Shown piece after piece: positions 1 to 64,000 of a DNA stretch of 64,000 nucleotides (within the stretch, counting starts at the first letter, position 1; every line of letters starts with the position of its first letter). Origin of the DNA: Rickettsia bellii RML369-C (lineage in GTDB: Bacteria > Pseudomonadota > Alphaproteobacteria > Rickettsiales > Rickettsiaceae). The stretch lies in assembly GCF_000012385.1 (NCBI RefSeq), contig NC_007940.1, forward strand, positions 930,001-994,000, in the 5' to 3' direction. Both the position numbers and the translations under genes were made by a program. The notes beneath the pieces were generated by a model, which was not told the origin of the DNA, made no database searches, and worked only from the letters and a program-made list of their open reading frames with translations.

Positions 1-155
1 TTACTGCAATAGCAACAGTTAATTGTGTTTTAGGTACTGTAGAAATTTCACCGCAAGAATTTAATCTAAGCTTTATAGAATCAATAGCACAACAAAACGA
101 TTATACAGATTTTGCGGTTAGTTTTTTAGGCTTATGCGATGCTTTTACTAAATAA
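1..155 (+). CDS. 3' end of an unidentified gene (partial)
   Basis: An open frame enters from the left edge and ends at TAA 153-155, giving about 50 residues that finish in LGLCDAFTK. The next gene starts 13 bases later, so the two may be co-transcribed. I do not recognise the family from this fragment. There is no visible lipobox, membrane segment or repeat. It could be the end of a helical hypothetical protein, but the start lies outside the window. Confidence 0.5.
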   Translation, partial: TAIATVNCVLGTVEISPQEFNLSFIESIAQQNDYTDFAVSFLGLCDAFTK

Positions 156-168
156 GAAAAACTAATTT

Positions 169-1215
169 ATGAAAAAAAAATACTATATAGACAGCTCTGA
201 TGAAGAAAAAGAAAATCAGATAATAAATAAAATTATCTCTATAAATTATAACAATTATTTATTTAATAATATAATAAATATTAAAAATATTCATAATGCT
301 GATGAATTTAAAGCCAAACTAGGATTAATATTACATAACTTAGCTGATAGATTCTTTAGGAGTTCTATAATAAATAATGCTTATCAAAAAATTAAAGAAA
401 GAAAATTAAGTTTAAAAGATACAAATCGTAATAAACTATTAGATAATATCAAGTTGTCATTTAATATTAAACTGGATCAATTATTTATTAATAATAAGGA
501 AAATCCTATTACAGATGAAGACTATATTCAATTATTTAATTTTTTATTTGATAAACATGTTAACTTACCAAATGTCTTTATTACTAAAAACGAAATTACA
601 AATAATAAAATTAAAAGTTCTCTAATTGAAGAAATACAAAAAAACAGAGAAATTAATTTAAAGCTTTTATTTCAAAATAATTTAAATATTGAAATAAAAT
701 CAAATAATTCTGCAAAAATTCTAGCTTGTTCAAAAGTTACTAATCGAAATAATAAAAATAAAATAAAATATTTGACGATAAAGGAAGCTAAAAACCACAG
801 CTCTTCTACTTCTTATGAACTATCAAATTCAGAACTACCTGCTTTTACTGATAGCCACGTAATACATTATGAAACCGGCAATGTACAAACTGAGATATTC
901 GGATTTGGAACTTATAAAGATATTTTTCAAAGAATGTTACGTAACGAAGCACATAGAGAAAATATAGTAGAACGTATTTTTGAATTAGTTCAGAACAAAA
1001 AAATTGCTAATACAGAAAAACTTTCTCAAGAATTAAATAATTTTGCGGAACAGTTAACTCATCTATTGTTTATAGTCGAAATGCAAAGGAATAATGCTAC
1101 TTTATTTACTGCTCCTATGTTTCTTGAGCTTATTATCAAAGATACTAAATATTTAAAAGAAGAAATTTTTTTCCATTATCAATTCAAACTGCAATTTCAA
1201 AATCTAGAGGAATAG
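169..1215 (+). CDS. Hypothetical protein, N-terminal part of a frameshifted gene
   Basis: This is a 348-residue, Lys/Asn/Ile-rich, mainly helical-looking protein with no domain I recognise. Its last dozen or so residues look artefactual. At a run of seven T (1166-1172) the frame can be corrected by one base to read EEIFFPLSIQTAISKSRG and onward without a stop into the gene starting at 1254. I therefore read 169-2072 as one gene of about 634 residues broken by a single-base loss. No signal peptide or membrane helix is visible. Function is unknown; it looks Rickettsia-specific, which is inference. Confidence 0.6.
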   Translation: MKKKYYIDSSDEEKENQIINKIISINYNNYLFNNIINIKNIHNADEFKAKLGLILHNLADRFFRSSIINNAYQKIKERKLSLKDTNRNKLLDNIKLSFNIKLDQLFINNKENPITDEDYIQLFNFLFDKHVNLPNVFITKNEITNNKIKSSLIEEIQKNREINLKLLFQNNLNIEIKSNNSAKILACSKVTNRNNKNKIKYLTIKEAKNHSSSTSYELSNSELPAFTDSHVIHYETGNVQTEIFGFGTYKDIFQRMLRNEAHRENIVERIFELVQNKKIANTEKLSQELNNFAEQLTHLLFIVEMQRNNATLFTAPMFLELIIKDTKYLKEEIFFHYQFKLQFQNLEE

Positions 1216-1253
1216 TTAATAATAATTGTTTTGAGTTACCTAATACTCATTTT

Positions 1254-2072
1254 ATGGATTATGATATAAATAATATTAAAGAAGATTTTTTGTTACTTAG
1301 AAATGAAGGTCATATATTAGTTGAATGGTTTAGCAAATTTGTAAATATTAAATTAGAACATATTAATCAATTATTTAATATAATAACTTCTGTACAAGCA
1401 ACTAAAATTAAGATAAACGAAAACATTAATTTAATAAATTTAAAAGAATTACAAGATTTCGTTAAATTAGTTAATAGCACAAATTTTTCCAATGGCTTAG
1501 TTAAATCATTAGAAGAAAATTTATATAATTTAATTCCTCATTTTGGCAGTCGACCAGAACAATATTTATTATTATTTAAAGAAGCCCTATTAAAAAAAAC
1601 CATATTTTCAAAGAAAGTTAAGGATTTGATAGAAAATACATTTTTTGAATTCCAAAAAATATTACCTAAGCTTGATTCTTTTTTGGTTAAAGTCCAAGCA
1701 GATTTAAAAAAGGATATCAAGAAAATTATCCCTGAGATTTTACAAATTTTATGTGCGAAGATAAAAGAATGGTACAATATTGATGCACCTGAATATATCA
1801 CAAGTGTAAAAACAGTAGAAGAGTTTAAAAATAAAGAAGTATTAAAAGATATTACAGCCAAAATAAATAACTCTAATTCTATATTTTCTCAATCCGGAGA
1901 TAAATTAAAATTTTCAATACCTCCTATTAAGAGAAAAATAGTTAGTACTGAAAATATTAATAACAAACTTTTAAAAACTCATAATGAAGAAACTTATGAT
2001 TCAAGTTTAGATGATGCAATAAAAGAATATTATAAAATAATGGGGGAAGATAGCAGCTCTATATCCTTGTAA
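1254..2072 (+). CDS. Hypothetical protein, C-terminal part of the same frameshifted gene
   Basis: A 272-residue open frame that starts at an ATG with no convincing ribosome binding site. The same frame stays open upstream of that ATG through [16 protein letters not shown] back to the poly-T tract at 1166-1172. It is therefore probably the C-terminal half of the preceding gene and not an independent protein. The sequence is helical and rich in Lys, Asn, Ile and Leu, and its C-terminus is acidic and serine-rich (GEDSSSISL). I recognise no catalytic motif. Confidence 0.55.
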
Positions 2073-2637
2073 AACTACTATTAATATTATAATTTTTTTC
2101 TGGTCCTAGGATGTGGTAATTAAGAGTAAAGGAGTTGGGATCTAAAAATATATAGGTAGCATTATAGTGGTCTTTACCGCATAAATGCCTACCTGTAGCT
2201 GTTATACTTTTCTGCTTTGAAGAATTGGCTCTGCAAAACTTCGAGGAACTCACATGCTCACCTATTAAGTATAGGCTGTGCGTACTCGACCCTTGCTTTA
2301 CATTCCAATTATCCAAATCATTCGAGTATATATTATTGATGAAATCTAACTGATAAAACAAGCTGTTTTCTGGAGTAGTAAAATATTTGGTGATATTATT
2401 ATTTTCCAGAATATATTTATATTCTTTTACTGCAAATATTTGATTATCACAGCCATAATAATTAAAAATTAGCTCTTCCTTATATAGTAATTCGTTAGGA
2501 TTAATTTCTAAAAAATACGCACACCCTTCCCCATAACCACAATTCTCTATGGTTCTTTTAATATCGTACTTCCCAGAGAGTTTTGAAAAGATTTTTTTTA
2601 TAGAGGTACTGCTAATAGTGGTTTTTTGGGGGATTAA
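2059..2637 (-). pseudogene. Remnant of an unidentified gene, 5' end lost
   Basis: The frame is open for about 192 codons from just inside a stop at 2638-2640 to the stop at 2059-2061, but it has no in-frame ATG. Only a TTG at 2361 could start a shorter 100-residue product. Its upstream end lies about 10 bases from a large palindromic repeat (2649-2770), so the original 5' end was probably lost at the repeat. Visible features are several cysteines ([24 protein letters not shown]) and no membrane segment. The 3' end overlaps the end of the convergent gene by 14 bases. Function unknown. Confidence 0.35.
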
Positions 2638-2648
2638 TTAGACGAATT

Positions 2649-2770
2649 ATATGTCATTCCTGCGGAAGCGGGAATCCAGCATAAAGCGAGATAATATCGA
2701 GCTTTTAACTCCAAAAATTTACTATATTTATGCTTTTTTCTGGATTCCCGCTTCCGCGGGAATGACATAT
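2649..2770. repeat. Dispersed palindromic element
   Basis: The arms begin ATATGTCATTCC and end GGAATGACATAT. The inner arm carries GCGGGAATCCAG, matched by CTGGATTCCCGC on the other side. The middle contains the AAAGCGAGATAATATCGAGC segment also seen in several other copies. It lies between dnaA and the truncated gene at 2059-2637. As RNA, the arms would form a long hairpin. Confidence 0.85.
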
Positions 2771-2807
2771 GGACTATACAACAACGCTTGTCACAATAAC
2801 GCACAGG

Positions 2808-4199
2808 CTAATTCTGCAAGATTTTCATCATTAGGTTAATCTCTTCGCGTAATTCTAAGTCGCTTTCTAATAGCTCTTCTACTTTCTTGATGGCGTGCAT
2901 AACTGTTGTATGGTCTTTTTTACCGAATTTTTTACCTATATCGACTAGACTTTTAGGGGTGAGGATTTTACTTAAATACATAGCTATCTGACGCGGTCTT
3001 GCAATGGTACGCATTCTACGAGGTGAGGACATATCAGATAATTTAATATTGTAACGATTAGCTACTTTTTTCTGAATATCTTCAACTGTAATTATCCTTT
3101 CATTAGAACGGAGCAAATCTCTTAAAATATTTTGTGTATTTTCGAGTGTTATTTCTTTTGCAGTAAAGTTAGAGTGAGCAATAACCTTATTTAATGCTCC
3201 CTCAAGCTCTCTTACATTTGAAACAATCTTAGAAGCTAAAAAATCAATTACATCTTTTGGAACTTTAACGTTCATCTGCTCAATTTTAGACTCTAAAATA
3301 CCAAGACGTAACTCATAAGTAGTGCTATGAACATCTGCCACTAAACCCCACCCTAAACGGGATTTAATTCGGTCTTCAATATCATCTAAATCGGAAGGCG
3401 ATCTATCGCAAGAAATAACCATCTGACGGTTATTATCAATCAGCGTATTGAACGTATGGAAGAACTCTTCCTGCGTACTATCTTTACCACAAATAAACTG
3501 AATATCATCAATCATTAATACATCGACTGAGCGAAATTTCTCTTTAAAAGACATTACTTCTTTGTTACGCAAAGCTTTAACAAATTGGTACATAAATTTT
3601 TCTGCCGACATATATATAACCTTACGGCTTGGGTTATTTTGTTTTATATACCAACCAATTGCATGCATTAAATGTGTTTTACCAAGCCCTACCCCACCAT
3701 ATAGGAAGAGAGGGTTAGATTCGGAAACTGCACTTGATGACTCGGCTACTGCTCTTGCAACAGCATAAGCAAGCTCATTTGGAGCACCAACAACAAAATT
3801 ATCGAAAGTAAAACGTATATCAAACGTTGAGAAAATATTTTCTGAATTAAGCTCACTACTACCAATATCGGCAAAAGTTTTAGTAGGCAACTCAAGAGTT
3901 GCTTGATTAGATGCCGGCAATTCTTTAGTAATTATTTCTACTGTTTTAATAGCATTATTATAATGCTGAAATAATTGCAATATAACGACAGAATATTTAG
4001 ATTTTATCCAATCTCTAATAAAATTGGTAGGAGCACAAAGAATAACAGTATTTAGTGAAGATTCTATAAAATTGACCTTACTAAACCAGCTATTATATAA
4101 AGCCTCACCGTAATAGTTATAAAGGTCTTGGGTTACGTTACTCCAGACATTTACACTATTATCATTTTGATTTGTTAAAATTATTTGATTAGTATTCAC
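2808..4199 (-). CDS. dnaA: Chromosomal replication initiator protein DnaA
   Basis: DnaA binds DnaA boxes and melts the replication origin in an ATP-dependent way. The 463-residue protein has the family layout: N-terminal domain I (about 1-90), a short linker, an AAA+ domain with Walker [10 protein letters not shown] near residue 168 and Walker B MIDDIQF, and a C-terminal helix-turn-helix ending in the signature [14 protein letters not shown]. Length is normal. The start is GTG at 4199; no upstream ATG fits, because the disrupted rhodanese gene ends at 4200. I saw no obvious cluster of DnaA boxes beside the gene, so there is no reason to place the origin here. Confidence 0.97.
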
Positions 4200-4588
4200 T
4201 TAAAACTGCCACGGTAAGTTACTTTGTTTCCAGCCTTTATTTTGAAGATTTCCCTCGAAACCATCAATAATATTATAACAATTTTTATAGCCTATATTAG
4301 CCATAAAATTTGCTGCCATTAATGATCTATGCCCTGATCTACATAAAAAAATATAATGTTAGACATTTTATCATCAATAATAGATAAAAATCTATCTTCA
4401 AAATCTTTATTCAGCTCCATAAAAGGTGATAGCTGCCAACTTAAAAAGATTACATTATTTTTATTACTTAAACTCGGAACACCCACATTTTTCCATTCTT
4501 CTTCTGTTCTAACATCAACAAGAAAAGTATTATTATTCGAAACCAGCATATTATAAGCTTCTTTAGAACAGATATTTTGAACTAACAT
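4200..4588 (-). pseudogene. Rhodanese-like sulfurtransferase, frameshifted at the active site
   Basis: The first 80 or so residues read as a rhodanese domain (TFLVDVRTEEEW, then VIFLSWQLSPFMEL). At a run of seven T (read on the minus strand near 4345) the frame slips and ends after a few residues at 4319. Adding one T gives FLCRSGHRSLMAANFM, the canonical Cys-containing active-site loop, and then GFEGNLQNKGWKQSNLPWQF up to a TAA directly against the dnaA start. The intact gene would encode about 129 residues. As sequenced, the product lacks the catalytic cysteine. Transcript slippage or a sequencing error are alternatives to true decay. Confidence 0.8.
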
Positions 4589-4774
4589 ATTTTGCCTATT
4601 ACTTATATTGCTGTTATATATAATAAAATGTTTAAACTATTGGATTTTATTCATGCGAAGATGAATTTGTTAGATAGTATAGCTTTCGCAAAACCTTAAA
4701 TATTTTTAAAATATTCTTGGTCTCTGATAGTTTTAATAATATTATCATAAAAAAATTTTGCAAGATTTTATAAC

Positions 4775-5038
4775 ATGAATAAATTAAATAAAAACTCTTT
4801 ACAAAAGAAACTTTTTTATCGTAGTAAAAATCGTGGTTGCAAAGAAATGGATTATATATTAGGCAATTTTGCTAGTCTTTATCTACCTTTCATGGCGGAA
4901 GAAAAACTTTTAAGCTATGCTTTAATACTTGATCAAAATGACAATGACCTTTATAATTGGATTACTAATAAATCTTCCGTTCCTTCTAATTTAGATGCCG
5001 AAATAATGGAGCAATTACGCAAAATAATAAAAATATAA
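4775..5038 (+). CDS. sdhE: Succinate dehydrogenase assembly factor SdhE (YgfY family)
   Basis: This is an 87-residue helical protein with the family motif RGCKEMD near residues 19-25, corresponding to the RGxxE motif needed for FAD attachment to the flavoprotein subunit of succinate dehydrogenase. It would act in the cytoplasm on SdhA before membrane assembly. It ends 13 bases before mfd. From memory this gene pair is common in alphaproteobacteria. Length fits the family. Confidence 0.85.
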
Positions 5039-5051
5039 TTTCCCATCATAC

Positions 5052-8000
5052 ATGTTACAACAAAAATTTCCACAAGCTGCTAAATCTTTCTTCACAATTG
5101 ATAGCTTTATAAAGAATTCTAAGCAAGATTTTGTCTTAGTTACAAGCAATGAAGAAGAGGCGTTGCAATTATACAAGCAGGCTTTATTTTTTTTACCGAG
5201 CGAAAATATATATTATTTTCCGAGCTATGATACAATTCCTTATGACCATACGTCACCAAATTGCAATATTTTATCTAAGCGAGCCGAAACATTAAGTAAA
5301 CTTACGACCAATAAAGGAAATAAATTAGTCATTACTCACGCAACGAATTTATTGAATAAATTACCACCTAAGGATTTCTTTGCTAAATATTATCTAAAAC
5401 TATTTCCTAAAATGAAACTAAGTGCGAACGAGCTTAGTAAGTTTTTGGTAGAGAATAGCTTTACAAGAAATGCAAGCACTGTTGATGTTGGAGAATTTGC
5501 AGTAAGAGGCGAGATTGTTGACTTAATATTACCTGAATCTAAAGGCTATAGAATTAATTTTAGCTGGGATTATGTCGAGTCTATCAAACAGTTTGATATT
5601 GATACGCAAATCTCAACCAGATCTTGTAATGAGCTAATTATTAGTCCAGCAAATGAGATAGTTTTAAATCCTGAAACAATCAGTAATTTTAAAGATAATT
5701 ACCTGCGTAATTTTGGAGTTAATCATACCGATAATCCTTTATATGAAGCAATAACCGGCGGAAGAAAGTTCTCAGGTTATGAGCAATTACTACCTTTATT
5801 TTATGATAGCTATTCGGGTCTAACAGACTACCTTAATAATCCGGTCATTATCTTTGATAATCTAACAAAACAAGCTATTTTAGAATTCGAGCATAGCTAT
5901 AACGATTTTTACAAAGCAAGGCTAGATGCCAATAAACTTAAATTTAACAGCTTTTACCCTACTCTTTCACCATCCCAGCTATATTTTACTTCTCTTGAAG
6001 CTATAGAATTACTTGAGCAGGAAAATAATATCCTAATTAGCTATGAAAATTCTGAGCAGGCTAGCATAGTTGAAAATATAGCAGCTGCCAGCTTTGTAGA
6101 AAAGAAAACTATTTTTGATAAGCTGTTTGAAGTTATCAAAGCTAATTCTCGTAAGAAAATTATTATAGGCTCAAGTGTTTTAAGTAGCTTTGAAAGAGTT
6201 AAAAGTATAATCGAAAACTATGAATATAGTTATAATGAAATAGAATATTTAGAAGAGGCTAAAACAAATACTATCAATATTGCTATATTACCTTTAAATC
6301 AAAGCTTTTCTACTCCTGAATATTTATTTATTGCAGCTAGCGAACTGTTAGAAGAAAAAGTTACCCCTACAAATACTAACAAGAAACTTAAGAATATTTT
6401 ACTTGAGCTTGATCATTTAGCCGAGGGAGAGCTAATAGTCCATAAGGATCATGGTATAGGGCAGTTCTTAAAGCTTGAGGCTTTAGAGATTAAAGGCAAG
6501 CTTCACGATTTCTTAAAGATTCTCTACGCCGGTAATGATAAGCTATATATACCAGTTGAAAATATTGAGGTAATAAAGAAATATGGCAGTGATGTAGCAC
6601 AGCTTGATAAGCTAGGCAGCGTCTCATGGCAAAAAAATAAAGCTAAACTTAAAAACCGTATTAAGGAAATTGCCTTGCATTTAATGCAAATAGCTGCCAA
6701 AAGAAAGCTTAATACCACTGCTGCTATTGAATTTGACCTTGAAGAATATGATAAATTTTGTGCTAAATTTCCTTTTACTGAGACTGAAGATCAATTAAAC
6801 GCAATAAATGATATTAGAGAAGATTTAAGCAATGGCATGTTAATGGATAGGCTAATATGTGGGGATGTTGGCTTTGGTAAAACTGAAGTAGCAATGCGTG
6901 CTGCCTTTATGGTTGCTAAATCCCTAAACGAAAATTCACCACAAGTGGCGGTTGTCGTACCAACTACTATCCTGTGCAGTCAGCATTTTGCAAGATTTAC
7001 GGAAAGGTTTAAAGATTCTGACTTAAATATCAAACAATTATCTAGCGTTGTTAGCTCCAAAGAAGCAAAAATTGTTAGATCGGAACTTGAAAGCGGCAAG
7101 ATAAATATAATAATAGGTACGCATTCTTTACTGCATAAAGTGACTAAGTTTTGTAACCTTAAACTATTAATTATAGATGAAGAACAACATTTCGGAGTTG
7201 GTCAAAAGGAATTCCTTAAATCGCTAAAATCTTCTACCCACGTGCTTGCAATGTCTGCGACTCCAATACCTCGCACCTTACAAATGTCGATGACCGGCTT
7301 AAAAGAGCTAAGCATTATCGCAACACCTCCACTAAACAGGCTGGAAGTCCGCACCTCTGTTATGCCGTTTGATCCTGTTATTATCAGGGATGCATTACTG
7401 CATGAGCATTTTAGGGGCGGTAAAAGCTTTTTTGTCGTTCCAAGAATTAACGATATAGAGGATATCGAAAAGCAGTTAAAGCAAATCGTCCCTGAATTAA
7501 GCTATAAAGTCGCACATGGTAAAATGTCGCCGAATAAAATTGACGAGATCATGAGTGAATTTTATGCCGGCAAATTCGATATATTAATCTCAACAACTAT
7601 AATAGAGTCAGGAATTGATATACAAGACGCTAATACTATGATTATCCATAAAGCCGATATGCTGGGCTTGAGTCAGCTATATCAATTACGTGGAAGAATC
7701 GGACGTGGTAAGATGCGAGGTTATGCCTACTTAACACTGCCAAGTCATAAAAAAATGACGCCACATAGCTTAAGACGTTTAGAGATAATCCAGAATAGCT
7801 GTGCTCTCGGTTCAGGCTTTACTATCGCAAGCCATGATATGGATTTACGGGGTTTCGGTAATTTAATAGGTGAAGAGCAATCAGGGCAAATTAGAGAAGT
7901 CGGAACAGAGCTTTATCAAGAAATGCTGGAAGAACAGATAGCTATTTTTAAAGATGAGCCGATAAGCGGCGAGCAGCCTTTCATCCCGACTATTAATTTA

Positions 8001-8414
8001 GGTTTATCGGTCTTTATTCCTGATAATTATGTATCAGATTCAGTTCTAAAGCTTGGTTTATATAGAAGAATAGGTAATCTAAACGATGATCTGGAAGTAG
8101 AAAAATTTAAAGACGAAATGATAGATAGATTTGGCAGCTTGCCAACTGAATTTAATAATTTACTTGATATTGTCAAAATAAAACTATTATGCTTTAAATT
8201 GAACATTGAAAATCTAGATTCAGGCGATAACGGTTTTGTAATTAAATTTTATAAAAACGCTGATATGGCTGATAAGATTCTAAAATTTGTCAGTACCTAT
8301 ACTGCTAACGCAAAAATTAAACCTGATAATAAATTAGTGTTTATCAAGAAGTTAGTAGGTAAGACTATAATTACTGAGGCGAATCAGCTATTATGGAATT
8401 TATCGGAAATTTAA
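5052..8414 (+). CDS. mfd: Transcription-repair coupling factor Mfd
   Basis: Mfd removes RNA polymerase stalled at DNA lesions and recruits the UvrA/B repair machinery. The 1120-residue protein shows the UvrB-like N-terminal region, an RNA polymerase interaction domain starting around [13 protein letters not shown], and a RecG-like translocase with Walker [10 protein letters not shown], the DEEQ box ([12 protein letters not shown]), [11 protein letters not shown] and QLRGRIGRG. The C-terminal TRCF domain follows. Length is close to typical Mfd. It lies directly behind sdhE. A short perfect palindrome follows about 50 bases after the stop. Confidence 0.97.
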
Positions 8415-8466
8415 GCGTCATTGCGGGGAGCAAATGGCTATGTTGCATGGCTCAGAAAATGCTTTA

Positions 8467-8501
8467 GATGTCATCCCGTGGCTTGTCCACGGGATGACAT
8501 C
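8467..8501. repeat. Short perfect palindrome between mfd and murE
   Basis: The arms are GATGTCATCCCGTGG and CCACGGGATGACATC around the five-base loop CTTGT. This is the short core form of the dispersed palindromic family. It would form a strong RNA hairpin between mfd and murE. No T-run follows, so it is not a classical terminator. Confidence 0.85.
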
Positions 8502-8536
8502 TATACGGAAACAACATCATAATTATAATTTAACAT

Positions 8537-9961
8537 ATGACCCCTACCTTAAAACAATTATTTGAAAAACATAACGTAAAAGGTTTATCGAATAATTCTA
8601 AAACTATTAAGGCAAACGATGCCTTTTTTGCTATTAAAAATGGGAATGATTTTATTGCAGATGCTTTAGAGAAAGGAGCAGCATTAGTTATTACTGATGA
8701 TAAAAAAAACACTACAAATAAAGTAATCTTTGTGGAAGACATCAAAGAAACTTTACATGAAGCTATAGAACTCTTTTACCCTAAAAAACCTAAAACTATG
8801 ATAGCCGTAACTGGGACTAACGGCAAAAGCTCAGTAGTATCATACATAGCTCAAATATATTCGTTAATTGGACAAAAAGCAGCATCAATAGGCACAATAG
8901 GCGTAGAAGTTTTTGGCATCGATAATTTTAATGAGTCCATAGGCGGATTAACTACAACTGACTATTTAAGTTTTAGAAAAATTGCTCATAAACTAGCTAA
9001 AAATGGGATAGATTATTTAGCATTTGAAGCTTCAAGCCACGGCTTAGATCAACAAAGGCTTGGCGATTTAAAAGTAAATGTTGCATGTTTCACTAGCTTT
9101 AGCCAAGATCACCTTGACTATCATCACACAAAAGAAAATTATTTGCTTGCTAAATTAAAGTTATTTACCGATCATTTAGCAAAAGATGGCATTGCAATAT
9201 TAAATTCTGATATAGAAGAAATAAAGTTTATTAAAGATTATTTGGATAAGCATAAGATAAAATATTTATGCGTTGGAGCAAACGGTAATTGTAAAATAAC
9301 TAAAACTAACAGTTCTTTAAAAGGACAAAATATTAATTTTATCTTTGATAATAAAAATTATGATTTTGATACCCCAATAATAGGTAGCTTTCAGGCTAGT
9401 AATTTATTAATAGCCGGACCTAGTGTTTATTATACCAGTTTTGATTTTAGTAAAGTTATAAATGCTTTAACTAAAGTTAAAGCCGTAAAAGGACGAATGG
9501 AACGAGTGAACAGAACTAATATATTCATTGATTATGCCCATACTCCCGACGCTCTTGAAAAAGCTTTAACTGAGCTAAAAAATATTAAAGCTAAGGGTGG
9601 TAAATTAAGCATAATTTTTGGCTGTGGCGGTAATCGTGATACTACCAAAAGAAAACTTATGGGAAAAATAGCAGCCTCAATAGCAGATAATGTTATTGTG
9701 ACGGACGATAACCCACGCCATGAAGACCCAAAAGCTATCAGGCAAGAAATTATTAGCGGGATAGTAACAACAAACTATATAGAAATAGCTGACAGAAAAG
9801 AAGCTATTAAATACGGGATAAATAATTTAAAGAAAGACGATATTTTACTAATCGCCGGCAAAGGACATGAAAATTATCAAATTATAGGTGATGAGAAGAT
9901 AAGGTTTGATGACGCCGAGGTGGCATCTATGTCATTCTTAGCAACGGCGGGAATCCAGTAA
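8537..9961 (+). CDS. murE: UDP-MurNAc-L-Ala-D-Glu:meso-diaminopimelate ligase MurE
   Basis: MurE adds meso-diaminopimelate to the peptidoglycan precursor in the cytoplasm. The 474-residue protein has the Mur ligase ATP loop [11 protein letters not shown], the central motif FEASSHGLDQQRL and the meso-DAP specificity motif DDNPRHEDP near residue 395. It is the first gene of a murE-murF-mraY run. The last ten residues (MSFLATAGIQ) and the stop are encoded by the left arm of a palindromic repeat that begins at 9929, so the natural C-terminus has been replaced or extended. The catalytic regions are untouched, so activity is likely kept. Confidence 0.96.
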   Translation: MTPTLKQLFEKHNVKGLSNNSKTIKANDAFFAIKNGNDFIADALEKGAALVITDDKKNTTNKVIFVEDIKETLHEAIELFYPKKPKTMIAVTGTNGKSSVVSYIAQIYSLIGQKAASIGTIGVEVFGIDNFNESIGGLTTTDYLSFRKIAHKLAKNGIDYLAFEASSHGLDQQRLGDLKVNVACFTSFSQDHLDYHHTKENYLLAKLKLFTDHLAKDGIAILNSDIEEIKFIKDYLDKHKIKYLCVGANGNCKITKTNSSLKGQNINFIFDNKNYDFDTPIIGSFQASNLLIAGPSVYYTSFDFSKVINALTKVKAVKGRMERVNRTNIFIDYAHTPDALEKALTELKNIKAKGGKLSIIFGCGGNRDTTKRKLMGKIAASIADNVIVTDDNPRHEDPKAIRQEIISGIVTTNYIEIADRKEAIKYGINNLKKDDILLIAGKGHENYQIIGDEKIRFDDAEVASMSFLATAGIQ

Positions 9962-10084
9962 AAAGTCTGTCATACTGCGGCTTGACCGCAGTATCTCAGG
10001 ACACAATCTGTGATACAAGATCCCGTGATCAAGTCACGGGATGACAGCTAAAAATCTGGATTCCCGCCTACGCGGGAATGACAT
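9929..10084. repeat. Nested palindromic element overlapping the murE 3' end
   Basis: The outer arms are ATGTCATTC...GGCGGGAATCCAG and CTGGATTCCCGCC...GGAATGACAT. Inside lies a second palindromic unit (9967-10047) bounded by CTGTCATAC and GGGATGACAG. Similar composite units occur at 21533-21689 and 48674-48834. The left arm encodes the end of MurE. The element lies 35 bases before murF, so read-through transcription would cross a long hairpin. Confidence 0.85.
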
Positions 10085-10119
10085 AGTAATACAATTAAAA
10101 CGCACAACAACAAAAACAC

Positions 10120-11472
10120 ATGATTTGGAATTCTAAAACTTTAAGCGATGCATTAGGGCTATTAATATCGCAATCTATTATCACCAACGAAATACAATTT
10201 AACTCTAAAGATATTAAAAAGGGTGATTTATTTATAGCACTTCAAGGCAATAAAGACGGTCACGATTATATTCAAGATGCCATTAATCAAGGAGCATCAG
10301 CAGTAATAGTTAGTAAGCAAGTAGATATAGCTGATAAAAATAAAATTATCTTAGTAGATGACTGCTTAAAAGCCCTAGAACAGCTGGCTTTGTATAAAAG
10401 AAAAAATTCAAACGCCAAATTTATTGCTATAACCGGTAGTGTTGGTAAGACTTCAACTAAAGAAGCCTTAAAAACTCTATTACAGCATGAAGCACTAACT
10501 TTCGCTAGCCGAGGTAATTTCAATAATCATTTAGGGTTACTCATTAATCTTGCTTCAATGCCGGATGATACAGAATTTGCTATTTTTGAACTCGGTATGA
10601 ACCATAAAGGTGAGATACGGGAGCTAGTTCAAATATTAAAGCCAAATATTGCTATGATCACTAATATTTCAGAAGCACATTTGGAGTTTTTTAACTCACT
10701 TGAAGATATTGCTGAAGCTAAATGCGAAATTTTTGAGAGCTTTGACAAAGATGGAATTGCCGTTATTAATTCCGATAGTAATTGTTACGATAGAATCTTA
10801 TCTATATTGAAAAAACTATCTATAGAAAATATACACAATTTTGATAAATCATCTTCAGCTGAGTTAATTTTATATGAAATTTCTGGGGAACAAGTTCATT
10901 TAAAATATAAGATATATGATGCGATTATAGAGACTACTATACCATTCATACCTAAGCACTTTGCCGAAAATTATGCTAGTATATTATTGATCATCTTTTT
11001 GCTTAATCAAGATTTAAATAAAGCTGCTGGTTATTTGAAAAATATTCCTATGACAAAAGGTAGAGGCAAAATTATTAATATAGGAAATAGCCGCATTATT
11101 TGTGATTATTATAATGCAAGCCCTACGTCAATGAAAGCTGCCTTAGAATATTTAAAGCAAATGCCTGCCACAAATAAAACCGCTATAATAGGTGAGATGC
11201 TGGAGCTTGGGCAGAATTCAGAAAGGCTTCATAAAGAGCTAGTACCTTATATATTAGATTTAGGTTGTTCTAAGGTTTTTTTGGTAGGTGCAAATACTAA
11301 ATATATTTATGATGCATTACCTGAAAAAATAACTAAAGCATATTTTAAAAATATTGATGAATTAATTGCATCTACAAATGATTTATTCAAAAATGATGAG
11401 CTTATTTTGATAAAAGGTTCTAGAGGAATAAAACTTGACAAGATTATTGATTATTACACTAAAGTAAATTAA
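10120..11472 (+). CDS. murF: UDP-MurNAc-tripeptide:D-Ala-D-Ala ligase MurF
   Basis: MurF adds D-Ala-D-Ala to the UDP-MurNAc tripeptide, the last cytoplasmic step in making the pentapeptide. The 450-residue protein has the Mur ligase P-loop [15 protein letters not shown] near residue 107, [10 protein letters not shown], and the C-terminal domain with [14 protein letters not shown] and EMLELG. Length is normal. It sits between murE and mraY in the usual dcw order, separated from murE by a palindromic element. Confidence 0.96.
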
Positions 11473-11504
11473 ACTAACTTACACTTTTAAATTTAAACTA
11501 AAAT

Positions 11505-12590
11505 ATGTTATACAACCTCTTACTACCTTACATTCATAATTCACATATAGCTAACTTATTTCATTATATAACTTTTCGTAGCGGGCTTGCCGTTCTAGTT
11601 ACTCTTAGTCTTAGTTTTCTTATCGGTCCAAGGCTAATAAAGTTTTTACAAACTCTTCAAAAATATGGTCAACCGATACGTTTAGATGGTCCTGAATCAC
11701 ATCAAGCAAAAGCCGGCACTCCTACTATGGGTGGTATTATGATTATATTATCCAGCTGTTTTTCTACCTTATTGCTTGCCGATTTAACCAATAAATATAT
11801 TTGGATTACCTTATTTGGTTTTGTTAGCTTCGGTATTATTGGTTTCCTTGATGATTATGCAAAAGTAACCAAAAATAACCATTATGGCGTAAAGGGAAAA
11901 AGTAAACTTTTACTTCAGGGCATTATTAGCTTAATAGTATGTATTTTACTAGAATATACAATTGATAGCCCTAGTCACATGCTTAACGTACCATTTTTTA
12001 AAAGTTTAAGTATGGACCTTGGTTATTTATATATATTCTTCGCCATATTCGTTATAGTCGGTGCTTCTAATGCTGTTAACCTCACTGATGGACTTGATGG
12101 ACTCGCAACAGTTCCTATTGCCTTAACTGCCGGTTCTTTTGCTTTAATAAGCTACCTAGTCGGAAATTTAATTTACTCAAATTATCTACAACTAACTTAC
12201 CTACCAAATACCGGAGAATTAACGATTTTTTGTGCAAGTATAGTAGGTAGCTGTCTTGGATTTTTATGGTTTAACGCACAACCAGCTGAAGTTTTTATGG
12301 GTGATACTGGTAGCTTAAGCCTTGGCGGTGTGCTTGGAATTATTAGTGTTATTACTAAACATGAAATAGTTTTAGGCATTGTTGGCGGATTATTTGTTAT
12401 TGAAACAATATCGGTGATTATGCAGGTATATTACTTTAAAGCTACCAAAGGAAAGCGAATATTTAAAATGGCACCATTGCATCATCACTTTGAAAAAAGT
12501 GGCTGGACAGAATCAAAAGTCGTAATAAGATTTTGGATTATCTCTCTCATATTTGTCCTTATTGGATTATCATCTCTTAAATTACGTTAA
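11505..12590 (+). CDS. mraY: Phospho-MurNAc-pentapeptide transferase MraY
   Basis: MraY moves phospho-MurNAc-pentapeptide onto undecaprenyl phosphate, making lipid I at the inner membrane. The 361-residue protein is strongly hydrophobic with about ten membrane segments. It has the family motifs [17 protein letters not shown] (catalytic Asp pair), [10 protein letters not shown] and [11 protein letters not shown]. It starts 32 bases after murF. In many bacteria murD, ftsW and murG come next; here rickA follows, and the murD-ftsW-murG block lies on the other strand at 38-43 kb. Confidence 0.97.
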
Positions 12591-12629
12591 TATTTATGCT
12601 GCTAATGTATTAAAAAATATTAATTTTAT

Positions 12630-12658
12630 TTGATTTCAAGGTCTAAACTCATTATAAT
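12630..12658 (+). promoter_or_regulatory. Sigma-70 type promoter for rickA
   Basis: A TTGATT box, a 17-base spacer and a perfect TATAAT box precede the rickA ATG by 26 bases (from the end of the -10). The -10 sits in a small AT-rich inverted repeat (ATTATAATG ... AAATTATAAT). This suggests rickA is transcribed on its own and not only by read-through from mraY. Not tested. Confidence 0.6.
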
Positions 12659-12684
12659 GTCTCATTAAATTATAATGGGTTTAT

Positions 12685-14241
12685 ATGGCAAAGATAACTG
12701 AGCTTGATCATCACTTAAATCAAGAAAAAGAAGCATTAGATAAAGTAGTAAGTAACCTAAATGAGCTATGCGAACATAATCAAAAGTTACAAGGCTTTAT
12801 TGAAATACAGAAAGAAGTTAAAGAACTAAAAAAAGAGCATATTAAATCTCTTTCTTGGTTTAAAAAACTTATAAATACAGTCTCTAATATAAAATATGTT
12901 TTTGTAAAAAGTGAAGAACAATTAGCTAAAGACGCTATAGAACAAAACAATAAATTATTAAAGCGTATAGACAATACTATATTATCTGTAGCAGATAAAT
13001 CTGGTCCTTTAAAACAAGAGTTACAAAAAGAACTTAGAAAGAATTTTGAGAATTTAGCAAAAAAAGACTTATCTAAAGATCAACGTGAAAGGCTTAGCAA
13101 TTTATTGAATAACGAATATGCAGCTAACCCACAAAAATTTGCTCAATTACCTATGTCTAAACCTTTGCATTTCCCTAATGCAGAAGAATTAGAAAATCAG
13201 CATAACGATTTAAAAGTCATCCAGCAAAATGTCCTAAATTTATTGACTGAAAATTCTAATATTGAAGAACTCAAAAAAATACAAAAACAAGTCGCTGAAA
13301 TTAGAGAGGAAGTACCTTTTACTAAGCTTGAAAAATTAAATAATTTCTGGCAAAAAATCAAAAATATTTTTGTCAATAATAGTGAGCAAGTTTTAGCAAA
13401 AAATAAAGAAAACAATACTAAAACTATTATAAATATAGAAGAAAAATTACATAAAGCTAATAATAAGTTTTTTGAACTTGTTAGTAATAAAAAACAAGAT
13501 ATTGAAAATATAATTTCAAATTTACCTGATAGTAAAAGATTAGAAGCGATAAAAGAAAAGCTTCAAAAGCATATAAACGTAAAAGATACAAATAATATAG
13601 CTGAACAAGCGAGTGCTGCTCAATTGCAATCTGCTGAAACTAAACCAACTGCTGTTGTACTGCCTAACAATGCTATACCTACAACACCTCCTGTAACTGA
13701 AGAAAAAACTTTTACACCACCACCCGCCCCTCCACCACCTATGCCTACAGATAATATTCCTACGCCACTCCCTGTGTCAAAAGCAGAAGCTACTGAGCAT
13801 AAAAATGTAGAAACTGCTGCATCTAATGTACCACCTCCTCCTCCACCGCCTATGCCTACAGGTAATGTTCCGCCACCTCCTCCTGTTGGTGATAATACCG
13901 TTACATCAACACCTCAAAAGGCTAAAGAAACTAACCAACCCCGCCCAGCAGTAGATACTACAAATTTAATGAAACAAATACAGGGGGGATTTAACCTTAA
14001 AAAAATTGAATATGGTGAAGATGGTAAACCTATACCTAAAAATAAAGAGGATACTAAAGAAACATCTGATCCTATAATAGCTGCTCTAAATAAAATACGG
14101 TCAGCAAAAGTATCTAGCGATAGCGAAAGAAGTAATAGTGATAGCGGAACTGATTCAGGATGGGCTAGCGATGTTAGTACTAGAAGTAAAAAAGTTTTAA
14201 CTAGAAGAGAACGAAACGCTAAACAATCTCAACAAAGGTAG
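12685..14241 (+). CDS. rickA: Arp2/3-activating actin nucleation promoter RickA
   Basis: RickA is a rickettsial surface protein that mimics WASP and activates host Arp2/3 to build actin. The 518-residue protein has a Lys/Glu-rich helical N-terminal half. Polyproline stretches follow (near residues 345, 382 and 395), then a WH2-like segment (NLMKQIQGGFNLKKI, about 424-440), a central segment (IIAALNKIRSAKV) and a Ser/Asp-rich C-terminal region with one Trp (GTDSGWASDV). The N-terminal half contains two similar blocks (LSWFKKLINTVSNIKYVFVK and LNNFWQKIKNIFVNN), suggesting an internal duplication. No signal peptide is visible. It appears intact. Confidence 0.95.
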   Translation: MAKITELDHHLNQEKEALDKVVSNLNELCEHNQKLQGFIEIQKEVKELKKEHIKSLSWFKKLINTVSNIKYVFVKSEEQLAKDAIEQNNKLLKRIDNTILSVADKSGPLKQELQKELRKNFENLAKKDLSKDQRERLSNLLNNEYAANPQKFAQLPMSKPLHFPNAEELENQHNDLKVIQQNVLNLLTENSNIEELKKIQKQVAEIREEVPFTKLEKLNNFWQKIKNIFVNNSEQVLAKNKENNTKTIINIEEKLHKANNKFFELVSNKKQDIENIISNLPDSKRLEAIKEKLQKHINVKDTNNIAEQASAAQLQSAETKPTAVVLPNNAIPTTPPVTEEKTFTPPPAPPPPMPTDNIPTPLPVSKAEATEHKNVETAASNVPPPPPPPMPTGNVPPPPPVGDNTVTSTPQKAKETNQPRPAVDTTNLMKQIQGGFNLKKIEYGEDGKPIPKNKEDTKETSDPIIAALNKIRSAKVSSDSERSNSDSGTDSGWASDVSTRSKKVLTRRERNAKQSQQR

Positions 14242-14340
14242 AGCGTTAAAAAACAGATTTATCTAGATAATAAAACTAAAGATAATTTGGACCACGCTGT
14301 CATTTCCTCTTAAGGCATTACCTGCGTGGATCAAATTCCC

Positions 14341-14452
14341 CGTCATTGCGAGGAAAAACTATAAGTCCTGACGAAGCAATCCAGTAAAAAATGCTAATTT
14401 ATAGCATTTTTTATTATTTTTTCTGGATTACATTAAAGGTTCGCTCCTCGCA
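14341..14452. repeat. Palindromic element with the GTCATTGCGAGG type arm
   Basis: The left arm GTCATTGCGAGGAAAAACTA and the right-side CTCCTCGCAA flank a hairpin core AATGCTAATTTATAGCATTTT, which is followed by T/A-rich sequence. The core recurs at 24632-24753 and 55060-55181. The region 14242-14695 contains only this and the next repeat plus AT-rich linker; I see no gene in it. Confidence 0.65.
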
Positions 14453-14486
14453 AGGCTCGGTTGCATAGATCGAAAAGCACCATCAG

Positions 14487-14586
14487 TGTCATACTCTGGC
14501 TTGAGAACTAGATCCAGAAAACAATTAAAAATATCAATGTTATTGATATTTTTAATTGGATCCCGTGAATAAATCACGGGATGACA
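14487..14586. repeat. Palindromic element between rickA and the antitoxin-like ORF
   Basis: The left part (GTCATACTCTGGCTTGAGAA) is degenerate. The right arm is intact (GGATCCCGTGAATAAATCAC, then GGGATGACAG). The core AAAATATCAATGTTATTGA is a small hairpin shared with the element at 55208-55303. It lies between convergent transcription units. Confidence 0.7.
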
Positions 14587-14695
14587 GAGGAAAAATTGAT
14601 CCACGCAACAATGTCTCCTCGCAATGGCGATTGGTATCTACATAATAACACCTATGTGGAATAAAATTAGATCCACACAACAAAAGTGATAAACC

Positions 14696-14842
14696 TTATT
14701 TTTTACTTTCTTCACCTTTCATTATCTCATCTAAATATTTCTCAAACTCTTCTAAAGTGCGAGTTGTACACTTCCCATTATCTGTTTCCTCAAAAGCTTT
14801 TAAAGTTTCTTTATTAGGGACTTTAATATTTATTGTGCTCAT
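14696..14842 (-). CDS. Small RelB/antitoxin-like protein, coupled to the upstream transporter
   Basis: A 48-residue ORF begins with an N-terminal strand-like segment, [20 protein letters not shown], followed by a charged helix, [18 protein letters not shown]. The look is that of RelB/DinJ-type ribbon-helix-helix antitoxins, but the protein is too short to be sure. Its ATG overlaps the stop of the transporter gene (ATGA), so it is probably translated by coupling. No toxin gene follows: downstream lie only repeats and the convergent rickA. It may be a solitary or truncated antitoxin. Confidence 0.5.
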
Positions 14843-16053
14843 GTCAATTTTTTCTTATACAAAATTAAAATATAATAAAACGCAGCAGCAGAGCTAACAC
14901 TTAAAACTAAGAACAATAAAGCAAAATTACCTATTGTATCACTGTGTAGTTTAGAGACTAAAAAAGTTACGGCTGCGATTAGTACATAATATATTGCACC
15001 AAATACAGAACCTGCTGTGCCTGTTACCTTAGCATAATCTTCTAAAGCATAACGAAGAGTCATAGGAATCAGTAAATTATGCCCGACCATATGTAGCATC
15101 ATAGGTGCAAACATCATAATAACCGCTATGTTTTGACCTACCTCTTTATCCTGTAATATTAGAGCATCAATTGCGAGCAAGCTACAGCCTATTACACTAA
15201 AAACAAGCCCTAAAATCATTACTTTTTGATCATGTATGTGACGTTTTTTTATTAAATATCCTCCTAAAAATCCGCCGAAAATACCGGCAAAAGATAACAA
15301 GAACGCCAATTTACCATAGAAAGATGGGGCAACTTTCATTTTATCAATGAAAATAAAAGGTGCTTCTATATAAAAACCATAATATATGCCGTTAAATGCT
15401 CCAATAATAAAAGCATATAACCATAAGCTTTTATCTCTGATAACTACTTTTAAAACCTCAAAATATTTGCTAGTTTGCGAAAAATTTATATAAGGATTCG
15501 TTTCAGGTAAAATTTTACAATATAAAGTTAATAATACTGTACCCGTAAGACTGAAGAATACAAAAGTGTAATGCCAACTTGAATATTCTATAATATAGCC
15601 TCCTATAGATGAACCTAAAGAAGGAATAAATAAAAGCCATGGAGATAGACTAGCATAAACATATGATAATTCTGAACCTTGATAAGAATCACGAGCCATA
15701 GCCTGCCCGATAACTGAACCAACACTTACGCCGAAAGCCTGCACAAAACGGGCTAACATTAATGTTTCTATGTTAGGTGCAAAAATGCTAATAATGGAAG
15801 ATATAGCGTAAATACAAAGACCGAATAAAACAACCGGTCTTCTGCCGTAAATATCGGATAATCTGCCAAGCGTTAATATACCAAGAGCAAAACCTAAATA
15901 ATATAGGCTAGATGTGATTTGAGTAGTACTACCATCGGTGTTAAAATACTCAGTGATACTTGGTAACCCTGAAGTATAGATTGTTTCCGTTATGGGTGAT
16001 AACGTGAATAAGCATAAAAGCATCCATGCTGGAATCTTCGCAATAATTTTCAT
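14839..16053 (-). CDS. Bcr/CflA-type MFS transporter
   Basis: A 404-residue polytopic protein of the major facilitator superfamily with about twelve membrane segments. The loop 2-3 signature [16 protein letters not shown] and the early segment [17 protein letters not shown] match the Bcr/CflA drug-resistance subfamily, which exports small molecules by proton antiport. The substrate cannot be told from sequence. It overlaps the small antitoxin-like ORF by four bases at its 3' end. Upstream (16054-16525) are repeats only. Confidence 0.85.
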
Positions 16054-16075
16054 AAATTTTTAGTGTATGGGTTAG

Positions 16076-16290
16076 TGTCATCCCTTGGCTTGTTCACGGG
16101 AGGCATTGTTGCGTAGATTAAAAAATGTCCTATATGTCATTCCGTTGATCGCAGGAATCCAGAAAAAAAAGCATAAATATAGCAAATTTTTAAAATTAAA
16201 AGCTCGATTTCTCTCGCTTTATACTGGATTCCTGCGATCAACGGAATGACATCGGAACCATGCGGGCAATGCCGCCACGGGATGACACCG
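16076..16290. repeat. Nested pair of palindromic elements
   Basis: An outer palindrome has left arm GTGTCATCCCTTGGCTTGTT and right arm GCCACGGGATGACACC. It is split by a complete inner palindrome (16134-16252) whose 29-base arms match exactly, beginning ATGTCATTCCGTTGATCGC and ending in ACGGAATGACAT. This shows one element sitting inside another. Confidence 0.8.
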
Positions 16291-16396
16291 AACATGTTTT
16301 TCGCTCTACGTAACAAAGCCGAATAATCAAGGGCTTACAAAAACATTGTTACTAATTTTCAAGTAGAGCAAATAATACCTTAAAGACAACAAAATA

Positions 16397-16528
16397 GATA
16401 GACGAAGTTCAACTTGGAAAAGAGCTAGGAGCCTGTAAGCCGAGGTGCGGAGCGTATATTTAATACGTGAGCATCCGAGGACTTACAAGGACGACGTAGC
16501 CAATTTTTCAAGTTCAACGAGTATATCA
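16397..16528. repeat. 130-bp palindromic repeat type B at the ychF 3' end
   Basis: A long imperfect palindrome that is not of the GTCATTCC type. Its left arm has GACGAAGTTCAACTTGGAAA and its right arm TTTTTCAAGTTCAACGAGTA. The inner arms are GCCTGTAAGCCGAGG and GAGGACTTACAAGG around GCGTATATTTAATACG. A second copy lies at 45515-45645. It supplies the TGA stop of ychF. As RNA it would form a long stem and might act as a 3' stabiliser or terminator. Confidence 0.8.
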
Positions 16529-17623
16529 GACGTTAAATCTAAAATGTACTATATCCCCATCCTGCATTTTGTATTCTTTACCCTCTAATCGCATTTTTCC
16601 CACTTCTTTAGCTTTTGCTTCGCTACCGAGATTTATATAATCTGCGTAACCTATAACTTCTGCTCTGATAAAACCTTTTTCAAAGTCGGTATGAATAATA
16701 CCCGCAGCACCAGGTGCAAGCGTACCATCTTTAAAAGTCCAGCTATGTGCTTCTTTAGGACCAATCGTAAAAAAGCTTTTCAGATTTAAGAGATTATACC
16801 CTTCTTTAATTACTTGACTTAATCCTGTTTCTTCGAGGTCAATACTATTTAGGAATTCTTTCTTCTCTTCCTCATCTTCAAGTAAAGCAATATCTGCCTC
16901 TATTTTTGAGGAAATAACAACGCTTTTAGCTTCTTCTTTTTTTGCTTGTTCTGCTACTAATTTTGTAAACTCGTTCCCACTTGCTGCATCCTTTTCAAGC
17001 ACATTACATACGTACAGAACAGGCTTAGAAGTAAGTAGCTGTAACTGCTTTAGATTATCAGTTCCTAAAGTTTTATTTAGCACTCTTGCAGGTTTACCAT
17101 CGGCTAATACTTTATGAACCTCTTTTAATAGCTCTATTTGCTCTGCTAAAGTCTTATCACCTGATTTCAAACGTTTTTCGCTTGTAGCAAGTCGCTTTTC
17201 CACCGATTCTATATCAGCAAGTATTAACTCCATCTCAATTATTTCAAGGTCATGAATCGGATCAACCTTATTATGTACGTGCGTTACGTCTTCATCCTCA
17301 AAACAACGTAACACATGCAATATTGCATCTACTTCTCTAATATTTGACAAGAACTTATTACCAAGCCCTTCCCCTTTGCTTGCACCTTTAACAAGCCCTG
17401 CAATATCGACAAATTCGATATAAGATGGAATAATTTTTTTACTTCCTACAAGTGCGGCAAGCTTGTGTAAACGCTCATCAGGTACTGAAACAACCGCACT
17501 ATTTGGCTCAATCGTACAAAACGGATAATTAGCAGCTTCAGCTGCCACGCTTGCCGTTAAAGCATTAAATAACGTTGACTTACCGACATTTGGCAAACCC
17601 ACAATTCCTAATTTTAATGTCAT
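16526..17623 (-). CDS. ychF: Redox-regulated ATPase YchF (Obg family)
   Basis: YchF is a universally conserved P-loop protein that binds ATP in preference to GTP and associates with ribosomes. The 365-residue protein has G1 [15 protein letters not shown] at the N-terminus and switch [20 protein letters not shown]. In the G4 position it has NVLE where true GTPases have NKxD, as expected for the ATP-preferring branch. The C-terminal TGS domain carries the usual [12 protein letters not shown] and [20 protein letters not shown]. Its stop codon lies within a palindromic repeat. It is 24 bases downstream of the restriction-modification gene. Confidence 0.96.
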
Positions 17624-17647
17624 AAATCTTTCTTATTGTAGTATAAA

Positions 17648-19270
17648 TTATATTATTAATGAGTATTCTTGTATTTTTCTTAGTTCATCAAATGTTGAAT
17701 TTTTTATTTCTTCAATTTTTTTATGTGTAGCTATTATTTCTTTCTGCTTCTCAATATCAAATTTACCGGTTGAGGTTATTGGAATACTAACCGATAGATT
17801 TGCAACTTTTTCTTTACTCGCTGTTTTACTCCATTTAAATCCTTGAGATAATAGTACCTTTTCTATAGCGTATCTCATATATTCAATATCTAAGATTTGA
17901 ATGTATTCTTCTTTTATTATCATAGGTCTATGATGATCATTTGTTGTAAATTTGTTTTTATGGTAAAAAACATACCCAACTGAACCTTCTCTATTCCATG
18001 CTAAACAATTTTCAAAATACACAACGTTTTTTATATTATCTTTTATATATCCTATAGGTTCTTGCTCTTTTTTACCTCCATATACAGGAATATTGCCTTT
18101 ATTAGATTCAATAAATGATTTTGTTATTCCTTTTATTGCCGGAAAATCAAAAATATTCCCAATTTTAACTTTCTTAGTTTGATTATTATTAACAATTTTT
18201 ATTTTTTTTAAGCCCAAGCTAAAATTTTCTAAAGTATCTGCCATACATGACAAATATGAGCTAAATTCTAGAACACTCAAGGTTTTATTTTCTTTTTCAA
18301 TCCCTAAAGTAATTTTTTCTTCTTTACTCCACCATCTATCAATTGACCAGTATATTTCCGATTCAAACTTTTCTATCGGAACTATTTTACAACGAGGATC
18401 AGTGTTAATATTTTCAAATGCCTTTTTATTACCCTTAAAAAAATTATAAAGAGTAATAGCTTCTATAAGGTCATTTTGTTCAATATCAAAGCGATAAACA
18501 TCACGACTTTCACCAATTTCGCTCACCAAATAAGTAAAAACCGGATCGCTTTGGATGTCCGTTTTATTATTTTTTTTAGTTATGCATAAAATATATGTCT
18601 TCTGTTTTGTAGTAAAAAAAGTATTTTCCGGTAAAGATATTATTCCATCTATAAAACATTCTTGACATAAAAATGCTCTTAAATTCCTATCGTTTTGACG
18701 ATTAAATATACCGTCAGGAACTATTATAAATGCTTTCCCATTTGGTTTTAAGGCTCTAATTATCCATTCCATAAATAGACCTTCAACACCCATCGCATTA
18801 ATTTTATAGTATTTTTTAAGGTCATTATTTTTTTGTATTTCTTCTTTAAAATTACTACTTCCATCAGTAACATAAGGAGGATTCGTAAGAATTAAATCAT
18901 ATGTGTTTTCAACCGGATCTTTTAGAGTACCTAAAATCGAATCGGTTTTAAGAGTAAAAGTAGAATTAAATAAATCTGCAAATTCTTTTGTATGATTTGG
19001 ATAATTTTTTATAACTTCACTAAAATAGATAAGCATATTAGCTTTAGCAAGGATAATTGTTTTCTGCTCATTATTACCAAAACCTTTATCAAAACCTCGA
19101 ATAGTTATTTTTGGTATTATTTTGCCATCCTTTATTTTATAAAAACGATCTATTTTACTTTTTATCGGTTCTAATAAAAATTTTCCGACTCCACAAGCAG
19201 GATCGCATATAACTGCTTCTTCTCTAATTTCATCTTGAATAATCATTTCGATTGCTCGAACTACTTTCAT
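17648..19270 (-). CDS. Fused restriction-modification protein, C-terminal part (N6-adenine methylase plus recognition domain), frameshifted
   Basis: This 540-residue frame starts inside the gene at MKVVRAIEMII. It carries the SAM-binding motif DPACGVGKFLLEP, the adenine methylase motif NPPYVTDGS (near residue 132), and a C-terminal part like an HsdS/type I specificity domain. Together with the upstream frame it makes one protein of about 834 residues: nuclease-like domain, methylase, target recognition. The two halves are separated by one extra base in an A-run (T-run 19293-19301 on the plus strand). Removing one base gives SKKNWGQFFTPMKVVRAIEM, the usual N-terminal methylase motif. Confidence 0.8.
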   Translation of the reverse strand: MKVVRAIEMIIQDEIREEAVICDPACGVGKFLLEPIKSKIDRFYKIKDGKIIPKITIRGFDKGFGNNEQKTIILAKANMLIYFSEVIKNYPNHTKEFADLFNSTFTLKTDSILGTLKDPVENTYDLILTNPPYVTDGSSNFKEEIQKNNDLKKYYKINAMGVEGLFMEWIIRALKPNGKAFIIVPDGIFNRQNDRNLRAFLCQECFIDGIISLPENTFFTTKQKTYILCITKKNNKTDIQSDPVFTYLVSEIGESRDVYRFDIEQNDLIEAITLYNFFKGNKKAFENINTDPRCKIVPIEKFESEIYWSIDRWWSKEEKITLGIEKENKTLSVLEFSSYLSCMADTLENFSLGLKKIKIVNNNQTKKVKIGNIFDFPAIKGITKSFIESNKGNIPVYGGKKEQEPIGYIKDNIKNVVYFENCLAWNREGSVGYVFYHKNKFTTNDHHRPMIIKEEYIQILDIEYMRYAIEKVLLSQGFKWSKTASKEKVANLSVSIPITSTGKFDIEKQKEIIATHKKIEEIKNSTFDELRKIQEYSLII

Positions 19271-20153
19271 CGGTGTAAAAAATTGTCCCCAGTTTTTTTT
19301 TGCTTATACTTTCTTTTAAAAAACTTTCAAATAATTTACTTTTAAAATCGTAATCAATATGTTCAAGGCGTCCGTATTTATTGAATTTATCCAGCACTTT
19401 AAAAAAAACGGTGCTATAACTATCAGCTGCTTTCTGATCGTTGCTAACAAATACTGAACCGTTAATTATGGTTGTATTATCAAGAGGGTTATACGGAAAT
19501 AATTCCTTTATTTTTTTTCTTATATTATCAACATAGTAAGTTAATACTTCATTAGGAGTATCTGTTGCATACATTTCGATTAAAGAATAAAAACTATTTC
19601 TTGACTTAGCCCCACTAACGCTCCAAACATCTTGCCATATAGAGCTTGCTAGACAAGTCGGATTTACTAATTTTGGCGATAATAATTGGTTATTAGTCTC
19701 GTTGATTGAATAACTAATCTTTTCTATAAGTGCCGGAAGCTGTTCGTTAGACGGGTCAAATAGTAGAGAAATATTTTTACCTTCTTCATCTAAAATCTTT
19801 TCTCCTGTTAAAGCATTAATCCATAAAGTATCAACTGTATCAGTTGCAATAATTATTTTTGCTCCTAAAATTTTTGCAACATTAATTGCTTGATCAATTG
19901 CTTTTTGTTGTTGAGAGTTGGTTTTAAATTCTTTAGGCTGTTTAAATTCTATAACCGCAATAACATTTTGTTTACTTACAATTAGTGCATCAACTTTTTT
20001 ATTTTCTACTTCACCATAATTAACATTTCTAATTATTCCTGCATTTTTTAAAGCTTTTAGTGTTGTAGAACCAATATTATAATAATCCCATTTTCCTATT
20101 TTAGATGTGGGGTTACTTTTGTTTAGACCTCTTTGTAATAATTCTTCGCTCAT
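19230..20153 (-). CDS. Fused restriction-modification protein, N-terminal part (nuclease-like domain and methylase helical region), frameshifted
   Basis: The first 130 residues look like a type I HsdR_N/PD-(D/E)xK nuclease domain: VDALIVSKQNVIAVIEFKQP gives the D ... ExK pattern. A helical region typical of the N-terminus of N6-adenine methylases follows (SIWQDVWSVSGAKSRNSFYS). The frame runs off after ESISKKKLGTIFY because of a nine-base A tract; with eight A the reading continues into the methylase. Fusion of nuclease, methylase and specificity domains resembles type IIG-like enzymes. Whether this is decay, a phase-variable switch or an error cannot be decided from one sequence. Confidence 0.75.
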   Translation of the reverse strand: MSEELLQRGLNKSNPTSKIGKWDYYNIGSTTLKALKNAGIIRNVNYGEVENKKVDALIVSKQNVIAVIEFKQPKEFKTNSQQQKAIDQAINVAKILGAKIIIATDTVDTLWINALTGEKILDEEGKNISLLFDPSNEQLPALIEKISYSINETNNQLLSPKLVNPTCLASSIWQDVWSVSGAKSRNSFYSLIEMYATDTPNEVLTYYVDNIRKKIKELFPYNPLDNTTIINGSVFVSNDQKAADSYSTVFFKVLDKFNKYGRLEHIDYDFKSKLFESFLKESISKKKLGTIFYTDESSSSNRNDYSR

Positions 20154-20188
20154 AAAAAATTCCTAATTATTAAGTAAATATTTTTATA

Positions 20189-20617
20189 TTATAAATCTTT
20201 CCTTAAATGATATGAAACTGAATCTTTTTCATAGCCATGTCTTGTAAACTCTAGCTTATATCCTAATTTTTCATAAAATGGTTTCGCTTGAAAGTCCATA
20301 GTCGATAAAGCAACAAAATTACAGCCACGCTCACGTGCCAATTCTTCAGCTTTTTCCATTAACATTCTTCCATATTTTTTGTTTCTATGATTTTCATCTA
20401 CAAACAATGAAGTAATATACACCCCACCCCAAAGGCTTATCCCTTGCATACCGGCAATAAAGTTTTTATCTTGGTCTAAACATGAGAAAGAAAAAGATTT
20501 TAAATCACCCGTTAAACCTTTTTTCTCTCGTGCATCTTTATTAAAAGCATCCCAAATTATGGCTGAATAGGCTTTATCCATTTCTTCGGCATATATAATT
20601 TCAAAATCTTGGGTCAT
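20189..20617 (-). CDS. GNAT family N-acetyltransferase
   Basis: A 142-residue acetyltransferase of the GNAT fold, which transfers an acetyl group from acetyl-CoA to an amine. The acetyl-CoA pyrophosphate loop is visible in FVDENHRNKKYGRMLMEKAE. The usual C-terminal ALSTMDFQAKPFYEKLGY helix and strand follow. The substrate is unknown. It lies just upstream of the restriction-modification gene, with a 35-base gap, and might be co-transcribed with it. Confidence 0.85.
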   Translation of the reverse strand: MTQDFEIIYAEEMDKAYSAIIWDAFNKDAREKKGLTGDLKSFSFSCLDQDKNFIAGMQGISLWGGVYITSLFVDENHRNKKYGRMLMEKAEELARERGCNFVALSTMDFQAKPFYEKLGYKLEFTRHGYEKDSVSYHLRKDL

Positions 20618-20670
20618 AATTTATCTTTTTATTCATTTTTAACTAGTTGGGTATTGTTTTATAATTCCAG

Positions 20671-20701
20671 TGTCATCCCGTGGCTTGACCACGGGATGAC
20701 A
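20671..20701. repeat. Short perfect palindrome
   Basis: TGTCATCCCGTGG and CCACGGGATGACA arms flank CTTGA. It is the same short core as at 8467-8501 and 32612-32640. It lies between pth and the GNAT gene. Confidence 0.8.
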
Positions 20702-20711
20702 GGAGCGATAC

Positions 20712-21266
20712 CTAAACCATCTTACTCTTAAACTCTTCTAGTTTATTCTCTAGTATTAAATTAAAGTTATCGGTTATTTTATCTATAGCCTGCTCTGCTA
20801 TTACGTATTCGGTTTTAGAGAAATTATTAAGCACATAATCAGCTACATCCTGACTATTTTGCGGTCTACCAACACCAATTCTAATACGGTGATAATTATT
20901 TCCTATAATTCCATCAATGGATTTTAAACCGTTATGTCCACCATTTCCACCACCAGTTTTAAACTTTATTTTACCTAATTCTAAATCAATATCATCATGA
21001 ATAACAAAGATTTTTTCAAGAGGAATATTATAATATGTTTTTACTGCTATCACCGACTTACCCGATAAATTCATATAAGTAGTAGGTTTTACGAATATTA
21101 GCTTCTGCCCGTTATTAGTACTTTCAGCAATTTCACAATGGAATTTTTTCTTTACACTAAATGACGTTTCATATTGCTTTGCTATATTCTCTAAAGCAAT
21201 AAAGCCAATATTATGCCTTGTATGCTCATACTCCTTACCTGGATTACCAAGACCAATAATAAGCAT
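20712..21266 (-). CDS. pth: Peptidyl-tRNA hydrolase
   Basis: Pth frees tRNA from prematurely released peptidyl-tRNA. I place the start at the ATG giving MLIIGLGNPGKEYEHTRHNI, which makes 184 residues, the family length. The frame is open further upstream, but that 30-residue extension is not family-like. Key residues are visible: the Asn in GLGNPG, the catalytic His in TRHNIGF, the Asp in VIHDDIDL, and KPTTYMNLSG. The GGGNGGHNGL loop is also present. In alphaproteobacteria rplY (ctc) commonly precedes pth, and it does here. Confidence 0.95.
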   Translation of the reverse strand: MLIIGLGNPGKEYEHTRHNIGFIALENIAKQYETSFSVKKKFHCEIAESTNNGQKLIFVKPTTYMNLSGKSVIAVKTYYNIPLEKIFVIHDDIDLELGKIKFKTGGGNGGHNGLKSIDGIIGNNYHRIRIGVGRPQNSQDVADYVLNNFSKTEYVIAEQAIDKITDNFNLILENKLEEFKSKMV

Positions 21267-21424
21267 CATAATATTATACTCGTTTAATATGGAAAATTTT
21301 AAAGATATATATGATTTGAAATAGAATGAGGATGTACGTATTTTGTTCTTGTACAAATCTTACTCCTATGTGGTCATTTCCGCTTAAGGCTTGCCCCACA
21401 CGGGTTCAAAAGCACCCTAAGGTA

Positions 21425-21500
21425 GTCATCTAGTTACTTGGGAACTAGATCCAGAAAATAATAAAAAATACTAATTTTATTAGTATTTTTAACTTGATAC
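21425..21500. repeat. Degenerate palindromic element fragment
   Basis: ACTTGGGAACTAGATCCAG is followed by a small hairpin AAAATACTAATTTTATTAGT and a decayed right side. It resembles the left halves at 14487 and 55208 but lacks an intact right arm. It lies between pth and rplY. Confidence 0.55.
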
Positions 21501-21532
21501 CTTGGAGCCGATCTTATTTCATGACTCCTCCA

Positions 21533-21689
21533 ATGTCATTCCCAGCAACGGCGGGAATCCAGTCAATTATATTGTCATCCCGTGACTTGATCACGGGATC
21601 TTGTGCCATAGAATGTGTCCTGAGATACTGCGGTCAAGCTGCGGTATGACAGACTTTTTTCTAGATTCCCGCCTACGCAGGAATGACAT
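21533..21689. repeat. Nested palindromic element between pth and rplY
   Basis: The outer arms are ATGTCATTCCCAGCAACGGC (left) and GCCTACGCAGGAATGACAT (right). The inner unit (about 21573-21652) runs TGTCATCCCGTGACTTGATC to GCTGCGGTATGACAG. It has the same composite layout as the murE-end element, with the inner unit inverted relative to it. Confidence 0.8.
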
Positions 21690-21743
21690 ATAAAGCATTT
21701 TCCGAGCCATACAACAACGCTTTTAGTTAGCAATAAAAATATT

Positions 21744-22352
21744 TTACTTCGCTGCTTCAGCAGTTTGTTCGCCCTCGGCTTCAGTTTTTGCACCTCTACG
21801 TCCTATTATAGTTGCAAGCACAAATTCTTTTTTTGTAGTAAAGCTACAACCTTCTGGTAGTTTTACTTTTGAAGATTTTAATGAAGTAGCAATCGGCATA
21901 TTAGTAACGTCAATAGTTACGTTTCTTGGGATATTATTAACATCACATAATAAAGTAACTCTTCTTTTTACTATATTGAAATATCCGCCTCTTTTAACGC
22001 CTAATGCTCTTTCTTTCCCCTCATATACTACAGGAACTTCCATTTTTTGGGTTTTATCTTCTAAAAAAACAAAATCAACGTGGCGTACTATATCTGTAAC
22101 AGGATGTAATTCTACAGCTTTCGGCAATACTTTATATTGCGTGCCTTCAATTGTTAAATTAATTAGCTGAGATATGAAAGCTGGCTTTCTATAATATTTT
22201 GTTATTTCTTTTTCTTCTAAAGAAATACTAACTGGGGTTTTCTTTGCACCATAAATAATAGCAGGAACACGCCCTTCTCTTCTTAAGGCTCTTGCTGCAC
22301 CTGTACCAAATTCATTGCGAGACTTTGCTTCAAGTTCTAATATTTCACTCAT
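21744..22352 (-). CDS. rplY: 50S ribosomal protein L25/general stress protein Ctc
   Basis: bL25 binds 5S rRNA in the large ribosomal subunit. The 202-residue protein is the long CTC form: an N-terminal L25 domain ([29 protein letters not shown]) and a C-terminal beta domain ([28 protein letters not shown]). The tail is rich in Glu and Ala. It precedes pth on the same strand, the usual pairing, but about 480 bases with two palindromic elements separate them. Confidence 0.94.
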
Positions 22353-22426
22353 TATTTCAACACTTTAAACTTTATAAAGAGGTTATAATAGTACTAATTA
22401 ATCTAAAATTCAAGATATATTTGTAA

Positions 22427-23104
22427 TTACTCTATGCCTATAAATTTATGAGTTTGTACTGACAACCTAGCACCACTCTCTAAAGCTAATTTTACTGCTA
22501 ATTCGTTATTTTCTTTGTTAAGTTTTTGATCATTTTGATCCATAGGCTGAACAAAAACCGGTATATTGTAAGCAGTTTGCCCTATTTCAGGTATTAAGCT
22601 ATACTCTAAAATATTCTTAGCAATGATAAATTTTACAGCACTAATTTTAGGCAATAAATCTTCCCTGATTTTACTATAGCCTTTTTTACCTGCTTTAGGC
22701 GAGCATATTATAGATACTTCATCCGGCAAAGAACGATATAACGTGCCGTTAGTTTCTATCTGTACCTTAAAATCTTGTTCTAATAATTTTTGGCACAATA
22801 ATTCTATAGGTTGACGCATCGGCTCACCACCTGTTATCACTACTAACTTAACTGATTGCTCGTTTTTAGAATTTAAAGCAAGCAAGTTAACCTTAGATAA
22901 AATATCATCTATTTTGATTGTTTCGAAATTTTCAAATTCTGTATCACAAAAATCGCACGCAAGGTTACATCCTCCAAGCCTAATGAATATAGCAGGAACA
23001 CCTACAAATATCCCCTCCCCTTGAATAGTCTTAAAAATAAACTGCACTTGTAATTGCGTCCCGTCACCTTTTAATACTCCTCTTTTAGGATTCTGCCCAA
23101 ACAT
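22427..23104 (-). CDS. queE: 7-carboxy-7-deazaguanine synthase QueE
   Basis: QueE is a radical SAM enzyme that converts 6-carboxytetrahydropterin to 7-carboxy-7-deazaguanine on the way to queuosine in tRNA. The 225-residue protein has the CxxxCxxC iron-sulfur motif (CNLACDFCD, about residues 50-58), the GGEP SAM motif (VVITGGEPMRQP) and FIRLGG upstream. Length suits the family. It sits alone on the minus strand, divergent from the rpmI-rplT promoter. Confidence 0.92.
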   Translation of the reverse strand: MFGQNPKRGVLKGDGTQLQVQFIFKTIQGEGIFVGVPAIFIRLGGCNLACDFCDTEFENFETIKIDDILSKVNLLALNSKNEQSVKLVVITGGEPMRQPIELLCQKLLEQDFKVQIETNGTLYRSLPDEVSIICSPKAGKKGYSKIREDLLPKISAVKFIIAKNILEYSLIPEIGQTAYNIPVFVQPMDQNDQKLNKENNELAVKLALESGARLSVQTHKFIGIE

Positions 23105-23161
23105 TATATTTAATAATAAGTGTTAATCTTAGCAATTATAACATATATTATAAAAAACGTC

Positions 23162-23239
23162 TTGCAATAAATCGTAAAAAAAACTATTATGTAGCTTCTA
23201 ATCGGTAACGTGGCTTTGGTATGCCTAAATAATTACCGA
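23162..23239 (+). promoter_or_regulatory. Promoter and hairpin leader of rpmI-rplT
   Basis: TTGCAA (23162-23167) and TATTAT (23185-23190) are 17 bases apart, a good sigma-70 promoter. The leader then contains TCGGTAA and TTACCGA as a perfect seven-base stem around a 24-base loop (23202-23239), ahead of the rpmI start. L20 is known to autoregulate this operon through leader RNA in E. coli. Whether this hairpin does so here is inference. Confidence 0.5.
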
Positions 23240-23282
23240 CAAAATACTAAAATCTTAGTAAATACCAATTAAAGGAAAAATC

Positions 23283-23489
23283 ATGCCTAAATTAAAGACA
23301 AAATCTGCTGTAAAAAAGCGCTTTAAACTTACTGCTAGTGGTAAAGTGGTTGCATCTCAAGCAGGTAAAAAACATTTTATGCGTCGTCGTACTAAAGCTC
23401 AAATTCGTAACTTACGTGGAACTACGATCCTTTGTGATCAAGATGGGTATAACATCAAAAAATATTTTCTTCCATATGGTACAAATTAA
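23283..23489 (+). CDS. rpmI: 50S ribosomal protein L35
   Basis: A 68-residue basic ribosomal protein of the large subunit. It begins [20 protein letters not shown] and carries [16 protein letters not shown], as expected for bL35. A ribosome binding site (AAAGGA) lies seven bases before the ATG. It is followed after 15 bases by rplT. infC, often first in this operon, is not here. Confidence 0.97.
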
Positions 23490-23504
23490 TTAAGGAGCTA
23501 AAAA

Positions 23505-23858
23505 ATGACACGTGCAAAATCAGGAAAAATTTCCAAAAATCGACATAAAAAAATCCTCAAACTTGCAAAAGGTTATAGAGGTAGAGCTAGTACTTGCTTT
23601 AGAGTGGCTATTGAGAAAGTAGAAAAAGGACTACAATATGCTTACAGAGATCGTAGAAATCGTAAGCGTGATTTCAGAGGTCTGTGGATTCAAAGAATAA
23701 ATGCAGCGGTAAGAGAGCATGGTTTAGTATATTCTCAATTTATGGGGGCTCTTAAAAAAGCTGAGATCGATATAGATCGTAAAGTCCTTGCAGAACTTGC
23801 TGTAAATAACAATGAAGAATTTGCAAGTATCGTAGAACAAGCAAAGGCACATATTTAA
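23505..23858 (+). CDS. rplT: 50S ribosomal protein L20
   Basis: bL20 is a 117-residue early-assembly protein of the large subunit. The sequence has the usual [20 protein letters not shown] N-terminal region ([19 protein letters not shown]), [20 protein letters not shown] and [23 protein letters not shown] sits before the ATG. It forms the rpmI-rplT operon. A palindromic element follows about eight bases after the stop. Confidence 0.97.
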
Positions 23859-23866
23859 TATAGACA

Positions 23867-23960
23867 ACGTCATTGCGAAGCCACTTCGCTGCTGTGGCAA
23901 TCTCAGGATTTTTTCACTAGATTGCTTCATCAAAACTTATAGTTTTTCCTCGCAATGACA
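23867..23960. repeat. Palindromic element after rplT
   Basis: ACGTCATTGCGAAGCCAC on the left and TTCCTCGCAATGACA on the right are imperfect arms. Between them is a TGGCAATCTCAGG / AGATTGCTTC-type core. It belongs to the GTCATTGCGAGG subfamily, as do 29653-29740 and 40655-40740. It lies between rplT and rpmH and may end rplT transcription. Confidence 0.7.
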
Positions 23961-24005
23961 TTTATTTCATTATAAAGTAATTAATTTTCGTTTGGTATAA
24001 ATATT

Positions 24006-24140
24006 ATGAAGCGTACATTTCAACCTAGTAATTTAGTAAGAAAAAGAAGACATGGTTTTAGAGCTAGAATGGCTACTGCCTCTGGAAGAGCAATTTTAAG
24101 AAACCGTCGTGCTAAAGGCAGAAAAAAACTATCCGCATAA
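24006..24140 (+). CDS. rpmH: 50S ribosomal protein L34
   Basis: A 44-residue, Arg/Lys-rich protein that starts [20 protein letters not shown] and continues [20 protein letters not shown], which is the bL34 family along its whole length. It is immediately upstream of rnpA, the universal pairing. dnaA is not adjacent here, unlike in many bacteria. Confidence 0.97.
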
Positions 24141-24161
24141 ATACTAATCTGACCTATTCAA

Positions 24162-24524
24162 TTGTTTATCACCTCTTTAAAAAATCAAAAGGAATTTGAG
24201 CTTATAAATAAGCTTGGTAAAAAATTTCATGAAAAATATTTTATTTTGGTGATAGCAAAGAATATCCCAAAAATCTTTCTTGAATCAAAATATAATATCT
24301 TCCTAGGAATAAAAGTTAGCAAAAAGCTAAATAAAAAAGCTGTAGTACGTAATAAAATTAAAAGACGTATAAAACATCTTATTAGGCTTATTTGTAATAA
24401 TTCTAATCTTAAAAAGCTTGCGATGATAATTATTCCAAGAAAGGGCTTTGATACGGCAGACTTTTCAGTATTAAATCATGAATTAAGCAAAGCAATTTTA
24501 GATTTTTACAATCCAAAAAAATAA
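24162..24524 (+). CDS. rnpA: Ribonuclease P protein component
   Basis: RnpA is the protein subunit of RNase P, which trims the 5' leaders of tRNA precursors. The 120-residue basic protein has the family signature [14 protein letters not shown] and the N-terminal strand region [15 protein letters not shown]. The start appears to be TTG at 24162, giving [20 protein letters not shown]; no ATG fits the conserved N-terminus. It starts 21 bases after rpmH and is surely co-transcribed with it. Confidence 0.93.
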
Positions 24525-24631
24525 CACACTGAATTTTATGACAGGCATGAGAGTAGAACAATAGTACCAGATGGTTTTTATTCTATGTCATTCCCGCTTA
24601 AGGCTTTTTGCCCTGCGTGGATCGGTTTTTC

Positions 24632-24753
24632 CGTCTGAGCTAAGGAAATTACGAAGTAATTAACGAAGCAAGGAAGTAAAAAAATGCTAACTTATAGCAT
24701 TTTTTATTATTTTTTCTGGATTGCCAAGCTCCTTGCAGTTGCGTAGCTCAGAC
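24632..24753. repeat. Palindromic element with GTCTGAGC ends
   Basis: GTCTGAGCTAAGGAAATTAC on the left and GCGTAGCTCAGAC on the right form the ends. The core AAATGCTAACTTATAGCATTTT is a hairpin followed by T/A-rich sequence. A near-copy lies at 55060-55181. The gene-free stretch 24525-25270 holds this element, GTCATTGCG-type debris (24790-24880) and the nested pair at 24958-25197. Confidence 0.7.
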
Positions 24754-24957
24754 GACTTGGTATCCATGCGGGCGATGCCTTACGAGAAGCAAAGCTTTGT
24801 TGCAATCTTATGAAATAAGGCTATAACTCCTGAGATTGCTTCGTCGAAACTTTCAGTTTCTTCTTCTCGCAATGACGACTCTCGATCCACACAGGCAATG
24901 CCTTTGTGGGAATGATATAAAAGCCTTATTGCGTAAATCAAAAAATACTTTCGGTAT

Positions 24958-25197
24958 CATCCCGTGAGCTTTTCCAATAGTACCGGACAGTTTTAAAAAA
25001 ATGTTATATTTTATTCAGGTGTAAGTGACCTTATATGTCATTCCCGCAAAAGCGGGAATCCAAGAAAAAAATCTAAATACAGCAATTTTTTAGAATATAA
25101 AAGCTCGATTTATCTCGCTTTATGCTGGATTCCCGCTTCTAGCTAGGAATGACATAGAATAATAACTGTCCGGTACTATTAAACAAGCCACGGGATA
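24958..25197. repeat. Nested palindromes upstream of the ralF 3' end
   Basis: The outer arms contain TAGTACCGGACAGTT and AACTGTCCGGTACTA. Beyond them are a CCCGTGAGCTTTT stretch on the left and an AACAAGCCACGGGA stretch on the right. Within lies an inner element (25035-25155), ATGTCATTCCCGCAAAAGCG to CTAGGAATGACAT, with the shared GCTCGATTTATCTCGC core. The inner copy appears to have inserted into the outer one. Confidence 0.75.
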
Positions 25198-25270
25198 ACA
25201 ATCTTTTACCTTTATCACTGACTATCAAAATGTTGTTTAAAACCTAAGATTTTTAGCACAACATTTATAT

Positions 25271-27280
25271 CTAACGTGTTGGGCTATTTCTCCTTGCTAG
25301 AGTTTTTCTTAGATCGTCTTGAAAATTATTATTTCCTTGCTGCTTATTCCCATCTTGAGTTGTTTGTATAGTTTTTAATGTTTCTTGCAATTTCGGTGGA
25401 ATAGCAGGCATTGGAGATGGCTTCGGACCAGCCCCACCCTTTCCTGGCATTGGAGGTGGTGGAGGTGGCGGAATAGGAACACCTTGTCCCGGCATTGGAG
25501 GTGGCGGAGGCGGAGGAATAGGAACACCTTTCCCCGGAGGAGGTGGTGGTGGAGGTGGTATAACACCAGGTTTTAGAGGTTGTGTAGCTGGATTATTAGC
25601 AATTATAGCCTTACTAGCAGCTTCTTTTTGTAATCTTTGCTCTTTTCTAAGCCTGATTAATTCCATAGCAGCTTGTTGCTGCTTATCAGCTGCAGTAGGC
25701 TCACCTTTTAAAGCCGAAGATTGTGAGCTTTTATTAAATTGTTTCTCTCTTTCTTCAGCAGTATTTATAGTATTATGTTCTTTTTTTATGCTTTCAAGAT
25801 GCTTAGTAACTCCTTCTAATTCAGCGACAATTCTCCATTTTTCTTCTTTAGTAATATTAGAATTAGCTTTTTTTTCTTCAAGCTCTTTCTTTTTATTTTC
25901 TAGATCTTCCTGTTTTTGCTTTAATTCCTCTAAACGTTTTTTGTGATTATCTATTTGTGCTTTAGGTTCTTCATTTTTAGTTACTGGAGTATCAATAGCT
26001 TGCTTTTTTTGTGCATTTCTCCAAGCTAACTCTTCTGCAGGAGTATTAAATTTTGGCTTTTCTACTGGTTGAGTTTTTGCTGGCTGAATGCCTATCTCTG
26101 CTTCTTTGAGATCTTGAAAATTTGTTTCAGAGGCTAAAGGAATGCTTTTAGTATCAGGTATTTCTGGATCAGCTTGTTGTACTTTTGCAGTAGTTTCTTT
26201 TATTTTATTATGAAGATCTACCACTGAATTTGCTTTTCTTAGTTCCTGTTCAGGATTATTATAATAATTTTCTAAATCCTGTTTCAAATAATCATATGTT
26301 GCTTTGATAGAGGTTACTTTAGTCTCAAAACTTGCTGCAATCTGAGCTGCTAATTTTAAAGATTGCTCTGATCCTCCTTTAGGCTGAATCACAAGTTTAC
26401 TTTTTTCTCCTAAAAACCATTTTGATAAAATATTTGGTTTATAAACTTGTATTTCTACCTCTGCATTACCTGCTTTAACTGATACACTACCCTCATAGCC
26501 TGTAAACTTATTAAGCCATGTTTTTGGTTGTTTATGCTGTGCAGTTACATTATTTCCTAGATTAGAAAAAACGTTGTTTATATCTGTTTTTGCTGTTAAA
26601 AAATCATCTAGTTTTTTAAAAGTTTTATCATTTTGTGAACTTATACCGGCTATTTCATAACCAGTAGCAGTTTGTATAAAATTTAATTCAAAAGGCTCTG
26701 CTTTTATTCCATTATAAATATTTTCTAAGAACTCATTGCTAAAATTTTTACCACTCTTAATACCTTGTAATTTACTTTCTGCATTTAAACCTTTTAGTTG
26801 ATCCTTAAACTGATCAATTGTCCATTTATCTTTTACGCTAGGATTATGAAGATTAGTATTAAGACCTACAGTAGCATAAGCTGATATAAAAGCTGCGTCT
26901 GCATGATTTATGTCAGTAGTAGTATTTTGCTCGTAATATTTAGAGGCAAAACTTTCAACCAATCTATCTATTTTTTGAGCCTCACCTGGTAATTTAAAAG
27001 CTTTTAAAAACTCTCTTAAACTTTTTAAATAATTTTTATCTTTAAAATCAAATTGTTTAACAAAATGATCTAATACTTTTTTATTATCTTCTCCATCTGT
27101 TCCAAGATAATCTCCAACAGCTACTAAATCTAAATTATTTTTTTCCTCACGAAAAAACTTAGCTGTCTCTTCTGCAAAATCTTTATTATTACTAGCACAC
27201 CATTCTTTGATCTTATTAATTCCATCTTTAGGTTTATCATTAAAGGAACTTATTACTTCTCTTTTTATTAACGGATCCAT
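25271..27280 (-). CDS. ralF: RalF-like Sec7-domain Arf guanine nucleotide exchange factor
   Basis: RalF is a secreted effector with a eukaryote-type Sec7 domain that activates host Arf GTPases. The 669-residue protein matches Legionella RalF as I remember it. Sec7 spans about 1-195, with the catalytic loop FKLPGEAQKIDRL near residue 95 and NTNLHNPSV near 138. A capping domain follows (starting FELNFIQTATGYEIAG, about 200-370). The Rickettsia-type extension then has a Lys/Glu coiled coil (about 430-510), polyproline blocks (about 573-615) and a basic tail. No Sec signal is visible, fitting type IV export. It appears full-length. Upstream lies maeB on the same strand. Confidence 0.9.
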   Translation of the reverse strand: MDPLIKREVISSFNDKPKDGINKIKEWCASNNKDFAEETAKFFREEKNNLDLVAVGDYLGTDGEDNKKVLDHFVKQFDFKDKNYLKSLREFLKAFKLPGEAQKIDRLVESFASKYYEQNTTTDINHADAAFISAYATVGLNTNLHNPSVKDKWTIDQFKDQLKGLNAESKLQGIKSGKNFSNEFLENIYNGIKAEPFELNFIQTATGYEIAGISSQNDKTFKKLDDFLTAKTDINNVFSNLGNNVTAQHKQPKTWLNKFTGYEGSVSVKAGNAEVEIQVYKPNILSKWFLGEKSKLVIQPKGGSEQSLKLAAQIAASFETKVTSIKATYDYLKQDLENYYNNPEQELRKANSVVDLHNKIKETTAKVQQADPEIPDTKSIPLASETNFQDLKEAEIGIQPAKTQPVEKPKFNTPAEELAWRNAQKKQAIDTPVTKNEEPKAQIDNHKKRLEELKQKQEDLENKKKELEEKKANSNITKEEKWRIVAELEGVTKHLESIKKEHNTINTAEEREKQFNKSSQSSALKGEPTAADKQQQAAMELIRLRKEQRLQKEAASKAIIANNPATQPLKPGVIPPPPPPPPGKGVPIPPPPPPPMPGQGVPIPPPPPPPMPGKGGAGPKPSPMPAIPPKLQETLKTIQTTQDGNKQQGNNNFQDDLRKTLARRNSPTR

Positions 27281-27322
27281 AACTATCTCTCATAAGTTAA
27301 TTATTATTAATTTTTAATATAG

Positions 27323-29620
27323 CTATTTTATAGCTTCAACACAAGCAAAAGTTGCGATTTTTAGTATTTCACTCGCTGACGCTGTGGCTTGCAATATTTG
27401 AACAGGTTTTTCAAAGCCATTTGTTATAGGACCTATGAAACTATTTGAAGAAAACTCTTGAAGCAGTTCAGTAGAAATAGCGGCAGAGTTTAGACCAGGC
27501 ATAATAAGGACGTTAGCAGGACCGGATAACCTACAAAATTTATATAATTTACGTAAATTAGAATCTAAGGCAACTTTAACTGACATTTCGCCATCATATT
27601 CAAAATCTACTTCCATATCATTAAGCTTTGATTTATCTTCACTAAAATTGTCCAATATATTTACTGCTTCACGAATACGAGCTGTTTTTTCCTTAGAAGA
27701 ATTGCCAAAGCTTGAAAATGAAAGAAGTGCAACACGTGGGACAATTCCCATATCCTTAGCTATTTCTGCTGTTTGAGCTGCTATTTCTGCAAGCTCGCGA
27801 CTATTTGGATATTCAGTAATGCAGTTGTCAGAAATAATAATATTATTGTCTTTTGCGATCATAATAGAATAACCCAGGATTCTACGATTAGGTTTTCGTG
27901 AAATGACTTTTAGTATATCTTCTAAACTATCAACATAGCTTTTTGTAATACCTGTTAAAAGTGCATCACCATCACCACAAGCAAGCATACAAGCAGCAAA
28001 AATATTCTTATCAGTTTTAACAAGCTTAGCACAATCTCGGTATAAATAACCTTTGCGTTGCAACCTTTTATATAAATAATCAATATATATTTCAAGCTTA
28101 TCGGTTAGAGCGGCATTCATTATAGTAATGCCATCTAGGCTAATATCCTGCCCTAATTGTTTTAGCTTTGCTTCAATTCGTTCCATGCGACCGATCAAGA
28201 TGGGATTTCCATATTTCTCATCCCGCATCATTATTGCAGCAACGATTATTTCTTCTTCTTCTCCTTCAGCAAAAATAATACGTTTTAGAGGTGCATTATG
28301 GATTTTTTCAGATAAGAAATTCATATAGTTAGATGTAGGGTTTAATCTACTTTCTAATTCTTTTTTATATTTATTGAGATTAAAATCAGAAATTTTAGCG
28401 ACATCGCTATCTATTGCTGCTTTAGCTACCGCCACCGGCACTACTGTAATTAAACGAGGATCAAACGGAACAGGGATAATATATTCATTACCGAAAATCA
28501 TCTTGCGACCAGCATATGCCTTATATACTTCCTCCGGCACAGGCTTGCGAGCAAGGTCTGCTATAGCTTTTGCTGCTGCTATTTTCATTTCTGTATTGAT
28601 GGTTTTAGCTCTAACATCTAACGCTCCCCTAAAAATATAAGGGAAACCCATAACATTGTTAATCTGATTATTATAATCTGACCTACCTGTTGCTATAATC
28701 GCATCATTACGAATTTGCTTTATCTCTTCCGGCGTAATTTCCGGATCAGGGTTAGCCATAGCAAAAATAATTGGATTATTTGCCATTTTGCTAACCATCT
28801 CTTTAGTTACTGCACCTTTTACAGATAATCCTATAAATACATCCGCATCTTTTAATGCTTCTTCTAAAGTTCTAAGCTGCGTGCTATTTGCATAAGCCTC
28901 TTTCCATTTATTCATACCCTCCGTGCGACCTTGATAAATAACACCTTTAGTATCACATAAAATAATTTTTGATTTATCTGCTCCAAGAGCAATCAATAGA
29001 TCAATACAAGCAATAGCAGCAGCACCCGCCCCATTAACTACTATTTTTAAATTCTCTAACCTGCGGTTAGTAATATGAGCAGCATTAATTAGCCCTGCTG
29101 CGGTGATAATTGCTGTTCCGTGCTGATCATCATGAAATACTGGTATATCCATTAAAGATTTTAACTTCTCTTCAATAACAAAACATTCTGGAGCTTTGAT
29201 ATCTTCGAGGTTAATTCCGCCGAAACTATAACCAAGATATTTTACGGCATTAATAAACTCTTCTGGATCTTTAGTATCTACTTCTAAATCTATTGCATCA
29301 ATATCGGCAAACTTTTTGAAAAGTACTGCTTTACCCTCCATCACTGGCTTTGAGGCAGCAGCTCCTAAATTACCGAGCCCAAGCACCGCAGTACCATTAG
29401 AAATCACAGCAACTAGATTTCCACGTGCCGTATATTTATACATCTCATCAGTATCTTTGGCGATCTCGAGACAAGGAGCAGCAACACCTGGAGAATAAGC
29501 AAGCGATAAATCATGCTGCGTAACAAGCGGCTTAGTCGCTGAAATAGCAATTTTACCTGGCTTATCTTTTTGGTGATATTCAAGTGCTTCAGTGTAATTT
29601 ATTTTGTTCATTTCATCCAT
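27323..29620 (-). CDS. maeB: NADP-type malic enzyme with phosphotransacetylase-like C-terminal domain
   Basis: The enzyme decarboxylates malate to pyruvate and reduces NAD(P)+. In the 765-residue protein, residues 1-420 are the malic enzyme core: [47 protein letters not shown] and MANPDPEIT. Residues 430-765 resemble phosphotransacetylase ([32 protein letters not shown]). This hybrid MaeB form is common in alphaproteobacteria, and the PTA-like part is usually regulatory. A TCA-linked pyruvate source would suit an intracellular bacterium that lives on imported dicarboxylates and amino acids; that is inference. Confidence 0.93.
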
Positions 29621-29652
29621 TTTTTAGATATTCCTGTTTTATTTATTAATTT

Positions 29653-29740
29653 TGTCATTCCGAGGAGATGCGTAACATCGACGCGGCAATCTTGTAAGGA
29701 CTCCTGAGATTGCTTCGTCGCTACGCTCCTCGCAATGACG
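29653..29740. repeat. Palindromic element, GTCATTGCGAGG type
   Basis: TGTCATTCCGAGGAGATGCG on the left and GCTACGCTCCTCGCAATGACG on the right are imperfect inverted arms. The centre is GGCAATCTTGTAAGGACTCC / TGAGATTGCT. It lies between the AEC transporter and maeB, both on the minus strand. Confidence 0.75.
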
Positions 29741-29752
29741 TTGAATTACTAA

Positions 29753-30685
29753 TTACCCCATCACATACATAATAATCGATATAGTAACTACCGAGAAGAA
29801 AGTTGTAAATGTTATGATCGATGCCATCGAATCAGGATCGCCGCCAAGCTGACGTGATAAAACATAAGCAGTGCTTGCACAAGGCAGAGAGCTATATAAT
29901 ATCCCTACCGATTTATCTATCCCGCTAATTGACATCATCCATAGCACTACTACACTCACTAACGGAAAAGCAATTAACTTAACAAAGCTCGTAAATATTA
30001 TGCTATGTAAAAGCTCTTGTCTAATAGTAAAATTAAGCCCTGCCCCAACATTTAACATACCAATCGCTAAAGCAGCATTAGAAAGACTATCTAAAGTTTT
30101 CTTAAGACCTAAATGTAGTTCAAGGTTTGAATAATTAAAAACAAATCCTACTAAGCTTGCAATAATAAGCGGATTGCGTACGATTAGCTTGATCATTAAA
30201 ACAATACTAGTTCTAATGGTAGTAGTGACCGACTTATCAGGAACGTAATATGCAAAAATCATTACTGATAAAATATTGGTAAAAATAATCATGTAAGAAG
30301 AAATAACAGCAACTATAGAAAGACTGCTAGAGCCAAGCAAAGGACTGCCTGCCGCAAAGAAAATGTAGCTATTATAACGAATTGATCCTTGAAAAATAGA
30401 AGTGAATTCTATCTTATCAATATTGTATTTTCTTTGATAAATTATTAGACCTAAAGTAATAAGAAGAGTAGAAATAATAAGAGCGATTACTAACTTAATT
30501 ATTGATGTAACGCTTAAATCTGCTGTAGAGATATAGTTAAAAAGCATTGCAGGAAACAATACAAAATAGGATAATTTCTCTATGCCACGCCAAAATTCTT
30601 CTGAAGTTAGCCATTTATTTTTTATAATACTACCAAGTAAGGTAATTAAAAAAATCGGCAACGTACTGCAAAAAATATCATTCAT
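29753..30685 (-). CDS. AEC family permease (auxin efflux carrier-type)
   Basis: A 310-residue integral membrane protein with about ten hydrophobic segments. It begins MNDIFCSTLPIFLITLLGS and carries the C-terminal CASTAYVLSRQLGGDPDSMA motif typical of AEC transporters. Bacterial members export or import small carboxylates. Its place next to the malic enzyme gene hints at malate or another organic acid, but only as a guess. Confidence 0.85.
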   Translation of the reverse strand: MNDIFCSTLPIFLITLLGSIIKNKWLTSEEFWRGIEKLSYFVLFPAMLFNYISTADLSVTSIIKLVIALIISTLLITLGLIIYQRKYNIDKIEFTSIFQGSIRYNSYIFFAAGSPLLGSSSLSIVAVISSYMIIFTNILSVMIFAYYVPDKSVTTTIRTSIVLMIKLIVRNPLIIASLVGFVFNYSNLELHLGLKKTLDSLSNAALAIGMLNVGAGLNFTIRQELLHSIIFTSFVKLIAFPLVSVVVLWMMSISGIDKSVGILYSSLPCASTAYVLSRQLGGDPDSMASIITFTTFFSVVTISIIMYVMG

Positions 30686-30724
30686 TTGTTAACAATTTAT
30701 ACTTTTAGTATCTACCGCAAGTCC

Positions 30725-30832
30725 TGTCATCCCGTGGCTTGTCCACGGGATCCAGCATAAAGTGAGATAAATCGAGCTTTTTATATTTGTACTTTTTATT
30801 ACTGGATCCCGTGGACAAGCCACGGGATGACA
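30725..30832. repeat. Palindromic element, CCCGTGGCTTGTCCACGGG type
   Basis: The arms TGTCATCCCGTGGCTTGTCC... and ...GGACAAGCCACGGGATGACA match exactly for about 32 bases. The middle holds AAAGTGAGATAAATCGAGC. It lies between lysS and the AEC gene. A close copy is at 37365-37473. Confidence 0.85.
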
Positions 30833-30886
30833 CCGAAGACACTTTTTAACCTGCACAACAATTTTTACGCAGGAAACATAACTCCT

Positions 30887-32455
30887 CTATAATTTCTCTT
30901 CAATCAACTTCATAGTTTCGCTTATACCATAAAGCTTTATGAAAGTGCCAAGCCTTGGACCATCGCTTTGCCCAAGTAATATTTGGTATAAATCTTTGAA
31001 ATAATCACGCAGATTTTCATATCCGGCTTTCATGCCGATATCATAAATTCCTTTTTGGATGCTTTCCGCTTCTATTTGCTCAGGTAGACCTTTTAACATA
31101 TCTAAAATATCTTGCAAAATAGCTTTATGCTTCTCAGACGGAGCTAAATATGATTTATGTGCTTTAACAAAATCATTATAATATCTTATAGCAAATTCTG
31201 CTAAGTGGTCAAGATAAGGACTATTATTTGGCATCGCTTTTGGTTCATATCTGCTAATAAAACCCCAAAGTACCGACTTATCGGACGGATTACACACAGA
31301 AGTTAGGTTCAATAATAGCGAGTAAGTAATACCAAAAGTCTCAATTTTAGGCACATTTCCATGATGAATATGATAAACCGGATTTGCAAAACGCTTTGTT
31401 CTATCTTCTTCTAAATGATATTTTTGATTAAAGGTAATATATTCATCAACATTTTTAGGAATTACATCAAAAAACAATCTCTTAGCCCTAGTAGGATTTT
31501 GGTACATAAACAAAGCCATACTTTCAACAGGGGCATATTTAAGCCAATCATCAACGCTAATACTATTGCCTTTTGACTTTGATATTTTTTCACCATTTTC
31601 GTCTAAGAATAGCTCATAACATAATTGTACCGGCGGCTTTTCACCTAAGATTCGGCAAATCTCAGAGTAAAGTCGACCATTTGCTAAATGGTCTTTCCCG
31701 TACATTTCATAATCAACTTTTAAAGCTGCCCAACGCATACCGAAATCCGGCTTCCACTGCAATTTACAATGACCTTTTGTTACAGGTACTTCTATTGTCT
31801 CACCGTTTTCATCTTTATAAGTTATTGTACCAAGTTTTGCATCCCATTTATGTATAGGTACTTGCAGTACCTTGCCAGTTTTTGGACAAATAGGCATGAA
31901 AGGTGAATAGGTAGCTTTCCGCTCTTCTCTAAAAGTCGGTAGCATCAGCTCCATTATTTCGTCATATTTTTCAAGCACTCTTATCAGCATTTCATCAAAC
32001 ATCCCTGCTTTATACATTTCCGTGCTGCTATAAAATTCATACTCAAAACCAAATTTATCAAGGAATGAGCGGAGTTTTGCATTCATATAATGCCCATAGC
32101 TTTCACATTCGCCGAAAGGATCAGGAATAGAGGTTAGCGGCATATCCATATATCCGGCTACCATTTCAGGATTTGGGATATTACTCGGCACTTTACGCAA
32201 GCCATCCATATCATCAGAAAAGCAGATCAGCTTAGTCTTTATATTAGATAATTGTTCAAACGCTTTCTGCACCATTACCATACGGGCATTTTCACCAAAA
32301 GTCCCAATATGCGGCAGCCCTGATGGACCATAGCCTGTTTCAAACAATACATAACCTTTTTCAGGAGTTTTGCCGTTTAAGCTATCTAGTATTTTTTTAG
32401 CCTCTTCAAAAGGCCAAGCTTTTGACTTTATTGCATCTTCCAAAATTTCCGACAT
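30887..32455 (-). CDS. lysS: Class I lysyl-tRNA synthetase
   Basis: This enzyme charges tRNA-Lys. It is the class I (archaeal-type) enzyme, not the usual bacterial class II. The 522-residue protein has the HIGH-type motif [15 protein letters not shown] near residue 41 and the KMSKS-type motif KISKSKGNS near residue 293. The two CxxC-free middle domains and an alpha-helical C-terminus are as in the family. Rickettsia and several other alphaproteobacteria are known to use class I LysRS. It is alone on the minus strand, divergent from dsbB. Confidence 0.95.
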
Positions 32456-32611
32456 TTATTTTTCTTACACTTGTAATTAATTATCAGTGACAATATACTA
32501 TATTTAGCTAATTGTAAAATTTAATTGTTATTCCCAGCAATGGTTTGTTACATAACTCTTATGTCATTCCCGGGTAGCATTGTTGCATAGATCGAAAAAC
32601 GTCCTAAGGTA

Positions 32612-32640
32612 GTCATCCCGTGGCTTGTCCACGGGATGAC
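32612..32640. repeat. Short perfect palindrome upstream of dsbB
   Basis: GTCATCCCGTGG and CCACGGGATGAC arms flank CTTGT. Further out lie ATTCCCGGGTAGCATTGTTG (left) and CAATGCCTCCACAGGATGGCA (right), which look like remains of an outer element. It sits in the divergent lysS-dsbB gap. Confidence 0.75.
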
Positions 32641-32702
32641 AAGTGTGCAATGCCTCCACAGGATGGCACTGTTTGACAATACAAAAACTATAAAATAAAA
32701 AT

Positions 32703-33224
32703 ATGCCATTTAATACCATCATAAACTACATAAGAAAAGACAGCTATAAAATGCTGCATATAGGCTTAATTGCGATTTCTATAACGGCTCTTGCTACAGC
32801 TTATTTTGCTGAGTATATATTGCGTTATGCCCCCTGCCCTTTATGCGTTTACGAAAGATTTCCTTATCTAACATTAATAAAAATTTGTCTAACTGCTTTA
32901 ATTATTAGGCAATTAAGTAAATATACTTTAGTATTTATTTTCTTAACACTACTTAGTTCATGTATATTATCAACCTATCATAGTATGGTGGAGCGAGGAA
33001 TAGTTCAGCCAAGCAGTCTTTGTTCATCTATGATCCGCTTCCCAAAAGGCTTATCTATTGAGCATATTAGACAGATGCTTTATTCACAGCCAATAACTTC
33101 CTGCACCAAACCGGCAATTAAGCTTTTAGGCATTTCCATGACGGAATACAATTTACTCCTAAATCTCGGTCTTTTAATCGGATTGTTAATTGTTTGGCTT
33201 TATCCTAAAGAATCTTCATTATGA
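32703..33224 (+). CDS. dsbB: Disulfide bond formation protein DsbB
   Basis: DsbB reoxidises the periplasmic disulfide-making enzyme (DsbA type) and passes electrons to quinone. The 173-residue membrane protein has four hydrophobic segments. The first redox pair is APCPLCVYERF near residue 45. The second periplasmic cysteine pair is seen as SSLCSS and TSCTK. Length is normal. It is followed, with an ATGA overlap, by a tiny membrane peptide ORF. Confidence 0.9.
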   Translation: MPFNTIINYIRKDSYKMLHIGLIAISITALATAYFAEYILRYAPCPLCVYERFPYLTLIKICLTALIIRQLSKYTLVFIFLTLLSSCILSTYHSMVERGIVQPSSLCSSMIRFPKGLSIEHIRQMLYSQPITSCTKPAIKLLGISMTEYNLLLNLGLLIGLLIVWLYPKESSL

Positions 33225-33295
33225 AGCTGTATTTACTGATATTAATTGCAATAATACTAGATTTGATCTATTTTAAATTTAGAATTATTTTTTAA
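33221..33295 (+). CDS. Tiny membrane peptide overlapping dsbB
   Basis: A 24-residue ORF starts within the dsbB stop (ATGA) and encodes a single hydrophobic helix, MKLYLLILIAIILDLIYFKF. The overlap favours translational coupling, and the composition is that of a one-pass membrane peptide. It could equally be a chance ORF. I know of no named family for it. Confidence 0.35.
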   Translation: MKLYLLILIAIILDLIYFKFRIIF

Positions 33296-33304
33296 AGTAA
33301 TATT

Positions 33305-33628
33305 ATGAATCAAAACCCATCCAGTCAATTAACTTATTCATTGGCAGAAAATGCTGTTCTTACAACACAACTTGCCTTAGCAGATATTGAATTAAAAAAA
33401 GCTGACGAAAGATTAAGAGAAGTCGAAGCTAAAGAAAAACAACTTGCAATAGAAAGAGAAGCTTAAAAAGATGAATTAGAAGCATAAAAAAGTCTTTATA
33501 ATACCCTAACATCCCTTCTTACTGAATACAAAGAAATAGACCTAGTTGAAGTAAAACCTGAAGAAGCATTTAGAAAACTTCTTGGTAGGCATGCTCCAGA
33601 TTTTCTAGACCCAAACACAGGAGAATAG
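33305..33628 (+). pseudogene. Coiled-coil hypothetical gene with two in-frame TAA codons
   Basis: The frame reads 108 codons from ATG to the final TAG, with TAA at 33464-33466 and 33485-33487. Without the stops it is a smooth Lys/Glu-rich coiled coil (ELKKADERLREVEAKEKQLA) followed by YKEIDLVEVKPEEAFRKLLG and DPNTGE. Both stops sit where Gln (CAA) would fit. The product as sequenced is only 53 residues. The coding character continues unbroken past both stops, which points to recent nonsense mutations or suppression. Confidence 0.6.
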
Positions 33629-33638
33629 TTGTTATATT

Positions 33639-34367
33639 TTACCCTAATATCTTTTTCAATTCTTTCATAGAAAAAGCCGGTGGTTTTAGGTAGTCTTGTG
33701 CTACCTTACCATTGTCTAAAACTATAAGTCTTTTTCCGTAATTTACAGCATCTTCCAAATTATGTGTGATCATTACGGCAGTTATTTTATGCTCATCAAT
33801 AATCTCTGCCGTTTTTTTCATCACTTCATGCGAAGCTTTAGGGTCAAGGCTTGCAGTATGTTCATCTAGAAATAATATTTTAGGCGGATGAGAAATAGCT
33901 AGTGCCAGCAATATAAGCTGTTTCTCCCCACCGGAAAAATTACTAAGTGGCTGCGTTAGACGTGACAAAAAATGCTTAGATTTCGATAAACCGATAAGCT
34001 CTAATACTTCCACATCTGTTTTACGCTCATTTGCTGGAAAGCGGCTCTCCCATAGGGTAATATTTTCTTCTAATGTTAACTCCGAAAACAATCTATCTTC
34101 TGCTTTTTGGGTTATAGTTAGCAACATATTAGCTTTTTGCAATTGCGGTAATTTATCAATTCGCATTTGATCTAAAAACACCTGCCCGCTAGTCGGCTTT
34201 AAATAACCTGCTAGAATTTTGGTTAAAGTAGATTTACCGCTGCCATTAGTCCCAAGCACTACAACAAACTCTTCTTCGGCAATATTTAAAGTAGTTTCCG
34301 ATATTATCGGCTCATTACGCTCTTTTACTTTAAACTGCACTTTCTCAGCATATAAATAAGGTTTCAT
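33639..34367 (-). CDS. ABC transporter ATP-binding protein
   Basis: A 242-residue ATPase subunit. Walker A is VLGTNGSGKSTLTKIL (near residue 38), the ABC signature is LSNFSGGEKQLILLAL, Walker B is ILFLDEHTASLDPKA, and the switch His is in VMITHNLEDAV. Its start overlaps the permease stop by four bases, so it is coupled to it. It would power import by the upstream permease and binding protein. The type resembles the uncharacterised family found with PF04392 binding proteins. Confidence 0.92.
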   Translation of the reverse strand: MKPYLYAEKVQFKVKERNEPIISETTLNIAEEEFVVVLGTNGSGKSTLTKILAGYLKPTSGQVFLDQMRIDKLPQLQKANMLLTITQKAEDRLFSELTLEENITLWESRFPANERKTDVEVLELIGLSKSKHFLSRLTQPLSNFSGGEKQLILLALAISHPPKILFLDEHTASLDPKASHEVMKKTAEIIDEHKITAVMITHNLEDAVNYGKRLIVLDNGKVAQDYLKPPAFSMKELKKILG

Positions 34368-35203
34368 ACATTCTCTCTTTTCACAGAACGAAGCGAAATA
34401 AATAGCACTATTCCTAAGATAAGCTTAAGATTTATAGGATCAATACCGACGCGGAGTAAAATACTTAAATTGATAAAATAAAATAATATGCCTATAAAAC
34501 AGGAAAATATTTCTTTAAAAGCATTAAAGCTATTATTACGAATTAAGATATGCCGCCCTATAACTATTGCACCGATACCAACAAGTGCTACCCCAAAACC
34601 CATATTAATATCGGCAAAACCGTTTACTTGTGCCGATATAGTACCAGTTAATGCAGCAAGTGCGTTACTTATGCTAAGCCCAAGCGTACGATAGAATTCG
34701 GCAGGCTTTCCTAAAATAGCAAGCAAATCTTTATTAAACCCAAATGCTCTAAGCATTAAACCTAATCGCCCTTTTAATAAAATTACTACCGCAAATATCA
34801 CAATAATATTTGTTATCATCAAAGGTAATAACCAATTTTCAGTATTAAATATAGTTAGTAAGCTCGGCATCCCAAGAGTCGATATATTAGGACGCTGCAT
34901 AATCTGCAAATTAACCGAATAAAGCATAAAGCTGGCAAGTATTCCCGCTATAAGGCTATTAACACGGTTATTCTTCTGCATAAAGCTTACTATAACACCG
35001 ATAACGCCCCCTGCTATTACGGCAAGTATTAATGCCGGAAATAGTCCAAATGAAAGAAATTTAGCAAACACTGCCGCACCTAATACATATGTTCCATCTA
35101 CAGTTAAATCGGTAATTTTCAAAATCCTGTAGCTGATATATATGCCTAAAATAAGCGGCAACATTATCAAAGATTGCTCAAGAGCAGTAACTAAAAGATT
35201 CAT
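34364..35203 (-). CDS. ABC transporter permease
   Basis: A 279-residue membrane protein with eight or nine hydrophobic segments, of the branched-chain amino acid/LivH-like permease type (ITDLTVDGTYVLGAAV, GFADINMGFGVALVGIGAIV). It lies between the binding protein gene (four-base gap) and the ATPase gene (four-base overlap). Together these form a complete importer. From memory, relatives have been linked to tryptophan or other amino acid uptake in other bacteria; the substrate here is unknown. Confidence 0.88.
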   Translation of the reverse strand: MNLLVTALEQSLIMLPLILGIYISYRILKITDLTVDGTYVLGAAVFAKFLSFGLFPALILAVIAGGVIGVIVSFMQKNNRVNSLIAGILASFMLYSVNLQIMQRPNISTLGMPSLLTIFNTENWLLPLMITNIIVIFAVVILLKGRLGLMLRAFGFNKDLLAILGKPAEFYRTLGLSISNALAALTGTISAQVNGFADINMGFGVALVGIGAIVIGRHILIRNNSFNAFKEIFSCFIGILFYFINLSILLRVGIDPINLKLILGIVLFISLRSVKRENV

Positions 35204-35207
35204 TATA

Positions 35208-36125
35208 TTACTCTTCCAACTCTTTTCTGTTAAAAGGAAGAGCTGCTAAATTTTCCTTGGTAAGAATTTTTTGTTTGATAAAGGATTTGAGATTAACAAA
35301 TAAAGTTAGCTCATCCATATTTTGAAACGGAATATCTTTAGGGGCTATTGATTCTAAAATTTGCTTTGCCTGATTGCCTACTTTGAAGCCTATATCTTTT
35401 TCTTGCACCCCTACCGCAATGGTTGCTCCGCTAATTACCGACCCTTCATCCGAGGCAATAATAGGAATATTTCGTTTAAATGCTTCTTGTTTTAAAATAT
35501 TTATACCGCTAACTATTAAATGATCTTTTAAAATCACAAAGCATTGGGTATTTTCGGGAGTATTCTTTACAGCTACCGATAAGTCATTTAAGTTTTGTAC
35601 CATTTTAAAGTTTAACGAAATATTATTTTTCTTCGCATAACTTTTCGTTGCTTCTACTTCTGAAATAACTTTTTCGCTGCTGCTATAAATTAAGGTAATG
35701 TTCCGTAAAAATGCTAACTTGCTAATGATACTGGTAATTTTTATTTCATCATTAACACCAGTAACCAAGGGAAGATTTTTATTGTCAATCTCAGCTGCCG
35801 CACAAACAATCGGCTTATTAGGGATATGTGAAATTACAGTTTGGCAAGCAGATGTACCGATCGGAATTATTACGTCAATATCTTGATCTTTAAGCTGCTT
35901 TATGATAGCAAGTAAAATATTAGAATCGGCATGGGCATTTTTTACTATAATTTTTGCATCTATAGCTTTAAGTGATTCTTCAATGCCTGCTACGATTTGA
36001 GTCATTGCTGCATGTTCAAGCGGAACAATAACAGCGATGTTTTTTTGAGTCGCATAAATTGATAAAGTGAAAAATAATGAAAATAAAAGAGAGAAAGCTC
36101 TTAAGAAAAGATTAAGGGATGACAT
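35208..36125 (-). CDS. ABC transporter substrate-binding protein (PF04392 type)
   Basis: First gene of the importer operon. I choose the ATG at 36125 (MSSLNLFLRAFSLLFSLFFT) because an AGGA lies seven bases upstream and a normal signal peptide begins there; the frame is open for 16 more codons upstream. Cleavage is likely after a segment ending in IYA. The mature part has the two-lobe features of this family (IAVIVPLEHAAMTQIVAGIE, IIPIGTSACQTV, PIIASDEGSVISGATIAVGV). It should bind the ligand in the periplasm. Confidence 0.85.
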   Translation of the reverse strand: MSSLNLFLRAFSLLFSLFFTLSIYATQKNIAVIVPLEHAAMTQIVAGIEESLKAIDAKIIVKNAHADSNILLAIIKQLKDQDIDVIIPIGTSACQTVISHIPNKPIVCAAAEIDNKNLPLVTGVNDEIKITSIISKLAFLRNITLIYSSSEKVISEVEATKSYAKKNNISLNFKMVQNLNDLSVAVKNTPENTQCFVILKDHLIVSGINILKQEAFKRNIPIIASDEGSVISGATIAVGVQEKDIGFKVGNQAKQILESIAPKDIPFQNMDELTLFVNLKSFIKQKILTKENLAALPFNRKELEE

Positions 36126-36390
36126 TTTAATATCCTGTATTAAGTTATAATTTAATAATTGAGCAGTGGGCATAATACGCCCATAACGTAAAAATATTAT
36201 CTACGCCAACGCCAATTTTGTATTAAACTAATAACTTTCAAAGATATCATAAATAATTTAACATATTATTTTGTATTCTAATTACTAGCAGTATTTTAAT
36301 ATTTTGTCAATAGTTGGTCCTTGGTTGTGGCTTGACATTACTACCATAAGCCATTATCTTAAATGAGAAATTTATAAAAAGGATTTTATT

Positions 36391-36582
36391 ATGAAATATT
36401 TAGTAATTTTATTTGCTGCTTTGACTTTAATTGGCTGTTCTAATCAAAAAAACACTAAGTCAAAAGAAGTAATGCAAGCTGATGGTGATCCAAGCTATGC
36501 TATCATGAGAACAGTCAACGATACTAATAGAAATATTGCTAGTACTGTTTCAACAGTGCCAAATCCTCCAGCTTCTAGATAA
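36391..36582 (+). CDS. Small predicted lipoprotein
   Basis: A 63-residue protein with a lipobox: MKYLVILFAALTLIGCSNQK, lipidated Cys at residue 16. The rest is short, polar and ends in VPNPPASR. An AAAAGGA lies upstream of the ATG. It overlaps the yaaA start by one base (TAATG), so the two are co-translated. No function is evident; a small envelope lipoprotein is likely. Confidence 0.75.
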   Translation: MKYLVILFAALTLIGCSNQKNTKSKEVMQADGDPSYAIMRTVNDTNRNIASTVSTVPNPPASR

Positions 36583-37328
36583 TGCTTACTATTATCTCAT
36601 CCGCTAAAACTCTTAATTTTGAGCTGATAGCTTTCAAAGGGGAGCTAACCTCCCCTGCTTTTCCTAAAATAACAAATCAACTACTTGCTATAGTTAAAAA
36701 TTATTCTGAAGTTCAGCTATCTAAAACTATGGATATTAGCGAGAAATTGGCACATCTAAATAAAGAAAGATTTCAAAATTTTGAAAAGCAAGACAGCAAA
36801 GCAGCTATTTTTGCTTATGCAGGAGATGTTTTTAACAATATACAATCAAAAAATTTAAGCGAAGATGCAGTAAATTTTTTACAATCGCATTTGCTTATCA
36901 TATCAGGGCTATATGGAGCTTTAAAGCCGCTCGATGCTATCAAACCTTATAGGCTTGAGATGGCAGCAAAGCTAAATGAAATAAACGATTTAAGTAAATT
37001 CTGGCAAGATGAGATCACAAATTATATTAACCATACGCTTGAGCATCATAAACATAAATATCTACTCAATCTTGCATCACAGGAATATTCATCTGTGCTA
37101 AATCAGGATAAGTTAAAATATCCTATAATTAATATTCATTTTAAAGAAAATAGAAACGGTAAGTTAGCAACTATTGGGATAAATGCTAAAAAAGCTCGTG
37201 GGAATATGGTAAATTTTATTGCCAATAATCTAATCGACTCCCCTGATCTACTTAAAGAATTTTCGTATTTGGGTTATAAATATAGCTCTAAAGATTCATT
37301 AAATAATGATTTAGTATTTGTGAAATAG
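36582..37328 (+). CDS. yaaA: Peroxide stress protein YaaA (DUF328)
   Basis: A 248-residue member of the YaaA family, which in E. coli lowers free iron during peroxide stress. The N-terminal MLTIISSAKTLNFE, the middle SGLYGALKPLDAIKPYRLEM and the C-terminal KKARGNMVNFIANN are the conserved blocks. Length fits. It is coupled to the small lipoprotein gene. It would act in the cytoplasm, probably by DNA or iron binding. Confidence 0.92.
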   Translation: MLTIISSAKTLNFELIAFKGELTSPAFPKITNQLLAIVKNYSEVQLSKTMDISEKLAHLNKERFQNFEKQDSKAAIFAYAGDVFNNIQSKNLSEDAVNFLQSHLLIISGLYGALKPLDAIKPYRLEMAAKLNEINDLSKFWQDEITNYINHTLEHHKHKYLLNLASQEYSSVLNQDKLKYPIINIHFKENRNGKLATIGINAKKARGNMVNFIANNLIDSPDLLKEFSYLGYKYSSKDSLNNDLVFVK

Positions 37329-37364
37329 GGATCTTTTCCGTCATTGCGAGGAAAAGCAACTTTG

Positions 37365-37473
37365 GTGTCATCCCGTGGCTTGTCCACGGAATCTAGTATA
37401 AAGCGAGAGAAATCGAGCTTTTCATGTTTGTATTTTTATAACTGGATCCCGTGGACAAGCCACGGGATGACAC
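37365..37473. repeat. Palindromic element, CCCGTGG type
   Basis: GTGTCATCCCGTGGCTTGTC... and ...GACAAGCCACGGGATGACAC are the arms. The core AAAGCGAGAGAAATCGAGC matches the copies at 2649 and 30725. The gap 37329-37578 otherwise holds CGTCATTGCGAGG and CCACGAGGTGACA debris and no gene. Confidence 0.85.
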
Positions 37474-37578
37474 TGAGGACATTTTTCAAGCCATGCAACA
37501 ACATCGATCAAGTTGCGGGATGAAGGGAAAAACTAATCCACGCAGGCAATGCCACCACGAGGTGACAGAGATGAAAAG

Positions 37579-38223
37579 TTAAATAGAGCAGGCATTGCTA
37601 CTATAATCATCATCCTCACGGATAAATTTTTGCTTTACCTTAGAGTTATTATTATAAGGTTTATTATTTTTAACTGGTGCTACAGGTTCATAGTTTGAAA
37701 CTGGAGGTACATAATTTTGATTTGCTGTTGCATTTGGGCAAGTATATTTTGATATATCACGCTTAGTTTCTCTTAGCATTGCCTTTATCTGGTCTAGCTC
37801 TTCTTGCATTTTTCTTTCTTTATCGGTATTATCCTTTCTAACTTTTTTATTAGCTTTACTTAAAGTCATATCATCATCGTCTGAAGATTCACCTGATTCA
37901 GCTTTATATTTTTCCATATCTCGTCTAATCATTTTAAGATATATCTCACGATTTCTTTTGACGGGATCAATTTGCTCCCCTCTTAAAGGATTATCATAAT
38001 CATCATCGTCATCCTCTGGATCGTCAAGATTATCTTCAACTATATTCTTTTTAGCTAAACTAATATATTTATTATTATATAAAGGTTTTCTTTTACCACC
38101 TTTAAAACCTTTACTATCAACTAACCTATTATTTGCGGATTTTTGGAAGTAACCTCTAAAGCTATCAGTACAACCTGATAGCACAAAAACACCTAAAAAT
38201 AATATTATAATTTTTTTCAACAT
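37579..38223 (-). CDS. Predicted lipoprotein, acidic and low-complexity
   Basis: A 214-residue protein with signal and lipobox [20 protein letters not shown] (Cys at 18). After a basic stretch comes a strongly acidic [13 protein letters not shown] segment (about residues 68-80) and then Lys/Arg/Glu helices and a Pro/Asn-rich tail. It is the last gene of the long minus-strand run that contains murG and ftsW, but is separated from murG by 136 bases. Function unknown. Confidence 0.75.
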
Positions 38224-38359
38224 ATATTATTCCAAAACTTCAATTAGATTTATTTATATAACTTGACAAATTATCTTTAAAAACAAGCCATATGAAAAAG
38301 TCTATTATGATTAATGCCACATAATAATCAAACTTGCAAGAATAAAGAGCTTATATTGT

Positions 38360-39430
38360 TTAAATTAGCTCTTCTATTAGGTTACTTAGCAACTTATGCC
38401 CCTCTTTTCTTCTTTTTAATAGATTTTTCGAAGTATTTTCTAGTATCTTTGGATTACTTATTAGCTCGAATATTTTCTCAGCTAATTTTTCACTTGATAT
38501 ATCATCTTGCTTCATACACCAACCACATTTCTCATCTTCTAATAATTTTGCATTATGATATTGGTGATTATCGGCAGCACTTGGCAGTGGAATAAAAATT
38601 GCTGGCAACCCTATATAAGTCAGCTCTTCTATAGTAGATGCTCCTGCTCTTGAAATCACTAAATCAGTATTTTTATATTGATTTGCCATATTATCAAAAA
38701 ATTCAGCTAATTCGTAATTAATATTTAAATTTGAGTATATATTTTTTATTTTTACTTGATCGTCAAGTGCTGCTTGCTGAGTTATATGCAGTTTAAGATT
38801 TGGCTGCTTTTGCATTAAAGCTTTGATGCTTTCAGGTATTAACTCTGAAAATAATTTAGCTCCTTGACTACCGCCAAAGATAAAAATTTTAAAGGTACGG
38901 TCTTTGTCATTCCGTCGCTTGACCACCGAATCCAAGCCTCTAATATTCTTTCTAACTATCCCGCCAGTAACTACTGTTCTATTCTTTACAACTACAGGCA
39001 AGTTTTTAGTATTTTTATAAGAAATTGCTATTTTCTTAGCAAAATTTGCAAAAAATCTATTAACCTTTCCAAGATAAGAATTCTGCTCATGAATTACAAT
39101 CGGCACTCTTAGAAAAATTGCTGCAAACATTGAAGCAACAACCGGATAACCACCAAACCCTACTACGGCAGAGGGAGAAAGGCTAAATAACAATTTAATA
39201 GCTTTAAAAATAGCAAGCGATAATAGCGGCAAGAATAATAAAATATTTTTTGGTCGTTTTAAATCTATAACATGAAAAATTAATCCTGCATCATGATTTA
39301 TATACTTCTCACACCTTAAATCAGTAATAAAATGAACTTCATATTTTCTTTTTATTAACTCCTCCCCAAGAGCGACTGCCGGGAAGAAATGACCGCCTGT
39401 TCCACCTGCCACTAAAACTATCTTTTTCAT
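38360..39430 (-). CDS. murG: UDP-GlcNAc:lipid I N-acetylglucosamine transferase MurG
   Basis: MurG adds GlcNAc to lipid I to make lipid II, on the inner face of the membrane. The 356-residue protein has [17 protein letters not shown] at the N-terminus, [44 protein letters not shown], and [20 protein letters not shown] (family signature). Around residues 165-176 the chain is encoded by a piece of a palindromic repeat, inserted in frame between TGGIVRKN and FKIFIFGG, in the linker between the two domains. Its ATG overlaps the ftsW stop by four bases. Confidence 0.95.
38901..38937. repeat. Palindromic repeat fragment inside murG
   Basis: TTTGTCATTCCGTCGCTTGA followed by CCACCGAATCCAAG resembles the left arm of the dispersed elements. 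It is kept in frame and encodes about [12 protein letters not shown] on the minus strand. It lies in the MurG interdomain linker, a site that can tolerate extra residues. In-frame palindromic elements are known in Rickettsia proteins. Confidence 0.65.
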
Positions 39431-40560
39431 ATTTCTATTTTATTTATCTTATAGGAATCAAGCGGCGTTCGGTATTTAGTAAAGCCAAGAAGCATACCGG
39501 TAGCTATAGCGATTGCAAGCGTTGAAGAGCCGCCATAGCTGATAAAAGGCAGCGTCATACCCTTAGTAGGTAATAAGTGCAAAGTCACGCCCATATTAAT
39601 TATTGCCTGAAGCCCTAATTGCGCAACAATACCGCTAGCAGCAAATTGGACGAATTTATCTTGCTCATTTAATAGTTTAGCAAGACTTCTAAGTACTATA
39701 AACGCAAATATACCTATAACGATAAGGCAAATAATAGCTCCAAATTCTTCCCCAGCAACAGCAAAAATAAAATCAGTATGTGAATCAGGTAGAACCTGTT
39801 TTACTGCCCCCTCACCCGGTCCTTTACCATATAAACCACCATGCTCAAAAGCTTTCAGAGACTTGCTAACTTGATAATTCTCACTACTATCAGGATCTAA
39901 GAACGAGTTAATCCTTTGCGTAACGTGCGGTAACCAAAAATATGCAATAGTTACTCCTATCATTCCTAAAAAACCTGCTAGAACAATCCAAAATATCGGC
40001 ATACCAGCAATAAAAAGCTGAATACCAAAAACTGCCGTAATCATCACAAGCATTCCAAAATCTGGTTGAATGATTAAGAGAATAGCAACAATAAAATAAA
40101 GTATAGAACAAACTGTAAAGCTTGGGAAATCATCATTAAATTTTAACGATAATATCCAGCCCGTAACAACAGCAAAAAATGGCTTAATAAACTCTGACGG
40201 CTGAATAGATAAGCCAGCAATATTAATCCACCTAGTTGCTCCTTTCACTTCATAACCAAAGAATTTAACAGCGATCAATAAAATTACACTAGCTATAAAA
40301 CCCAATATGGCAAAACGCTTTAACCATTTTTTATTAAAGCATGAAAATAACAATATAAGAGCTGAGGCAGCTGTTAGATAAAATACTTGCCTAGATGCAA
40401 AATAATTTTCTTCAAGTCCTATTCTACTTGCTACCGCTGAACCTGAAGTAGTTACAAGCATTAAGCTAAAAGCAAATAAAATAACTAAAGAAATAACTAT
40501 TTGGCGATCAGTACTACGCCACCATAATTTTATAAAATTATTTGATATTTCGTTATTCAT
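39427..40560 (-). CDS. ftsW: Lipid II polymerase/division protein FtsW
   Basis: FtsW is the SEDS-family glycosyltransferase that makes septal peptidoglycan. The 377-residue protein has about ten membrane segments, the family block [40 protein letters not shown], and [17 protein letters not shown]. It overlaps murG by four bases, so the two are translated together. murD lies upstream with one small gene between. Confidence 0.95.
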
Positions 40561-40654
40561 ATTGTAGTTATGTAATTTCTATTTATGCTGTTGCATCGAT
40601 CAGTTTTAACATCATTACTAGAAAATTACGGAGTAATCCAGTTAAATAATAAAA

Positions 40655-40740
40655 CGTCATTGCTAAGAACATAGCGATTCAGCAATCTTATAAGACATTT
40701 TCATAAGATTACCAAATCGAAACCTCTCCTCACAATGACG
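40655..40740. repeat. Degenerate palindromic element between ftsW and the 137-residue hypothetical
   Basis: CGTCATTGCTAAGAACATAG on the left and CCTCTCCTCACAATGACG on the right are imperfect arms of the GTCATTGCGAGG type. The centre is AGCAATCTTATAAG / CATAAGATTACC. The surrounding gap (40561-40814) has no other recognisable feature. Confidence 0.65.
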
Positions 40741-40814
40741 ATTAGGTATCCGCATAAAACAATGCTTTTGTAGAACAATTTAGTTATTGTGCATAGGAAT
40801 TATTGTAGTTCCTG

Positions 40815-41228
40815 TCAATTCAGCATAATAGTTTTCACCAAGATAGTTTTCAGAGTCATGATTTTGTTTATAATATCCTTGCACACTATGATCTTGAGAG
40901 TATATTTGTTATAATCACCTTCAATATAATCACGAGCATATTGTACTACCGATTGTACTACTGGAGCTACTAAATCCAATACATATTTTACTGCCGTATT
41001 ATAAAATGTTGAAAAAATACCGTTATCATTTTCATCAACATTTACTTTTTTTTCTACATGCGTACTAGAAGAGAAAGGCTTTGGGAAAGTCTTTTCTATA
41101 CTTTCTAGACTCATGTTTAAGAATGTGTCTACTATTGCTTCATCGTTTTTTATTTTCCCTTTTATTGATTTATCATTTTTTGTATTACTACTCTCAATCG
41201 TAAAAAATGCTGTAATAAATCCTAACAT
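40815..41228 (-). CDS. Hypothetical protein, possibly frameshifted near its end
   Basis: A 137-residue protein of unknown function between murD and ftsW. It has a weak hydrophobic start (MLGFITAFFTIE), a charged middle and an amphipathic stretch YVLDLVAPVVQSVVQYARDY. After IEGDYNKYT the reading becomes odd (LKIIVCKDIINK). A one-base shift there gives QDHSVQGYYKQNHDSENYLG, then NYYAELTGTTIIPMHNN, to a stop at 40780, which looks more protein-like. I suspect a frameshift but cannot prove it. Confidence 0.5.
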   Translation of the reverse strand: MLGFITAFFTIESSNTKNDKSIKGKIKNDEAIVDTFLNMSLESIEKTFPKPFSSSTHVEKKVNVDENDNGIFSTFYNTAVKYVLDLVAPVVQSVVQYARDYIEGDYNKYTLKIIVCKDIINKIMTLKTILVKTIMLN

Positions 41229-41382
41229 AAAAAACCTCTTTTTTAATTTTTAAATAGTTCTTTTAAGATCACAAGCTAATAAAATTATTAACTTGCTTAT
41301 TAATATATTACATAATTTTAATATTAAATTATATTAACAAATTAATACTTAGCTAATTAATTTTTTTAATAAGGCATTTTTG

Positions 41383-42735
41383 TCATAGGCACAAATTAAG
41401 AGTATTATACAATCTAATAAACAATTCACCACGTTCTTCAAAATTTTTAAACTGATCGTATGAACTGCAACAAGGTGCAAGTAAAATATTCTTTTCTTTC
41501 TCGTTATCCTTGCAAGCATCTTTATAAGCAAGTTCAAAAGCCTGTTTAAGATCATCACATATAACAAAATCTATTATATCTTTAGCAGTATTTGCAAACA
41601 TTTCTTTAGCTTGCCCATAAAAATAAGCTTTTTTGATTTTACTAAAATAAGGTTTTATTTCCTCAATACCACCCTCTTTAGCAATCCCGCCCGCAAGCCA
41701 ATAAATATTATCAAGAGCTTTAATTGATTGCACGGCAGCTATAGCATTCGATGCTTTACTATCATTGTAAAAATTTATATCATCTATATTGCCTAGATAT
41801 TGCATCCTATGCGGCAGTCCTTGAAAACTACTTATAGATTCGATAATTTTTACAGGCTCAAGACCTATTATTCTAGCAACTGCATAGCTTGCTGCAATAT
41901 TCTCGCTGTTATGAATTCCTTGCAGACTCTTATTAGATATTAGTTTAAAACTAATATGCTCAAAGAAATTATCGGTAATTATATCATTAACTATTGATAT
42001 ACCTTTTTCAAGAATTTTAGTAACTGAAAAAGGGATTAATTTAATATGATGTTTTTGTTGTAGATTTGTAAAAATTTCATGGCAATAATCATTATCAATA
42101 TTAATTATCCCGTAACTATCTTTATCCATTCGATCAAAAATTTTAGATTTTGCTGTAATATAACCTTCCATATTTTCATGCCTATCTAAATGATCAGGAG
42201 TAATATTAAGAAGCACTGCTATTTTAGCAGCAAAAGTTTTCACTAAATCTAGCTGAAAGGAAGATAACTCAAGCACATACCCACCCTTACTTGCTTTAGC
42301 TTGCAAAACTGGAACACCGATATTACCAGCTACCGGATAATCTAAACCATTATCACTTAAGATATGACTAATTAAAGCAGTGGTAGTACTTTTGCCGTTT
42401 GTACCAGTCACAGCTAGGAGGTTTAAACCTTTAGATTTTTCGAAAAATAAATCTATGTCGGAAGTGATCGGGATATTAAAATTTTTTGCGATTTTGACTA
42501 TTTCGTGTGTTAGAGGAATTCCAGGACTTAATACAATTTTATCTAAATTTTGCCATTTTATATCAGATATAGGAATAATATAATTTTTACTGAATAATTC
42601 CTCAAACTTATTCCTATTTACTTCTAGATCATCATAGGCAATTATATTGCATTTGCTTTGCAGCTCTTCATAAACCGAAATACCGGTTTTACCAAACCCA
42701 AAAACACCTATATTTTGTTTTTTATGGATAGTCAT
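41383..42735 (-). CDS. murD: UDP-MurNAc-L-alanine:D-glutamate ligase MurD
   Basis: MurD adds D-Glu to UDP-MurNAc-L-Ala. The 450-residue protein has an N-terminal Rossmann-like start ([16 protein letters not shown]), the P-loop [17 protein letters not shown] near residue 112, [18 protein letters not shown], and [20 protein letters not shown]. Length is typical. It starts 17 bases after the restriction endonuclease gene, so it may be co-transcribed with it. It heads a murD, ftsW, murG order on this strand. Confidence 0.96.
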
Positions 42736-42752
42736 AATTTATGTTCTAAAAA

Positions 42753-43325
42753 TTATTTATCTTTAGACATCCACCATTGCCTACCACCTTTTTCTTTTAG
42801 AAGATAATAACTTTTTATTAGTTGCATTTTTTTAAACTCTTTGTATGTAATATTCATTTTTTTAAAAAATGTATTATCATTTTCAGTATCCATTTTGATT
42901 ACATACCTAGGTGAATGAGTTATTGCTATACTATTTACCGCATCTTCATATTTTTTCCAAGAAATTTCTATAGGCTTAGTGGTTTTACAGAATAGCACTA
43001 TAATTTCATCTAAATCCTGCTCTCCTATTTGTGTAAAAATACTGTTTCCATTTGTTTGCCAAGTTTTACCAGTCTTGACCTCAACTCCAAATTTTAGACC
43101 ACTTTCTTTATGTTTACAAATAATATCAGGAAAGCCATGAGTTGATGATGGTATACAATCAAATCCTTTTTCTTTTCCTGCTCCCTTAAAAGCTAATAAC
43201 ACATGATGTTCAAACTCTTTTTCCAATCTTCGGTTTGTTTCTAGTGCATTTTCTATTCTATTAACAGTCTCTAATAATGTCGATATAGCACTTTCTACTA
43301 ATAACTCAAAAATATTATACACCAT
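42753..43325 (-). CDS. Putative type II restriction endonuclease (PD-(D/E)xK)
   Basis: A 190-residue protein with a likely nuclease core: GFPDIICKHKESGLKFGVEV, then KTGKTW, gives the PD ... ExK pattern. The rest is helical with a basic C-terminus (KGGRQWWMSKDK). I place the start at the ATG at 43325, four bases after the methyltransferase stop; the frame is open for 25 more codons inside that gene. The pair forms a restriction-modification system with the cytosine methyltransferase. The recognition site cannot be read from sequence. Confidence 0.7.
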   Translation of the reverse strand: MVYNIFELLVESAISTLLETVNRIENALETNRRLEKEFEHHVLLAFKGAGKEKGFDCIPSSTHGFPDIICKHKESGLKFGVEVKTGKTWQTNGNSIFTQIGEQDLDEIIVLFCKTTKPIEISWKKYEDAVNSIAITHSPRYVIKMDTENDNTFFKKMNITYKEFKKMQLIKSYYLLKEKGGRQWWMSKDK

Positions 43326-43329
43326 AACT

Positions 43330-43998
43330 TTAAAAAATATCATGCCATAATTTACCAAGCTTTCTTGCAAAGTGATATGCAAGAAGTGGAGGAACAGCAT
43401 TTCCTATAACTTTATATGAAGCTGACTGAGAAAGTAGTTTTTTACCATTTTTCTCAATAAAAGAAAATGATGTAGGAAAAGTTTGTATAATAGCCGCTTC
43501 TCTAACAGTCAACCTTCTATCGTTACCATTACCATTATTTTCTAACCTTCTAAATTCTATATTACCGTGATGTTCTGCTCTAATTGTTGGAGCTGGCTTA
43601 TTTATATCAACTGATTTATTTCCTTGACAATTTAAACCATAGAATTTTGCTTTTGAGTAAGATTTTTGATCTGGATCACTAGACTCATTAGGTTCTGGTA
43701 GATTTTTAAAAACTTGATTTAAAGTTACCGCTTTATCAAAATGACTAGGTTTCGGTAAAAATTCTTTTTCATCAATTTTTCTTTTTAAATCACTTTCTTT
43801 AATCCCAATAAAAAATACTCTTTTTCTAGTCTGAGGGACACCATATTGTTGAGCTTCTACGGGATAATGAAAAACCTTATAACCACCATTTTCAAATTCT
43901 TTTTTAATAGTTTCAATTGCTCCGTTAATAGATAATAACCCATAAACATTTTCAGCAACAAAAGCTTTTGGTCTAACTTCTCTTATAATCCTAGCCAT
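43330..43998 (-). CDS. DNA (cytosine-5) methyltransferase, C-terminal part after an in-frame TGA
   Basis: A 222-residue frame continuing the methyltransferase after a TGA (44011-44013). It has the ENV motif (PKAFVAENVYGLL), QYGVPQTRKRVFFIGIKE, the recognition region and the C-terminal RLTVREAAIIQTFPTSF and IGNAVPPLLAYHFARKLG. An ATG 12 bases past the TGA could restart translation. No bases are missing: both halves are in the same frame. Natural two-chain C5 methyltransferases exist, so function is not excluded. Confidence 0.8.
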   Translation of the reverse strand: MARIIREVRPKAFVAENVYGLLSINGAIETIKKEFENGGYKVFHYPVEAQQYGVPQTRKRVFFIGIKESDLKRKIDEKEFLPKPSHFDKAVTLNQVFKNLPEPNESSDPDQKSYSKAKFYGLNCQGNKSVDINKPAPTIRAEHHGNIEFRRLENNGNGNDRRLTVREAAIIQTFPTSFSFIEKNGKKLLSQSASYKVIGNAVPPLLAYHFARKLGKLWHDIF

Positions 43999-44010
43999 TT
44001 CTTGATAAAG

Positions 44011-44454
44011 TCACCCTCTTTCTGAAGAAAATCCGGCTCTTTTTCCAGCTAAAGAAAAATCTTGACAAGGAAATCCACCTATTACTAAATCTGCTTTAGG
44101 TAATAAATATCCTTTTAACTCTCTAATTGATTTTGTTGAATATTCTAACTTATTAGAAAAATTAGCTTCCCATGCAACTTTAGCTTCTTGCATTATATCA
44201 TTGCAAAATACTATCTCAAAAGGATTATCTTTCAATATTACGGTATTACCATTTTTAGATTTAATAAAATCATCATCTTTTATACAAGATTCATGAATAT
44301 TAAAGTTTCCTTCAAAACCTAAATCTAAACCACCGCATCCACTAAATAATGATATTACTTTAATTTTTTCAAATAAAGCTTTTTGGGTAACTAATTCTAC
44401 TATAGTTTTCTTAAAATTATAACTATCTTCTATCTTAACTGTTTTTTGCTTCAT
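44011..44454 (-). CDS. DNA (cytosine-5) methyltransferase, N-terminal part
   Basis: A 147-residue N-terminal half with the SAM-binding motif ISLFSGCGGLDLGFEG near residue 35 and the catalytic Pro-Cys motif GGFPCQDFSLAGKRAGF. It ends at TGA where intact enzymes continue RG(T/G)LFxE. One base change would convert the TGA to a sense codon (for example GGA). It follows the lipoprotein gene by 36 bases and precedes the restriction endonuclease. Confidence 0.8.
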   Translation of the reverse strand: MKQKTVKIEDSYNFKKTIVELVTQKALFEKIKVISLFSGCGGLDLGFEGNFNIHESCIKDDDFIKSKNGNTVILKDNPFEIVFCNDIMQEAKVAWEANFSNKLEYSTKSIRELKGYLLPKADLVIGGFPCQDFSLAGKRAGFSSERG

Positions 44455-44490
44455 AAATTATTTAGTTATAATTGAGTTATACAGTTTAGT

Positions 44491-44739
44491 TTAATTCATG
44501 TCTTGCATCAATGCTTGCTCACCCTCATTAAGGTTGACCTGATCATTAACATTATTATAAACTGCTTGATTGTTAGTTGGAACAGGTAAATAATAATGAG
44601 GCGGTACTTCTAAAGCCTTACTACGCTGAACTTGATACTCATTAGGACCAGCTGTTGATATCCCTACAGTTTCTTTTAATTTTTTATTACATGCAGAAGT
44701 AATTAATAAAACAGTAAATAATAAAAAAACTTTTCTCAC
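44491..44739 (-). CDS. DUF3035-like lipoprotein
   Basis: An 82-residue lipoprotein with signal and lipobox MRKVFLLFTVLLITSACNKK (Cys at 17). It has GPNEYQVQRSKALEVPPHYY followed by LPVP, the conserved block of the DUF3035 lipoproteins found next to lspA in alphaproteobacteria. It begins 25 bases after lspA. It likely sits in the outer membrane. Role unknown; the tail is acidic. Confidence 0.8.
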   Translation of the reverse strand: MRKVFLLFTVLLITSACNKKLKETVGISTAGPNEYQVQRSKALEVPPHYYLPVPTNNQAVYNNVNDQVNLNEGEQALMQDMN

Positions 44740-44764
44740 TTTAATACCTTATAGATTATTTAGA

Positions 44765-45355
44765 TTATATTTTATCGTTATCGCCTTGTGGAGCATTACG
44801 AATCTTTTCAGCCATAGCCTCAATTTGGGCTTTATCATAATTCTCTTTAGCTTTTTCTTCAATATTTTTTTTAGCACTATAATAATCTTCCACTAAGATA
44901 ATTACTCCAAGTGTAATAAAACAGTCAGCTAGATTAAATACTGGAAAGCTATAATCTTGATAATAGAAATGTATAAAATCAAAAACTGCTCCTCGAAAGG
45001 ATCTATCAATTAAATTACCGATAGCACCACCAATTACAAAGCTATAACCAGCAAAACCCCCTATGGTTTTAGAACTCATCATTAAATAATATAAATAACA
45101 AACAATAATCGTATTTGTTATTAAAAACACAATATTACTATATTGGTAATAATCACGCATTAAACCAAAGCTAATACCATAATTCCAAGTATAAACCATA
45201 TTTAAAAAAGAAGTGACCTTTAAGGTCAAGCCAGGCTTCCATCTTAGATTATTGATAAACCACCATTTAGTCAATTGATCAATAATCACTAATGTTATTA
45301 TAATACGGCTACTACGAGCAAATGTTAGATATAGTTTTTTAAATGATAGAATCAT
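44765..45355 (-). CDS. lspA: Lipoprotein signal peptidase LspA
   Basis: LspA (signal peptidase II) cleaves signal peptides ahead of the lipid-modified cysteine of lipoproteins. The 196-residue membrane protein has four hydrophobic segments and both catalytic aspartate motifs: [20 protein letters not shown] and [22 protein letters not shown] marks the start of the family. The charged C-terminal tail is longer than usual. It serves the many lipoproteins in this window and the DUF3035 neighbour. Confidence 0.95.
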
Positions 45356-45514
45356 AATTATTTAGGGATTTTTATAAGGGAACGGGAAGAAACCTTAGTC
45401 ATTTCGAAGAAAATTGTAAGTTTTGACTAAGCAATTCTAGGATAATAAAATTAGATTACAACACTCCTTTTAGTCAATTACAATGACTTCATATATCTAA
45501 TAAATAAAAAGTTG

Positions 45515-45645
45515 ATTATACGAAGGTCAATTTCAAAAAGAGCAAGGAGACTGTAAGCCGAGGTGCGGAGCGTATACTTAATACGTGAGCAGCTGAGGGC
45601 TTACAAAGACGACGATGCCAATTTTTGAAATTCACCGAGTATACA
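45515..45645. repeat. 130-bp palindromic repeat type B, second copy
   Basis: It is about 80 percent like the copy at 16397-16528 (shared CTGTAAGCCGAGGTGCGGAG, then CGTATACTTAATACGTGAGC). It ends within a base of the M23 peptidase stop codon, as the first copy ends on ychF. Both lie at the 3' end of a minus-strand gene. The rest of the gap 45356-45514 contains only a degenerate GTCATTTCGAAG-type fragment. Confidence 0.8.
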
Positions 45646-47013
45646 TTACACCGAAACTTCAGCTACTTTATTAGCCTGCAAATCTTTATCAAGCTTAACA
45701 TTCAAGGTTTTAACTTCTTTCTTAAACTGCTTGAATTTTTCTAATTTTTTTCCGCTTAATTCTACACCTGGTGTTGTTTTAACGGACATAGGATTAACAT
45801 GCTTACCATCAATTTTAACTTCATAATGTAAATGCGGTCCCGTAGCTCTACCAGTACTTCCGACATATGCTATGATATCACCTTGTTTTACTAGACTTCC
45901 TACTTTTAAGCCTTTAGCAAAATTTGATGCGTGAGCATAGGCAGTAGATAACGTACCGCTATGTTTTATCTGGATAAATTTCCCATAACCTGATTTCCAA
46001 CCTATTTCAGTAATAACACCATTACCCGCTGAATATATAGGTGTTCCAGTCGGTGCTGCAAAATCAACCCCTTTATGCATTTTGGTATAACCAAGTATAG
46101 GGTGCTTCCTAATACCATATTGTGAAGAAACTTTTATAACTTTTAAAGGAGTTCTAAGCAAACTTCTTTTTACACTTTTACCATCTTCAGAAAAAAATGC
46201 ATGATTATTTACATTATTATCATGTGAATAGCGATAAATATTATATTCTTTTCCTGAAAGATTTAACGAGACATATAAAATCTTACCGTGATGAGAAAAT
46301 TTACCATCTTCCGTTACGTATTTTTCTGTTATAACAGTCGCAGTATCACCACTTTTTATTTGACGCTGAAAATCAATTTGATAAGCATAAGCATTAATCA
46401 GCTCTATTATATTATTGTTTGACAAACCAAGCTTCTTAAGAGCAGACATAAAGTTTGACTCAATATTTACCGATGACTTAGCCACTGTTTTTGTTAAAGG
46501 CACGATAATTTCTGTAATTTTAAAATTATCATTCTTTCTTATTATTTCAATAGTCTTAAGTTTATCTATAGCTAAAATAATCTTATTAAGAAATACCGTT
46601 TCAGAAGTTAAATCCTCATTATCATTTTCAGTAATTTTTGTTTCATATTCAAAAGTAATTTGCTGCCCTATTTTAAGTGATGGCAATAATTTATTTTCTT
46701 TTACTAAGCTTAATATTTTTTCTATATCATTTCTTGGGATATTTTGACCGCTCAGAATAGAATTTATAGTATCGCCTTTTTTAACGGTTACTTCTTTAAA
46801 CGAAATTGCTTCCTGAACTTCTTCAGCCTCAGGATGTACTAATGTTATAGATAAGGTATCATTTACATAGTTATTAACAGCAAAAGAGACAAATATCACT
46901 AATGCTATAAATAGTAATAGGGAAACAGAGGTAAGAACTTTTTTGAATCGTGCACTAAGATAAGGAACTGATAATACATCATCAAAATCGTAAGATAGCG
47001 TGTCGTTTTTCAT
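45646..47013 (-). CDS. M23 family (LytM/OapA-type) peptidoglycan endopeptidase
   Basis: A 455-residue envelope protein with one membrane segment near residues 27-49 (VSLLLFIALVIFVSFAV), then a periplasmic part. An OapA/LysM-like region follows (VTVKKGDTINSILSGQN), and a C-terminal M23 zinc peptidase carries the metal motif HKGVDFAAPTGTP near residue 316 and the HLHYEV motif near 395. It should cut cross-links in peptidoglycan during growth or division. It is divergent from the next gene. Confidence 0.9.
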   Translation of the reverse strand: MKNDTLSYDFDDVLSVPYLSARFKKVLTSVSLLLFIALVIFVSFAVNNYVNDTLSITLVHPEAEEVQEAISFKEVTVKKGDTINSILSGQNIPRNDIEKILSLVKENKLLPSLKIGQQITFEYETKITENDNEDLTSETVFLNKIILAIDKLKTIEIIRKNDNFKITEIIVPLTKTVAKSSVNIESNFMSALKKLGLSNNNIIELINAYAYQIDFQRQIKSGDTATVITEKYVTEDGKFSHHGKILYVSLNLSGKEYNIYRYSHDNNVNNHAFFSEDGKSVKRSLLRTPLKVIKVSSQYGIRKHPILGYTKMHKGVDFAAPTGTPIYSAGNGVITEIGWKSGYGKFIQIKHSGTLSTAYAHASNFAKGLKVGSLVKQGDIIAYVGSTGRATGPHLHYEVKIDGKHVNPMSVKTTPGVELSGKKLEKFKQFKKEVKTLNVKLDKDLQANKVAEVSV

Positions 47014-47129
47014 TGATTACTTAGAAGTTATCTTGGTTTCGTTATTATTAATATGAACTATATAAATACAAATTACAATAAAAAATTATAAAATAATTTA
47101 GTTTTAAATCGTTTTATTTAAAATACTTT

Positions 47130-47720
47130 TTGTTTTTATTTTATATTTTTTGTGTTATTAAAATTATGTTTAGATTATTCCTATTTTTATTAATTCTTAC
47201 AAACTTCACTTCTTGTTCGTTTAATAATCAAGATGTTAAATCACTAAAAATAGAATATTATGAGAATATTTCTTCAAATAAAAAATGTTTACCAAATAGC
47301 AAAATAGTTTTGGTAGGAGGTTGTTTTGATGTGTTACATTATGGTCACCTAGAGTTTTTGCATGAAGCTAAAAAGCAAGGTAAATATTTAATCATTGCTT
47401 TAGAACCTGATGAAACAATAATTAAATATAAAAAGCGAAAACCTATTCATAATCAAATGCAACGAGCAAAAATTTTAAGCTCCCTTACATTTGTTGATAA
47501 AGTACTTATGTTACCCGAGTTAAAAGGTTTTAACGATTATGCATTATTAGTGCAAAATATTTGCCCCTCTGTAATTGCTGTAACAAAACATGATCCTCAA
47601 TTAGCAAATAAACAAACTCAAGCTAAATTAATAAACGCTCAAGTAATAGAAGTTATAGACTTAATACAACACCCTGATATAGGTACATTTTCCACCTCAA
47701 ACATAATTAATAGCATATAA
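47130..47720 (+). CDS. Nucleotidyltransferase-fold protein with lipoprotein-like N-terminus
   Basis: A 196-residue protein. The catalytic fold begins at VLVGGCFDVLHYGHLEFLHE (the GxxFDxxHxGH-type motif of cytidylyl/adenylyltransferases such as TagD, RfaE C-domain and PanC). The N-terminus is unusual: after an optional MFLFYIFCVIK, an ATG at 47166 begins MFRLFLFLLILTNFTSCSFN, a signal-peptide-like hydrophobic run with a lipobox-like TSC. Such enzymes are normally cytoplasmic. It may be anchored to the membrane. The substrate is unknown. Confidence 0.75.
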   Translation: MFLFYIFCVIKIMFRLFLFLLILTNFTSCSFNNQDVKSLKIEYYENISSNKKCLPNSKIVLVGGCFDVLHYGHLEFLHEAKKQGKYLIIALEPDETIIKYKKRKPIHNQMQRAKILSSLTFVDKVLMLPELKGFNDYALLVQNICPSVIAVTKHDPQLANKQTQAKLINAQVIEVIDLIQHPDIGTFSTSNIINSI

Positions 47721-47796
47721 AATTTATTTTATTTATCGATTTTTGCTTTAATTAAAATACATATCCATTTATATTAATATAAAAATAACTTGTATT

Positions 47797-48606
47797 ATGT
47801 ACTTTATGAAGAATGTTATTACTTTAATTGGCTTAGTTTTATTTAGTAGCTTTTGCTTTGCTTCTGAGCCTTTGCCTTGGCAAATGGGATTTCAGCCACC
47901 TGCAAGCCCGATCATGGAGGAGTTACATAAATTCCACGATTTCTTACTTTATATCTCTACTGCTATAGTTTTATTTGTTGCAGGATTATTAGTTTTTGTA
48001 TGTATTAAATTTAACGCAAGAAATAATCCAGTACCGGCAAAATTTTCGCATAATATTTTAATAGAAATAATTTGGACTGTAATACCTATAATAATTTTAG
48101 TAATTATTGCCGTACCATCTTTTAGAATATTGCGTCATGCCGAAAAAATACCGGAAGCGGATTTAACTATTAAAGTAGTAGGCTACCAATGGTATTGGCA
48201 TTATATATATCCTGATCATAATGATATAGAATTTGATAGTGTTATGATCTCAGATGAAAATCTAAAACCTGACCAAAAAAGATTATTAGACGTTGATAAT
48301 AGAATAGTAATACCCGAGAATGCTACAGTTAGATTTTTAATTACAGCCAGTGACGTAATACATAGCTTTGCTGTTCCGTCTCTTGGTTTTAAAATAGATG
48401 CCGTACCCGGAAGAGTAAATGAAACATGGACAAGAGTCGCTAAAAAAGGTGTATATTATGGGCAGTGTTCCGAGCTTTGTGGCATTAATCACGGCTTTAT
48501 GCCAATTGCTATAGAGGTAGTAAGCAAAGAAGATTTCGATAATTGGGTTGCGAGTAAGAATAAAGTTGCCGCAAATGGTGAGAATTCAAAATTGGCAGCT
48601 AATTAA
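47797..48606 (+). CDS. coxB: Cytochrome c oxidase subunit II
   Basis: CoxB holds the CuA centre and takes electrons from cytochrome c. The 269-residue protein has a signal peptide (MKNVITLIGLVLFSSFCFAS; the second Met at 47806 is the likelier start), two membrane helices (about residues 48-105), and a CuA domain. That domain has VVGYQWYWHYIYPD, HSFAVPSLGFKIDAVPGR and YGQCSELCGINHGFMPI (near residue 221). coxA normally follows; here 1.36 kb of inserted sequence intervenes. Confidence 0.96.
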   Translation: MYFMKNVITLIGLVLFSSFCFASEPLPWQMGFQPPASPIMEELHKFHDFLLYISTAIVLFVAGLLVFVCIKFNARNNPVPAKFSHNILIEIIWTVIPIIILVIIAVPSFRILRHAEKIPEADLTIKVVGYQWYWHYIYPDHNDIEFDSVMISDENLKPDQKRLLDVDNRIVIPENATVRFLITASDVIHSFAVPSLGFKIDAVPGRVNETWTRVAKKGVYYGQCSELCGINHGFMPIAIEVVSKEDFDNWVASKNKVAANGENSKLAAN

Positions 48607-48673
48607 TTATGTTTTTATCCTGATGTCATACCGTAGCTTGTCCGGCTTTGTTGTATGGATCGAAAAACACCTT

Positions 48674-48834
48674 ATATGTTATTCTTAGCAACGGCGGGAA
48701 TCCAGTCAATTATATTGTCATCCCGTGACTTTATCACGGGATCTTGTGTCATAGAATGTGTCCTGAGATACTGCGGTCAAGTGAGCTAGTATGACAAACT
48801 TTTTTCTGGATTCCCGCCTATGCGGGAATGACAT
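48674..48834. repeat. Nested palindromic element downstream of coxB
   Basis: The outer left arm is ATATGTTATTCTTAGCAACG and the outer right arm GCCTATGCGGGAATGACAT. The inner unit runs TGTCATCCCGTGACTTTATC to GTGAGCTAGTATGACA. It is closely like the element at 21533-21689. CCATGCAACAAAGCC follows on the right. Confidence 0.8.
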
Positions 48835-48885
48835 CAAAGCCATGCAACAAAGCCAAAATGACAAATAATTACATTTAAAAATTTT

Positions 48886-49020
48886 ATGAAAATCCATAAT
48901 CCAAAAATAATCGATACAAAAATATCTGAATTAAACAAATTACTAAACGATATAACTGATTCTAATAAGCATCAAGAAATACTAAATAGTGATGATGCAG
49001 TAGGTAATGAATCATGGTAA
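48886..49020 (+). CDS. Small ORF coupled to a HEAT-like gene
   Basis: A 44-residue charged ORF (MKIHNPKIIDTKISELNKLL ... DDAVGNESW). Its last seven bases overlap the start of the next gene, which suggests translational coupling. It has no membrane segment or recognised motif. The small-plus-large overlap resembles coupled accessory pairs, but this is only an analogy. Confidence 0.4.
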   Translation: MKIHNPKIIDTKISELNKLLNDITDSNKHQEILNSDDAVGNESW

Positions 49021-49916
49021 TGAGCGAAGAAGAATTTAAAAAGCGTCCTAATATGGCTAAATATCCTGAAGAAGAAAAGATTTTTTTCTATATTATAGAA
49101 ATAGGACATTATGAGAATTATGATGACGCTATGGACTATATGGCCAAAAACTTAAAAGCTTCAGAAGAATTTAGACAAATAGCTGCAAGTCAAGCTTTAC
49201 AAATACTAGTTCATAGATTTTATAACATTAAAGACGAGTTAATTTTACCTTTACTATTTAAGCATTTAAAAAGCGATAGTAAGTATAAATATTTTTTAAG
49301 TGAAATCATGAATACTTTGGGTGATATTGCTCATCTAGTTCCAAGATTGAGAAGAAAAATTTACTTGACATGTTTCAATAATGATATTGATTTTGTTACT
49401 TATAAAAAATTAAAAAAATTTACTGATAAAAATTTACTATACTCTTTAAATAATGAAGAAGAAAAAATAGAGTTTATTCTAAGCTTTTGTCAAAACTCTT
49501 CAAGTTATCAAGAAGCGTTAGAAGTATGTTTATACTTTCTTAGGAAAAATGAAAGTGAAAAAATAAATATAGCAGCTTTTCAGGGTCTTACTTATATAGT
49601 ATTTAGATTTAGAAAGATAAACTTTAAGGCTATTTTACCATTCATTGGAAGATTTTCAAGATATTCTACGGAAAGATGTGAATGGATATATACTGAATCG
49701 CTTTTAGAAGATATTGCAATTGTGATACCGAAATTACGAATAAAAGCAATTACATTTTTAAAAAAATATTCTTATAGTCATTTAAGAACCTCATCATTTA
49801 TAAATTATATAATAACTAAAAATAAACCAAAGGATCAAATAAAGCTTGAGAAAATATTAAAATTAAATGTAAATAATCTTAAAAAAGTAAAACTTAAGTA
49901 TAATCTTAATTTTTAA
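49014..49916 (+). CDS. Hypothetical helical-repeat (HEAT-like) protein
   Basis: A 300-residue, entirely helical-looking basic protein with repeated helix pairs (FRQIAASQALQILVHRFYNI; EKINIAAFQGLTYIVFRFRK). The two quoted segments are similar, so an internal duplication is likely. SEIMNTLGDIAHLVPRLRRK pairs with ESLLEDIAIVIPKLRIK in the same way. This gives two copies of a block of about 130 residues. No enzyme motif is seen. It is inserted between coxB and coxA and has no evident link to respiration. Confidence 0.65.
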   Translation: MVMSEEEFKKRPNMAKYPEEEKIFFYIIEIGHYENYDDAMDYMAKNLKASEEFRQIAASQALQILVHRFYNIKDELILPLLFKHLKSDSKYKYFLSEIMNTLGDIAHLVPRLRRKIYLTCFNNDIDFVTYKKLKKFTDKNLLYSLNNEEEKIEFILSFCQNSSSYQEALEVCLYFLRKNESEKINIAAFQGLTYIVFRFRKINFKAILPFIGRFSRYSTERCEWIYTESLLEDIAIVIPKLRIKAITFLKKYSYSHLRTSSFINYIITKNKPKDQIKLEKILKLNVNNLKKVKLKYNLNF

Positions 49917-49936
49917 GATAGAATTGTTTTAATTAA

Positions 49937-51565
<1,629 letters not shown>

Positions 51566-51568
51566 TTT

Positions 51569-51943
51569 ATGATTCTCAGAAGATTATTTGCTTTCTTGAT
51601 TGATAAAATTATAATTGGAATGTTGCTATCATTGACTATAGCATTTGCAAGAGACACTATAATAGAAATTGCTTTATTTTTTATCATTTCAGGAGTTTAC
51701 TTTTCTTACTTAGAATCTTCAAAAATACAAGCGTCTATTGGGAAAAAATTACTAGATTTAAAAGTAGTTCATCAAGATGGAACTACTCTTAAAGGTAGTG
51801 AAGCATTTATTAGATTTATCGCTTTTTATGTGATTAATTTAACTGGTATACTTTTTGTAATAAGCATTATTATGATGATTATGAGAGAAGATAATAAGAT
51901 GCTTCATGATTTAGTGTTTAATACACAAGTAGTAAAGTCGTAA
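51569..51943 (+). CDS. RDD family membrane protein
   Basis: A 124-residue protein with three hydrophobic segments and the RDD-type start MILRRLFAFLIDKIIIGMLL (Arg ... Asp). A second motif SIGKKLLDLKVVHQDG follows, then an Arg-Phe-Ile block. RDD proteins are small inner-membrane proteins, some linked to ion transport. It begins three bases after coxA and overlaps the cyclo-ligase start by one base, so it is part of this operon. Confidence 0.8.
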   Translation: MILRRLFAFLIDKIIIGMLLSLTIAFARDTIIEIALFFIISGVYFSYLESSKIQASIGKKLLDLKVVHQDGTTLKGSEAFIRFIAFYVINLTGILFVISIIMMIMREDNKMLHDLVFNTQVVKS

Positions 51944-52464
51944 TGACTAAACAAGAGTTACGCTTGTATTTCAAAGAGTTTTTAACAAAAAATATAGATA
52001 AAATAAATTCTGATTTAATAAAAACTTCTTTACTAAATCAAGTCAGTAATTTATTAAAACAGTTAAAAGTAAAGCATGTGGGAATATATTATCCACTAAA
52101 ATATGAAATTAACCTCCTTGAAATATTAAATATTCATCATGAAATAAAATTTTTTCTGCCTAAAATTATAAATAATGAAATAAACTATTGTGCTTATAAT
52201 TATAATGATGAACTAGTTTTAGGGAGTTTTAAAACTTTAGAACCGATAAATAATGATTTCTATAAACCAGAATTGATAATTGTCCCAGGTCTGGCATTTA
52301 GTAAAGATGGCTATAGACTTGGTTATGGTAAAGGACATTTTGATCGATACCTAAATAATAATAAAGATATATTAACTGTCGGTGTTTGTTTAAAAGAACA
52401 AGTTATAGATAACTTTCCTGTTGAATTACATGATCAGAAACTTAATTTTATTATTTCTATATAA
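51943..52464 (+). CDS. 5-formyltetrahydrofolate cyclo-ligase
   Basis: The enzyme converts 5-formyl-THF to 5,10-methenyl-THF using ATP. The 173-residue protein has the N-terminal MTKQELRLYFKEFL helix, a YYPLKYEIN segment and the family signature PGLAFSKDGYRLGYGKGHFD (about residues 110-129). Length fits the family. It overlaps the RDD gene and is followed after five bases by the amidotransferase-type gene. Confidence 0.9.
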   Translation: MTKQELRLYFKEFLTKNIDKINSDLIKTSLLNQVSNLLKQLKVKHVGIYYPLKYEINLLEILNIHHEIKFFLPKIINNEINYCAYNYNDELVLGSFKTLEPINNDFYKPELIIVPGLAFSKDGYRLGYGKGHFDRYLNNNKDILTVGVCLKEQVIDNFPVELHDQKLNFIISI

Positions 52465-52469
52465 AAAAT

Positions 52470-53219
52470 ATGAATAGAAAACCTATAATAGGAATTACTC
52501 CTGATTTAGCTCAAAATTGTGAGAAATATAGCTATGCCGCTTTTCCTTGGTATGCATTACGTAAGAATTATACCGATGCAATAATCGAAGCCGGCGGCGT
52601 CCCTATGTTACTGCCATACCAAGCTGAAACAATAGATCATCTCATGGATTTTATTGATGGTGTTATATTACCTGGCGGTGATGAAGATATACACCCTAAA
52701 TTTTATGAGCCTGAATATGCTGAAGATGTAGTAATTTCTAATGAAGAGCGTGATAATTTTGAAATATTAATTTTAAAGAAATCGTTAGAAAAAAATATAC
52801 CTGTTTTAGGAATATGCCGAGGAATGCAACTAATAAATGTTGTTCTAGGTGGCACTCTTATTAAGCATATTCCAGATTATATTGAAGAGACAAAACAGCC
52901 TATAATCATAAACCATACCCAGCCTCATCCTAAAGATATAGTCTCGCATGCAATTAGTATAAAGCCAAATACTAAGCTTGCTAGAATGGCAAATAATAAG
53001 CTGGACACAATGGTTAATTCAACTCACCATCAAGCTATTAAACAAATTGGTAATAATCTTATTATATCAGCAAAAGCAGAAGACGGGATTATAGAAGCAA
53101 TAGAATCAACAAGCCATAAATTTCTTATCGGCGTACAGTGGCATCCTGAATATGTCAATGATAATGGCATAGACTTGACTTTATTTAAGGAACTAATCAA
53201 AGCTAGCACTATACAATAA
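52470..53219 (+). CDS. Class I glutamine amidotransferase-like hydrolase (PuuD/peptidase C26 family)
   Basis: A 249-residue protein with the GAT1 fold. It has GVILPGGDEDIHPKFYEPE, the nucleophile elbow LGICRGMQLINVVLGG (Cys near residue 113), MVNSTHHQAIKQIG and the catalytic His in VGVQWHPEYV-type context (IGVQWHPEY). This set matches gamma-glutamyl-gamma-aminobutyrate hydrolases of polyamine breakdown. The true substrate in this organism is unknown. It is the last gene of the coxA operon. Confidence 0.88.
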   Translation: MNRKPIIGITPDLAQNCEKYSYAAFPWYALRKNYTDAIIEAGGVPMLLPYQAETIDHLMDFIDGVILPGGDEDIHPKFYEPEYAEDVVISNEERDNFEILILKKSLEKNIPVLGICRGMQLINVVLGGTLIKHIPDYIEETKQPIIINHTQPHPKDIVSHAISIKPNTKLARMANNKLDTMVNSTHHQAIKQIGNNLIISAKAEDGIIEAIESTSHKFLIGVQWHPEYVNDNGIDLTLFKELIKASTIQ

Positions 53220-53361
53220 TTAGAATTAGGCAGGGTGTAGTCCTAGAGTCATTATTACAAGGAAAAATTGGCTTTATTGCATGTCTTCAATATTATTCCT
53301 ATATACGATTTCATTCCTGCGAAAGTGGAAATCCAGAAATAAAAAGCAATATTTTTCTAAT

Positions 53362-54687
53362 CTATATAAAACTACTATCACCACTTGACCCTGAAATGCT
53401 AATATCGTCAGCTATATTTTGGTGGTCGATTATTGCATTAATCTCATCTTCTAAATCTATAATATTTCCTTTGGTAATTTTGTTTTTACTTAAAAGGTCT
53501 TGTAGGTTATTTGTTACTTGTTCTATATCGACTTTATTAATTAGAAGCTTAGCTTTACATGCAATGTTCTTTAATTGTTCTGCTATTTTAGTTTTATCAT
53601 TAACATTAATAGTAGCATTATTAGATATTTTATCGTTTAAGTCATCCGTTAACTTTTGAAATTTATCATCCGTTTTTTCTATGTTTTTATTTCGCTGTAA
53701 GTATTTCTCAATTATAATTTGACTCTGTTGATCTATATTATTTTGCTCTAAATCTATATGTGTAATGGTAGTATTTTCTTTTAAAGCTTCAATAATTGCT
53801 TTTATTCCTACAGTCCCTATATAATTCGTATTAAGGCAAAGATGAGTAAGAGTATTAAGTTGTAAAACTTCGGCTAATACTGATATTTTTTGATTACCTA
53901 AATCACATCCGCTAAAATCAAGTTTCTTTAGTTGTGTACTTGCTTTTAGGGCTTCAGTAATAATTTTTATACCTTGGTCACTTATAGTGCTACCCATAAA
54001 ATCGATAGCGGTAATTGTCTTGTTAATCTTTAATTTATCTGCAACCAATTGAGCAAAATCATCTGTTATTATTTGATAACAAAGACTGACAGAGGTAGGA
54101 TCGTGAAAAAATTTATTTACTGTTTCGGCAAATTCGTTATTTTCCGAAAGTATTTGTTTTTGCTGTTCTTCATATTTCTTTTCTACCTCCTTTTCTGTAT
54201 TTAAGTTCTGTGCTTTTTTCTCTGCTATAGTTTTATTTCTTTGTAAATACTCATTAATTGTTTCTAATATTGCCTTGTTTATGTTGTTTCCTGAAAGGTC
54301 AAGATGAGTTAGAGAGTCATTATCTTTAAGTGCTTTAGCGATGAACTTTGCACCGTTATTGTTTATATTGTTATTTGAAAAATAAAGCTCAGTTAAATGG
54401 TTATTAGCTTTAAGTGCTTCAGCGATGTATTTTGCTCCAGTATTGCCTATATTGTTTCCTTGAAGGAATAGCATAGTTAAATGGTTATTAGCTTTAAGGG
54501 CAGCAGCTAATTCTTTTGCTCCAGCATCGTCTATTTGGTTCTCATGAAGATTAAGCATAGTACCATGATGTCTTAAGTTATCTGCTCTTTGCTTTAATCC
54601 TCTTTTTTCTACAAATTCTATTAAATTTTCATGTGATGTTTTTGCTGCTGATATTTCTTGTGGAGTTTGAAACTGTCCTCTAAACAT
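53362..54687 (-). CDS. Leucine-rich repeat protein (ribonuclease-inhibitor type), effector candidate
   Basis: A 441-residue protein. After MFRGQFQTPQEISAAKTSHE there are LRRs of the RNI type of about 28 residues (NNHLTELYFSNNNINNNGAK is one unit). One block spans about residues 40-150 and another about 210-330, split by a Lys/Glu helix. The C-terminal part is helical. There is no signal peptide. Such proteins resemble NLR-type LRRs and are effector candidates in Rickettsia. The upstream region and the first 20 or so codons match those of the ankyrin gene at 63390. Confidence 0.85.
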   Translation of the reverse strand: MFRGQFQTPQEISAAKTSHENLIEFVEKRGLKQRADNLRHHGTMLNLHENQIDDAGAKELAAALKANNHLTMLFLQGNNIGNTGAKYIAEALKANNHLTELYFSNNNINNNGAKFIAKALKDNDSLTHLDLSGNNINKAILETINEYLQRNKTIAEKKAQNLNTEKEVEKKYEEQQKQILSENNEFAETVNKFFHDPTSVSLCYQIITDDFAQLVADKLKINKTITAIDFMGSTISDQGIKIITEALKASTQLKKLDFSGCDLGNQKISVLAEVLQLNTLTHLCLNTNYIGTVGIKAIIEALKENTTITHIDLEQNNIDQQSQIIIEKYLQRNKNIEKTDDKFQKLTDDLNDKISNNATINVNDKTKIAEQLKNIACKAKLLINKVDIEQVTNNLQDLLSKNKITKGNIIDLEDEINAIIDHQNIADDISISGSSGDSSFI

Positions 54688-55030
54688 AACTATACCCTTA
54701 TCAAATTCTATAATTTTTAATATTTTGTTAAAAATGAGCTATGGGAAGAATCTAGATAAGAAGATTTAAGAATGCAATAGAAATTTAACCAAAGATATAA
54801 ATTAGTGACTTAGGATAATTTGAGAAATGTAAGGATTAGTATAGGATAAAGGGAAATAATAGAGAGTTTTAATAATTAAAAATAATTACTACTTATAATT
54901 ATAACAAGAATATTTAAGAAATTTTCACCAAGATATAAATATAGAGAGTATTTTAGGCAGAGCTAATAACCACTGCTGTATCTGTTTCGCTCAAAAACAA
55001 TGACCGCTCTATAGTCCTGCGTTTTACCAA
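54688..55030 (-). promoter_or_regulatory. 5' region of the LRR gene, shared with the ankyrin gene
   Basis: About 340 bases upstream of the LRR start are homologous to 63047-63389, in inverted orientation. Conserved stretches include CTCTGCCTAAAATACTCTCT, ATCCTATACTAATCCTTACA and TTCTATTGCATTCTTAAA just ahead of the ATG. The region is AT-rich and probably holds the promoter; I cannot fix the boxes. It has no ORF of its own. Outside this block the two loci differ. Confidence 0.7.
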
Positions 55031-55059
55031 GCCAGCATTGTTGCGTGGATCAGTTTTGC

Positions 55060-55181
55060 CGTCTGAGCTAAGGAAATTACGAAGTAATTGACGAAGCAAG
55101 GAAGTATAAAAAATGCTAATTTATAGCGTTTTTTATTATTTTTTCTGGATTGCCACGCTCATTTCATTCGCTCGCAATGAC
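55060..55181. repeat. Palindromic element with GTCTGAGC start
   Basis: It begins GTCTGAGCTAAGGAAATTAC and includes the AATGCTAATTTATAGCG hairpin, a near copy of 24632-24753. It ends in GCTCGCAATGACGACTC, not in the matching arm, so it is a recombinant form. Confidence 0.65.
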
Positions 55182-55207
55182 GACTCTCGATCCACGCAAC
55201 AATGCCT

Positions 55208-55303
55208 ACCGTGGCTTGGGAACTAGATCCAGAAAAAACAACTAAAAATATCAATGTTATTGATATTTTTAACTGGATCCCGTGAATAAATCACGGGATG
55301 ACA
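55208..55303. repeat. Palindromic element
   Basis: The left arm ACCGTGGCTTGGGAACTAGA is degenerate and the right arm GGATCCCGTGAATAAATCAC, then GGGATGACAC, is intact. It shares the AATATCAATGTTATTGATAT core with 14487-14586. The gap 54688-55440 holds the shared 5' region and these two repeats, no gene. Confidence 0.7.
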
Positions 55304-55439
55304 CCTAAAGTGCTTTTCGATCTACGCAACAATACCGCCACAGGATGACAGGAAGAAATGAGCCACGCATGCACGCTTTATGCAAGGAATAACATATAAT
55401 CTACTTACTAACAAAACTTAAATCCGTTGACTTTTTCAG

Positions 55440-55710
55440 ATAGTTAGGTATAAATTTTAACTGAAATAGCAGTAATGCTATTTTGGGGCTTAGAAACCTC
55501 CTTGCGATTATGGCACATGCATCAGCCATTATTATGATGCAATCCTCAACACTTATGGTTGGGGATGACTATAGGCATGTCCAGAGCTTAAGGTACTACC
55601 TTAAGCTTAAAACCTATTGTGAGCTGTTAGTCGCAGTTTTTTTGAACTCCCCAACCACCAAAGTTTATACTCATTGGTGGTTAAAACTTAAATCAATTAA
55701 GTTATAACTG
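55440..55710 (+). ncRNA. Structured leader with three hairpins ahead of a hypothetical gene
   Basis: Three strong inverted repeats follow one another: AAATAGCA-GTAA-TGCTATTT (about 55466-55485), AGCTTAAGGT-ACT-ACCTTAAGCT (about 55587-55609) and AACCACCAA ... TTGGTGGTT (about 55652-55681). Between them lie GGGGCTTAGAAACCTCC, GCATCAGCCATTATTATG and CTTATGGTTGGGG. From memory, leaders with GGCTTAGAAACC, CATCAGCC and ATGGTTGGGG occur upstream of prophage or integrative-element genes in gammaproteobacteria. The 74-codon ORF in this stretch is probably not coding. It likely forms a structured RNA controlling the next gene. Confidence 0.5.
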
Positions 55711-55721
55711 GGAGCAATAAT

Positions 55722-56231
55722 ATGCTAAATCAAATTAACCATACCTCTAAAGCCATACTATTCTTATTGCCTCCTTATAATACAAAAAGCGAAAAAATCT
55801 CCTATGATACAAATTTAAGCTGCAAAAAATCAAATCTTACCCTAATAAAAATTATCAAAGCTAAGAACTATTACGACTACAAAGCTTTTGTTACGTTAAT
55901 TTACACTGTAATTAAACATCCAGATAAACCCATTATTGTCATAATAGATGAAGATATACTTAATACTGTTGAAAATACGATAATGTGGGCTGTGCTTGGT
56001 ACTTTAATTACCGCAAAGCTAATTATTGTGGCGACATATGAAAGAGATCAATCAAATATAAAATTAATTGAATTAACAAAAGATGAAAACAGATTCTTAG
56101 AATTTTCTGCTTATTGTTTTAAAACTTATTATTATATTAATTGGGAAAAGAAAATAAAAAAGATAAAAGCTAATGCTCGAAAAAATAATAACTCTATTAT
56201 TAGAGCTAAAGAATTAAAACTATCGGAGTAA
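55722..56231 (+). CDS. Hypothetical protein, possible mobile-element cargo
   Basis: A 169-residue protein starting MLNQINHTSKAILFLLPPYN after a GGGAG ribosome binding site. Its central part is a likely alpha/beta core (KAFVTLIYTVIKHPDKPIIV, then IIDEDIL; LGTLITAKLIIVATYERD). The tail is basic and helical (KKIKKIKANARKNNNSIIRA). I do not recognise the family. The conserved-leader-like structure upstream suggests a mobile origin. No neighbour shares its strand or function. Confidence 0.6.
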   Translation: MLNQINHTSKAILFLLPPYNTKSEKISYDTNLSCKKSNLTLIKIIKAKNYYDYKAFVTLIYTVIKHPDKPIIVIIDEDILNTVENTIMWAVLGTLITAKLIIVATYERDQSNIKLIELTKDENRFLEFSAYCFKTYYYINWEKKIKKIKANARKNNNSIIRAKELKLSE

Positions 56232-56592
56232 TAACTTTTTCAGATGCGTACAGATTTTTTAGAAAATACTAAAAATCATAAAATCTTCTCAAGAATACTA
56301 TTAGGGTCACTATACTTCTAATAAATTGAACCTAACACTAATATCTTTTTAGGCTTAAAATGTAATTGAATAAACAATAGGGATAAGGTGCTGGGAATTA
56401 AGCTCAGCCATTAATATAACAACTTCCGCTATACTTCTTATTTTAAAAATAATTATAATAGCAGATTCCCAGCATAAAGCGTATACTTGGAGTTAGTTTA
56501 TATTAATAGTAGAGTTCAAATACTATTAGATAAGTAAACTATAGATAAAATTATTAATTAGTCAACCCTCAATTTAAATTTATTTGACATTT
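56232..56592. other. Gene-free AT-rich stretch with an old palindrome
   Basis: No convincing gene. A 25-codon frame starts at 56244 (MRTDFLENTKNHKIF) but has no support. GCTGGGAATTAAGC and GCAGATTCCCAGCATAAAGC (about 56390-56470) are the remains of a palindromic element. The rest is AT-rich with no clear signal. Confidence 0.4.
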
Positions 56593-56726
56593 TTATAGTT
56601 TATTTTTTATTTCATTTATAGTTAAGCGTTGTTTTTTTAATTTTTGAATTTTCTTGCCTTGCTCAAATGTTTCCATAGAGTAAAGTTGATAATTTGAAGC
56701 AGTAATATCAGCAACTTCATCGGTGT
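56593..56726 (-). pseudogene. 3' remnant of an unidentified gene
   Basis: About 44 codons, ending DTDEVADITASNYQLYSMET, then FEQGKKIQKLKKQRLTINEI and a KNKL stop. The 5' side runs directly into a palindromic element (56723-56851), so the start was lost there. The last 20 residues look like a small helix-turn-helix-type region, as in ParB-like or transposase proteins, but this is too short to assign. Confidence 0.3.
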
Positions 56727-56851
56727 CATATCATAGCGTGGCTTGGGAACTAGATCTAACATAAAGCGAGATGAATCGAGCTTTTAGTGCTAGAGGCTTA
56801 ACGTATTTAAGTTTTTTTATTCCTGGATTCCCGCCTACGCAGGAATGACAT
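56723..56851. repeat. Chimeric palindromic element upstream of the secA 3' end
   Basis: The left arm is of the GTGTCATATCATAGCGTGGC class and the right arm CCTGGATTCCCGCCTACGCA, then GGAATGACAT, is of another class, so the arms do not pair fully. The middle (AAAGCGAGATGAATCGAGC, GTGCTAGAGGCTTAACGTAT) matches 62783-62906. Confidence 0.75.
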
Positions 56852-56949
56852 CGGAATCACGCAACAATGCTTCCCGTGATTTATTCACGGGATGACAGGG
56901 GAAAATGATCCACACAGGCAAAGCCTACTTAGATAGAAGTGTTTATTTC

Positions 56950-59685
56950 CTACTCGTTTAGTCCGTGGCAATATTTATATTTCTTACCTGAACCACAAGG
57001 GCATAGCTCATTTCTAGATACCTTGCCCCAGCTTGTAGGATTTTTAGGATCTCTATCCTCTGGGTTAATGCGTGATATGACAGGTCTAAGATCAGTTTCT
57101 AAGTTACTACCTGCATTATACTTACTAAATGCCGGATCTTCACGGCTTTCATGCATATTATTTTGCAGCTTTTTATTTTCAAGAGATATATCTTCTTTTT
57201 GAATATGCTTTAAGTCAATATGGAAGTGGTAGACTGTTTGAATAAAGAGTTCTTTTAAATTATTAAGCATATGCTCAAATAAATTAAATGCCTCTCTTTT
57301 ATATTCACTTAAAGGATCTTTTTGGGCATAAGCTCTAAGAGATATACCTTGTCTTAAGTGATCCAAGCTATGCAAGTGATCTTTCCAAACCTGATCAAGA
57401 GTAGTTAATAAAATATATTTTACAGCATTATGCATTAAGTCAGGACTATATGCTTCTTCCTTAGATTTATATATACTATCCGCTGTTTGAATAACAATTT
57501 TTGTAACTTCTTCTTCTGTTACATCATTTTTGCTTATCAGATTTTGATCAAGCTTTATAGCAAAAGTGCGGTGTAGTTCTACGCTTAAATTCTCTATATC
57601 CCAATCTTCTCTATAAGAGCCCGCTGGCATAAAAGTTAGCACTATTTTTTTAGCTAATTCCTCAGTAGTACTACTTAAGAAGTCATAACTATCTTTAGAT
57701 TTAATAATTTCAGTTCTTTGCTCATATATTATTTTACGCTGATCATTCATCACATCATCAAAACGTAATAAATTTTTACGTATTTCATAGTTATGCCCCT
57801 CGACTTTTTGCTGAGCTTTCTCGAGTGATCGACTAATCATTGGATGATGTATTGCCTCGCCATCTTTTAAGCCAAGCGTCCGAAGCACTCCTGAAATACG
57901 TTCTGAGGCAAAAATACGCATTAAATCATCATCAAGCGATAAGAAAAATTTAGTATTACCTGGGTCACCTTGCCTACCTGATCTACCACGTAGTTGATTA
58001 TCTATTCTACGGCTTTCATGACGTTCTGTACCTATTACAAATAACCCGCCTGCTGCAATTACTTGCTTTTTCTCTTCAGCTGTTTGAGCTTTTATCTCAT
58101 TTACTTTTTCTTTATAAGCAGCATTAGTTAAAGATTTTCTATCTATCTGCTCTATCAGCATTTCAGGATTACCGCCAAGCATAATATCAGTACCTCGCCC
58201 TGCCATATTAGTTGCAATCGTTACTGCTTTAAATCTACCTGCTTGAGCGATAATAAATGCTTCTTGCTCATGGAATTTAGCATTTAATACTTTATGCGGT
58301 ATTTTGTTTTTATTTAGAACATTAGAAATTTCTTCTGACTTTTCTATACTTACAGTACCGACAAGCACCGGCTGACCACGATCATAACAATCTTTAATTA
58401 GCTTTAAAATAGCATCATATTTTTCTTTTTTGCTTCCATAAATTTCGTCATCAAGATCACGTCTTGTAACTTTATTATGAGTCGGTACTGCTACTACATC
58501 AAGATTATATATATCTTTTAGCTCTGGTGCTTCGGTCATAGCTGTACCAGTCATGCCTGATAATTTAGGGTAATTACGAAAATAATTTTGGAAGGTAATA
58601 GATGCAAGCGTTTGGTTTTCGTTTTGGATTTTTACGTTTTCTTTTGCTTCTAACGCTTGATGTAGCCCTTCAGAATATCTACGCCCTTCCATTACCCGTC
58701 CTGTAAACTCATCTATGATCATTACTTTACCATCACGTACTAAATAATCTACATCGATCATAAACATGTTGTGGGCTCTGAGGGCTTGATTAACGTAATG
58801 TACTAGGCTTAAATTTTCAAAATCATATAAACCAGAATTGGGCTTTATAATATCCGCTTGACTTAAAAGCGATTCTACATGACTAATGCCGCTTTCCGTT
58901 AAATTGATAGTTTTTAATTTTTCATCTTTTTCAAAATCACTTACATTAAGCATGCGTACAAGCTTATCGACTTTACCATATAATTCTGAATTATCATTAA
59001 CTGGACCAGAAATAACCAAAGGAGTTCTTGCTTCATCTATTAAAATCGAATCTACTTCATCGATAATAGCAAAGTTAAAAGGACGAAGTACTCGCTCCTG
59101 CAAGCTATATTTCATATTATCTCTTAAGTAATCAAAGCCAAGCTCGTTATTTGTGGCATATGTAATATCAGAATTATAGGCTTCTCGCTTAGCTTCATCT
59201 GTCATGCCAGCAACAATACATCCAACTGATAAACCTAAAAAATTATAAATCTTGCCCATGGAAGCGGAATCACGGCTAACAAGATAATCATTAACTGTTA
59301 CGACATGTACACCTTTCTCAGCTAAAGCATTTAAATATGCAGGAAGTGTTGCAACTAAGGTTTTGCCCTCCCCTGTACGCATCTCGGTAATCATTCCTCT
59401 GTGTAATACCAAACCACCTATAAGCTGCACATCAAAATGACGCATTCCATATACTCTTCTCGAAGCCTCTCTAACTACCGCAAATGCTTCATATGCTATA
59501 TCATCTAAAGTAGCACCATTTTTAAGTTTTTTCTTAAATTCTACAGTCTTATTTTTTAATTCTTCATCTGATAATTTTTGAATCGCAGGTTCAAGCGAAT
59601 TAATTTTTGCAATGTCAGAAAATAGTTTTTTTATCGTACGATCATTTGCCGTACCAAAAATTTTTTTCAATATAGAAAACATCAA
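56950..59685 (-). CDS. secA: Protein translocase ATPase SecA
   Basis: SecA drives Sec-dependent export through SecYEG. The 911-residue protein has Walker [18 protein letters not shown] near residue 105, the [19 protein letters not shown] block, [58 protein letters not shown] and [20 protein letters not shown]. The C-terminal zinc-binding SEC-C motif is [17 protein letters not shown]. Length is normal. Confidence 0.98.
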
Positions 59686-59836
59686 AATCCTTAAACATAT
59701 TTTTGTACATATAAATATAGGCTATTTTATAAAATTATCAATTAGTTATATATTTATGTCTTTATATATTTATTTCAAACAACTCTGTTGCAGAATAATC
59801 CGTAAATAATTATTAATAAATATTATAAAATAGCTG

Positions 59837-59865
59837 TTGACGGGTATTTATTATTTTTATAGGAT
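59837..59865 (+). promoter_or_regulatory. Possible promoter of the PpiC gene
   Basis: TTGACG and TAGGAT are separated by 17 bases, 36 bases before the PpiC ATG. The -35 is good and the -10 is weak. The surrounding gap is AT-rich. It is in the divergent secA/ppiC gap. Confidence 0.4.
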
Positions 59866-59901
59866 TTAAACTTATATTTAACAAATTATGAGTCATAAAT
59901 A

Positions 59902-60756
59902 ATGAAAAAACTATCAATTGTACTTTTATCCGTTAGTATGCTTTCTAGTATAGCTTTTGCAGATAACTCAGACAGAGTAGTTGCTACTTACACAGGTGGT
60001 GAAGTAAGAGAATCACAAATAATGAAAGAATTTAAACCACAACTTAATCTTCCTTCAGGTGAAACTATCAAAAATTTTGACGATTTCCCACCACAGGATC
60101 AAGATAAATTGATAAGAATTTATGTTAATAATATTTTATTAAAGAAAGAAGTTGAGAAATCAAACATTACCTCTTCTAAAGAATTCCAAGAAAAGCTTGA
60201 AAATGCAAAAAATCAATTAGCTCAAAAAGAATTATTAGAAAATTATGTAAAATCTAATCTTACTGATAAGATGTTTGATGATGAATATAATAAATATGTA
60301 ACTAGCCTAAAAGGTAAAGAACAAATAAAAGTTGCTCACATTTTAGTTAAATCTGAAAAAGAAGCTAATGATTTAAAAAATAAATTAAACAAAGGTGCAG
60401 ATTTTGCTAAACTTGCAGGAGAATCTTCTCTTGATAAAGCTTCTGCTACAAATGGTGGCGTAATCGGTTACATTTTATTAAATCAACCAGGACAGTTAGT
60501 GCCTGAGTTTGAAAATAAAGCTTTTGCTTTAAAAGTAAACGAAGTTTCAACACCAGTAAAAACTGACTATGGTTGGCATATCATTAAGGTTCTTGAGAAA
60601 AAACCTGTACCTATCCCAACTAAAGAAGAAGCTAAAATGACTATCGATAATGTATTAGCAGCAGAAATACTGAAAAAATATATTAGCGATTTAGAAGCTA
60701 AAGCTGATTTAAAAATTATGTTACCTCCAGCTGCAAATAACGAAGCTAAGAAGTAG
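59902..60756 (+). CDS. Parvulin-type peptidyl-prolyl isomerase (PpiC/PrsA-like), exported
   Basis: A 284-residue protein with a signal peptide (MKKLSIVLLSVSMLSSIAFA) and a parvulin domain: IKVAHILVKSEKEANDLKNK, DFAKLAGESSLDKASATNGG, VIGYILLNQPGQLVPEFENK and GWHIIKVLEKKPVPIPTKEE. It should fold exported proteins in the periplasm. It is a convergent neighbour of an IS110-type transposase whose end lies 11 bases away. Confidence 0.9.
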   Translation: MKKLSIVLLSVSMLSSIAFADNSDRVVATYTGGEVRESQIMKEFKPQLNLPSGETIKNFDDFPPQDQDKLIRIYVNNILLKKEVEKSNITSSKEFQEKLENAKNQLAQKELLENYVKSNLTDKMFDDEYNKYVTSLKGKEQIKVAHILVKSEKEANDLKNKLNKGADFAKLAGESSLDKASATNGGVIGYILLNQPGQLVPEFENKAFALKVNEVSTPVKTDYGWHIIKVLEKKPVPIPTKEEAKMTIDNVLAAEILKKYISDLEAKADLKIMLPPAANNEAKK

Positions 60757-60766
60757 TTATGTGTCA

Positions 60767-61722
60767 TCAACTATGTTTTAAATTAAAAAGAAGAGATTTT
60801 AATTTAGCATTAGCGATGACAATAATTTTACGCATTAAAGCGGTAAGAGCGACCATTTTCTTTTTACCATTGTTAATGAGTCGCTCATAAAAGAGTCTTA
60901 AACCAGAAGTCTTGCTATTACGGGCTGACATAGCAGCAAGGAATAGTATAGCTTGACTCCTGCTCTACCATGTCCTACCTTTCTATATCCTTGATATTTA
61001 CCACTATCATTAGCTTTTGGAGCAAGCCCTGCAAGAGAAGCAATCTGCCGTCTTGTTAACTTCCCTAACTCCGGTAATAATATTAATAACTCAAAAGCAA
61101 CTATATTACCAATGCCATTTATCTCTTTCAATATCTCATGCTTTGCTTTTAACAGCTGATCTGATGATATAATCACTTCTACCTGATTAGTAATCTCTGT
61201 AATTTGATTACTTAAAACATCTATCATATTTATACAGCTATTTTTAACAAACTTATCTGTATTTGCTTGTTGTAATCTATTCTTTTCGGCAACTAACATT
61301 TGCTTTAAATCATTCCGTCTTTGTACTAACCGAAATAATTGTATATTTTGTTTTGATTCAGGCTTAAATACTTCAAGCTTATCTGCTCGCTCCTTACCAT
61401 ATAATCCTAATGCTTTAGCATCTAACTTATCTGTTTTTGCACTATTACCATATGATCTGATAAAATTCTTTACCTTTCTTGCATCTGCTCTATGTACTAC
61501 ATAACCTCTTTCACATAAGCTATACAATAACTCTAGTTCATATCCGCCTGTTGTTTCAACTACAGTTAGAGAGTTTGCTAAAATATCCTTATTATCATTA
61601 ATAAATTCAAATATACCGAAACTTGTATTCTCATATTCTTTTGTATCTTTTATGCCCTCTATTCCTACTACAAAATTATATTTTCCTATATCAATTCCTA
61701 TATGTTTGTGATATTTTATCAT
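60767..61722 (-). pseudogene. IS110-family transposase, frameshifted near its C-terminus
   Basis: The first 270 or so residues read as an IS110/IS1111-type DEDD transposase: HIGIDIGKYNFVVGIEG, TVVETTGGYELELLYSL, TDKLDAKALGLYGKERADKL and the C-terminal ELLILLPELGKLTRRQIASL, AGLAPKANDSGKYQGYRKVG. After GHGRAGVKL (about 60955) the frame shifts. The true continuation ILFLAAMSARNSKTSGLRLF, KKKMVALTALMRKIIVI lies one frame over, to a stop at 60767. It is therefore probably inactive unless frameshifted in translation. From memory, ISRpe1 of R. peacockii belongs to this family. Confidence 0.85.
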
Positions 61723-61975
61723 ATGTACCTCGAGATTTTATATTGTTTAGGATTGTAATCGGGCGTGCTTATCGCATCCCTTCCAACTATTCAAACTTCT
61801 CGAGAGTCGGGCTATAGTACCTTGATGACTCCGGTCGTATAAAACCTACTATACCGTGACGGTCGCTTACGCCCGCTTAATACCCTATATCATTATATAG
61901 GGTATTAACACTCTCTTATAAATGTTTATATTACATTTATAACTTATATTATATCACTTTCTTTTCTTACAATAC
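61723..61975. mobile_element. Non-coding end of the IS110-type element
   Basis: This is the side upstream of the transposase. It is less AT-rich than the flanks (ATCGGGCGTGCTTATCGCAT; CCGTGACGGTCGCTTACGCC) and ends in ACCCTATATCATTATATAGG, a perfect palindrome. IS110 elements often have such subterminal DNA, but I could not find clear terminal repeats or a target duplication, so the borders are uncertain. Confidence 0.45.
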
Positions 61976-62036
61976 CGTGGCTTGCTAACTAGATCCAGAA
62001 AATAATAAAAAATTTTTAATTTCCTCGCAATGATGC
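61976..62036. repeat. Decayed palindromic element fragment
   Basis: CCGTGGCTTGCTAACTAGAT is followed by CCAGAAAATAATAAAA and TTCCTCGCAATGATG. It is a left-half fragment joined to a GTCATTGCGAGG-type end. The right arm is absent. Confidence 0.5.
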
Positions 62037-62078
62037 AGTCTAATTTCAAAATAATATATCTTTTAAGTTAAGCAACTA

Positions 62079-62107
62079 TTGACAAATTGGCAAAAAAAAA
62101 TTATATT
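62079..62107 (+). promoter_or_regulatory. Strong sigma-70-like promoter of the 62145 gene
   Basis: A perfect TTGACA, a 17-base A-rich spacer and TATATT lie 37 bases before the ATG. It is the clearest promoter in the window. Confidence 0.7.
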
Positions 62108-62144
62108 CTACAAAATCTAATTTAAGTTAAAAAATTATTAAGCT

Positions 62145-62357
62145 ATGTCTAAAGCAAAAACTGCTTCTAAAAACAACCCAACCGCTAGGGAATCAGCTAA
62201 AGTACATTTTTATAAAGGCGAAGAGATTATACCATCAAAATATATCCCTCAACAAGGTTCTTCTTTTTTAGCTGCTGAAATCAAATCTTCCGGAGATTTG
62301 GTATTAGGAAATAATGGGCAAGTGCTACCTTGGAACTTAGTCAAAAATTTAGCTTAG
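62145..62357 (+). CDS. Small hypothetical protein
   Basis: A 70-residue protein: MSKAKTASKNNPTARESAKV, then HFYKGEEIIPSKYIPQQGSS, FLAAEIKSSGDLVLGNNGQV and LPWNLVKNLA. It looks like a small beta-rich, well-conserved type of protein with no cysteine or membrane segment. A strong promoter precedes it and tRNA-Ala follows 65 bases later. Family not recognised. Confidence 0.65.
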   Translation: MSKAKTASKNNPTARESAKVHFYKGEEIIPSKYIPQQGSSFLAAEIKSSGDLVLGNNGQVLPWNLVKNLA

Positions 62358-62422
62358 TTTGATTTAATTACTTACAAATATAACAATTTCACTTCAGTAA
62401 CTTATATAATAAGTCACATATT

Positions 62423-62497
62423 GGGGGCATAGCTCAGGGGTAGAGCATCTGCTTTGCACGCAGAGGGTCAAGGGTTCGATTCCCTTTGCCTCCACCA
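62423..62497 (+). tRNA. tRNA-Ala (anticodon UGC)
   Basis: The cloverleaf is clear: acceptor GGGGGCA pairing with TGCCTCC, then A-CCA encoded. The anticodon stem TCTGC/GCAGA encloses TTTGCAC with anticodon TGC. The T arm is GGGTTCGATTCCC. UGC reads all GCN codons by wobble. The CCA end is encoded. It lies just upstream of a repeat-rich stretch. Confidence 0.96.
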
Positions 62498-62652
62498 CTC
62501 TTTAGTTTCTGGTATCTTTACAAACACATCAAACGGCGGACGCAAGGTATAATCAAGCTTTTCGGGTTTTAGCGTCAGGTTAGCAAATACTGAATCTATC
62601 AATATTGCAATGTGCCACTGACGGCATTGCACGCATGGATCAGTTTTTCCTT

Positions 62653-62758
62653 TGTCATCCCGTGGCTTGGTCCACGGGATCCAGTTAAAAATATTAAAAT
62701 TATTAGTATTAAAAGTTGTTTTTTTGAATCCCGTGAATAAATCACGGGATGCATTGCC
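62653..62758. repeat. Palindromic element after tRNA-Ala
   Basis: The left arm is TGTCATCCCGTGGCTTGGTC and the right arm AATCCCGTGAATAAATCACG, then GGATGCA. The core AAATATTAAAATTATTAGTA matches the general type. It is followed by GCATTGCCCGCGTGGATCGA, a linker that recurs between elements. Confidence 0.75.
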
Positions 62759-62782
62759 CGCGTGGATCGAAAAGCACCCTCG

Positions 62783-62906
62783 ATGTCATCCCGTGGCTTG
62801 ACCACGGGATCCAGAAAAAAGCGAAATGAATTGAGCTTTTAGTGCTAGAGGTTTAACGTATTTAAGTTTTTTTATTACTGGATTCCTGCGATCAACGGAA
62901 TGACAT
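62783..62906. repeat. Chimeric palindromic element
   Basis: The left arm (ATGTCATCCCGTGGCTTGAC, CACGGGATCCAG) belongs to one class and the right arm (CTGGATTCCTGCGATCAACG, GAATGACAT) is the same as the right arm of 16134-16252, so the two arms do not match. The middle equals 56723-56851. Confidence 0.75.
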
Positions 62907-63046
62907 CGAAACCACGCAACAATGCCATTACGGGATGACAAAGGAAAATGATCCACGCAACAATACCTCCTCGCAACAACAATTTGAAAACTACTTAACA
63001 CCCTTACAATAATAAACTATTTGGTATTATGGTTACACACTGCAAG

Positions 63047-63389
63047 GCTTGGTTAGACGCCGTAATGTGGAGCAGTCATTGTTTTTGAACGAAACAGCTA
63101 CAGCAGCGGTTGTTCGCTCTGCCTAAAATACTCTCTATATTTACATCTTAATAAAAATTCCTTAAATATATTGTTATAATTATAAGTAGTAATTATTTTT
63201 AATTATTAAAACTCTTTATTATCTCCCTTTATCCTATACTAATCCTTACATTTCTCAAATTACTTCTAAGTCATTAATTTATATCATTAGTTAAATTTCT
63301 ATTGCATTCTTAAAACTTCTTCTTATTATCTAATTTATATATTTTTTAACAAAATATTAAAATTTATAGAATTTAATAAGGATATAATT
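63047..63389 (+). promoter_or_regulatory. 5' region of the ankyrin gene, shared with the LRR gene
   Basis: It matches the LRR upstream region (54688-55030) over about 340 bases with few gaps, including CTCTGCCTAAAATACTCTCT, TATCCTATACTAATCCTTAC and CAAAATATTAAAATTTATAG directly before ATAAGGATATAATT and the ATG. It begins inside GGTTAGACGCC, the same type of junction as in the LRR copy. The gap 62498-63046 before it contains only repeats. Confidence 0.7.
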
Positions 63390-63494
63390 ATGTTTAGTTG
63401 GTTGTTTAGCTGGTTTCAAACTCCAAAAACATCACATGAGAAGTTAATAGAGGCAATAGAAGCAAGAAATGAAGCAGAAGCACAAAACTTATAA
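63390..63494 (+). pseudogene. N-terminal leader of the ankyrin gene, cut off by a 2-base insertion
   Basis: A 34-residue ORF, MFSWLFSWFQTPKTSHEKLI, then EAIEARNEAEAQNL, ending at TAA. Its FQTP ... KTSHE.LIE pattern matches the start of the LRR protein. The second copy of this repeat (63866 on) reads AQNLIVHMDTAELSKV without a stop; here two extra bases (TA, near 63490) create the stop. With them removed the leader would continue into the ankyrin frame at 63503. Confidence 0.6.
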
Positions 63495-63502
63495 TCGTAC
63501 AT

Positions 63503-64000
63503 ATGGATACAGCCGAATTAAGCAAAGTTGACGACGGCTGGACAGTTTTAACTTTTGCTGCAGCTTATGGCTTAGAAAAGGTTTGTGAGGCTTTAATTCC
63601 TAAAATGTCAGAGCAGGCTATTAATCATGTTGATAAAGATGGTAACACGGCTTTAACTTGGGCTGCATATACAGGACTAGAAAAAGTTTGCGAGGCTTTA
63701 ATTCCTAAAATGTCTGATCAAGCTATTAATCATGTTAATAGTGATGGCAATACAGCATTAAGCATAGCTAGGAATAAAGGTTTTAAAAATATGTGTGATT
63801 TACTAACTACTATAGAAGCAACTAAGCAAAATGAAATTCAAACAAATCTTAAATTAACCACAACAAAAACATCACATGAGAAGTTAATAGAGGCAATAGA
63901 AGCAAGAAATGAAGCAGAAGCACAAAACTTAATCGTACATATGGATACAGCCGAGTTAAGCAAAGTTAACAATGATGACTGGACAGCTTTAACTTTTGCT
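63503..64000 (+). CDS. Ankyrin-repeat protein (partial, runs off the window)
   Basis: Open from ATG 63503 to the window edge, about 166 codons. Two ankyrin-like repeats (GLEKVCEALIPKMSEQAINH, VDKDGNTALTWAAYT and GLEKVCEALIPKMSDQAINH, VNSDGNTALSIARN) are followed by a second leader-like segment (KTTTTSHEKLIEAIEARNEA region) and the start of another copy (MDTAELSKVNNDDWTALTFA). The unit is about 438 bases (146 codons). Ankyrin proteins are typical rickettsial effectors. It is likely a tandemly duplicated ankyrin gene. Confidence 0.75.
   Translation, partial: MDTAELSKVDDGWTVLTFAAAYGLEKVCEALIPKMSEQAINHVDKDGNTALTWAAYTGLEKVCEALIPKMSDQAINHVNSDGNTALSIARNKGFKNMCDLLTTIEATKQNEIQTNLKLTTTKTSHEKLIEAIEARNEAEAQNLIVHMDTAELSKVNNDDWTALTFA

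Follow-up and report, generated by a model that had tools for sequence, protein, structure and literature searches.

Terminal reassortment of secreted effectors was reportedly described by Stavrinides et al. in PLoS Pathog in 2006. In this process, a terminal piece recombines onto new bodies, giving rise to new putative effectors (PMC5675462 and PMC7406222, in excerpts). In Wolbachia, an intracellular relative of Rickettsia, the eukaryotic association module of phage WO comprises phage-borne ankyrin and TPR genes (PMC5062602, in excerpts). Short repeated elements have also been described: MITEs are reported to mark effector promoters in Fusarium oxysporum and to help in finding new ones (PMC3599309), and Rickettsia palindromic elements are named in part of PMC2635572. 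Predicted sets of type IV effectors in Rickettsia contain 49 ankyrin families and 11 families with leucine-rich repeats (LRR), along with many that are species-specific in R. bellii (PMC9779031, in excerpts). In its main text, the terms "promoter," "paralog," and "C-terminal" have 0 occurrences, and the excerpts mention no common 5′ module. The literature searched, outside which most subscription papers fall, yielded no description of the shared head reported below and nothing that links Rickettsia with terminal reassortment.

We analyzed a 64,000-nt stretch of the R. bellii RML369-C genome (the window), in which an LRR gene and an ankyrin gene lie in inverted orientation behind the same 5′ sequence (Table 1). 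Both genes probably belong to a Rickettsia-wide set of recombining head-body-tail cassettes. Each cassette would consist of a constant head, i.e., a core of ~112 bp that reaches to the start codon, followed by an exchangeable body of LRR or ankyrin type and often by a C-terminal tail, the tails being of at least three types that occur on both body types. To judge from sequence, the closest described system would be terminal reassortment, since in Rickettsia too a homologous terminal segment is joined to nonhomologous bodies (compare the excerpts of PMC5675462 and PMC7406222). In contrast to that system as presented there, the constant piece in Rickettsia is DNA up to the ATG, with an optional protein tag; tails are also common across bodies, and within a single genus one can follow exchange at chromosomal sites that genomes share.

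Table 1 Features of the two cassettes in the window
Feature	Position	Strand	Basis or remark
LRR gene, 441 aa	53362..54687	-	LRR_6, 1.7e-21; chimeric in sequence, switch between about 54150 and 53700
First 24 codons with tag (MFRGQFQTPQEISAAKTSHENLIE)	54616..54687	-	Tag optional in family
C-terminal tail, type T1	53362..53754	-	Also on ankyrin proteins
Core module, LRR gene	54685..54796 (G000:984685-984796)	-	Model R1, 93.3 bits, ATG at end
Shared 5′ stretch, LRR gene	54680..55033	-	Lysozyme remnant, intermediate region, core, first codons
Decayed 3′ end of phage-type lysozyme gene (GLVKRRTIERSLFLSE..., stop at its end)	54953..55033	-	tblastn to intact Rickettsia lysozymes, E 4.9e-4
Probable decayed 3′ end of same lysozyme	63046..63126	+	By eye in LRR-copy frame; GLVRRR motif at -344; alignment to LRR copy
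Shared 5′ stretch, ankyrin gene	63046..63397	+	Inverted-repeat blocks, MAFFT, blastn
Core module, ankyrin gene	63284..63392 (G000:993284-993392)	+	Model R1, 70.8 bits, ATG at end
Ankyrin gene frame from module's ATG	63390..63494	+	Interrupted after 34 codons
Ankyrin repeats, other frame	63503..64000	+	Runs past window to 559 aa, tail type T2

The initial annotation had proposed that about 340 bp and the first codons are common to the two genes. This was confirmed over ~350 bp at 87%. A repeat search of the window revealed an inverted repeat of four blocks of 124, 110, 56, and 55 nt, 85-93% complementary, which together pair the two shared stretches of Table 1. Querying the own genome with 63047-63430 by blastn retrieved the LRR copy (E 4.3e-118, 87% across query positions 1-351), and in a MAFFT alignment the match does not end before the ATG but continues through it, the coding starts also being alike (MFRGQFQTPQEISAAKTSHENLIE versus MFSWLFSWFQTPKTSHEKLIE). 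The outer ~80 bp of the shared stretch correspond to a decayed phage-lysozyme 3′ end, and the inner ~112-bp core leads to the start codon. A common 5′ module is thus present, but because its outer part is the end of a lysozyme gene, the whole ~340 bp need not be regulatory as had been assumed. Two small corrections concern the ankyrin gene. Its ATG is at 63390, and the frame opened there ends after 34 codons, the ankyrin repeats being encoded from 63503 in a different frame. KTSHE at the gene start had been taken for an N-terminal tag; KTSHEKLIE recurs inside the ankyrin gene, so that this segment is also the first helix of a repeat unit and not a tag alone.

To model the core (R1), we aligned 33 of 35 copies to their start and left out the other two. 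The model gave 78 matches at E<=0.01 (loci were retrieved for all but one) in 20 of 23 Rickettsia genomes, two of which, G003 and G017, have weak matches only. The 63 strong copies (>=40 bits) come from 18 of the 23 genomes, and no copy was found in the 121 other genera sampled. Two matches outside Rickettsia in a pattern scan (Chloroflexi, Bacteroidetes) failed the full model and were judged to be chance, as was a phage-record match of 54 bases (8e-4); a 124-bp core query had no match in plasmid records, a set that may lack the window's own record and those close to it. An ATG lies between -9 and +8 nt from the model end in 58 of the 63 strong copies and exactly at the model's ATG in 49. As an uninterrupted frame of at least 200 aa follows just 33 of the 63, some of these frames being open at the end of the retrieved stretch, many cassettes appear to be decaying. 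The head is not a general ankyrin promoter, since 22 of the 24 ankyrin loci of the own genome, into which we grouped 45 Ank_2 stretches, lack it.

In agreement with the initial proposal that one 5′ module is joined to different repeat bodies, the arrangement is seen across the genus, with exchange of bodies. LRR or ankyrin coding sequence lies within 600 nt of 56 of the 63 strong copies (33 LRR, 23 ankyrin); body class was set by hand in 11 rows for this count, the core tree and the same-site comparison, 4 of which (rows 4, 20, 33, and 48, where both families matched) differ from the automatic class and 2 of which are labels without a match. The latter are an ankyrin body recognized by eye and X703, the one intact body that is neither LRR nor ankyrin; the 5 remaining copies have no recognizable body within 600 nt. 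The cassette idea thus withstands both objections raised against it beforehand, a match ending well ahead of the ATG and a module lacking a repeat gene. X703 is a 703-aa protein behind an intact head copy, without LRR or ankyrin matches, and the idea of a hidden repeat protein was abandoned as it has no Pfam match. It has 9 matches including itself among 7,996 scored candidates, and one relative is an ankyrin protein with a common region of 324 aa (32%).

At shared chromosomal sites, genomes have different bodies. Flank and head are 94% alike between G000:508311 and G012:508296, one of which bears X703 and the other an ankyrin body; the last base to match is 9 nt ahead of the ATG's first base, with homology returning 110 nt past the X703 stop (93%). 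Thirteen groups were defined by upstream flanks, one being the window's within-genome pair, and 7 of the other 12 mix body types. For the largest groups, the evidence is chiefly the upstream flank, and the group of nine spans more than one site, as G004 and G006 each contribute two copies to it. In four mixed-body pairs, whose sequences were cut at the ATG for this comparison, the upstream match (94-96%) extends to within 0-11 nt of the last base of the ATG. Downstream, three of the four have no blastn match at E<=1e-10, and the fourth has only one, 2.3 kb away. In G012, the LRR cassette (87%) is found before queA (PF02547), where the window has its ankyrin gene, and the site of the window's LRR gene holds no cassette, 128 bp replacing 53207-56368; in G019, 333 bp replace 53260-55385. 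Head+ankyrin and head+LRR cassettes adjoin in G013, 1 kb apart, and this pair is a plausible intermediate.

In a three-sequence scan, the window LRR gene matches G012:1102528 at 91-99% between 54750 and 53776. From 53700 to 53401 this likeness falls to 61-72%, and that to G012:402341, an LRR gene without a detectable core, is 92-100%. By these profiles, the gene is a chimera with an exchanged tail. Plain paralogy, in which one ancestral gene was duplicated with its 5′ region and the bodies diverged or decayed in place, would account for the homology of the copies, the sites common to several species and the frequent decay (a long frame in 33 of 63). It does not account for two different repeat families, for different bodies at the same site between conserved flanks, for the arrangement of the window pair in G012 or for the chimera, and body class is unclustered on the core tree; we consider this explanation highly improbable. 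On that tree, which holds 55 copies, 16 changes of body class are required versus 17.2-17.4 in shuffles (156 and 181 of 500 were as low), with at least 4 changes forced by supported branches.

The core was not borne out as the constrained part of each site. Among 43 same-site pairs, it has a median of 88% and a mean of 86.1%, versus 93% and 87.0% for the flank (-450 to -241), and for 21 of 25 same-site pairs with different bodies, some other copy in a partner genome is at least as close. As the same-site core is no more conserved than the flank and other copies are as close, it is not fixed at its site but has often been exchanged or homogenized along with the body. This bears on the possibility that the selected feature is a regulatory site common to genes of one programme, body exchange being incidental. 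Such a site would fit a core that is conserved all the way from about -112 to the ribosome-binding site, with at least one match in each of the 20 genomes, but same-site flanks are at least as conserved, RNA structure finds no support, and no promoter signal stands out clearly from shuffles, so that we regard this reading as unlikely. Promoter consensus scans of the two window copies gave 6 hits versus 3.7 +- 2.0 and 11 versus 9.7 +- 3.2 in shuffles, i.e., no clear excess, and a consensus scan found 0 terminators around these copies. An RNA element (riboswitch or thermometer) was dropped as a candidate, the only Rfam match at gathering scores between 50000 and 64000 being a tRNA and the consensus fold giving no support.

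That fold has 12 pairs joining the core ends, TTAAATTTCTAT and ATAGAATTTAA (-3.22 kcal/mol), which amount to terminal inverted repeats of ~12 bp. Such ends would be expected of a short mobile element, MITE- or RPE-like, that landed before genes and gave them a promoter. The left edge of the core is sharp, with unrelated sequence outside it in several copies, and in two copies a lysozyme remnant stops just 110-114 nt before the ATG. Scattered insertion is nevertheless quite improbable as an explanation, given that 58 of the 63 strong copies have an ATG where the model ends, contrary to the independence from gene position expected of a MITE, and that 0 of the 12 predicted pairs are changed on both sides. 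A Rickettsia palindromic element has a palindrome or hairpin over the element. Such elements resemble the core as short DNA of ~100 bp repeated in Rickettsia genomes, but the core is located at gene starts and shows no palindrome in the consensus fold apart from its ends. The F. oxysporum MITEs are also short repeated elements; they differ in being insertion elements of a fungus (PMC3599309).

The N-terminal tag had been viewed as part of the constant module and as a possible export or targeting signal. In the LRR and ankyrin genes of the window, the MF..FQTP..KTSHE tag is homologous at the DNA level, as a promoter-and-export-signal cassette of head plus tag would predict. However, the tag is absent from the start of 19 of the 33 LRR bodies, which begin with an MKELI-type sequence, an MF/MY tag being present in 11, and 9 of 24 ankyrin bodies (one without a readable start) have no FQ/LQ-type motif in the first 16 residues. 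Not being in the constant module, the tag has little to recommend it as a general export signal, and the promoter-and-export-signal cassette is very improbable. Tails T1, T2, and T3 each occur on both LRR and ankyrin proteins, and no tail has a Pfam match above the cut-off. The shared C-terminal tails would be better candidates than the tag for a common transport or targeting function, and their sharing could reflect old fusions instead of continuing exchange.

Lysozyme remnants suggest a link between the cassettes and phages. The match is weak for both window copies, and 63046..63126 has no significant tblastn match of its own to lysozymes; PF00959 matches occur upstream of sister copies. A same-strand C-terminal remnant lies upstream of 23 of 77 copies (21 of the 63 strong ones), with 0 reverse-strand matches, and no core copy has a full-length lysozyme gene directly before its head. 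The lysozyme as export partner of the adjoining gene was rejected as a general explanation, the lysozymes near cores being truncated and mostly interrupted. In G020, intact lysozymes are surrounded by phage-type genes, and a third intact lysozyme there has two ankyrin genes, one TPR gene, and one LRR gene beside it, neighbors at which the core model has no match. This gene set is reminiscent of the phage WO module, from which the Rickettsia cassettes differ in being scattered, a third of them with a lysozyme stump only (compare PMC5062602, in excerpts).

We infer promoter function and secretion for the cassette genes. The promoter, the leader, and the ribosome-binding site would all come from the head. 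Since all cassettes have similar heads, recombination would use the head as its homologous anchor on the left, and repeats, tails, or flanks would anchor it on the right. Since lysozyme 3′ ends still precede a third of strong copies, the ancestral cassette may have adjoined a prophage lysozyme gene as phage cargo. We tentatively propose that the loci resemble expression sites with the same head, that they originated as phage cargo adjoining a lysozyme gene, and that homologous recombination between heads and tails may carry bodies and tails from site to site in one genome and also from one species to another. Repeat proteins of the LRR and ankyrin kind are over-represented among known effectors, and the cassette proteins are therefore probably host-facing; under this proposal, exchange would allow obligate intracellular bacteria whose genomes are shrinking to remodel host-interaction proteins quickly. 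The core offers a sequence handle for candidate host-interaction genes in Rickettsia that can be searched in any new genome, and it also flags X703, a gene missed by domain searches. That ankyrin and LRR genes vary in Rickettsia is a vague statement; site-by-site body exchange gives it a testable mechanism whose breakpoints are defined, and the genus-wide head is a concrete spot at which to seek shared control.

The LRR and ankyrin genes of the window share a 5′ stretch, as the initial annotation had claimed. Repeat search, alignment and blastn all recovered the match between 54680-55033 (minus strand) and 63046-63397 (plus strand), which is genuine and extends through the start codon. Pfam searches detected LRR_6 (1.7e-21) in the 441-aa LRR product and Ank_2 (2.4e-62) in the 559-aa ankyrin ORF; the ankyrin frame opened by the ATG of the module ends in a stop after 34 codons. 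Within the ankyrin gene (63390-64000), the N-terminal unit recurs ~440 bp downstream (repeats D5 and D7). The ankyrin region is bracketed by two nearly identical 274-aa IS110-type transposase ORFs (60898-61722, identified with Pfam, and 9746-10570 of locus L011), and the Rickettsia genome G012 lacks the window stretch 60769-61971. Two small ORFs adjoining head sites (55722-56231, 169 aa, and L008:4621-5079, 152 aa) are alike by eye (LLPPYN/LLEPPYN); a Pfam search of the former found no family above cut-off.

The shared stretch, or head, is composite. Within the ~340-bp module initially proposed, the core is the innermost ~112 bp, up to the ATG; the outer part is the end of a phage-type lysozyme coding sequence. 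In an alignment of 35 copies, the core starts at TTAAATTTCTATTGCAT and stops at the ATG, which is preceded by an AAGGA-like site, and beyond its left edge the sequence is unrelated in several copies. A consensus was drawn up over 55 copies. In a consensus fold, the core ends (TTAAATTTCTAT / ATAGAATTTAA) form an inverted repeat of ~12 bp, in the window at about 63324-63376. In many genomes, cores are closely preceded by lysozyme matches (PF00959), which usually cover the profile's C-terminal half and often contain stops. Using tblastn with five full-length Rickettsia lysozymes, we found remnants on the same strand at 23 of the 77 copies, including 21 of the 63 strong ones (scoring at least 40 bits with the core profile R1), and no reverse-strand match at any of the 77. 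The match of the window LRR copy was weak (4.9e-4) and the ankyrin copy gave none by tblastn; its alignment to the LRR copy and a GLVRRR motif suggest that it is probably a lysozyme end too. In genome G020, full-length lysozymes are surrounded by phage-type genes, including tail and virion genes, and one is adjoined by four repeat-protein genes (two ankyrin, one TPR, one LRR), none of which has an R1 match of its own.

Model R1, built from sequence only using 33 copies, gave 78 rows at E<=0.01, spread over 20 of the 23 Rickettsia genomes. With tighter filters (E<=1e-6), it was also run on 261 genomes from 122 genera of Rickettsiales and matched 15, every one Rickettsia. A 25-base pattern returned 19 stretches from the species collection, 17 of them in Rickettsia; the other two were rejected as core copies because they did not match the full model. 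The literature searched contained no description of this head. In one genome, identical heads with equal downstream frames lie on opposite strands (G004:323489 and G004:362290). In G000, the genome of the window, a 384-bp query located six places, against eight for the core model (E<=0.01; Table). Ankyrin stretches in G000 greatly outnumber these copies: the head is present at 2 of 24 ankyrin loci, into which we grouped 45 ankyrin stretches, and at both LRR_6 loci detected at family level. X703, a 703-aa protein encoded behind one core (L008:5203-7314), and P0007, a metagenomic protein with ankyrin domains, have 324 aa in common (32%).

Table. Core copies in G000, sites with differing bodies, and tail types (other G numbers, Rickettsia genomes compared)
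Class	Feature or site	Detail
G000 core copy	LRR gene of the window	
G000 core copy	Ankyrin gene of the window	
G000 core copy	LRR	327 aa
G000 core copy	LRR	472 aa
G000 core copy	Ankyrin	387 aa; weak core, 32.5 bits
G000 core copy	Ankyrin	335 aa; weak core, 27.5 bits
G000 core copy	LRR protein	301 aa; partial core, 21.4 bits
G000 core copy	X703	703 aa; no Pfam matches
Mixed pair	G014:C52/G015:38051	
Mixed pair	G014:C44/G015:549463	
Mixed pair	G021:C2/G022:706877	
Mixed pair	508-kb pair	
Both flanks match, bodies differ	508-kb site	
Both flanks match, bodies differ	queA site	G012:1102528 LRR; G011:1197445 ankyrin
Both flanks match, bodies differ	G002:C35, G022:1371220, G006:668573	
Both flanks match, bodies differ	G004:12578, G005:437069	
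Tail T1	Window LRR	Ankyrin proteins of G013, G022, G006
Tail T2	Window ankyrin	LRR genes G000:1128043 (1.1e-11), G021:C12 (6e-10)
Tail T3	LRR genes of G006, G013, G014, G020	Ankyrin genes G012:536765 (2.4e-33), G020:1295301 (3e-19)

We surveyed coding sequences within 600 nt of the 63 strong copies. An ATG lay within -9 to +8 nt of the model end in 58 and exactly at the end in 49, partly by construction, as R1 itself ends with ATG. The body was LRR in 33 and ankyrin in 23, together 56 of 63; the remainder comprised one ankyrin recognized by eye, X703, and five copies with no recognizable body. An uninterrupted frame of at least 200 aa was present in 33 of the 63. The N-terminal tag, initially taken as part of the module, is not constant: LRR proteins start with an MKELI-type sequence in 19 of 33 cases, with the MF/MY tag in 11, and otherwise in 3. 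Each of three C-terminal tail types, T1 to T3, is found on both LRR and ankyrin products. Among individual loci, G014:C10:13848 (L079) has a very long frame (1017 aa, still open where the locus ends) in which an ankyrin block lies between two LRR blocks (tblastn matches to both families), and by eye KTPHEKLIEFLEKRGL precedes each LRR block. A different, His-rich N terminus (MGGVASS... / MGSHFVK...) occurs on the LRR proteins G022:1371220, G004:1416059, and L151:945-2285, which sit behind weak cores or beside prophage lysozyme. A leucine-rich protein gene of R. peacockii, 97% similar to R. bellii RBE_0439 and a possible member of this family, is reported to lie near tra genes (PMC2791219).

The claim that a common 5′ module is joined to different repeat bodies was borne out by comparisons between genomes, as bodies differ at shared chromosomal sites. 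At a 508-kb site, the left flank and head of G000 and G012 are 94% identical, with the final matching base 9 nt ahead of the A of the ATG; X703 follows in G000 and an ankyrin gene in G012, and homology resumes 110 nt past the X703 stop (93%). Upstream flanks formed 13 groups (identity of at least 80%, beyond -620), one being the window's own within-genome pair, and body types were mixed in 7 of the other 12. With sequences cut at the ATG, four mixed pairs matched at 94-96% up to 0-11 nt from its last base. Downstream of the ATG, three of the four had no blastn match at E<=1e-10, and G021:C2/G022:706877 had one (67%), some 2.3 kb on.

The window LRR gene also varies in location. In G012, stretches collinear with 51258-53206 and 56369-56719 are separated by 128 bp, and the gene is absent there; in G019, those of 52000-53259 and 55386-55946 are only 333 bp apart, and thus the LRR cassette (head, body, and often a C-terminal tail) is absent there too. 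G012 has the LRR cassette (window 53400-55033, 87%) between the tRNA region and queA (PF02547), a position occupied by an ankyrin gene in the window, G011, and G019. Relative to that copy, G012:1102528, the window LRR gene is 91-99% identical over 54750 to 53776 and 61-72% over 53700 to 53401; the latter segment is 92-100% identical to G012:402341, an LRR gene (LRR_6, 3.7e-12) behind a HisKA fragment, with no detectable core. By these alignments, the LRR gene of the window is chimeric. Its product and that of G012:1102528 have close LRR parts and unlike tails (78% overall). The frame of G012:402341 (L185:3342-4658, minus strand) starts directly after the HisKA fragment, as if a new 5′ end had been acquired.

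On a tree of 55 cores, with 29 of 51 inner branches unsupported, the LRR/ankyrin label (52 rows) required 16 changes, compared with 17.2-17.4 in shuffles, of which 156 and 181 of 500 were as low; four body-class changes were forced by well-supported branches. Cores with different bodies had a median identity of 87.6% at the same site (25 pairs) and 81.5% at different sites (755 pairs). A simple picture in which the head stays fixed is countered by two observations: in 43 same-site pairs, the flank from -450 to -241 (median 93%, mean 87.0%) was at least as conserved as the core (median 88%, mean 86.1%), and for 21 of the 25 same-site, different-body pairs another copy in the partner genome was at least as close. 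This indicates that the core often moves together with the body or is homogenized along with it; a breakpoint at the ATG, as at 508 kb, is a feature of only some of the swaps.

Given its position and recurrence, the head would initiate both transcription and translation; consensus promoter scans of both window copies gave no clear excess over shuffled sequence. The products may be secreted, judging from their protein class (PMC9779031). Homologous recombination between cassettes would be the most economical reading; it would be anchored by heads on the left and by repeats, tails, or flanks on the right. Neighboring cassettes, such as the ankyrin and LRR separated by 1 kb in G013 or the pair of weak-core ankyrins separated by 1.4 kb in G000, would be natural intermediates. 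The cassettes may parallel the terminal reassortment of effectors and the cargo of phage WO.
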